In this document: positions 1-27,499 of the stretch, piece after piece
How the letters are laid out: each line of letters starts with the position of its first letter
Position numbering within the stretch: the first letter of the stretch is position 1
Source: a virus
Direction: 5' to 3' (one strand)
Length of the DNA: 27,499 bases
Virus record (IMG/VR): IMGVR_UViG_3300003323_000451
Location: 1-27,499 of that record
Notes under the pieces: model-generated
The model's input: only the letters and a program-made list of their open reading frames with translations
Database searches by the model: none
What the model was told of the DNA's origin: nothing
Made by a program: the position numbers and the translations under genes

Positions 1-47
1 CCGCGCTCGATGCCGCAGCGTCGCAGCACAAGTTTTCGTGGGAGTAG
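1..47 (+). CDS. 3' end of an upstream gene (partial)
   Basis: The frame beginning at base 3 reads ALDAAASQHKFSWE and stops with TAG at 45-47. The start lies outside the window. The orientation matches the following gene cluster, and the 43-base gap to the next start is typical of this region. With only 14 residues, no family can be named. The other two frames are also open for a short way, so this is a weak call. Confidence 0.3.
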   Translation, partial: ALDAAASQHKFSWE

Positions 48-90
48 CGCGCTGACGCGGCGAGTGCGACGCAAAACATAGGAAAAGGCA

Positions 91-489
91 ATGAAACACC
101 TCTGGGAAGCTGACCACGCTTACTACTGCAACGAGGGCAACTATTACGCCCGGGAGCGCGTCGACGACGAATTCAAGTCGTGGGCTGAGTTCATCGCCGC
201 ATATGCCGATGCGGATTTCGATTTGAACCTCGTGTTTCGCTTCGACTGGCTGGAGGGCGAAGAGCACAACGCCGGGAAGTTCGACGGCGACGAACACTAT
301 CGCAACGGTCGGCTACTGATCTTCTGGATGGGCCAGCGCAAGGGCCTTTACCGATGGTCTGAGGTTTCGGTGTGCCGAGCCGACGAGCCTGAGGTCATCA
401 AGTTTCTGAAGCCGCGCTTCGATTACCTGATGGAGCTTTGGGCGCCGTTCAACGAGCCCGAACCTCAGGCCCAATCGGCTGCAGCATGA
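91..489 (+). CDS. Conserved phage hypothetical protein, acidic, aromatic-rich
   Basis: This 132-residue protein starts at ATG 91 behind a purine-rich AGGAAAAGG. It is rich in Trp, Tyr and Phe and in acidic residues: the first 15 residues include Trp5, His9, two Tyr and Cys13, and the middle has several Trp and a Phe-Arg-Phe-Asp-Trp stretch. No signal peptide or membrane segment is visible. The look is that of small hypothetical proteins often seen in early regions of alphaproteobacterial phages, but that is recall and not a search result. No function can be assigned. The Ala-rich C-terminus is probably disordered. A short 6-bp inverted repeat (TGACGG/CCGTCA, 487-505) lies over its stop codon. 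Confidence 0.8.
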   Translation: MKHLWEADHAYYCNEGNYYARERVDDEFKSWAEFIAAYADADFDLNLVFRFDWLEGEEHNAGKFDGDEHYRNGRLLIFWMGQRKGLYRWSEVSVCRADEPEVIKFLKPRFDYLMELWAPFNEPEPQAQSAAA

Positions 490-529
490 CGGTGATGGGC
501 CGTCACGGTCGCAAAACGGGGGAAGCACG

Positions 530-1036
530 ATGAGCCGATCTGGATATACCGACGACTGCGATGACAACTGGCAGATGATCTGCTGGCGGGGCGCGGTCAC
601 CAAGGCGATGAAGGGCCGACGCGGTCAGGAATTCCTGAACGAAATGATCGCGGCGCTCGACGCTCTGCCGGAGAAGAAACTGATCGCAGATGACCTTGAG
701 CACGAGGGCGCTGTATGCGCCATTGGCTCTGTGGGTCTGGCCCGCGGGATCGACATGTCCAAGTTGGACCCACACGAGCCCGATCAGGTGGCGACGGCCT
801 TCGGGATTGCGCCCGCCATGGCGCAAGAGATCGTCTACATGAACGATGAAATGGGCAGCCACAGGGAAACACCTGAGACCCGCTTCGCACGGATGCGCGC
901 GTGGATCAAATCGGAGATTTGGTGTTGGCGCGGCTGCGTTGAAAACCCCTCAGGAAAAATCGAGCGCTACCGCAACTTCGGTCATTGGGGCTCTCACCTG
1001 CACTACAAGTGCGTAATTGCCCTGAACGAGTGCTGA
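530..1036 (+). CDS. Conserved phage hypothetical protein (MSRSGY...DDC family)
   Basis: This 168-residue protein starts at ATG 530 after a good GGGGAAG ribosome site. The N-terminus (Ser-Gly-Tyr, then Asp-Asp-Cys) and the core with RRGQEFLNEM, ALDALPEKKL and VYMNDEMG resemble a hypothetical protein I recall as widespread in phages and prophages of proteobacteria. Its role is unknown. In the relatives I recall, the protein ends soon after the segment equivalent to ETPETRFARMRAW. Here about 40 more residues follow (three Cys, two Trp, several His), so the C-terminus may be an extension or the product of an old frameshift. No catalytic motif, membrane helix or signal peptide is seen. Confidence 0.85.
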   Translation: MSRSGYTDDCDDNWQMICWRGAVTKAMKGRRGQEFLNEMIAALDALPEKKLIADDLEHEGAVCAIGSVGLARGIDMSKLDPHEPDQVATAFGIAPAMAQEIVYMNDEMGSHRETPETRFARMRAWIKSEIWCWRGCVENPSGKIERYRNFGHWGSHLHYKCVIALNEC

Positions 1037-1062
1037 GCGGCGCACAGGAGAGGTGATCGATC

Positions 1063-1317
1063 ATGATGGCTGAAGAAATCGAAAAAGCTGGCGGCCCTGC
1101 ATTTCCTGGCGCCATCCCCGCCAACTTCCACGAAGCATGGCCCGGAATGACATTGCGGGACTGGTTCGCCGCGCAGGCGCTCTGCGGCCTTCTTCAAAAC
1201 CTGCATGTGCAGGGGTCGTTCGATCATGGAGTTCGGCGGAACGCAGAAGCCGCCTACTCGCTTGCTGACGCCATGATGGAAGCTCGCAAACGCGATCCAG
1301 AACCAGTTGAGCAGTGA
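1063..1317 (+). CDS. Small phage protein with GGPAFP / GMTLRDWFA motif
   Basis: This 84-residue protein starts at ATG 1063, with AGGAGAGG 9-14 bases upstream. A second in-frame ATG at 1066 is an alternative. It carries GGPAFP near residue 10 and PGMTLRDWFAAQAL near residue 27, then a helical segment and ADAMMEARK near the end. This motif pair is familiar from many small phage proteins of unknown function. It is most likely a soluble, mainly helical protein. I know of no experimentally defined role. Confidence 0.85.
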   Translation: MMAEEIEKAGGPAFPGAIPANFHEAWPGMTLRDWFAAQALCGLLQNLHVQGSFDHGVRRNAEAAYSLADAMMEARKRDPEPVEQ

Positions 1318-1406
1318 TGCGCCCTGTGCGTCCCAGATTCCAAAAAGTCGTTGCGGTCTGAATTGATTCTGAGAACGTGAGATTGGCTCAACCAACGGAG
1401 GCGGCC

Positions 1407-1604
1407 ATGAAACTGAGTGAAATGCGCGCAAGCGACAAGTTGATTGCGGATAGTGGCTTTACCTGTCTCAACGCGGGCGAACACGTCGTTCAAGCGGACG
1501 GCGAAGGCCAATTGTTCATCGCCTGTAGCGACGGCAAGCACTATCTCGCCGGGCAAACTGACTTCAAAAACCCAGACCTGTTAGTCGGCCTTACGAGAGG
1601 ATGA
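1407..1604 (+). CDS. Small hypothetical protein
   Basis: This 65-residue protein starts with MKLSEMRASDKL. The ATG at 1407 is chosen over an upstream in-frame start at 1377 because ACGGAGGCGG lies just before it and the upstream 10 residues have no ribosome site. It is a compact, mixed-charge protein with Cys near residues 18 and 39 and no recognisable domain. Its stop (TGA at 1602-1604) lies directly before the next start, so translation of the two is probably coupled. Confidence 0.65.
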   Translation: MKLSEMRASDKLIADSGFTCLNAGEHVVQADGEGQLFIACSDGKHYLAGQTDFKNPDLLVGLTRG

Positions 1605-1606
1605 CC

Positions 1607-1897
1607 ATGTTCGGACGAGTCCCCGCCCAGCCGATCGTTCACACCCTCAAAACCCATCCAACCGCATGGGACGCAGTCGCCAGCGGTCAGAAGCGCTTTG
1701 AGGTCCGTAAGAATGATCGCTTCTTTCAACGCGGCGACATCGTCCGCCTACGTAAATGCGCTCCGGCCGGGAGTGGTCTTATGTACGCCAATCCCGAGCC
1801 GGAGCCTTTGGAGTTCGAAATCGGCTGGATTTTGCAAGGCCCGCAGTACGGGCTCGAAAGTGGATACGTGGTGTTCCAGCTCGAACCAAAGTCCTGA
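1607..1897 (+). CDS. DUF3850 (ASCH/PUA-like) protein
   Basis: This 96-residue protein matches the DUF3850 pattern: VHTLKTHPTAWDAV, then a Gly, then KRFEVRKNDR with FQRGDIVRLRK following, and a C-terminal GYVVFQL strand. DUF3850 belongs to the ASCH/PUA-like beta-barrel group, expected to bind RNA or modified nucleic acid; the phage role is unknown. The ATG at 1607 is preferred over 1601 because GAGAGG sits 6 bases before 1607 but directly abuts 1601. Its TGA overlaps the next ATG (TGATG at 1895-1899), indicating translational coupling. Confidence 0.8.
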   Translation: MFGRVPAQPIVHTLKTHPTAWDAVASGQKRFEVRKNDRFFQRGDIVRLRKCAPAGSGLMYANPEPEPLEFEIGWILQGPQYGLESGYVVFQLEPKS

Positions 1898-2289
1898 TGG
1901 AGAGCACGGTGGTGCAGAGCGCAGACGAAAGGCGCGGCTACTCGCGAGGCTATAACCGCGCCGGAGCACGATACCACACGCGCATGGAGCGCGTAATTGG
2001 TATTGCGCGCCTCTACCAAGCCAAGCTACTCGGCCTAATCTCGGACGCCGAGGCCAAGCGCACGTGCGCAACGTGCCACCGCTGGAATCGCGGAGACGGT
2101 CTCAACAATGCCGAAAGCTGCAAATGGGGGACATGCTCTACAGACTTCGTTTTCGGTCTTGAGCCTCGCATGTGGATCGACTTCCCGCTCCACCATCCAA
2201 GAACGCACGGAGCGAAGATCACAACGTCCGAGGATTTCGGTTGCGTGAACTGGCTTCCCTGGGAGCCAACCGCGCCAGTAGATCAGTGA
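1897..2289 (+). CDS. Cys-containing hypothetical protein
   Basis: This 130-residue protein starts at ATG 1897 in a TGATG overlap with the upstream gene. The N-terminal half is basic and helical (RRGYSRGYNRAGARYHTRME). The middle carries CATCHRW, then about 15 residues on CKWGTC, which together give four Cys in two pairs and suggest a metal-binding knuckle. A C-terminal part with several Trp follows (MWIDF, NWLPWEP). No family is recognised. A longer version starting at 1756 in the same frame would overlap the DUF3850 gene and has no ribosome site, so it was not used. Confidence 0.65.
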   Translation: MESTVVQSADERRGYSRGYNRAGARYHTRMERVIGIARLYQAKLLGLISDAEAKRTCATCHRWNRGDGLNNAESCKWGTCSTDFVFGLEPRMWIDFPLHHPRTHGAKITTSEDFGCVNWLPWEPTAPVDQ

Positions 2290-2316
2290 CCGCCGCAGAA
2301 CGATACGGAGCCCACA

Positions 2317-2541
2317 ATGTGGCAAGTAGTCCAAAAGGAAAGAAACCCGTCGAGGGCTCGCGTTATCAACGCAAGGCGCCGGGCATTCCAGCAGCGCGCT
2401 CCGCGCTGGCGAGGATGGCAGGCGAAGAAGTACGGGCCTGGCGCGCGTTATTCGATACCCAGAATGCCGCTGATGTACTGGCGGATGGAAGGATACCGAA
2501 TTTTCGGATGGGTACCGCGTGAGCGGACCACACTTGGCTAG
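2317..2541 (+). CDS. Small basic Arg/Trp-rich hypothetical protein
   Basis: This 74-residue protein starts at ATG 2317 and has GGAG six bases upstream, a good ribosome site. It is strongly basic (many Arg, several Trp and Tyr), which would fit a nucleic-acid-binding or membrane-active peptide, but no family is recognised. A different frame (2172-2522) is also open here, so the call rests mainly on the ribosome site and on the fit between neighbouring genes. Confidence 0.45.
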   Translation: MWQVVQKERNPSRARVINARRRAFQQRAPRWRGWQAKKYGPGARYSIPRMPLMYWRMEGYRIFGWVPRERTTLG

Positions 2542-2564
2542 GCTGCGTTCAACAGGAGGATGAA

Positions 2565-2765
2565 ATGGCAAAGAAGTACTTCTGCGACGGATGCGGGGAT
2601 GAAATCCGTTCGTGGGGCGAGCGGAACTCATTCCGGGTGACGGTCGAGAGCAACGATCAGACGAAGGTGGGCGCCGAGTTCGATTGCTGCGACCCGTGCG
2701 GCCGGCGTCTGGTCGAAAACGCCAACCCCAAAACCTGGGTCCGGGCCGCACCGAAAGCTGCGTGA
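2565..2765 (+). CDS. Zinc-ribbon-like mini-protein
   Basis: This 66-residue protein starts at ATG 2565 behind a strong AGGAGG site. CDGCG at residues 8-12 and CCDPCG at about residues 41-46 form two Cys pairs separated by a predicted beta-rich stretch (FRVTVES), the layout of a single zinc ribbon. The segment after the second pair (RRLVENANPKTW) is a short helix. Such mini-proteins are frequent in phages, where they may act as DNA-, RNA- or protein-binding adaptors; nothing here reveals the partner. Confidence 0.75.
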   Translation: MAKKYFCDGCGDEIRSWGERNSFRVTVESNDQTKVGAEFDCCDPCGRRLVENANPKTWVRAAPKAA

Positions 2766-2810
2766 GGCTCGGTGACGTGTCGTCTGCGCGAGATTGCAGG
2801 GAGGGATGAA

Positions 2811-3023
2811 ATGGACTGGAGTGACACGCGGAATAGGTTTGAAAAGCAGCGCGAGGCCGTCCGTGAAACATTCATGGTGCCGGATCGGCTGCTGCGCGGG
2901 CGCAAGTATTTCTGCTCGGATTGCAACGAAGGCCGAAGCTGCACACGTCCCGATGGACGTTGCCCGATGTGCGGCGGGGCCAGAATCGTCCCGGTTCCCT
3001 ACGGACGTGACGTAGATAGGTAG
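2811..3023 (+). CDS. Zinc-ribbon-like mini-protein
   Basis: This 70-residue protein begins MDWSDTRNRFEKQRE at ATG 2811, preceded by GGGAGGGATGAA, a strong ribosome site. A GTG start at 2772 in the same frame is less likely. The N-terminal half is a charged helix. The C-terminal half has CSDC, then an extra Cys, then CPMCGG, a compact zinc-ribbon arrangement. The leader GAGGGATGA before its ATG is nearly repeated before the gene at 5744. No family beyond zinc ribbon is recognised. Confidence 0.7.
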   Translation: MDWSDTRNRFEKQREAVRETFMVPDRLLRGRKYFCSDCNEGRSCTRPDGRCPMCGGARIVPVPYGRDVDR

Positions 3024-3034
3024 GCAGCGACACA

Positions 3035-3295
3035 ATGGTTCAATGGCGACAAGAATCCGAGCGATGGCGCAAGGCGCACGACAAGCTCCAGCTTGAGATG
3101 CGCACGAACCGCGATTTGATCGAGCACTTCAGAGCCTTCCTGCGCCACAAGGAGCTACACGAGCAATTCGTGGAGTTTCTTCTGTCGGCTTGCCTCGGCG
3201 AGGAGAAAGCTACCGAGATCATGAAAGAAATCCGAGACGAGAAGACGCAGCAGGGCGCAGTCAGCAGTAGTTCGATCAGGGAGCACGGAAAATGA
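3035..3295 (+). CDS. Helical charged hypothetical protein
   Basis: This 86-residue, highly charged protein starts at ATG 3035. It is predicted to be almost entirely helical, with heptad-like stretches (WRKAHDKLQLEMRTNRDLIEHF, split over two turns, then a second helix). This suggests a small coiled-coil or helical-hairpin protein. Its stop overlaps the start of the MazG-like gene by four bases (ATGA at 3292-3295), so the two are translationally coupled. No family is recognised. Confidence 0.65.
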   Translation: MVQWRQESERWRKAHDKLQLEMRTNRDLIEHFRAFLRHKELHEQFVEFLLSACLGEEKATEIMKEIRDEKTQQGAVSSSSIREHGK

Positions 3296-3741
3296 CGGAT
3301 TGGCCTTGCCACTCTCTCGACCGCATCCACTGGTGCGACCGCGACGGACCCGGCGGCTTCATGGGCCACACCTGCGTGCCAACACCGCAGGGTCCGCTGT
3401 GCATTACGCCGGAGACGGCCAAGCTAGCGATGCAGGTTCATTGGCGCCGATCCTCGCCGCAAGTTGGCGAAGCTGGTTCCGAAGAAGACATTCGGTTCCT
3501 GGCGCTCGCGATGGCTGGTGAAGCCGGCGAAGCCGCGAACGTGGTCAAGAAGGCATGGCGCGATGGCTACAAGACGAGTCGGATCAAGCTTGCTGAGGAG
3601 ATCGCCGGAACGGCTTGCTACCTGATCGGTCTCGCGCACGCGATCAGCTTGGACCTGGATAACGAGATGCGACGGCAAATGGCGTCATTCGAACGGCGAT
3701 ACGACGCACCTCAGCAGTCAACGACGGAAAACAAACGATGA
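3292..3741 (+). CDS. MazG-like nucleotide pyrophosphohydrolase, possibly inactive
   Basis: This 149-residue protein has an N-terminal Cys/His/Trp-containing segment of about 45 residues followed by an all-alpha NTP pyrophosphohydrolase core. GEAGEAANVVKKAW (residues 76-89) supplies the Glu-x-x-Glu pair (Glu77, Glu80), and KLAEEIAGTACYLIGLA (99-115) matches the second metal-binding helix. Active MazG-type enzymes there carry Glu-x-x-Asp; here the expected Asp is Gly106. Family members hydrolyse NTPs, dNTPs or alarmone-related nucleotides with Mg2+. Loss of this Asp suggests reduced or changed activity, or a binding-only role. The gene overlaps both neighbours by four bases. Confidence 0.8.
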   Translation: MTDWPCHSLDRIHWCDRDGPGGFMGHTCVPTPQGPLCITPETAKLAMQVHWRRSSPQVGEAGSEEDIRFLALAMAGEAGEAANVVKKAWRDGYKTSRIKLAEEIAGTACYLIGLAHAISLDLDNEMRRQMASFERRYDAPQQSTTENKR

Positions 3742-3923
3742 AGGTGCCATTCCCAACCGGCGACGAACTTCGTCAGCAGTTGCGCGGCTCAGACTGCTTG
3801 GCCGCCGAGGCTGCGGTGAAGGGCGAGACCGAAGAAGAATGCCTGGAGCGCCTGGTAGGCATTGCGGAGCAAGCTCGAGCGCACTGGCTTTTGACGTTGC
3901 TTCGGAAAGCAACTGCACGCTGA
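3738..3923 (+). CDS. Small acidic helical hypothetical protein
   Basis: This 61-residue protein begins MKVPFPTGDELRQQL at ATG 3738, overlapping the stop of the MazG-like gene (ATGA). It is helical and acidic in the middle (GETEEECLERLVGIAEQA), with a more hydrophobic basic C-terminal helix (HWLLTLLRKATAR). No family is recognised. Its tight coupling to the MazG-like gene suggests co-expression but does not prove a functional link. Confidence 0.6.
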   Translation: MKVPFPTGDELRQQLRGSDCLAAEAAVKGETEEECLERLVGIAEQARAHWLLTLLRKATAR

Positions 3924-3944
3924 CATCACACGATGGAGCAATAG

Positions 3945-4151
3945 ATGGCATTCTGGAAACCAATCGAGACGGCACCGAAAGACCGCGCGATTGAAGTCCG
4001 CGGCGAAGCTGGACCTTACGGTGTGACCTCATGGACCGGCCGGGCCATGTGGGGTTGTCCGGTGAACTGGCACAAAGATAGCTCCACATGGCTTAGCGAG
4101 GACGGCGCCGTGTTGCACCTGGCCGGCTATATCCCGACTGAGTGGCGGTGA
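3945..4151 (+). CDS. Small phage protein of the W-x-PIETAPKD type
   Basis: This 68-residue protein starts at ATG 3945 with GGAG seven bases upstream. It opens with FWKPIETAPKDRAIEVRG, a signature I recall from many small phage proteins and one comparable to the short DUF551-like group. Trp-rich beta segments follow (TSWTGRAMWG, TWLSEDG, and LAGYIPTEW at the end). The fold is probably a small beta sandwich or barrel. Function is unknown. Confidence 0.75.
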   Translation: MAFWKPIETAPKDRAIEVRGEAGPYGVTSWTGRAMWGCPVNWHKDSSTWLSEDGAVLHLAGYIPTEWR

Positions 4152-4153
4152 CG

Positions 4154-4363
4154 ATGACACAGCGACAGAGCATCCTGCTCCTTGCCTCATATTGCGGCGA
4201 GGACAATCCTAAGTGCACCGACGAGGTGCCATGTCTTGAATGCCTGAAGATGTGCAACGTGGCTTCAGCCAACGTCGAAAAGCTCTCGGTGCACGGCGGT
4301 TGGGATTACATGCGATCTATCGCTGACGGTGAGTGTGCTGTCACCAGCAAGGAGAAACCATGA
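4154..4363 (+). CDS. Cys-rich small hypothetical protein
   Basis: This 69-residue protein starts at ATG 4154, two bases after the previous stop. An upstream GTG at 4142 in frame would overlap the previous gene. It contains six Cys: one in SYCGED, three in a cluster CLECLKMC near residue 30, and others before and after, compatible with metal binding. Its stop overlaps the ATG of the HD hydrolase (ATGA at 4360-4363). No family is recognised. Confidence 0.6.
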   Translation: MTQRQSILLLASYCGEDNPKCTDEVPCLECLKMCNVASANVEKLSVHGGWDYMRSIADGECAVTSKEKP

Positions 4364-4797
4364 AATCCAACCTATCGCTTGCCATCAAGATTGCGACTGA
4401 GGCGCACGATGGCCAGACCGACCGGGGTGGCGCACCCTATATCCTGCACCCTCTCCGGGTGATGATGGCCGTCCAAGGCGACCGCGAACGGATCGCGGCG
4501 GTGCTGCACGATGTTGCCGAGGATTGCCCTGAGTGGCCCCTGGCCAAGCTTAAGGAGCAGCCGTTTTCCGGCGCGGTGTGTGACGCCCTGGACGCGCTGA
4601 CCCGGCGCCCCGGCGAGGATTATTTCGACTTCATCTTCCGGTGCTCGCTCGACCCAATCGGCCGCATCGTGAAGCTCGCCGACCTCAAGGACAACCAAGA
4701 CCTATCGCGCATCAAGCACCCAACCGAGAAGGACGCCGAGCGTGTGCGCAAGTACGTAAATGCGAGCATGATCCTGCTATCGAGCGTTCATACCTGA
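4360..4797 (+). CDS. MESH1/SpoT-like HD-domain phosphohydrolase
   Basis: This 145-residue single-domain protein fits the HD hydrolase half of RelA/SpoT enzymes, as in stand-alone MESH1-type (p)ppGpp 3'-pyrophosphohydrolases. Seen in order are AHDGQTDRGGAPYILHPL (His30 in HPL), the HD pair in AAVLHDVAED (His50-Asp51, Glu54-Asp55), a helix with DALTRRPGEDYFDF, and VKLADLKDN (Asp108), so all expected Mn2+ ligands and the late Asp are present. No synthetase or TGS domain follows. ATG 4360 is chosen because AAGGAG precedes it; an earlier in-frame start at 4333 has none. Likely role: lowering alarmone levels or degrading a nucleotide signal in the infected cell. The substrate is inferred. Confidence 0.85.
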   Translation: MKSNLSLAIKIATEAHDGQTDRGGAPYILHPLRVMMAVQGDRERIAAVLHDVAEDCPEWPLAKLKEQPFSGAVCDALDALTRRPGEDYFDFIFRCSLDPIGRIVKLADLKDNQDLSRIKHPTEKDAERVRKYVNASMILLSSVHT

Positions 4798-4808
4798 GGA
4801 TTGATCAC

Positions 4809-5030
4809 ATGGATTCGATTGAGCGCCAGATGATCATCGACGTCCATCGGCAACAGCAGCCGATATCGGAGCTTCAGCGGAAGGCCGACAAGGCTGAGTG
4901 CCGCCGATCCAAACTCTGGACCCAGGAGGAGCTAGATCTGGCAAAGGCCAAAGCCATGGAGTGGGTCGAGTATTTTGCCGACGCAGAGGCCACACCTGAC
5001 CACAGACCGAACAAGGAGCAGGGAACATGA
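4809..5030 (+). CDS. Charged helical hypothetical protein
   Basis: This 73-residue protein begins MDSIERQMIIDVHRQQQ at ATG 4809, with GAGG nine bases upstream. It is composed almost wholly of charged helix (ISELQRKADKAECRRSKLW, then a second helix EELDLAKAKAMEWVEYFADA) and probably forms a helical hairpin. Longer starts in the same frame lie inside the HD hydrolase gene. Its stop overlaps the next ATG (ATGA at 5027-5030). No family is recognised. Confidence 0.6.
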   Translation: MDSIERQMIIDVHRQQQPISELQRKADKAECRRSKLWTQEELDLAKAKAMEWVEYFADAEATPDHRPNKEQGT

Positions 5031-5212
5031 CGCAGGACCGGTGCCCTATTGTAAACCCGTGGGCGTGTTTCGGCGCACGGTGCCAATTCTTCGGGATCTG
5101 CGACCACAACCGTCGTCTGGATGGTCGGCCTCTGTGTCAGGCCCAAGAACGTCTAGACCCTGAATTTGAGACGGTTCTGTATGACAACCTTTGGGACCTT
5201 TACGCCCGGTGA
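5027..5212 (+). CDS. Cys-rich small hypothetical protein
   Basis: This 61-residue protein starts at ATG 5027 after AAGGAG and overlaps the previous stop by four bases. Five Cys lie in the first 40 residues (DRCPIVNPWACFGARCQFFGIC split around Trp, then PLCQAQERL), a pattern suggesting metal binding or a compact knuckle. The C-terminal part is acidic and aromatic (ETVLYDNLWDLY). No known family is recognised. Confidence 0.6.
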   Translation: MTQDRCPIVNPWACFGARCQFFGICDHNRRLDGRPLCQAQERLDPEFETVLYDNLWDLYAR

Positions 5213-5251
5213 TAAGCGATCTGCGCCGCGAAACACACGAAGGAGACTGAA

Positions 5252-5446
5252 ATGCCAATGTCACACGGTCCGCGCTGCGAATGTGTCGAGTGCCGGATGA
5301 CGAACTGCGGCGCGTTCTCGCACAAACCGCTGCCGCCATTTTCAGCGTTCCTGCTCCCGTGCCCGATTTGCAACGGCGTCGAGGGTTGCGATCACACGGT
5401 CTTGGAGCGGGCCAAAGCGGAAAGCGAACGAAGGAAGCAGCCATGA
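5252..5446 (+). CDS. Cys-rich zinc-binding-like mini-protein
   Basis: This 64-residue protein starts at ATG 5252 with GGAG upstream. CECVEC (residues 9-14) plus a Cys a few residues later, and CPICNGVEGCDH (about 37-48), supply seven Cys and a His, enough for one or two zinc sites. The C-terminal end is a charged helix (LERAKAESERRKQP). It overlaps the following gene by four bases. Function is unknown. Confidence 0.65.
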   Translation: MPMSHGPRCECVECRMTNCGAFSHKPLPPFSAFLLPCPICNGVEGCDHTVLERAKAESERRKQP

Positions 5447-5706
5447 CCACCAGAACCGTAGCCGTCCAGTCCATCGTCAAGGTGACAGTTGACGAGACCA
5501 AATTCACCCCGGAGTTCCTGGCCGACTTCCGGCGGGTGATGTACCCGCTCAACACGGTTGAGGACCACATCGAGCACCTCGCGCAGCTCTACGCCCGCGG
5601 GGTCTATGACAACTTCACCGGCTTCATCGAGGGCTACGGCCCACCGAAGGACTTCGGCATCGAGGTCAAGATCACCGACGTAACCGAGGAAATCCAGCGC
5701 GAGTAG
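5443..5706 (+). CDS. Conserved phage hypothetical protein
   Basis: This 87-residue acidic protein begins MTTRTVAVQSIVKVTVDE at ATG 5443, with AAGGAAG upstream and a four-base overlap with the previous stop. It shows a beta-strand pair, then FTPEFLADFRRVMYPLNTVEDHIEHLAQLYARG (helical, split), and ends with an acidic strand (FGIEVKITDVTEE). The 'FTPEFLADFR ... HLAQLYARG' pattern resembles small phage proteins of unknown function. No catalytic residues are apparent. Confidence 0.7.
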   Translation: MTTRTVAVQSIVKVTVDETKFTPEFLADFRRVMYPLNTVEDHIEHLAQLYARGVYDNFTGFIEGYGPPKDFGIEVKITDVTEEIQRE

Positions 5707-5743
5707 AGCGCTGATGGGCAATCGGCGATCAAGGAGGGATGAC

Positions 5744-6004
5744 ATGCCACTGAAATTCACCAGCAAGGAAAAGCGTGACGAACTTGCCGAGCGGCTAGCA
5801 ACGCTCTCCCAGCGCATGATCCGGTCGTGGGACCAAGGGCACGATGGCAAGATCACGGTCACCGACGAAATGATCGGCGACATTCAGACCGCAGCGGCTG
5901 TTGTCGGCTTGGCCGAAATCGAACCGACGGATGAACTGCCCCCAGATCGACCATACGATCCGTCGCGCGACCCCACGAAAGCTGGCGCCAATGGCGGCTA
6001 CTGA
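5744..6004 (+). CDS. Small hypothetical protein
   Basis: This 86-residue protein starts MPLKFTSKEKRDELAERL at ATG 5744, directly after a near-perfect AAGGAGGGATGAC ribosome site. An earlier in-frame ATG at 5714 lacks one. The first half is helical and charged; the C-terminal 25 residues are Pro/Asp-rich and probably disordered (DELPPDRPYDPSRDP). No family is recognised. Confidence 0.65.
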   Translation: MPLKFTSKEKRDELAERLATLSQRMIRSWDQGHDGKITVTDEMIGDIQTAAAVVGLAEIEPTDELPPDRPYDPSRDPTKAGANGGY

Positions 6005-6014
6005 TCAGACTTAG

Positions 6015-6140
6015 ATGATCGGGGGACTTCGTGGTGCAGATCGAACTGATCGGACTATCCTGATCGCCAAGTACGTCGCGACGAACGGCTTGAGATGGCC
6101 TAGCGAGACGCAGACGGTCTGCATCACCAAGTCCCTCTAA
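6015..6140 (+). CDS. Possible 41-residue mini-protein
   Basis: An open frame runs from ATG 6015 to TAA 6138-6140, beginning MIGGLRGADRTDRT and ending VCITKSL. It fills what would otherwise be an unusually long gap (6005-6149) in a tightly packed cluster. The ribosome site is poor, and a frame of this length can arise by chance, so it is only a candidate. Confidence 0.28.
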   Translation: MIGGLRGADRTDRTILIAKYVATNGLRWPSETQTVCITKSL

Positions 6141-6149
6141 GAGGCAGAT

Positions 6150-6302
6150 ATGAAGTATGAAACCGCAAAGGCCAAGGCCGACAAGCTGCTCCGAGAGGGC
6201 GACGCATTGGCTCGGACCGACCCGGCTGAAAGCCGCCGGCTACTCCGCAAATGCCGTCGTTATCGCAAGAAGCAGCGCGACCTGATCGCACCCAAGAGAT
6301 GA
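6150..6302 (+). CDS. Short basic helical protein (50 residues)
   Basis: The open frame starts at ATG 6150, with AGAGG just upstream, and runs to TGA 6300-6302. It encodes 50 residues: MKYETAKAKADKLLREGD, then LARTDPAESRRLLRKC and RRYRKKQRD. It is strongly basic and helical, likely a small nucleic-acid- or protein-binding helix. The stop overlaps the next gene's ATG (ATGA at 6299-6302), the same coupling used throughout the cluster, which supports it despite its small size. Confidence 0.6.
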   Translation: MKYETAKAKADKLLREGDALARTDPAESRRLLRKCRRYRKKQRDLIAPKR

Positions 6303-6601
6303 GCGCCATGCCGCAGCGAATTCAGCGCAAACGCATCAAAGGCTGGAAGATGCCGGACAACACGGTCTGCGTCACGCGGCCGGGGCGCTGGGGCAATCCG
6401 TTCAAGATCGGCGACGACATGCCAGGACTGAAAGATTGCCCGATGGATGCCACGGACGCCGTCCACTGCTTCGAGCTTTTCATCCCGGCCTTCGCGATTG
6501 AGGCCGCGCGGAAGGAACTGCGGGGAAAGAATCTCGCCTGCTTCTGTGCTCTGGATCAGCCCTGCCACGCCGACGTTTTGCTCAAGATCGCCAACAGTTG
6601 A
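6299..6601 (+). CDS. DUF4326 protein
   Basis: This 100-residue protein matches the DUF4326 pattern: PQRIQRKRIKGWKMP, then TRPGRWGNPFKIGDD (residues about 26-40), and later LRGKNLACFCALDQPCHADVLL (about 76-97, split here) with conserved Cys-x-Cys and Cys-His. The family is common in phages and mobile elements and has no established function; the invariant Gly-Asn-Pro and Cys/His residues could form an active or metal site. ATG 6299 overlaps the previous stop; ATG 6308 in frame is an alternative start. Confidence 0.8.
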   Translation: MSAMPQRIQRKRIKGWKMPDNTVCVTRPGRWGNPFKIGDDMPGLKDCPMDATDAVHCFELFIPAFAIEAARKELRGKNLACFCALDQPCHADVLLKIANS

Positions 6602-6614
6602 GCGGTCATGCCTA

Positions 6615-6851
6615 ATGAGCGCACCGCCCATCACGGTTCAGGTCGAATACGACGCGATCAAGGTACGGATCGGCGGCACGCTCCATTTGTACATCGTGCG
6701 GTCCAAGCTGCTAGCCGTGCATTCGTGGAAGATGGAACGGCACGGCAAGTACTGCATCGAATATACGACCGTGGACGGTGACGTGACGTGCGACTACGAT
6801 TCCGTGGAGAAGTTCAACGCCATCCTCGATGGCCTCGATAAGGTTCTTTGA
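6615..6851 (+). CDS. Small beta-rich hypothetical protein
   Basis: This 78-residue protein begins MSAPPITVQVEYDAIKVRIG at ATG 6615. It is predicted to be mostly beta strand (VQVEYDAIKVRI, LHLYIVRSKLLAVHSW, YCIEYTTVDGDVTCDY), ending in a short helix (EKFNAILDGLDKVL). No strong ribosome site precedes it, but upstream starts in the same frame lie inside the DUF4326 gene. No family is recognised. Confidence 0.6.
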   Translation: MSAPPITVQVEYDAIKVRIGGTLHLYIVRSKLLAVHSWKMERHGKYCIEYTTVDGDVTCDYDSVEKFNAILDGLDKVL

Positions 6852-6853
6852 CG

Positions 6854-7024
6854 ATGACAAACAAGGCTGCATAGATCTGCAAGAAATGCCGCGGGCGGTT
6901 CTCAACAATGGCCGAGCACGCCCACCATGAATGCAAGCCGGTCAAACGAGAGCAGCCGGCGCGGAGGCCGTCGAATACGTTGTGGAAAATTACATCATGG
7001 GTCCAGGGTCGGAGTGAAGCTTGA
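6854..7024 (+). pseudogene. Zinc-finger-like mini-gene interrupted by an amber codon
   Basis: ATG 6854 opens a frame reading MTNKAA, then TAG (6872-6874), then continues ICKKCRGRFSTMAEHAHHEC and a basic tail to TGA 7022-7024. After the amber codon the peptide has CxxC and closely spaced His/His/Cys, a plausible single zinc finger. No ATG, GTG or TTG lies between the stop and the first Cys pair, so the finger cannot be made by simple re-initiation. AAGG precedes the start at a usable distance. Most likely this is a nonsense-mutated gene or a sequence error; suppression of the amber codon is possible. Neighbouring genes end in TAG normally, which argues against genome-wide recoding. Confidence 0.5.
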
Positions 7025-7074
7025 ACTCGCGATAGAAACTTGCGAGGCTGGCAACCTAGGGAGAGGCGCTAGGG

Positions 7075-7716
7075 ATGTCAGAACAACCAAAGATCATCGA
7101 CAAGGGCACCAATAACAGCGTAATCGGAAGCGCCATCGTGCCTCGATCCAGGCCAAACGGCGAGCCGCTTTCGATCATCGAATTCCGCGGCAAGAACTGC
7201 TCAATCGAGTTCGGTCCCGACGTCACACTTCGCGGCGTCAATCGCATCATTTTCTATCGGAACAATCAGCACGTCAGGATCATGGGATCCAATGCCCTGA
7301 CTGTGGCGATGCACCTCAAGGGCGCCGGCACCTCAGTCCTGATCGGACGCGGCACAAGCAGCAACGGTGCCGTTTGGATGAACCTTGGCGAACCGGACGA
7401 CCGCGTCGTTATCGGGGAGGACTGTCTCTTGGAGACGAACGTGGCGTTCCGCACGTCGCACTCGCATCCGATCTTTGACCTCAAGACCGGGGAGCGACTG
7501 AACCCCTCCGCCTCTATCGTCATCGCCGACCGCGTTTGGATCGACGACAACGTGACATTACTGGGCGGCTCCAGCATCGGGCAAGGCTCGGTGATTCAGC
7601 CTCGCTCCTTGGTACGAAACGCCATCCCACCGGACTGTCTCGCCAGCGGCGTGCCTGCGAAGATCATTCGGGATGGCATTCGCTGGGGCGAAAAATCCCC
7701 GACCGACGAGAGCTAG
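7075..7716 (+). CDS. Left-handed beta-helix (hexapeptide) acyltransferase
   Basis: This 213-residue protein has an irregular N-terminal beta-helix, then the signature SHSHPIFDLKTGERLNP (residues 128-144), where His132 in the SHP step is the likely catalytic base. Regular hexapeptide turns follow (IVIADRVWI, VTLLGGSSIGQGSVIQP) and the typical end IPPDCLASGVPAKIIR. This matches O- or N-acetyltransferases that decorate capsule, LPS or exopolysaccharide sugars using acetyl-CoA. ATG 7075 is preceded by GGGAGAGG. It is the last plus-strand gene and converges, four bases apart, with a second beta-helix acetyltransferase on the other strand. The sugar acceptor cannot be read from sequence. Confidence 0.85.
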   Translation: MSEQPKIIDKGTNNSVIGSAIVPRSRPNGEPLSIIEFRGKNCSIEFGPDVTLRGVNRIIFYRNNQHVRIMGSNALTVAMHLKGAGTSVLIGRGTSSNGAVWMNLGEPDDRVVIGEDCLLETNVAFRTSHSHPIFDLKTGERLNPSASIVIADRVWIDDNVTLLGGSSIGQGSVIQPRSLVRNAIPPDCLASGVPAKIIRDGIRWGEKSPTDES

Positions 7717-7718
7717 CC

Positions 7719-7745
7719 GATCAACCGGCCTTGCGCGGCTTGATC
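7719..7745. terminator. Imperfect inverted repeat at the convergent gene junction
   Basis: GATCAACCG (7719-7727) and CGGCTTGATC (7736-7745) can pair, with one bulged base and a loop of about 8 bases. It sits just past the stop of the plus-strand acyltransferase and covers the last codons and stop of the minus-strand gene, the right place for a bidirectional transcription stop. It lacks a U-run on either side, so this is a weak prediction. Confidence 0.3.
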
Positions 7746-8269
7746 ACGAATGGCGCCGGCGTCACCACGCAGTCGCTTGGGATGTCACGATTGACCGAGA
7801 CGCACGGCGCGATCTTGACGTTGTCGCCGATGGTGACCTTGCCGTAGACCACCGATCCGGTGCCCATCTCCACATTGTTGCCGATAGTCGGCAGGCCGCG
7901 GTGCTTTCCGACCGTGCAGTTGTGCCGGATGGTGAAGTCTGAGCCAATCGTTCCCATGATCCAGGTCGAATGACCATGCTGTATGCGGCAGCGCGGGCCA
8001 ATCGATAGAGCTGCGATGAACAGCGAGTCGGGACGCGCCAGCTTTGGCAGCAACCGTTGCCCCTCCACAACCTTGGCCCTTGCCAACCGATAGTCGACGA
8101 GCGCGCGGAATGGCGGCAAGGACTTCATCAACGACTCGAACCCTTGGATCACTTCCTGCTTGCCGCATGGATGGTCCCCACCGCGCCACTCAAGCCAAGA
8201 TGTAATGTCCTCTCGCAACGAGAAGCCTTCGTCCGACATCAGAAAATTGACGACTTCCTCCGGAAACAT
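7721..8269 (-). CDS. Serine-acetyltransferase-like beta-helix enzyme
   Basis: This 182-residue protein has an N-terminal helical part of about 80 residues followed by a left-handed beta-helix with hexapeptide turns: LSIGPRCRIQHGHSTWIMG, IGSDFTIRHNCTVG, then LPTIGNNVEMGTGSVVYG and VTIGDNVKIAPCVSV. The order of His98, His100 and His116 and the P-x-IG turn resemble CysE-type serine O-acetyltransferases and related sugar O-acetyltransferases (LbH_SAT group). CysE makes O-acetylserine from acetyl-CoA and serine; with the shortened helical part here, a sugar acceptor is equally possible. ATG 8269 is chosen because GGGGGAG lies 5-6 bases upstream. It is the third gene of the methyltransferase unit. 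Confidence 0.8.
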   Translation of the reverse strand: MFPEEVVNFLMSDEGFSLREDITSWLEWRGGDHPCGKQEVIQGFESLMKSLPPFRALVDYRLARAKVVEGQRLLPKLARPDSLFIAALSIGPRCRIQHGHSTWIMGTIGSDFTIRHNCTVGKHRGLPTIGNNVEMGTGSVVYGKVTIGDNVKIAPCVSVNRDIPSDCVVTPAPFVIKPRKAG

Positions 8270-8304
8270 TGGTCTCCCCCTCGGATACGTCCACCGGAAT
8301 CCCT

Positions 8305-8496
8305 TTAGCCGTGGCCGCCCCACGGATTGCCGAAGTCCTTCTCGGCCTGGTGCAGCTTCGTGAGAAAGTCTTGCCGGGCCGCCGCCCTCTCACGCTCCTG
8401 ATCAGTCGGGCGGTGTGCCAGCCAGAACAGCAAACCCAGCGCGCCGAACGCGAGAGCAAAAGCGGTCGCCAGCAGCCAGATCATCGTCCAGTCCAT
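8305..8496 (-). CDS. Single-helix membrane mini-protein
   Basis: This 63-residue protein opens with one strongly hydrophobic membrane helix (IWLLATAFALAFGALGLLFW, residues 6-25) followed by a charged cytoplasmic-type helix (RPTDQERERAAARQDFLTKLHQ). ATG 8496 has GAGGAG close upstream and lies seven bases beyond the methyltransferase stop, so the two are coupled. No family is recognised. It could anchor the neighbouring enzymes at the membrane or act as a small holin-like or superinfection protein; none of these is demonstrated. Confidence 0.7.
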   Translation of the reverse strand: MDWTMIWLLATAFALAFGALGLLFWLAHRPTDQERERAAARQDFLTKLHQAEKDFGNPWGGHG

Positions 8497-8502
8497 AGCT
8501 CC

Positions 8503-9291
8503 TCACCGCCTGACGTCGAGCACAACGAATCCGGCCGCGTGCTTTACCGAAAACGAAATCGCGCAGGCCCCAGCCTCCAGAATCGGGAAGGCGGCCTCGC
8601 GCGCGCCCTGCATGATCTTTGTCGAATGGCCGGCTCGGATCAGATACGCCCGCTGGTGCGGCATCGCGAATTCCCACAGCGGTTCGATCAGCACGACATA
8701 GGACATCGCCATCTTGCACATGCGGCTGATCACGGTGCTCGGGCTGTCGGCAAAACTGATTGCCCCCATCGACATGACAACGTCATAGCCCACATTGCCC
8801 GAGCCGAATTCCGGGGCATTGAAAGATTGCTGCACGAGTGACGCCACCTCGAGTTCGTTGCCGAAGTGCCTGCGCCCTTCTTCGATACGGCGCGCTGAGA
8901 AGTCCGACCCTGCGATTTCGAGTTTGTCGCCGAACGCGCGACGGAGCGCCACAAGGTTGATGCCGTGGCCGCAGCCGACTTCATAGATCGAAGCCGCGTC
9001 CTGCTTTTCGAGCACCCGATCAAGCGCGCGCTTTACCGGCGCAAGCCATTCAGTGCGCGCCGCGTCGAACGAGACCTTTTCGATGCTGCCGTTACGGACG
9101 GTCGTCAGCGTTTGGAGTGCGATTTGACCGCCGCGATCAGCGCCATCGGACGTGTTCTTTGATTGCAACTCGGTCGGGAAAGGAGCTTGGCCGGACGTCG
9201 ACATTTCGACGATGCGGCGCCCTTCCTCGCGCAGCAGGTGCGCGAACCGTTTTTCCGGAAAAAATCTGTGATACGCTGACGCCAGACCCAT
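8503..9291 (-). CDS. Class I SAM-dependent methyltransferase
   Basis: This 262-residue protein has the Rossmann methyltransferase motif I YEVGCGHGINL (residues 103-113), an acidic residue after strand 2 (AGSDFSARRIEEG, Asp130), a motif near 165-180 (VGYDVVMSMGAISF) and the strand VVLIEPLWEF. An N-terminal region of about 95 residues is helical and basic. It resembles methyltransferases found in polysaccharide or small-molecule modification clusters; the acceptor is unknown. ATG 9291 has no ribosome site, but a TATCAT -10-like box ends five bases before it, so the mRNA could be leaderless. It is the first gene of a three-gene minus-strand unit. Confidence 0.8.
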   Translation of the reverse strand: MGLASAYHRFFPEKRFAHLLREEGRRIVEMSTSGQAPFPTELQSKNTSDGADRGGQIALQTLTTVRNGSIEKVSFDAARTEWLAPVKRALDRVLEKQDAASIYEVGCGHGINLVALRRAFGDKLEIAGSDFSARRIEEGRRHFGNELEVASLVQQSFNAPEFGSGNVGYDVVMSMGAISFADSPSTVISRMCKMAMSYVVLIEPLWEFAMPHQRAYLIRAGHSTKIMQGAREAAFPILEAGACAISFSVKHAAGFVVLDVRR

Positions 9292-9296
9292 GTCAC

Positions 9297-9326
9297 ATGA
9301 TACGACGAAGTCTGGCTCCGATTCAA
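9297..9326 (-). promoter_or_regulatory. Candidate sigma70-type promoter for the methyltransferase unit
   Basis: Reading the minus strand, TTGAAT (9326-9321) is followed after 18 bases by TATCAT (9302-9297), which match the -35 and -10 consensus at 4/6 and 5/6 positions. The -10 box ends five bases before ATG 9291, so transcription would begin at or near the start codon, fitting the absence of a ribosome site there. It lies directly after a candidate terminator for the lysis genes. The match is good but was found by eye, so chance is possible. Confidence 0.45.
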
Positions 9327-9343
9327 CCTGGCGTGGTGCAGTG

Positions 9344-9368
9344 CAAAAGAGGCCCTACCGCGGCCCCT
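9344..9368 (-). terminator. Candidate intrinsic terminator after the lysis genes
   Basis: On the minus strand AGGGGCC (9368-9362) pairs with GGCCTCT (9354-9348), seven pairs including one G-U, around a seven-base loop, and is followed by a run of T (9348-9345). The loop contains the TAG stop of the membrane/coiled-coil gene. This is a compact GC-rich hairpin with a short U-tail, suitable for Rho-independent termination at the end of the late/lysis operon. Confidence 0.5.
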
Positions 9369-9723
9369 GCATCCCGGAACGGCCTTCAAGGCGGTCAATC
9401 CGTTGATCGAGACGATCAAGGCGCCGGTCATGTTCGGCATCTTTCTGGTCGCGAGTTCGGAGGTCCCGATCCGCGTCGCTCTTACGGTATCGGTCTTCCA
9501 TCTGCATGCTGACGCGCTCGGTCAGAACGTCGACTTTACCGGCAAGTTTGGATTGCTCGGCCTTCATGTCCCACAGGGTATTTCCGGCCCATGTCGAGAC
9601 CAAAACCAGCACCGGGAACGCCGAAGCCATTCCAATTCTGCCGATGAGCTTCAGAAAAGCATTTTCGGCAATACTGTCGGCCTTGTCGGTCAATTCCCTC
9701 GCGTTCATCGTCCAGACCCCCAT
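9355..9723 (-). CDS. Membrane-anchored coiled-coil protein, lysis region
   Basis: This 122-residue protein has a short amphipathic start (ELTDKADSIAENAFLKLIG), one membrane helix (MASAFPVLVLVSTWAGNTLW, about residues 32-51), and then about 65 residues of charged coiled coil (KLAGKVDVLTERVSMQMEDRY, and later DRRLDRLDQRIDRLEGR). One helix followed by a long coiled coil is the layout of inner-membrane spanins and of some holin-like proteins. GAGGG lies upstream of ATG 9723; ATG 9708 is an equally good start. The gene follows the endolysin/spanin group and ends at a candidate terminator. Exact function is uncertain. Confidence 0.7.
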   Translation of the reverse strand: MGVWTMNARELTDKADSIAENAFLKLIGRIGMASAFPVLVLVSTWAGNTLWDMKAEQSKLAGKVDVLTERVSMQMEDRYRKSDADRDLRTRDQKDAEHDRRLDRLDQRIDRLEGRSGMQGPR

Positions 9724-9867
9724 AGCGGCGGCCCTCGCTGTGTGGCGCGCGATACATTCCGTTAACCACGTCAGTGGTCAAATGTTCGTCGGCCATGATG
9801 AGGGACCGTGCTGTCTCTCGTTGTGGTCGGGCGGCTGGTTGCTCCACAGCCAGTCGCCCACGGTGCT
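9724..9867 (-). other. Gap with overlapping candidate reading frames
   Basis: This 144-base gap between the lipoprotein and the membrane/coiled-coil gene holds two weak candidates on the minus strand. One is a GTG-started 27-residue frame (9861-9778) beginning with Gly-Asp-Trp-Leu-Trp. The other is an ATG-started frame at 9796 (MADEHLTTDVVNGMYRAP...) that stays open to 9536, well inside the next gene in another frame. Neither has a convincing ribosome site. I cannot tell whether either is translated. Confidence 0.25.
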
Positions 9868-10113
9868 TTAACGCTTCTCGCCCCGACAGGCGCGGATCAT
9901 GTCCCGCGTGTCGACGTAGTCGTTCATCATTCGCTTGAGCATCGGACCGGCTTTTTCGAGCTCGTCGGCCGCCTGCGCCATCTCGGCCTTGGTGTAGCCC
10001 TTCAGTCGCGGGCAGCCGCGCTTGTCGAACACCGGCTCGTTGCAGCTACAGAGAACCGTCGCGCAGGCGACCGCGAGCGCGGTCAGGATCGGTATTCTTT
10101 TCGATCTGGTCAT
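9868..10113 (-). CDS. Probable outer-membrane spanin-like lipoprotein (Rz1-like)
   Basis: This 81-residue protein begins MTRSKRIPILTALAVACATV at ATG 10113, with GGGAGG six bases upstream. The basic start, hydrophobic stretch and LCSC at residues 21-24 form a lipoprotein signal, giving a mature N-terminal Cys24; Cys at the -2 position is unusual. The mature part is charged and helical with a few more Cys. It overlaps the end of the two-helix membrane gene by 68 bases in another frame, the classic layout of overlapping Rz/Rz1 spanin pairs. It is less Pro-rich than lambda Rz1, so the assignment rests on signal plus position. Confidence 0.6.
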   Translation of the reverse strand: MTRSKRIPILTALAVACATVLCSCNEPVFDKRGCPRLKGYTKAEMAQAADELEKAGPMLKRMMNDYVDTRDMIRACRGEKR

Positions 10114-10342
10114 ATTCGCCTCCCAGCTTCTTGACCGCAGCGTCGCGGCGCTCCTGTTCCTTTTGGCCACGCGCAGCGTAGCCCTTGGTGAAGGCACCGG
10201 CGGTCCAGATGGCGGCGGCGCCCAGCGCGATGACGTAGGGCCGCGACTGCGGGATCAGCCAGCCGACCACGACGCAGGCGATGACGATCACGCCGGCCGT
10301 TCCGATCCAGCCCCAGAGGCTGCCAAGGATAAGGTCCCACAT
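10046..10342 (-). CDS. Small membrane protein of the lysis group (holin- or spanin-like)
   Basis: This 98-residue protein starts one base after the endolysin stop. It has two predicted membrane helices (WIGTAGVIVIACVVVGWLI, residues about 12-30, and YVIALGAAAIWTAGAF, about 36-51), then a charged helical tail (GQKEQERRDAAVKKLGGEYDQ, split). Two helices suit a class II-like holin, whereas the charged tail and the overlapping lipoprotein suit an inner-membrane spanin with a longer anchor. I favour a lysis role without choosing between these. No other gene in the window is a clearer holin. Confidence 0.65.
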   Translation of the reverse strand: MWDLILGSLWGWIGTAGVIVIACVVVGWLIPQSRPYVIALGAAAIWTAGAFTKGYAARGQKEQERRDAAVKKLGGEYDQIEKNTDPDRARGRLRDGSL

Positions 10343-10343
10343 G

Positions 10344-11117
10344 TCAGTCGCCGCTCGATATCAAGCCGCGGATGTCTGGCTTACCGTTCCGCTCCCAAAT
10401 GATGTAGCCAAGCGCGAGCAGCGCCACGATGGCGAACCAAACCCGCCAATCGGTCAGCGCCGTTTCCAGCGCCGTCTGCACCGCGCTCCAGACCGTCGCC
10501 AGGGCGGTCACAATGGTGGCCCAGAACGTCTTGCTCTGCGCGAGCGGCTTCGGCGGTTCCTCGGGCGTCACGTCCTTGGGCGTCAGCACCGGCTTGTCCG
10601 CCGGCGGCTCGGCTTTGTCGGCCTCGACGTAGTCGTCATCCCAGAGCGCTTGCTCCGCGGTCCGACGCCGCACCAGGCCGTTGAGCACCTGCCCTTTGGA
10701 CCGGATGAACTCGCCCAGCTTCGCGCGTGCGCCGGCATAGTCGCCGCGGTTGAGCACCGCCGTGACCTTCTTGAGGTTGCCGACGCCGCAATTGTAGGCG
10801 AAGGACACCAGCGCATCGAACTGGCCTTGCGACACCCGGACCTTGACCGCGCGGTTCACCTCATCGACGCATTCGCCAAGGTCGACGTCGAGGATCTGCG
10901 TCGCCTCGGCTTCAGTCACCTGCGTTCCGAGATGGCATTTGATCGGATGGCGCGCCGCGTCGGTGTGGCCGTAGCCGATCGTCAAGGTGCCCCGGACCGC
11001 GCCGCCGTCCCATTCCCGATATTTGCCGCGCACCGGCGGCACGAGATCGTCGTAGACATACGGAACGAAGCCCTCGAAGCTCTTGATGAGCTTGAGGCCA
11101 TGCGAGCCGAGCTTCAT
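10344..11117 (-). CDS. Endolysin, GH24 lysozyme with membrane-spanning C-terminus
   Basis: This 257-residue protein has an N-terminal T4/P22-type lysozyme (muramidase) domain. Glu15 in KSFEGFVPYVYDD is the catalytic acid, Asp23/24 the second acidic residue, and TIGYGHT (46-52) the conserved Thr segment, with about 20 extra residues between Asp and Thr. The helical part includes FDALVSFAYNCGVG and ends in GLVRRRTAEQALW. After a Pro/Lys linker (about 178-205) come two hydrophobic helices, the second clear (VWFAIVALLALGYIIW). It cleaves the peptidoglycan glycan backbone. The membrane tail is unlike soluble T4 lysozyme and implies tethering or a built-in export/holin-like part. It overlaps the upstream gene by four bases (ATGA). 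Confidence 0.88.
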   Translation of the reverse strand: MKLGSHGLKLIKSFEGFVPYVYDDLVPPVRGKYREWDGGAVRGTLTIGYGHTDAARHPIKCHLGTQVTEAEATQILDVDLGECVDEVNRAVKVRVSQGQFDALVSFAYNCGVGNLKKVTAVLNRGDYAGARAKLGEFIRSKGQVLNGLVRRRTAEQALWDDDYVEADKAEPPADKPVLTPKDVTPEEPPKPLAQSKTFWATIVTALATVWSAVQTALETALTDWRVWFAIVALLALGYIIWERNGKPDIRGLISSGD

Positions 11118-11311
11118 GTTTTCCTCTCCCTGAGGCAGGCTAAAACCTCTGAAACTTCCTTCTCCGAAAGGCCCAGAGCCCGTGCACGCTGCTCAACCTG
11201 TGCGGTGCTGAGCCCGCGCGCTTTCTTGCGCACAACATCGCAGGAGACCGGAAGCGCAGCCGCGCACTGAGCGGAGACGAGCAGCATCAATACGGCGGAG
11301 ATCAGCCTCAC
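11114..11311 (-). CDS. Small secreted protein between PseB and endolysin
   Basis: This 65-residue protein starts at GTG 11311, with GGAGGG five bases upstream and a GTGA overlap with the PseB stop. The first 20 residues (RLISAVLMLLVSAQCAAAL) form a signal peptide with likely cleavage after Ala-Ala, leaving a 45-residue mature part: SCDVVRKKARGLST, then a helical AQVEQRARALGLSEKEVSEV and CLRERKT. The two mature Cys could form a disulphide. It overlaps the endolysin start by four bases. No family is recognised; export and position suggest an accessory lysis or periplasmic role. Confidence 0.65.
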   Translation of the reverse strand: MRLISAVLMLLVSAQCAAALPVSCDVVRKKARGLSTAQVEQRARALGLSEKEVSEVLACLRERKT

Positions 11312-12267
11312 ACCGCCCTCCGCTTCATGCCGGACGCAAATCCGAGAGCGACAAGGCGTTGGCGGATCTCGTCGACGCTCATGCGCCGCGCGGTGTCGCT
11401 GCACAGCGGAGCATCCAAGCGGTCGCCTTCCGCGCCGGCGACCCAATATGGACCACGACGCCCGAACTGAGCGCGCTCGTCATCGCTGACCATGCTCTCA
11501 TGCAGTTTTTCCCCGGGCCGGAGCGCGGAAACCTGCATTCGGCCGCCCATGGCCTCGACCAAGTCTTTGACCTGATAGGCCGGCATCTCGGGAACGACGA
11601 TCTCGCCGCCGTGGGCCTGGTCGAAACTCCACACGACGAGGTCGACTGCTTCGTCGAGCGTGAGCCAGAAGCGCGTGCAGAACGGATTGGTGACGGGAAG
11701 ACGCTCCACGCCTTGATCCAGCAGCGCACGCCAAGCCGGGACGACGCTGCCGCGGCTCCCGGTGACGTTGCCGTAGCGCGCCACCGCGAATTTCGTCTTT
11801 CCAGCCGCGTAGGCGTTGGCAGCGCAGAACAGCTTTTCGCTGACGAGTTTGGTGGCACCGTAAAGGTTTGCCGGCGCGCTGGCCTTGTCGGTGGAGAGTG
11901 CCACCACCTTTTTGACGCCGGTGCGGATTGATGCCTCGATGACGTTCTGAGCACCGAGGATGTTCGTTCGGACGGCCTCGAACGGGTTGTATTCCAGAAG
12001 CGGGACGATCTTCAGCGCCGCCGCATGCACGACGATGTCAACGCCACGCATTGCCATCTCCAGGCGATCGCGGTCGCGCACGTCGCCAATGAAGAAGCGC
12101 ACCCGATCATCTGCCATAGCCTGCGCCATGGCGTGCTGCTTCTGCTCGTCACGCGAGAAGACGACAATGCGGCCCACGCCGTCAGCCAGCGCGCGGGCGA
12201 CGAAGGCGTTGCCGAAGGAGCCGGTGGCCCCGGTAACGAGAACGGATTGTCCGGAAAGTGTGGTCAC
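11308..12267 (-). CDS. pseB: UDP-GlcNAc 4,6-dehydratase (inverting), PseB-type
   Basis: This 319-residue extended short-chain dehydrogenase has TGATGSFG (residues 12-19) as the NADP-binding loop and GDVRDRDRL (61-69). LSTDKASAPANLYGATK (124-140) holds the Thr126-Asp127-Lys128 and Tyr136...Lys140 residues characteristic of PseB/FlaA1. A substrate-domain segment ARYGNVTGSRGSVVP follows. PseB converts UDP-GlcNAc to UDP-2-acetamido-2,6-dideoxy-beta-L-arabino-hex-4-ulose, the first step to pseudaminic acid. GTG 12267 fits the usual N-terminus and has GGGA six bases upstream; GTG 12279 is an alternative. No PseC aminotransferase is visible, so pathway completion would need host genes. About 120 bases separate it from the ejection gene, without a clear promoter or terminator. 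Confidence 0.85.
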   Translation of the reverse strand: MTTLSGQSVLVTGATGSFGNAFVARALADGVGRIVVFSRDEQKQHAMAQAMADDRVRFFIGDVRDRDRLEMAMRGVDIVVHAAALKIVPLLEYNPFEAVRTNILGAQNVIEASIRTGVKKVVALSTDKASAPANLYGATKLVSEKLFCAANAYAAGKTKFAVARYGNVTGSRGSVVPAWRALLDQGVERLPVTNPFCTRFWLTLDEAVDLVVWSFDQAHGGEIVVPEMPAYQVKDLVEAMGGRMQVSALRPGEKLHESMVSDDERAQFGRRGPYWVAGAEGDRLDAPLCSDTARRMSVDEIRQRLVALGFASGMKRRAV

Positions 12268-12389
12268 GCGCGGTCCCACGATCAGACGCGCGAGCTCGTG
12301 CTCACGGCATCCAAGGTTGAACCGCAGGCGCTGCGGCGGAGGTCGGCCAGCGCGGCCGTATCGAGACGGCGTGTCCCGTTAGACGTGTA

Positions 12390-14117
12390 CTACGGAGTCG
12401 CCTCGTCAGGAAGCGCGTACGGGGAGGCGTTGGCGGCGTACGGGGCGGCGGCGGGCCCCAGCGCGCGCGGGAGGGTCCAGCGAGACAGAGGAGGGAGCCC
12501 CCGCAGCGCCGCGACGGCAGGACGCTGCCATGCCTGTTGAGAGGCAAGGTAGGCTTGGGCCGGCCGGGACATGATGGTGCGCCCGACCAGCGCAGGCGCG
12601 ATCGCACCGGCCGCGGCTCCCTTCAGCCGGTCCGTAAAATCCCCCTCGGTTCCGGCGGCCCCGAGCGCAGCGCCGACCGGCATGGTCATGAGGTGGGTCG
12701 CGGCGCGCGGCGCCGTGCCGGACTGCGGGAGCGGCGTCAGGATGGCATTCCCGGCGCGCACAGGCTCCGCGTAGTCCCCGCGGCCGCGGGCATACCCACG
12801 CCGGTCGGAAGCGCTGCTGGTGATCGCCTGACGCATCCGGGCCGGGCTCAAGGCTCCTTCGGCTGCGGCCTCTCCGCCGCCGGCCGCCACGCGCTCGATC
12901 GGCAACAGATTTCGGTATTGGTTTCGCACCTCGCGCCATGCGCCAGCGTCAGCCGGATTGCGGGCCGCGATCGACCTCTCCATCAGGTCGTCCATGGAGT
13001 TTCTGACATCGGCGAGGAACATCGACAACTCGGGGTCCTTGGCCTGTCCGCGGCGCATGCGTTCGATCCGGGACCGCAGCGCTTTGTACTGTTCGCCGGA
13101 CATCACCGGATTGTTGGCGAACTGGTTATAGGCGTGCTGGATGATGTTCTCGACCATCGGCTTTCGCAGGGGGTCCTGGAACAAATAGTCGTAGTCCCGC
13201 GCGGCCGTGTTCAGGTCCATGAAATACTGGCGGTCGATCGGTGCATCGTTGCGCGCGGCCAATCGGTCAAATTGCTGACCGATGCGGGTCCCAGCTCGGG
13301 CCACCACGTCCGGCGTGGCTCGGTCCGCATTCTCACCGATGCGCCGCAACATGGCACGGCTGAACTCCTCACCGACACGGCGCTCGGACTCGGTAGCTCG
13401 GCCGCCAGCGCCTGGCAGATCACCCAGATGGCTCTCGGCATAGCGCAGCGCCTTGCGACCCGTGACCTGACCGGCTGTCGGGTTGACGCCCTCCTGCGTC
13501 AGCGTATCCACGAGCGCTTGGCGCTCCGGCGTGATCGGGAGAGGCGCGGCGGTACGGGCCAGCCCGCGGGGCGTCAGGGCGCCGAGCACCGCCCCCATGA
13601 TCCGGCCATATCCCTCGCTGGATTCGCCGCGCAGAAGCTGCCCGAACAACTCGGACATGCCACCGGAAGCCGCCGCGGTCGTGGCCTTCCCGGCTATGCC
13701 CCCCGGTCCAATGTAGCTCACCGGATTCGTGACCGCGCGCGTTGTGCCGCGCGCCACCTCGCCGGCTTGGCTCTGCGGCTCGTAGAACTTGCCAGTGTAG
13801 CCTTCGATAGCCCTTTGCAACTCCGCGGAGCCAGGCAGAAGATACTCGGCGTTCGGCAGTTTGCCGGCCGCGTTCGGCGTCATGCTTGGCGGGGGCAACG
13901 GGCCACGGGCGATGCGCTCAATGTCGCCCGGAAGGCCAATTGCATCGATAGGGCCATGGGCCAGACCGATGCCACCGGATTTGGCGATGTCGGCGACCGC
14001 TCCTTCCGGCGCAAGGGCCGGCTTGTCGGGTCGCGCCTTCGGCACCCCCGCAAACGGGTTGTCGATCGCCCATCCCGGCGCGTCGGCCTGTGCCCAATCC
14101 GGAGTGTCGTTTGCCAT
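12390..14117 (-). CDS. Probable internal virion / DNA-ejection protein (575 residues)
   Basis: This 575-residue protein starts at ATG 14117, directly after the TAA of the preceding large gene. It begins with a low-complexity Trp/Pro/Ala segment (PDWAQADAPGWAIDNPFAGV), an amphipathic region around LPGDIERIARG, Gly/Ala-rich hydrophobic stretches, long charged helices (around 250-400) and a second Gly/Ala-rich C-terminal part. This composition, size and position beside another large protein at the end of the tail genes fit ejection proteins that pass into the host envelope during infection. No enzyme motif is seen. The TAG stop is followed by 35 in-frame sense codons, judged a chance extension. 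Confidence 0.65.
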   Translation of the reverse strand: MANDTPDWAQADAPGWAIDNPFAGVPKARPDKPALAPEGAVADIAKSGGIGLAHGPIDAIGLPGDIERIARGPLPPPSMTPNAAGKLPNAEYLLPGSAELQRAIEGYTGKFYEPQSQAGEVARGTTRAVTNPVSYIGPGGIAGKATTAAASGGMSELFGQLLRGESSEGYGRIMGAVLGALTPRGLARTAAPLPITPERQALVDTLTQEGVNPTAGQVTGRKALRYAESHLGDLPGAGGRATESERRVGEEFSRAMLRRIGENADRATPDVVARAGTRIGQQFDRLAARNDAPIDRQYFMDLNTAARDYDYLFQDPLRKPMVENIIQHAYNQFANNPVMSGEQYKALRSRIERMRRGQAKDPELSMFLADVRNSMDDLMERSIAARNPADAGAWREVRNQYRNLLPIERVAAGGGEAAAEGALSPARMRQAITSSASDRRGYARGRGDYAEPVRAGNAILTPLPQSGTAPRAATHLMTMPVGAALGAAGTEGDFTDRLKGAAAGAIAPALVGRTIMSRPAQAYLASQQAWQRPAVAALRGLPPLSRWTLPRALGPAAAPYAANASPYALPDEATP

Positions 14118-17021
14118 TTACGGCTCCACGCCGAAGCGCTGGATGAACTTGCCGCGGACCTCCGGGTGAGCCCGAGCATAGTCGATATCGGCTTGCGTCG
14201 GCTTGGGCCGCTCTCCGCCCGTCTTCTTGCCAGTCATCAGCCGGTCAAACGTCTGCTGCGCCTCAGGCGATAGGAACGTCATGGGGTCTTTCGTCGTGCC
14301 CATGCCGGAGTTGTAGGCTTTGCCCATCGCCTCGATGCGCGAACCAAGCAGCTGCGCCAGCGTCTTGTTCGTCTCGCGCATCTCCTCCGGCGACATGCCG
14401 GCGTGCATCAGGGCGCGCCACGACTTGATGCCGCTGATGGCCGTCTGGCTGCCGCGGAACGCCTTTTCCAATTCGTTGGACACGGCATCGGCTGCGGCAT
14501 CGAATTCTTTCACGCGTGGGTCTTGCTTGTGCTCCAGCACCCACTTCCGCGCTTCATTAAAGGTCTTGGTGGCCGGACCCCAATCGTCAGTCTTCCAGTT
14601 GTCGAGAGCCGCGCCTTTCTTGTCCAGCGTGTTGATGTGGCCGAGCACCGTGTTCAGCGCCGTGATGTTGCGGCCCTCAACGCCGGTGCTCGCGAAATTG
14701 GCGCGCGTTCTCGCGCGAGCATTGTAGTTCACGGCGTCGAACGACGGATCGTACTGAGTGACGAGATTCAGAACTGCCTGCCGCTGCTTCTGCGGAATGG
14801 CCGTGACCGGAATACGACCTTCCGAAATGCCCTTCACGAGATTCGCGCTCTCTGGCGGGAGCTTGTCGAGAAAGTCCTGACGAACCCCCGCAGGAGCGTC
14901 GCCAGCCACCGGCTTGGCGCCCGGCGGTAGCGCCGCTTCTTCTGGAACCGGTGCCGCGGCGGTCTGGACCGCAGCTGGCGCAGCCGCTGGCGCGCCTTCC
15001 ACCTTGGGCGTGACCTCCGGCTCTTGCCACTGCTGCCCGGTCTTCGGGTCAATGCGGATATACTGGCCCGTGGCCTGATCCTTGCGCGCGTAGACATCGC
15101 GGCCGAGCTCGTCGGTGCCGATCTTCACCGGCTGCATCTGCGTGATGTCGTGCTGCCTGATGCTTTCCTGCAACTGGCGCTCGCGCAGGCCATGGCTCTT
15201 CATGAACTGGTCGGCCTGCTGCATCAGCCGCTTGGCCTCAAGGTCCACGCGGCGATCCTGGGCGCCGTGCTGGCGCTGCTGCTCGAGCACCTTCAGCCCC
15301 TCAAGCGCGCCCTTCCCGATGTTGACCCCCGCGAACGGCGATGTGCCCGCCATCATGCCGAAACCAGCGGCCGCCAGCGCCTCCCACGGCGATCGCGGCG
15401 GCGTAGCGGCTCGATCAGCCGCAGGAGCCTCCTCGACCGCATCCGTCCCATCATCTTGCGGGTTCGGTTGCATGGGCTGCTGCACGGCGAACGGCTGCCG
15501 ACCGAATGTGCGCGATGGCGCGGCCGCAGGCGGCGCAGGCGGAACCACGCCGCGGGGCGCTGCCACGGGCGTAGCGTCCCACGCCATCGGCTTGCCCGGA
15601 CCGATAGCGTCTCCGTTCAGCACCGGGAACGGCGAGGCGTTCGCCGCTGGCGCCTGCGGGATATCCATGAACCGATCATTGATGAAAGCGCTTGGTGAGC
15701 CCGGATCCGGCGCGCCGCCATCGGCAAAGCCCTGACCGATGCTGAACGGGTTCACGGCACCGCCAGACGCATGTCGGAGGATGCGGCCGCCCTTCTGTGC
15801 GAGCAGCATCGGCAGGATCTTCATGGCCGCAGAGGCGATATTGCTCAGGTCCGAGCCGCCTGAGCCCCCAGACGCGCCACCGCCGCCACCGCCCGGCGCA
15901 GCCATCTGCATCGGCTGCGGATATGGCCCGGGCTTCATCTCGATGGTCGGCACAACATCGTCCACGGCACCGCCGGCATCGCGCGGCACGCGGCCGCCGC
16001 GGTTGCCGTACCAGGAGCCACCGTACGGATTTGGATAGCTCGGAGCATTCAGGGCCGAGCTGTAGCCCCCGGACATGCTCATCGGCGACGTGCCGCCGAA
16101 CCCGGCGGTGCCGGAGCCCTTCCCGCCCCCGCCTCCAATCAGGCTGCCAAGGCCGCTTCCGATGGAGCCGCCGAGCGGTCCGCCCATGACGGTGCCAGCG
16201 ATACCGAGCCCAGCGCCAAGAATCTGACTGAGCGCGCTCGGCTGAGCCGGAGTCGACACCTGCGTGCTCTGGCCGGCGGTCGTGCCGCCGAGCGCCGGAG
16301 CGACGCCACCGGTGACGCCAGCGAGATACTGCGCGGTCTGGAACGGGTAGGCCAACCGAGCGAGCGTGTTCTGATAGGGGGCGTTGAGTTCGGCTTGGCT
16401 CTGCTGCTGCTGAAGGCCACCGACGTTGAGCTGCGCGCCAGCCCCCTGGAGCTGCGCTGCCTGCGCCGCTGGCCCAAGCGAGCCGAGCGCGAAGGCACCC
16501 TGTGCCTGACGCTGTTTCTCGTTCTGCGCCGCCGCGAGCGCACTCTGGTAGATGCTCGCCGCGGTCTGGCCGGCCGTGAGGCCCTGCTGCCGCGCGAGCT
16601 CGGACTGACCGACGGCGATCCGGTCCGCACCGACGCCGCCAGCAGCCTGGGTGAGTTGTCCCGTGACGTTGCGATTCTGCTGCCCGAACGTCTCGGCCAG
16701 ATTGTCGAATATGCTCTTGGCGTACGGGTTGTAGTAGTTCTGGATGTCGGCTTCCGTGATCGGCGCGGCGCTGGCGTTCGCGTAGTTGGCCGCGCTCGTG
16801 AAATACGGGTTCGCGATCCCCTGCGCGTTGCGTACCGTCTGGAAGGCGGCCAACTGATCCGGGGTCAGGCCAGCGACTGGCGCAATCGGCTGCTGGAACG
16901 GCTGGTTCGCGGCCGCCGTCGCCATGTTGACGGCCTGCGTCCCAGCCTGCCCCACAGCCGGGTTTGGCGTGTAGGTTTGCGTCTGGGAGGTCTCGACCTT
17001 GTTGCTGCCCTTGGAGCCCAT
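14118..17021 (-). CDS. Large internal virion / ejection-type structural protein (967 residues)
   Basis: This 967-residue protein starts at ATG 17021 with AGGA eight bases upstream. The first 250 residues are Gln/Ala/Asn-rich helices. A hydrophobic Gly-rich segment (GAGLGIAGTVMGGPLGGSIG, about 270-290) and Gly/Ser/Pro-rich linkers follow. A motif GGR(V/I)xRxAxGGAV occurs twice (about 342-354 and 412-425). The middle is Pro/Ala-rich, with coiled-coil stretches near 600-640, and the C-terminal 250 residues are a helical domain (NITALNTVLGHINTLDKKG...). This mosaic is typical of podovirus proteins ejected with DNA. No lytic transglycosylase or peptidase motif is apparent. Confidence 0.7.
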   Translation of the reverse strand: MGSKGSNKVETSQTQTYTPNPAVGQAGTQAVNMATAAANQPFQQPIAPVAGLTPDQLAAFQTVRNAQGIANPYFTSAANYANASAAPITEADIQNYYNPYAKSIFDNLAETFGQQNRNVTGQLTQAAGGVGADRIAVGQSELARQQGLTAGQTAASIYQSALAAAQNEKQRQAQGAFALGSLGPAAQAAQLQGAGAQLNVGGLQQQQSQAELNAPYQNTLARLAYPFQTAQYLAGVTGGVAPALGGTTAGQSTQVSTPAQPSALSQILGAGLGIAGTVMGGPLGGSIGSGLGSLIGGGGGKGSGTAGFGGTSPMSMSGGYSSALNAPSYPNPYGGSWYGNRGGRVPRDAGGAVDDVVPTIEMKPGPYPQPMQMAAPGGGGGGASGGSGGSDLSNIASAAMKILPMLLAQKGGRILRHASGGAVNPFSIGQGFADGGAPDPGSPSAFINDRFMDIPQAPAANASPFPVLNGDAIGPGKPMAWDATPVAAPRGVVPPAPPAAAPSRTFGRQPFAVQQPMQPNPQDDGTDAVEEAPAADRAATPPRSPWEALAAAGFGMMAGTSPFAGVNIGKGALEGLKVLEQQRQHGAQDRRVDLEAKRLMQQADQFMKSHGLRERQLQESIRQHDITQMQPVKIGTDELGRDVYARKDQATGQYIRIDPKTGQQWQEPEVTPKVEGAPAAAPAAVQTAAAPVPEEAALPPGAKPVAGDAPAGVRQDFLDKLPPESANLVKGISEGRIPVTAIPQKQRQAVLNLVTQYDPSFDAVNYNARARTRANFASTGVEGRNITALNTVLGHINTLDKKGAALDNWKTDDWGPATKTFNEARKWVLEHKQDPRVKEFDAAADAVSNELEKAFRGSQTAISGIKSWRALMHAGMSPEEMRETNKTLAQLLGSRIEAMGKAYNSGMGTTKDPMTFLSPEAQQTFDRLMTGKKTGGERPKPTQADIDYARAHPEVRGKFIQRFGVEP

Positions 17022-17030
17022 GGTGCATTC

Positions 17031-17561
17031 CTACGCGGCGCGCGCTCCCGCAGCCGGAATGGCGGAAGCACTCGACGGCATCACGAAGAAGAACTCGCCA
17101 GCCTTCGGGAGCATCCGGCCGTACAGGCGGCACTTGGCCTCGGTGCGCTCGTTCGAGATGATGCCGGTGAACAGAGGCAACTTCACCGCCTCGACCTGCG
17201 ACTTCATCCATTCGATCAGCGCCCTCGCATGACCGGATTTCCTGCAATCCGGGTCGACGTAGACGATGAACTCCTCGATGTGCCGATCGCGCGTGTACCA
17301 GAACTCACCGATGGTGATGAAGCAGAGGCCTTCCAGTCGGCCGACGGGCCCGATGACGGCGATGAGCCCGCGGACACCGGTGTCGCCAACCGGAATGAGA
17401 TCGGGGCGCAGCGCGCGCTGGATAAACCACTCGACCTTGTCCGGCGCGAGCGTGAAAATTCCGTTCTCCGAGTGGCCGGCCAAGAACAGCCGCCAGATTT
17501 CCTGGTGGTCGTCGGGACCTGCGATGCGAACGTTGCTCGGCGCGAGCGTTCGATTGAGCAT
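17031..17561 (-). CDS. GNAT-type acetyltransferase in the virion operon
   Basis: This 176-residue protein starts at ATG 17561 with GGAG six bases upstream. It follows GNAT topology: VRIAGPDDHQEIWRLFLAG at the start, a central strand pair (GLCFITIGEFWYT), EEFIVYVDPDCRKSGHARAL where Arg/Gly/His residues correspond to the acetyl-CoA loop Q/R-x-x-G-x-G/A, and a late strand near KLPLFTGIISNE. GNAT enzymes transfer acetyl groups to amines of proteins or small molecules. Similar genes occur beside ejection genes in other podophages by recall, so this may be a virion-linked component, not part of the PseB route. Substrate is unknown. Confidence 0.75.
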   Translation of the reverse strand: MLNRTLAPSNVRIAGPDDHQEIWRLFLAGHSENGIFTLAPDKVEWFIQRALRPDLIPVGDTGVRGLIAVIGPVGRLEGLCFITIGEFWYTRDRHIEEFIVYVDPDCRKSGHARALIEWMKSQVEAVKLPLFTGIISNERTEAKCRLYGRMLPKAGEFFFVMPSSASAIPAAGARAA

Positions 17562-17563
17562 CT

Positions 17564-18337
17564 TCACTCCTTCACGGGGCCCGGAAGCCCCTTCAGCGTC
17601 TTGATGTGCTGCTGGCGGACCTGTTCGACGAACGAGTCGAGAATGCGGTGACCACGATCCATGTCGCCGCCGCCGATGCCCATCACCTGTTCCGGGTTCA
17701 GCACGTACTCGCCGCCGGCCGCGATCACCGGCACGCCGCCAGTTTCGCCGCCGTCTGCGCGCATCGATCCGCGGAAGCTGCGGGACATCTTCGGAGCCTT
17801 CGGGATGTGCGGCTTGCGGGCGCCGAGGCGAACCTGCTTGGTGCCGTATGGGCCCTGGTTGAACATCTGGCCGAGGACGTTGGCGCCGGATTCCGAATTG
17901 CCTTGGCCGAGCGCGGAAACGATGTCGGCCGGCAGCACGTAGCCACCAGCGCCCACGCTGATCGGCAGCCGGTCGGTGCGGCCTGGGACTGGCGAGCGCA
18001 GCATTCCGACGTGGTTGACGTCGTTGGCTTGGCGACGGGTGAACCAAGGAGCGGCAGCGCCACCGTCCGCGGCTAACATGACTTGACGATGCCGAACCGG
18101 AACCTTTGGACTTGGCCACCGATCGGGCGTAGCGTCAAACCGAGGACGAGGCGCAGGCGGCTCGCCGTAAAAGCGTTCGTCGAACGTGGCTCGTCCACCC
18201 TCCGCACGCTTGCGCCCGTACCGCCGCGCCGTACTGAGCGCCGCCGCGATCGCTTGGTCTCGCGGATGGCCTGCCGCAATCATCTCGCGGATGTTGTTCG
18301 CTTTCGCCCGTGCAGTTCCGGATTTGATGAGAGGCAT
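17564..18337 (-). CDS. Virion-region protein with MPLIKSG start and AGGEYVLNPEQV motif
   Basis: This 257-residue protein starts MPLIKSGTARAKANNIREMI at ATG 18337, overlapping the fibre gene stop (TGATG), with GGAGAG at good spacing. The first 45 residues form a basic helix pair ending AAALSTARRYGRK, familiar from many phage proteins. The middle is Arg/Pro/Gly-rich and probably extended. The C-terminus carries GGVPVIAAGGEYVLNPEQV, then a GGGDMDRGHRILDSFVEQVR helix. The AGGEYV(L/I)-P pattern recurs in phage structural proteins. It precedes the GNAT and ejection genes. Probably virion-associated; exact role unknown. Confidence 0.7.
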   Translation of the reverse strand: MPLIKSGTARAKANNIREMIAAGHPRDQAIAAALSTARRYGRKRAEGGRATFDERFYGEPPAPRPRFDATPDRWPSPKVPVRHRQVMLAADGGAAAPWFTRRQANDVNHVGMLRSPVPGRTDRLPISVGAGGYVLPADIVSALGQGNSESGANVLGQMFNQGPYGTKQVRLGARKPHIPKAPKMSRSFRGSMRADGGETGGVPVIAAGGEYVLNPEQVMGIGGGDMDRGHRILDSFVEQVRQQHIKTLKGLPGPVKE

Positions 18338-19875
18338 CAGGCTCTCCACTTTGCGGCAAGCACCTGATTGAGTTCGGTGCCATAGAAATTGTTGCCGGAC
18401 TCAAGCGCAGTGAAGGCGTTCAGACCAAGCGTCGGTGCCGCTATGTATGAAGCATGAGCGGTGAACGCGCCGACGTTCGACCAAGACGGCGTGCCCGCGA
18501 TCATGCCGCTCGTCACATTGCTGCTGTTGACGCCGATCCCGACCTGGCCGGTGCCGCTGACTGGGTTCAGCAATTGATCGAGCGACAAGCTGATTTCTTC
18601 CTGCGCGAGGCCGCAGAACGTCGTGATCGTGTTGGCCGAGCTGCCGTGCGACGGACGCCACGCGGGATTGCCGTAAACCCATGGCCCGACCGATGGGTCG
18701 CCGCCCTTCAGCATGACCGGCACAGGATTGAGCGGATTCGAGATGTCCCAGCGGCGGTTCTGTCCGTAGCTCCTATGGCACGTCACGGTGCCGTTGGACA
18801 GCGGCGCAATGCTGCCGACATACACCGCGGCACCAACCGCGATGTTGTTGAAATTGGTGCTGCCGTTTGTGAGCGTCATGGACACGGTGTTGGTCAGGAC
18901 CCCGCGCGTGCGAGACAGAGCGGTCGAGTTCGCACCACTGCCGCGGGCGCAGGCTCCAGGCGTCACAGACCCGGGCGTGGTGCCGGCCGTCCAGCTCGGC
19001 CCATAACCGAGGAACGTCCCGACACTGGAAAGCGTGGTCAGGAAGACGTCGTAAATGTTCCCGCCGAGAACCGCCGAAATGGATAGCGATAGGTCGGTCG
19101 TGATCTGGGTGGCGTAGAGCAGCGTGCCGCCGCTGCTCGCCAACGTCATCCAGCCGCCCTGCAGCGCAGTCAAGAAAACCGTGTTGCTCGTCACGTCCGA
19201 AGCGATGACGGGCACTCCGGTCGTTGGCGTGAGATACATCTGCGGCGTCGGGAGAGACGGGGCGGCCACGGTGAAAATCGCGCTCGTCGATCCGCCGGTC
19301 AGCGTGCATGCATAGAGCTGACCATTGGTCGCATCCCACACCACATCCGTGAGCGCGCCGTTCGAGGTCGCGGCATTGCCGGCAACGTTGCCGTTCGGAT
19401 TGCCGAGATACGAGTAGAGCTTCGCGACAGCGCTGGTGTCGGCCTGCGTCATGTTCGTGCCGTCCGAGAACGCGAACATGCGATTGCCTTGCGCCACGAC
19501 GGCGCCCGACGATCCCACCGCAACCGTGTTGACGGTGAACGTGAACGATCCAGACGAGTTGTTGGCAAGTTCGTAGAAGCTTCCGACCGCTGGGAACGAA
19601 AGCGTCAGGTTTTGCGTCAGCGTTCCGGTGAGGCTGTAATTGACGTTCTGGGCGATGCTCGACGGCAGCGTGAGCGCCGCCACCGAGCTCGGGGCGGTCG
19701 TTCCGGTCGAGCCATAGGTCACCGCGGCAATCGAGGTGCCGAGCGTGATGGCGTAGAAGCCGCCCAGATTCTGATCGAGCTGGTCAAAGTTCTGATTGAG
19801 AGGCGAGTCCCACGCATTCACCGCACCACCGTGCGGCGGGTAGGTCATGCCTTTATTGGGGGTCGGGCTGGCCAT
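18337..19875 (-). CDS. Probable tail fibre / receptor-binding protein
   Basis: This 512-residue protein starts at ATG 19875, coupled to the upstream small gene. Its N-terminus (KGMTYPPHGGAVNAWDSPLN, then QNFDQLDQNLGG) matches the head-attachment start of many podophage fibres. The rest is beta-rich with much Ser, Thr, Gly and Asn (for example AITLGTSIAAVTYGSTGTTA, SGSFTFTVNTVAVGSSGAVV, split), and the C-terminus is less repetitive with several Trp and a Cys. It would bind the host surface, probably a polysaccharide. No hydrolase motif is visible, so a depolymerase activity is not claimed. Confidence 0.7.
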   Translation of the reverse strand: MASPTPNKGMTYPPHGGAVNAWDSPLNQNFDQLDQNLGGFYAITLGTSIAAVTYGSTGTTAPSSVAALTLPSSIAQNVNYSLTGTLTQNLTLSFPAVGSFYELANNSSGSFTFTVNTVAVGSSGAVVAQGNRMFAFSDGTNMTQADTSAVAKLYSYLGNPNGNVAGNAATSNGALTDVVWDATNGQLYACTLTGGSTSAIFTVAAPSLPTPQMYLTPTTGVPVIASDVTSNTVFLTALQGGWMTLASSGGTLLYATQITTDLSLSISAVLGGNIYDVFLTTLSSVGTFLGYGPSWTAGTTPGSVTPGACARGSGANSTALSRTRGVLTNTVSMTLTNGSTNFNNIAVGAAVYVGSIAPLSNGTVTCHRSYGQNRRWDISNPLNPVPVMLKGGDPSVGPWVYGNPAWRPSHGSSANTITTFCGLAQEEISLSLDQLLNPVSGTGQVGIGVNSSNVTSGMIAGTPSWSNVGAFTAHASYIAAPTLGLNAFTALESGNNFYGTELNQVLAAKWRA

Positions 19876-20096
19876 CAGCTATACCCTGGAATCTTGTAAA
19901 TACCGCCGGAACTCGTTTGCACCGAGATGAAGATTGCGGGCTGCGACGAGTCGAATGTAATGGCGCCGGCCGTCGGGGCTGACGTGGAGGTCGCGGTGGC
20001 CTGCGGGAAGATATTCCCGAGCTTGGTGCTCAGGCCATTGATGGCCTGAACGCCGTTCTGCATTGCCGACAGGATTTGAGTAAGGGTCCCGGCCAT
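19875..20096 (-). CDS. Small tail-associated hypothetical protein
   Basis: This 73-residue protein begins MAGTLTQILSAMQNGVQAIN at ATG 20096, overlapping the previous stop (TGATG) and overlapping the next gene at its own end. The first half is an amphipathic helix; the second is beta-rich (AGAITFDSSQPAIFISVQTS, ending YKIPGY). Small proteins of this look lie between nozzle and fibre genes of podophages and may be a fibre-attachment or plug component. No family name can be given with confidence. Confidence 0.65.
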   Translation of the reverse strand: MAGTLTQILSAMQNGVQAINGLSTKLGNIFPQATATSTSAPTAGAITFDSSQPAIFISVQTSSGGIYKIPGYS

Positions 20097-22117
20097 CAGC
20101 GTCTTCCTGCTGGGGCCCAGCGATATTTCGCCCCACCGATACGCCAGAAAGACCCGACATCATTACTCTGAATGAGTATTGCCATGAATCGTCCCCTCAG
20201 TCGAGGATTGAGGAACTGGGTCGCCTGGGTGAACGTATACGGGCCGTAGCTTCGCGGCGTGTCGCCCATGTAGTCCACGGCTTTGAAGGTGATCTGGATC
20301 GAGGCCGTCTGTGCGCCGCTGTAGGTCCCGAACTTCATGTCCGGAAGGAACCAGTCGACGATGGCCAACTCATTGCCTTGCGCGATCGACCAATAGCCGC
20401 TCTCAAAAGAGGCGGTAATTGGCGACGTGACGTTGTTGTAGCCCTCCTCGTGCTGATAAATGTTGACCGTGTCGGCCCCGATCGGGTTGCCAAGCGCGGT
20501 CACATCAATCCAGGCATTTCGTCCGAGAACACCGTAATCCCACTCGCCCTCGCTGATGTTCAGCTTGACGTAGGAGTCGTTCTCCCCGTTGCCGTTCATC
20601 GACGGGAAGTACCATGTGATTTCGTTGAACGTGCTATTGGGCGCGCAGCAAATCTTTCCCTGGTTGGTGGTGTCCAGGTTCTGGAAGATGAAGTCCCAGA
20701 CCGTGCACGGAATGGGAGTGACTTCGCCGCCAGACAGACGGAAAAAGTTGTTCAGACCGCACCAATAGACGTCGCCGCCGATCTTCCCCGCCGCGTGTTT
20801 GCCGATAAGACCACAGCCATTGCCGACGCGCGTGAAGTTGAAAATCACGTCGCCGCCGACGTATTGCATCAGCCAAACGTCGACGTCGGTCCAGATCACG
20901 CCATAGCTCGGCGCCTGCAACCCGCCCATGATGATCGAACCGGTCGGAATGTGGAAACTGCCAGCAGCGGTCTGGCTCGTCACCGCGAAATTCGTGTAAT
21001 CGCCGGCATCTGACCAGCGCACTTCGAGCGGATCCTGCACGCCGGTCGACTGCGTCGAACGCCAGCACACCAGGATTTGCTGAGGCATCGAAATGAATAT
21101 GCCGCCGTTGAAGAACGGCGCGGTGGCGACGACGGCCGCCGTGGAAAATCCGCTGTCAGGCGCCCATGCGTAAATCGGTCCGTCTTCCGGACACGCAAGG
21201 AGCACCTCGCCCCAGTTGTCCATGGTCCAATCGGTCGCCGTGATCGGCGTGCCCTCGCCACCGATCGTCGGCGACCCCATGCCGTAGCCGCCGAGCCCGT
21301 AGCCGCCGATGCCGTAGCCCGATCCGCCGGATGGCGGACCAAGGGTGATGTAGTACACCACCTCCGCCTGGCCGCCGTTCATGGTCTGCGTATCGTTCGA
21401 AGTGGCTTGAGCCGGCGCAACGATCGTGTAGGCGGTGGAATCTATGATGGTCCGGGTTTGATAGCGGCCCTGGACCGTGAGTCCGCCAACGTTCGTCGGC
21501 GCGATATACGGCTCGAACAGGCCGTTGATGGCGGGATAGTTGTTGTTCGGCAGTTCGACCTCGATCGAGCCGCTATTCGCGGTCGTGGTGAAGATCGGAA
21601 GAATGCCGCTGCTCACAACCGTGGACGAGGAATCGCCCGACGACAGGATGGTGTAGGAGCTGGAGCCGCCGACCGTGTTGACCTGATAGGGTCCCTGGAT
21701 CAGCGTTCCGCCGACGGCCAATTGCGTGTTGAAGTAGGCCACATCGAACGTGGACAGGCTGCTGCCTGGGTCAACCACGGTCACGACATTGCTGCCGGAC
21801 GATATCGAAAAGTCCGGAGTGAAATCGCTGGTCCGGGTCTGCGGGGTCACATCCGAGAGCGAGCCGGCCGTGATGATGCCGAGCTGCCCAGTGGCGCCGA
21901 CCGCGACGTACTGCGTTCCAGTCGCACCCTGCCAAGCATGAATGGCGCGGATCGTCGAGGTGATCGTCAGCGGATAGTAGGAATCCCAGCCGCCAATCTT
22001 CTGGATGAGGCCGTCTTTGTAGCGGATCAAATTTGAAACCGACACGCCGGCTTCGTTCAGCGCTTTGGTGCGCTGAGTGTTGACGCCTGGCCGCAGAATG
22101 ACGGTGCCTGTCGGCAT
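20096..22117 (-). CDS. Probable tail nozzle / stabilisation protein
   Basis: This 673-residue protein starts MPTGTVILRPGVNTQRTKAL at ATG 22117, two bases after the TAA of the adaptor gene. The N-terminal LRPGVN...T...NEAGVS...NLIRYKDGLIQKIGGW pattern and the long beta-propeller-like body with repeated Gly/Trp/Asp blades (AIHAWQGATGTQYVAVGA, VIWTDVDVWLMQY, VYWCGLNNFFRLSGGEV) resemble P22 gp10-type packaged-DNA stabilisation and tail nozzle proteins. It would assemble below the adaptor ring and seal the channel through which DNA leaves. The C-terminus ends in beta strands and basic residues. Confidence 0.75.
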   Translation of the reverse strand: MPTGTVILRPGVNTQRTKALNEAGVSVSNLIRYKDGLIQKIGGWDSYYPLTITSTIRAIHAWQGATGTQYVAVGATGQLGIITAGSLSDVTPQTRTSDFTPDFSISSGSNVVTVVDPGSSLSTFDVAYFNTQLAVGGTLIQGPYQVNTVGGSSSYTILSSGDSSSTVVSSGILPIFTTTANSGSIEVELPNNNYPAINGLFEPYIAPTNVGGLTVQGRYQTRTIIDSTAYTIVAPAQATSNDTQTMNGGQAEVVYYITLGPPSGGSGYGIGGYGLGGYGMGSPTIGGEGTPITATDWTMDNWGEVLLACPEDGPIYAWAPDSGFSTAAVVATAPFFNGGIFISMPQQILVCWRSTQSTGVQDPLEVRWSDAGDYTNFAVTSQTAAGSFHIPTGSIIMGGLQAPSYGVIWTDVDVWLMQYVGGDVIFNFTRVGNGCGLIGKHAAGKIGGDVYWCGLNNFFRLSGGEVTPIPCTVWDFIFQNLDTTNQGKICCAPNSTFNEITWYFPSMNGNGENDSYVKLNISEGEWDYGVLGRNAWIDVTALGNPIGADTVNIYQHEEGYNNVTSPITASFESGYWSIAQGNELAIVDWFLPDMKFGTYSGAQTASIQITFKAVDYMGDTPRSYGPYTFTQATQFLNPRLRGRFMAILIQSNDVGSFWRIGGAKYRWAPAGRR

Positions 22118-22119
22118 TC

Positions 22120-22836
22120 TTACACCCTCGGCGGCGTCGCAACTGGCGACGGAGAAGCAGAGGTCCAGCCTTCGGACTCGAACTTCGCCCTGGCCTGCTC
22201 GACTGCGGCCGACTTGAACAGAATTTGATATTGGTTCTCCCACGACTGCCCCTGAGCAGGATTGTCGGCCTGCGCGCCGAAGTCGCGCTGATAGCCGGTC
22301 CCAAACACCATGGATGCCGCGATGAAGAGGTCCGGCACATACTGCGTCAGGATGGTCGACGAGTTTGACGCAGACAGGGACGCAGGGCGCTGGATTCCGA
22401 TGACCTCGGCGAAATACGGAGCATCCGGCGACGGGCCGAGAATGACCTGCGTGTTCGACGCCATGGCATAGTACGAAGGCGTTCCGGTTGCGCTTTGGCC
22501 CGAGGGATAAACGAGGTCGATCCACGACCGGTCCACAGCAATCAGCGGAACGCGGGTCCCGGCCGATGCTGCCGTGCCGGCCGGCGTGATGATGTTGATG
22601 TTGTCGGCCGTGATGAATGTTCCGACGCTGGTCGGAAGATTGAAGTTTCGATTCCCGCTGGACACCTGCGTGCTGGCATCCGTGGTCTGTGTGTAAAGCA
22701 GGTCTGCTTCTCGATAGATGCGCTGTTCGGCGTAGTCGATCATGCCCGGCAACATGATCTGGAAATTCGCGTCCGACGACGCGATGACCATCAGGTTCGA
22801 GATTTGCTGGACGTACGTGGTGTAGTTGAGAGCCAT
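22120..22836 (-). CDS. Phage adaptor protein (head-tail connector type)
   Basis: This 238-residue protein starts MALNYTTYVQQISNLMVIAS at ATG 22836, overlapping the previous stop; a GTG three bases earlier is also in frame. The pattern of an N-terminal helix, FQIMLPGMIDYAEQRIYREADL, a central beta domain (FITADNINIITP, VDRSWIDLVYP) and a C-terminal helical return (YQRDFGAQADNPAQGQSWEN) matches podophage adaptor proteins of the P22 gp4 / SU10 adaptor kind, which ring the portal and join it to the nozzle. The Ser/Pro tail is probably disordered. Two adaptor-like proteins occur in this operon. Confidence 0.75.
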   Translation of the reverse strand: MALNYTTYVQQISNLMVIASSDANFQIMLPGMIDYAEQRIYREADLLYTQTTDASTQVSSGNRNFNLPTSVGTFITADNINIITPAGTAASAGTRVPLIAVDRSWIDLVYPSGQSATGTPSYYAMASNTQVILGPSPDAPYFAEVIGIQRPASLSASNSSTILTQYVPDLFIAASMVFGTGYQRDFGAQADNPAQGQSWENQYQILFKSAAVEQARAKFESEGWTSASPSPVATPPRV

Positions 22837-23642
22837 CACGAAGACCCCGCGGTTGCGATTTCACCGATCTGCGCGACGTTAAATTGCAGCTGAGCAACGG
22901 TGACCGGATTGACCCCGTCGCCTTGGAAAGCGATGCGGTGAAACTGGTAGAGCGCGCCGGCGCAGTCGCCGCTGATCGTCTCGCCTGGCGTGCCCGCCGT
23001 GGCGCCGCTCGAAATCGTCGTCCATGCACCGTAGAGAGACGTGTTCGTTGGCGACCCCTGCACCACGTAGCTCGTGGCGGTCGTGCCGAGGAACGACCGG
23101 TCATTCGGCGCAACAGCGGTGAAGCTCGTCACCGAATAGCGCAGCACGGGCGGCATCAGACTCGACGGCATCGCCAAGTTGTCGACCCGGCCGGCCCAGT
23201 TCACGCCGATGTAGTTCTGATAGCTCGAATTGGAGATCGCATTTCCAGCCGACAGCCAAGACGGCTTGTTCAGGTTGGCGTCGAAGGCCGACGGGAGGCC
23301 TCCGTTGTTGGTCAGGTTGCCAATGAACGCACCATACTGCGGCAGCAGGAAGTTGCCGGTCACGCCGGTGCCTGAGCGCGGATTGTCGTCATGCACCGGG
23401 AACTCCGGGCGTGCGTTCTGGATCGGCACAGGGTCCGACGGCAGCACAATCGTGCGAAGCTGCTCCTGCGGCTGGTCATAGCACGTCGGGCAGACGAGCA
23501 GGCGAATGTTCTGCAGCCGCGGACCTTGCCACTGGTACTGGAAGCGCAGTTGCGCGTGGTTGTAAAGCTCGTAGCAGCGATCGCAGACCGCCCATGCCTG
23601 CGGATTGGTGCGACTGACCCTGGCATGTCCATGCGGCCTCAT
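22836..23642 (-). CDS. Virion-region protein with N-terminal zinc ribbon
   Basis: This 268-residue protein starts at ATG 23642 with an ATGA overlap. The N-terminal 85 residues have Cys20-x-x-Cys23 and Cys51-x-x-Cys54, flanking LRFQYQWQGPRLQNIRLLVC, then DQPQEQLRTIVLPSDPVPIQN and RPEFP, a pattern I recall from podophage structural regions. The C-terminal part is beta-rich with Gly/Ser/Asn loops (YGAWTTISSGATAGTPGETI) and looks like a carbohydrate-binding or structural sandwich. Likely virion-associated; function not known. Confidence 0.7.
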   Translation of the reverse strand: MRPHGHARVSRTNPQAWAVCDRCYELYNHAQLRFQYQWQGPRLQNIRLLVCPTCYDQPQEQLRTIVLPSDPVPIQNARPEFPVHDDNPRSGTGVTGNFLLPQYGAFIGNLTNNGGLPSAFDANLNKPSWLSAGNAISNSSYQNYIGVNWAGRVDNLAMPSSLMPPVLRYSVTSFTAVAPNDRSFLGTTATSYVVQGSPTNTSLYGAWTTISSGATAGTPGETISGDCAGALYQFHRIAFQGDGVNPVTVAQLQFNVAQIGEIATAGSS

Positions 23643-24352
23643 GATCGGAAATACCCCGATAGGCCTGGACTTATGTAGAGCGCGACGTTCTCGGTGTCCT
23701 GGGTCGCAGCGATGCGCCACGCCTCGTCGGCATCCATCTTGCGCTTGTCTTCGAGCGTCGGGGCGTAGATGCGCGCGAGCCGATGTGCGAGCCCCGCGAC
23801 GATGGCGTCGAGCCACAGCGCCGGCACCTCGATGTTCAGGCCATTCGGCATCTTGGCGTCTTGCAGCAACCTGACGCGGTAGTAGTAGCAGGTGTACGGA
23901 CCGTTCCCGTCCGGCGTCGGATAGAACGTGAGGGTCGGCGAGATGAGCCGATCGAACCAGAACTGGTTCGGAAATTGCTGCGTGGTCTTGTTCGGGATCG
24001 CCGCATATTCGGTGCGGCTGATCGCGAAGATCATGCGGTCATTGGTCGCCGTGCCGGAGCCCGTGCGGATGTACGCGTCGGTGATCATCGCGGTTTCGGC
24101 CGGGACCGAGTACGTCGCTTGGCCCTGCACCAACGGCAGGCTCTGCAAATCCACCGTCCAAAGGTTCGGTTGCAAGTTTGCGATGCGCGCCTGCAGCAGG
24201 TTCAACTCCATGGTCGCTTGCTGCAGATGCGCCGGCGTCAGCTCGGTCGGCCGCACCTGGATGCGCTGAAACGCGGCTAGCACTATCTCGCCGCCGGATG
24301 GCGCGAAGTTGTAGGAGCCGCTGTACGATTGCGTCGTCGGGAACAGCGTCAT
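23639..24352 (-). CDS. P22 gp4-like tail accessory / adaptor protein
   Basis: This 237-residue protein starts MTLFPTTQSYSGSYNFAPSG at ATG 24352, overlapping the previous stop (ATGA). It contains EIVLAAFQRIQVRPTELTPAH, then ATMELNLLQARIANLQPNLW, a central beta part (LPLVQGQATYSVPAETAMI) and LTFYPTPDGNGPYTCYYYRV followed by a helix, features of the P22 gp4 tail accessory family. These proteins bind the portal ring after DNA packaging and help hold DNA in. The C-terminal segment (LEDKRKMDADEAWRIAATQD) is helical. Together with the second adaptor-like protein it supports a podovirus tail. Confidence 0.75.
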   Translation of the reverse strand: MTLFPTTQSYSGSYNFAPSGGEIVLAAFQRIQVRPTELTPAHLQQATMELNLLQARIANLQPNLWTVDLQSLPLVQGQATYSVPAETAMITDAYIRTGSGTATNDRMIFAISRTEYAAIPNKTTQQFPNQFWFDRLISPTLTFYPTPDGNGPYTCYYYRVRLLQDAKMPNGLNIEVPALWLDAIVAGLAHRLARIYAPTLEDKRKMDADEAWRIAATQDTENVALYISPGLSGYFRS

Positions 24353-24663
24353 GTGGCCTGCCTCTCGATCACGCGGATTTGCCCAGTCGCCTGCGTATCC
24401 GCGCTGCCCGCCATGGTCGCGATCCACGTCGCCGTGCCGAGCGCCGCAGACGTGGACGACCATGTTCCGGTGAAGAACGAATTGTTGTTGGTGAGGCTGA
24501 CCGTGTCGGTCTGCGTCGTGTTCGACGTGTTGGTGTAGGTGATCGTCAGCGTGCCGGACGACGGCACCGTGATGTTCCCCGAGGAGTCCAGAAACTCCAC
24601 GGCAAAGCTCGCGCTATTGCCCTGCTCGATGTTGATCGGTCCGGAATTGTAAACGGTCGTCAT
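24349..24663 (-). CDS. Small beta-sandwich-like virion protein
   Basis: This 104-residue protein starts MTTVYNSGPINIEQGNSASF at ATG 24663, coupled by overlap to both neighbours. It is rich in Ser, Thr, Asn and Val with alternating strands (SFAVEFLDSSGNITVP, TLTITYTNTSNTTQTDTVSL, split), like an Ig-type or jelly-roll domain. Probably a surface or tail-decorating protein. No specific family is recognised. Confidence 0.65.
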   Translation of the reverse strand: MTTVYNSGPINIEQGNSASFAVEFLDSSGNITVPSSGTLTITYTNTSNTTQTDTVSLTNNNSFFTGTWSSTSAALGTATWIATMAGSADTQATGQIRVIERQAT

Positions 24664-25238
24664 CAGTGCTCCCGGATGCTCACAGGATCGCCGCCAACAC
24701 GAACCTCTACGATGGACACTCGCGCGCCGGTCCCAGCGGTGGTCGTGCCGCTCGACTCGTAGACGTTCACCGCGCCCAGGAACTCGTCGCCGTTGATTTC
24801 GAAGGCGTCGAGCACGGCGAAGACGCTCGGGGTCGGAATGACACGCGGCGGCATTTCGAAGAAGCGCTGCTCGCTCGGCTCGATCCGCTTTTTGAAACGC
24901 TTCGGCTCCGAAAACGGCTCGAACCACCGCGACATCAGCTTGTCGATGCCGACCTGCGCGAGCGGATCGGCGATATAAAACTGCTGCAATGCTGGCCGAA
25001 GTCGCGTGTTGAACCGTTTGGGCTCCGACAGCGGCGCGAACCACTTTGACGGCAACGTGGTCTCGACGAACTGCGTCCAGCCCCACGCTAGGGATGGCGC
25101 CATCGCCGCAGTCTTGATGCGTCGGAAGCGAACTGGCTCAGCAAGCGGCTCAAGCCATTTGTCGATCGAAACCGTCTCGGCTCCGGTAAAGACCGGCTCT
25201 ACCTGCACCGGATACTGGATGGTGTGAAGGCGATCCAT
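24663..25238 (-). CDS. Virion-region protein with three W-x-P-x-x-EP-x-RF repeats
   Basis: This 191-residue protein starts MDRLHTIQYPVQVEPVFTGA at ATG 25238, overlapping the glycine-rich gene stop (TGATG). Three imperfect repeats of about 38 residues begin with KWLEPLAEPVRF, KWFAPLSEPKRF and RWFEPFSEPKRF (Trp28, Trp66, Trp105), each followed by a basic segment, the last two ending in QQFY and QRFF. After residue 135 comes a separate beta domain that ends VSIVEVRVGG. The repeats probably form short extended or hairpin units binding a repeated partner. I recall similar repeats in Rhizobiales phage proteins but know no function. Confidence 0.7.
   Translation of the reverse strand: MDRLHTIQYPVQVEPVFTGAETVSIDKWLEPLAEPVRFRRIKTAAMAPSLAWGWTQFVETTLPSKWFAPLSEPKRFNTRLRPALQQFYIADPLAQVGIDKLMSRWFEPFSEPKRFKKRIEPSEQRFFEMPPRVIPTPSVFAVLDAFEINGDEFLGAVNVYESSGTTTAGTGARVSIVEVRVGGDPVSIREH
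24855..25166 (-). repeat. Three tandem protein repeats (coding)
   Basis: Residues 25-128 of the 191-residue protein hold three copies of the W(L/F)xP(L/F)xEPxRF unit spaced 38 and 39 residues apart. The spacing is regular while the linking residues differ, so the repeats are old and kept by selection, not a recent DNA duplication. Confidence 0.7.
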
Positions 25239-26488
25239 CAGTACCCCACCATCCTGACCTGAAGACTGCGGATGCCGTGGGTCGACGTCACCACCCCTGG
25301 AATGATCAGTGGGTTGTAGGTGACGACGATGATCCCTTGCGCCGCGTTGCCGCTGGTCGCGCCCCCGACACCTGACGCGCCGCCGCCGCCGGCGCCGCCG
25401 TAATTCCCCGCGGTCGCTCCTTGGCCGTCCGCGCCGGAGTTTGTGCCACCACCACCGCCACCACCGCCGGCGCCGTGCGATGCATCCCAATCGGTCCCAG
25501 CGCCGCCTTGGCCACCGTTTGCGGCCGCGCCACCACCACCGCCGCCGCGACCATTGCCGCCGGACGTGCCGCCGATGCCTACCGTGCCGCCGGAACCGCC
25601 CGTGCCGGTGCCGCCCGCGTTCTGACCGCCATCGCCGCCCGTGGTCGAGCTCGCCGGACTGCCACCCGCTTGCGCGGTGCCGGCGCCGCCGCCGCCGGCA
25701 CCACCGCCACCACCGCCGCCTTCCGCAACGACACTGCCCGTCGGCGAGCCGCCATTTCCGCCTGCGGAGTTGGGACCGCCCGCGCCGCCGCCGCCACCGC
25801 CGCCGCGGTTGGTCGCGGTGGTGGTGCCAGAGCCGCCGTTGTTTCCGAAATTCCCCGTACCGACGCTGTAGCCGCCGCTGCCGCCGGTGCCGCCGGCACC
25901 ATTGACCACGCCGCCGCCGCCGCCGCGCGCGCCGCAAGCCTGTCCCGCTGCCGGGAAGGCTGCCGAGTTGAACCACGCATCCTTGCCCGCAGTGGCGCTC
26001 GGCGTTGCCGCCGCCTCGAGCCGGTACGCGACGCTGGCCCCTTGGGCGATGCCGGTCAGGTTGACGCTCTTGCGATACTCCCCGCCGCCGCCGCCAGACG
26101 CCCCGTTCGCGGCCGCCCCAGGCGTAGGCGTGCTTCCACCACCGCCGATGATCTCGACCGTGTTCGAGTCGCTCCAGTCCGACGGCGCCGTCCAGGATTG
26201 ATTTGACGCGGATGTGCTGGTCAGGAAGGTGACGCTGGCGAAATCGTACGTCAGCCCTTCGAACGGCAGCCCGAGCACATGCAAAAGCGCAGCGTCGGCT
26301 TCTTCGCGGTCGTCAAACCAGCGGCGCCAAGCGAGGTGTCCATCGGAGAGCCGCGCCGTGAGCCGCCAGCGCGTCTGGTTTTCGGTCTGGTTCAGGCCGG
26401 AACGCTGTGAAGGGGCCATCCAGGCGGACGGCCGAACCGGCAGGAGAATCCTACCGCGGGGTGCGTCGCGCTCCGGCAGAATGATCAC
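25238..26488 (-). CDS. Glycine-rich tail adhesin-like protein
   Basis: This 416-residue protein starts at GTG 26488 with GAGGATG upstream. The first 110 residues form a mixed domain with many Arg and Trp (LTARLSDGHLAWRRWFDDRE) leading into beta strands. From about residue 114 to 395 it is dominated by runs of Gly alternating with Ala, Ser, Asn and Thr, with runs of up to nine Gly. It ends in strands (GIIVVTYNPLIIP, HGIRSLQVRMVGY). Such Gly runs form polyglycine-II helices in phage adhesins like gp38 of S16-type phages. Likely a fibre tip or receptor-binding part. Confidence 0.75.
   Translation of the reverse strand: MIILPERDAPRGRILLPVRPSAWMAPSQRSGLNQTENQTRWRLTARLSDGHLAWRRWFDDREEADAALLHVLGLPFEGLTYDFASVTFLTSTSASNQSWTAPSDWSDSNTVEIIGGGGSTPTPGAAANGASGGGGGEYRKSVNLTGIAQGASVAYRLEAAATPSATAGKDAWFNSAAFPAAGQACGARGGGGGVVNGAGGTGGSGGYSVGTGNFGNNGGSGTTTATNRGGGGGGGAGGPNSAGGNGGSPTGSVVAEGGGGGGGAGGGGAGTAQAGGSPASSTTGGDGGQNAGGTGTGGSGGTVGIGGTSGGNGRGGGGGGAAANGGQGGAGTDWDASHGAGGGGGGGGTNSGADGQGATAGNYGGAGGGGASGVGGATSGNAAQGIIVVTYNPLIIPGVVTSTHGIRSLQVRMVGY
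25304..26143 (-). repeat. Glycine-rich repeat region (coding)
   Basis: The middle two thirds of the adhesin-like gene consist of degenerate GGC/GGN codon runs separated by short variable loops. On the plus strand this reads as GCC/ACC-rich tracts and produces long Pro- and Ala-rich open frames that are not genes. Such tracts can slip in replication or be misassembled, so exact length should be treated with care. Confidence 0.7.
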
Positions 26489-26500
26489 GGCCAGACATCC

Positions 26501-26806
26501 TCAAAGCCCGTAAGAACGCAACGCCATGTCGCGCTTCTCCATGGCCTCCAGCTTCTTCTCCAGCGGGTCGCACCGGCCGGACGGAATGCACCCCGGGCAG
26601 ATCGGCTTCATGCACTGGCGGCACAGGCCGCCGAGATCTTCGGGCCGTTGCCGTGGCTTGACATGGACCACGCGACCGCAATGCCCACAGCCGAACGTGT
26701 CGACCTCGTGAACACCACTCGGCAGAGTCTCGCAGCGCAGACGGTCGAAGTTGACCGTCACTGCCTCCGGGCTGGTCAGAACGGCATAGCCGTGCGGACT
26801 GCGCAT
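26501..26806 (-). CDS. Multi-Cys zinc-binding-like protein
   Basis: This 101-residue protein starts MRSPHGYAVLTSPEAVTVNF at ATG 26806, overlapping the previous stop (TGATG). It has CGHCGRVVHV (residues 40-49) and CRQCMKPICPGC (62-73), six Cys in three CxxC pairs plus a His, followed by SGRCDPLEKKLEAMEKR, a charged helix. This suggests two zinc sites. Its place between structural genes is unusual for a regulator and suggests a virion or assembly role. Family unknown. Confidence 0.7.
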   Translation of the reverse strand: MRSPHGYAVLTSPEAVTVNFDRLRCETLPSGVHEVDTFGCGHCGRVVHVKPRQRPEDLGGLCRQCMKPICPGCIPSGRCDPLEKKLEAMEKRDMALRSYGL

Positions 26807-27351
26807 CAGTCGCTCAGCATGACGGTCCCGGTGGCGGTGCTGGTGTAGCCGCCGGACCGCGTGCGCAGCGCCAGACCGTTGCCGGCCGTCGCCGAGGAGA
26901 CCGCCGGGAACACTAGTTCGGACCCGGGCGCCGCGACCCAGCGATAGGAGGCGCGCTGGTTGACGCCGACGTACCAGAGCTCGGTGACCGCCGTGATGCC
27001 GACCTCGGCCGTGCTGTTGATGGTGGCGGCCCAGGTGAAGCCGGTGTTGTCGCCCGGATCGAGGCAGAAGTTGCTCGACAGCGAACTGACCAGCGTGTTG
27101 ACAATGCCTGAGGGGGTGGTGCCGAGCGTGATGCGCGCGACGTCCCATTCCATGTAGTTGTCGGCCGGCGTGCCGTTGGTGCCGACCAGGATGTCGTACA
27201 TCTTGCCGCGCTGGTAATAGCCGGCACCGTTGGTGGCGCTCGTGGCGGATGAGTTGCCGAGCGCTATCAGCGTCTTGTAGGTCGACGCAACGGCCTGCTG
27301 CACGTTGCCACCGCCGATCGCGGTGGAATTGGCGATGCCAAAGTTAGCCAT
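26806..27351 (-). CDS. Probable virion structural protein, beta-rich
   Basis: This 181-residue protein starts MANFGIANSTAIGGGNVQQA at ATG 27351 with AAGGGGA upstream. It continues with a short helix (AVASTYKTLIALGNSS) then beta-rich segments (GKMYDILVGTNGTPADNYME, ARITLGTTPSG, VTELWYVGVNQRASYRWVAA). It resembles head decoration or minor capsid/tail proteins seen upstream of adaptor genes in podophages. No family is recognised with confidence. Confidence 0.65.
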   Translation of the reverse strand: MANFGIANSTAIGGGNVQQAVASTYKTLIALGNSSATSATNGAGYYQRGKMYDILVGTNGTPADNYMEWDVARITLGTTPSGIVNTLVSSLSSNFCLDPGDNTGFTWAATINSTAEVGITAVTELWYVGVNQRASYRWVAAPGSELVFPAVSSATAGNGLALRTRSGGYTSTATGTVMLSD

Positions 27352-27384
27352 CGGTTGGTCCCCTTTCGATGGTTGCCGCCAGCA

Positions 27385-27499
27385 TCAGTTGTGCAGGTCG
27401 CCCTTGGCGCCGCCCCAAATGTTGATGACGTAGTCCAAATCTTCGTCCGCGCCGCGGAGGTACGTGCGCTGCTCGTTGAGTTGGGCGAGCTGCTGATCG
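27385..27499 (-). CDS. 3' end of a further late gene (partial)
   Basis: The minus strand reads DQQLAQLNEQRTYLRGADED, then LDYVINIWGGAKGDLHN, and stops with TGA at 27387-27385. The start lies beyond the window edge. The visible part is a charged helix with a short Trp-containing end. It is in the same direction as the virion operon, 33 bases before the next start. No family can be given. Confidence 0.55.
   Translation of the reverse strand, partial: DQQLAQLNEQRTYLRGADEDLDYVINIWGGAKGDLHN

Follow-up and report, generated by a model that had tools for sequence, protein, structure and literature searches.

Phages are usually seen as altering host glycans through single transferases that act on sugars the host has already made. 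NeuO acetylates the K1 capsule and increases survival against K1 phage (PMC13001214), and Acinetobacter prophage enzymes act on the Pse or Leg of capsules (PMC12053666, PMC6586298). Phage-borne clusters for nonulosonic acids (NulOs; pseudaminic/legionaminic-type, sialic-acid-like sugars) are not reported in the literature searched, a search that had most subscription journals outside its reach. Moreover, a global survey states that contigs were left out if they carried nucleotide-sugar epimerases or other genes of the lipopolysaccharide type (PMC11360552). Given this exclusion and the absence of a description in the literature searched, phage NulO clusters may be under-reported.

The stretch of DNA analysed here (the window, 27.5 kb) represents a fragment of the genome of a podovirus-like phage. 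Near-complete relatives measure 71-76 kb, and comparison with one of them, G001, suggests that about 45 kb of this genome lies outside the window. Unless stated otherwise, the window genes discussed below lie on the minus strand. A stabilisation-type structural protein (20096..22132; phrog_3287, 1e-58) was used as bait and yielded 71 related viral loci. Two DNA ejection proteins (12390..14117, phrog_26400, 6e-29; 14118..17021, phrog_4287, 4e-6) serve as position anchors, and a GNAT (17031..17561; phrog_1249) occupies the same position in all relatives inspected. Gene predictions in the relatives come from a home-made caller based on codon usage and should be taken as approximate. Rfam and tRNA scans of the window found nothing. 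A preliminary description had placed four enzymes (two acyltransferases, a methyltransferase and a PseB-type dehydratase) around the lysis genes; Pfam and TIGR profile scores show that the four open reading frames are real and belong to the families named, and a GH24 endolysin, a spanin-like pair and a small exported ORF do lie among them.

The PseB-like UDP-GlcNAc 4,6-dehydratase (11308..12267, with a GTG start and an alternative GTG upstream at 12279) matches PF02719 (Polysacc_synt_2) at 298.9 bits, above the Pfam gathering cut-off of 20.2, and its top PDB match is H. pylori FlaA1 (2gn4, E 1e-86). With TIGR03589 (PseB) it scores 376.9 bits (E 6e-113), just below the curated cut-off of 407.75, which the PseB of the relative G006 passes with 422.6 bits. 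The active-site stretch reads STDKA..P..LYGATK, and alignment to FlaA1 shows that the Asp/Lys/Tyr of that enzyme are all kept, as D127, K128 and Y136 in STDKASAPANLYGATK; by their roles in FlaA1, we take these to be the catalytic residues. In a tree built by a quick method without bootstraps, the window PseB falls inside a 25-row all-phage clade (SH-aLRT 98), and 29 alphaproteobacterial PseBs form a separate clade that does not include it. An ARRMSV-type motif at the C-terminus is found in the window protein and in seven of 80 phage rows, and in none of 36 bacterial rows. Judged by sequence, the enzyme is a member of a phage-specific branch of UDP-GlcNAc 4,6-dehydratases. A recent transfer of PseB from host to phage is disfavoured by the same quick, bootstrap-free tree.

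PseB sits inside the lysis cassette. A small ORF with a signal-like N-terminal segment, predicted to be exported (11114..11311), precedes the GH24 endolysin (10344..11117; PF00959, 110.8 bits; phrog_7 endolysin, 8e-41), which has a hydrophobic C-terminal segment. Further along lie a membrane protein with N-terminal hydrophobic segments that is a candidate Rz-like i-spanin (10046..10342; weak phrog_1026 match, E 0.035) and a candidate Rz1-like lipoprotein with an LCSC lipobox, whose frame overlaps the Rz-like one (9868..10113). A small membrane/coiled-coil protein (9355..9723), with weak PHROG matches only, and a 63-aa membrane protein with a hydrophobic N-terminus (8305..8496) are also encoded. 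The PseB stop overlaps the start of the small exported ORF in a GTGA, and the stop of that ORF overlaps the endolysin start in an ATGA; on the evidence of these overlaps, translation of PseB is coupled to that of the lysis genes, endolysin included. Given this coupling, PseB would be made late, and the question of timing becomes testable. Within the late array, the minus strand carries the PseB, methyltransferase and SAT-like genes in collinear order, and just one minus-strand gene end has a terminator-like site, past the SAT-like stop (7724-7699). Together with the coupling of PseB, these observations reduce the 'at least three transcription units' proposed earlier to a minimum of two, one per strand.

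In the four closest long relatives (G001, G006, G007 and G008), PseB lies within a cluster that adjoins the terminase. These clusters contain a GNAT, a methyltransferase, MocA and/or a formyltransferase, PseB, a DegT aminotransferase and an SpsF-type cytidylyltransferase fused to an aminotransferase, and three of the four also have a NeuB-like gene. From their gene content, they are probably NulO biosynthesis clusters, and the relatives look as though they encode most steps of a route to a sialic-acid-like sugar, which goes beyond the single-transferase picture of phage glycan alteration. The clusters are oriented opposite to the structural genes and do not adjoin the lysis genes. PseB homologues occur at no fewer than 295 loci in IMG/VR; among the best 80 of these at least 295 loci, 54 have a NeuB-like match nearby, and a pathway partner is present at 40 of the 45 phage PseB loci that have 5 kb or more of flanking sequence on each side. 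Probable NulO clusters beside the terminase were also found at 15 IMG/VR PseB loci. Some phage PseBs are apparently solo (L166/L169 and L176), and thus PseB need not mean a NulO pathway. When the window was searched by tblastn with the relatives' cluster proteins, the only matches were its own genes, with no NeuB (NulO synthase), cytidylyltransferase or aminotransferase among them; the same NulO queries recover the full set in both G001 and G008, and most of it in G007. No glycosyltransferase was recognised in the window either.

A second enzyme for which solved relatives point to glycan chemistry is the NeuO/OatWY-like hexapeptide O-acyltransferase (7075..7716, plus strand), which is convergent with the SAT-like gene. 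It matches PF00132 at 35.6 bits (cut-off 27), and its top PDB matches are NeuO (3jqy, E 1e-26) and OatWY (2wlc, 7e-21). The catalytic His and Trp of these enzymes are kept (H131, W155), as are three of their six shared active-site residues in all (H131, W155 and W204); the equivalents of NeuO M134, R174 and R222 are L118, D158 and E206. Positions 6500-12600 contain no tandem repeat, and the N-terminal heptad-repeat tract of NeuO thus has no counterpart here.

The two remaining enzymes are less readily placed. The SAT/WcaB-like hexapeptide acyltransferase (7721..8269; PF00132, 40.9 bits) matches TIGR04016 WcaB (2e-13) and EpsC (4e-13), and it misses the curated cut-offs of CysE, EpsC and WcaB alike (41.5 vs 210.65, 49.4 vs 150 and 50.1 vs 194.65 bits). 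The class I SAM methyltransferase (8503..9291; PF13649, 36 bits, gathering cut-off 27) scores 22.9 bits with the pseudaminic-acid-associated methylase profile TIGR03587, under its curated cut-off of 112.05. Among 385 genomes, it has two alphaproteobacterial homologues (E 2e-26 and 1e-22), one of which sits in a PhyH-like/GSCFA-like/methyltransferase island, probably of the kind found near glycan genes. Single-protein scans of IMG/VR with the methyltransferase, SAT-like and NeuO-like proteins gave no relative, nor did a search with a three-sequence methyltransferase alignment, and tblastn of the methyltransferase against phage and plasmid collections gave zero matches. Structure prediction for the methyltransferase from its single sequence gave no reliable model (mean pLDDT 34.6). 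The methyltransferase and the SAT-like protein are best explained as independent accessory genes located at the late/early junction.

It had been proposed that the four enzymes act as a module on one and the same surface glycan, through dehydration, acetylation and methylation, to prevent re-adsorption or superinfection. Bacterial surface-glycan loci do contain all four families, three of the genes in the window are collinear, and the island around one methyltransferase homologue would fit a glycan role, but the co-occurrence in related phages that the preliminary description had itself named as a check fails. Across 30 related viral records, the SAT-like and NeuO-like genes are found in none, the methyltransferase gives two weak matches (E 1e-5 and 4e-4), and four of the records have a PseB homologue, at other genome positions. 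Many of these records are fragments, so that single absences are weak. In the best 80 phage PseB loci, too, neither the SAT-like nor the NeuO-like protein has a match, and any match to the methyltransferase is very weak. The four-gene module is thus not conserved; moreover, one acyltransferase is encoded on the opposite strand, and the methyltransferase is far under the Pse-methylase cut-off, all of which makes a single module unlikely. Glycan chemistry holds for PseB, with its phage relatives in NulO-like clusters, and for the acyltransferase nearest to NeuO and OatWY, but there is no support for the idea that the methyltransferase and the SAT-like protein target the same glycan. At the other extreme, the four genes might be unrelated morons at insertion-tolerant sites (the late/early junction and the lysis cassette), with separate purposes or no purpose at all. 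Their distribution is patchy, in relatives these sites are occupied by small ORFs of unrelated kinds or are empty, and three of the four genes have a GC content of 59-61% compared with 60-69% in structural genes; yet the frames are intact, catalytic residues are kept in PseB and the NeuO-like enzyme, and all four families indicate sugar or small-molecule chemistry, so we regard this reading as rather improbable.

Other alternatives concern PseB itself. A solo enzyme could drain UDP-GlcNAc late, starve peptidoglycan or lipopolysaccharide synthesis and so aid lysis, with no need for a glycan product. Such a role would suit the coupling to the endolysin, the lack of partner genes in the window and an unrelated phage (L166/L169) in which an apparently solo PseB ends the late genes right after a small membrane-protein ORF. 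It is nevertheless quite doubtful, since NulO partners lie beside most well-flanked phage PseBs, the product would have to accumulate to empty the pool, and no precedent appears in the literature searched. A further possibility, also unlikely, is that a nucleotide-sugar dehydratase has been recruited to the lysis cassette and diverts UDP-GlcNAc or makes NulO at the very time the cell opens; either the precursor drain would aid lysis, or a late glycan change would stop progeny sticking to debris. The sugar might instead be put on tail or capsid proteins made simultaneously, given that the gene array and overlaps imply that PseB is expressed late, together with the structural and lysis genes; with no recognised glycosyltransferase in the window and no tie between the sugar and virion proteins, virion glycosylation seems very unlikely.

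The reading that we prefer, and to which we give about an even chance, is that a late phage PseB feeds glycan synthesis whose remaining steps lie beyond the fragment or come from the host, and that the four genes do not make up a conserved module. Its family and kept catalytic residues suggest that the PseB-like enzyme, made late, most likely converts UDP-GlcNAc into a 4-keto-6-deoxy intermediate. This intermediate would enter a NulO or other 6-deoxy-HexNAc glycan, the rest of the pathway being provided by the host or by genes that lie beyond the 27.5-kb fragment. O-acetylation of a surface glycan is the probable role of the convergent NeuO-like enzyme. This reading is supported by the catalytic residues and FlaA1 match of PseB, the all-phage clade and its C-terminal motif, the relatives' clusters, the partnered loci, the stop/start overlaps and the NeuO match of the acyltransferase. 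Experiments have established phage-encoded modification of NulO for NeuO (PMC13001214) and for the Acinetobacter prophage enzymes (PMC12053666, PMC6586298). Counted against the preferred reading were the lack of recognised NulO partners or a glycosyltransferase in the window and the TIGR03589 score below cut-off, as well as the solo phage PseBs and the position of the relatives' clusters beside the terminase rather than the lysis genes.

Compared with known systems, the SAT-like protein shares its domain and part of its N-terminal region with the CysE, WcaB and EpsC acetyltransferases but is far under every curated cut-off. The PseB-like protein resembles PseB/FlaA1 (TIGR03589, 2gn4) over most of its length, including the catalytic D/K/Y, and differs in its sub-cut-off score, its phage-type C-terminus and its coupling to lysis genes. 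The four relatives and the 15 IMG/VR loci have a homologous PseB, and in the four relatives the backbone is related as well; whereas PseB in those loci belongs to probable NulO clusters beside the terminase, in the window it stands alone in the lysis cassette. The window acyltransferase shares the left-handed beta-helix hexapeptide family, the His/Trp pair and one pocket Trp with its best PDB matches, NeuO of the P22-like E. coli K1 prophage CUS-3 and meningococcal OatWY, but has three substituted active-site residues and, unlike NeuO, no phase-variable heptad repeats. In the Acinetobacter prophages, the phage genes (epaA-epaB and the atr29/atr30 O-acetyltransferases; PMC12053666, PMC6586298) act on nonulosonic acids in the capsule of the host; these systems alter host-made NulO, whereas the window is linked to NulO through its PseB and the clusters of its relatives.

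The window stands out for a phage-lineage PseB (UDP-GlcNAc 4,6-dehydratase family) coupled to its lysis cassette; close relatives of this phage bear probable nonulosonate (NulO) clusters. The window covers all 27,499 bases of its record, which is classed as a podovirus-like phage from gene order and PHROG matches (ejection proteins, stabilisation-type protein). The minus strand carries the late genes and the plus strand small genes; the plus-strand genes noted, all within 1-6851, are an ASCH/RNA-binding-like gene (1601-1897), a MazG-like gene (3292-3741), an HD-type phosphohydrolase gene (4360-4797), and a phrog_464 gene (6251-6601). A structural protein very rich in glycine, possibly a tail fibre, is encoded at 25238-26488. 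The GNAT gene at 17031-17561, which has a tail-region gene on one side and the ejection proteins on the other, occupies the same position in all inspected relatives and is thus a core gene, not a moron.

On the minus strand, the ejection proteins are followed by PseB (11308-12267), a 65-aa ORF, a GH24 endolysin, Rz-like and Rz1-like ORFs, a 122-aa ORF, the methyltransferase (8503-9291), a 63-aa membrane ORF, and the SAT-like gene (7721-8269). The PseB stop overlaps the start of the 65-aa ORF (GTGA, 11308-11311), the stop of which overlaps the endolysin start (ATGA, 11114-11117); thus, PseB belongs to the lysis cassette. Terminator-like sites number 11 on both strands combined vs 4.7 expected; on the minus strand, they lie only inside genes or past the SAT-like gene (7724-7699), which leaves the previously proposed three or more transcription units unsupported. 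PseB would be expressed late, would use UDP-GlcNAc as its substrate, and may affect surface or virion glycans.

The preliminary description joined PseB, the methyltransferase, the SAT-like gene, and a NeuO-like acyltransferase (7075-7716, plus strand) into one module. All four are present and exceed Pfam cut-offs; none of the four reaches an NCBIfam equivalog cut-off, PseB coming close (376.9 vs 407.75 bits). The module itself does not hold. A scan with the stabilisation-type protein (20096-22132, minus strand) yielded 71 related viral loci, the closest being 84% identical (L004, in the 76-kb record G001), and each of the four proteins was searched for along the full length of 30 of these records, many of them fragments. 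PseB was present in G001, G006, G007, and G008; among the closer relatives, these four are the long records (71-76 kb). For the methyltransferase, the sole matches were weak ones in G007 and G001, both inside probable NulO clusters, and the SAT-like and NeuO-like genes were found in none of the 30, in searches that contained no positive control.

Gene calling around PseB in these four genomes revealed a cluster adjoining the large terminase gene (G001:12001-32000, L081; G006:14001-34000, L083; G008:33001-53000, L085; and the ends of G007, L087 and L088). It contains GNAT, a methyltransferase, a MocA-type oxidoreductase and/or formyltransferase, an SpsF-type cytidylyltransferase-aminotransferase fusion, PseB, and a DegT aminotransferase. 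A NeuB-like gene is present in G001, G006, and G008 and was not found in G007 or in any of 10 other, more distant records. In G006, PseB exceeds the NCBIfam cut-off (422.6 bits), and NeuB/PseI and PseC also come up as best matches for the cluster; as these two fall below their own cut-offs, the cluster is graded a probable nonulosonate pathway. By the G001 layout, the corresponding region would lie approx. 17 kb or more past the window end and thus cannot be seen here.

A wider scan of IMG/VR yielded 295 PseB relatives, and loci were analysed for the best 80; the window endolysin and ejection proteins matched none of these 80. Among the 45 of these loci flanked on both sides by 5 kb or more, 40 had a NulO partner by tblastn. 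Five were listed as solo (L134, L178, L166, L169, and L176); despite this listing, gene calls revealed divergent sugar-cluster genes in L134 and L178. Read by eye, PseB is followed by DegT-, NeuA-, NeuB-, and WbpG/PseA-like genes in L134 (7890-13786), by HisF-like and WbpG/PseA-like genes in L178 (8139-12767), and by DegT-, NeuA-, NeuB-, HisF-, and WbpG/PseA-like genes in L153 (7989-14487). Apparently truly solo are L166/L169 (identical PseB) and L176. In a quick tree, window PseB falls within a 25-row all-phage set (SH-aLRT 98), and 29 alphaproteobacterial sequences form a separate clade; its C-terminal ARRMSV-type motif recurs in seven other phage rows and in no bacterial row. In a global survey of metabolic genes in ocean phages, contigs carrying genes of the lipopolysaccharide type, nucleotide-sugar epimerases included, were left out (PMC11360552), an exclusion that would hide such PseB/NulO-type clusters.

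The methyltransferase has good homologues in two of 385 alphaproteobacterial genomes: one neighbourhood looks unrelated to glycans, and the second forms a small island that includes PhyH-like and GSCFA-like genes (domain names assigned by eye). The SAT-like protein is similar to WcaB, EpsC, and CysE and misses all three cut-offs.

The solo PseB of L166 (8001-8981, same in L169) is much like that of the window in placement, standing at the late-gene end of another phage just after small membrane-type ORF(s). The best PDB matches of the NeuO-like enzyme are NeuO (1e-26) and OatWY (7e-21), with galactoside acetyltransferase behind (1e-12). Six active-site residues are reported to be conserved between NeuO and OatWY (PMC3046976); the window enzyme keeps three (H131, W155, and W204), and the positions of M134, R174, and R222 are L118, D158, and E206. 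It is predicted to work like a NeuO-type O-acetyltransferase and is not classified among the polysialic-acid enzymes.
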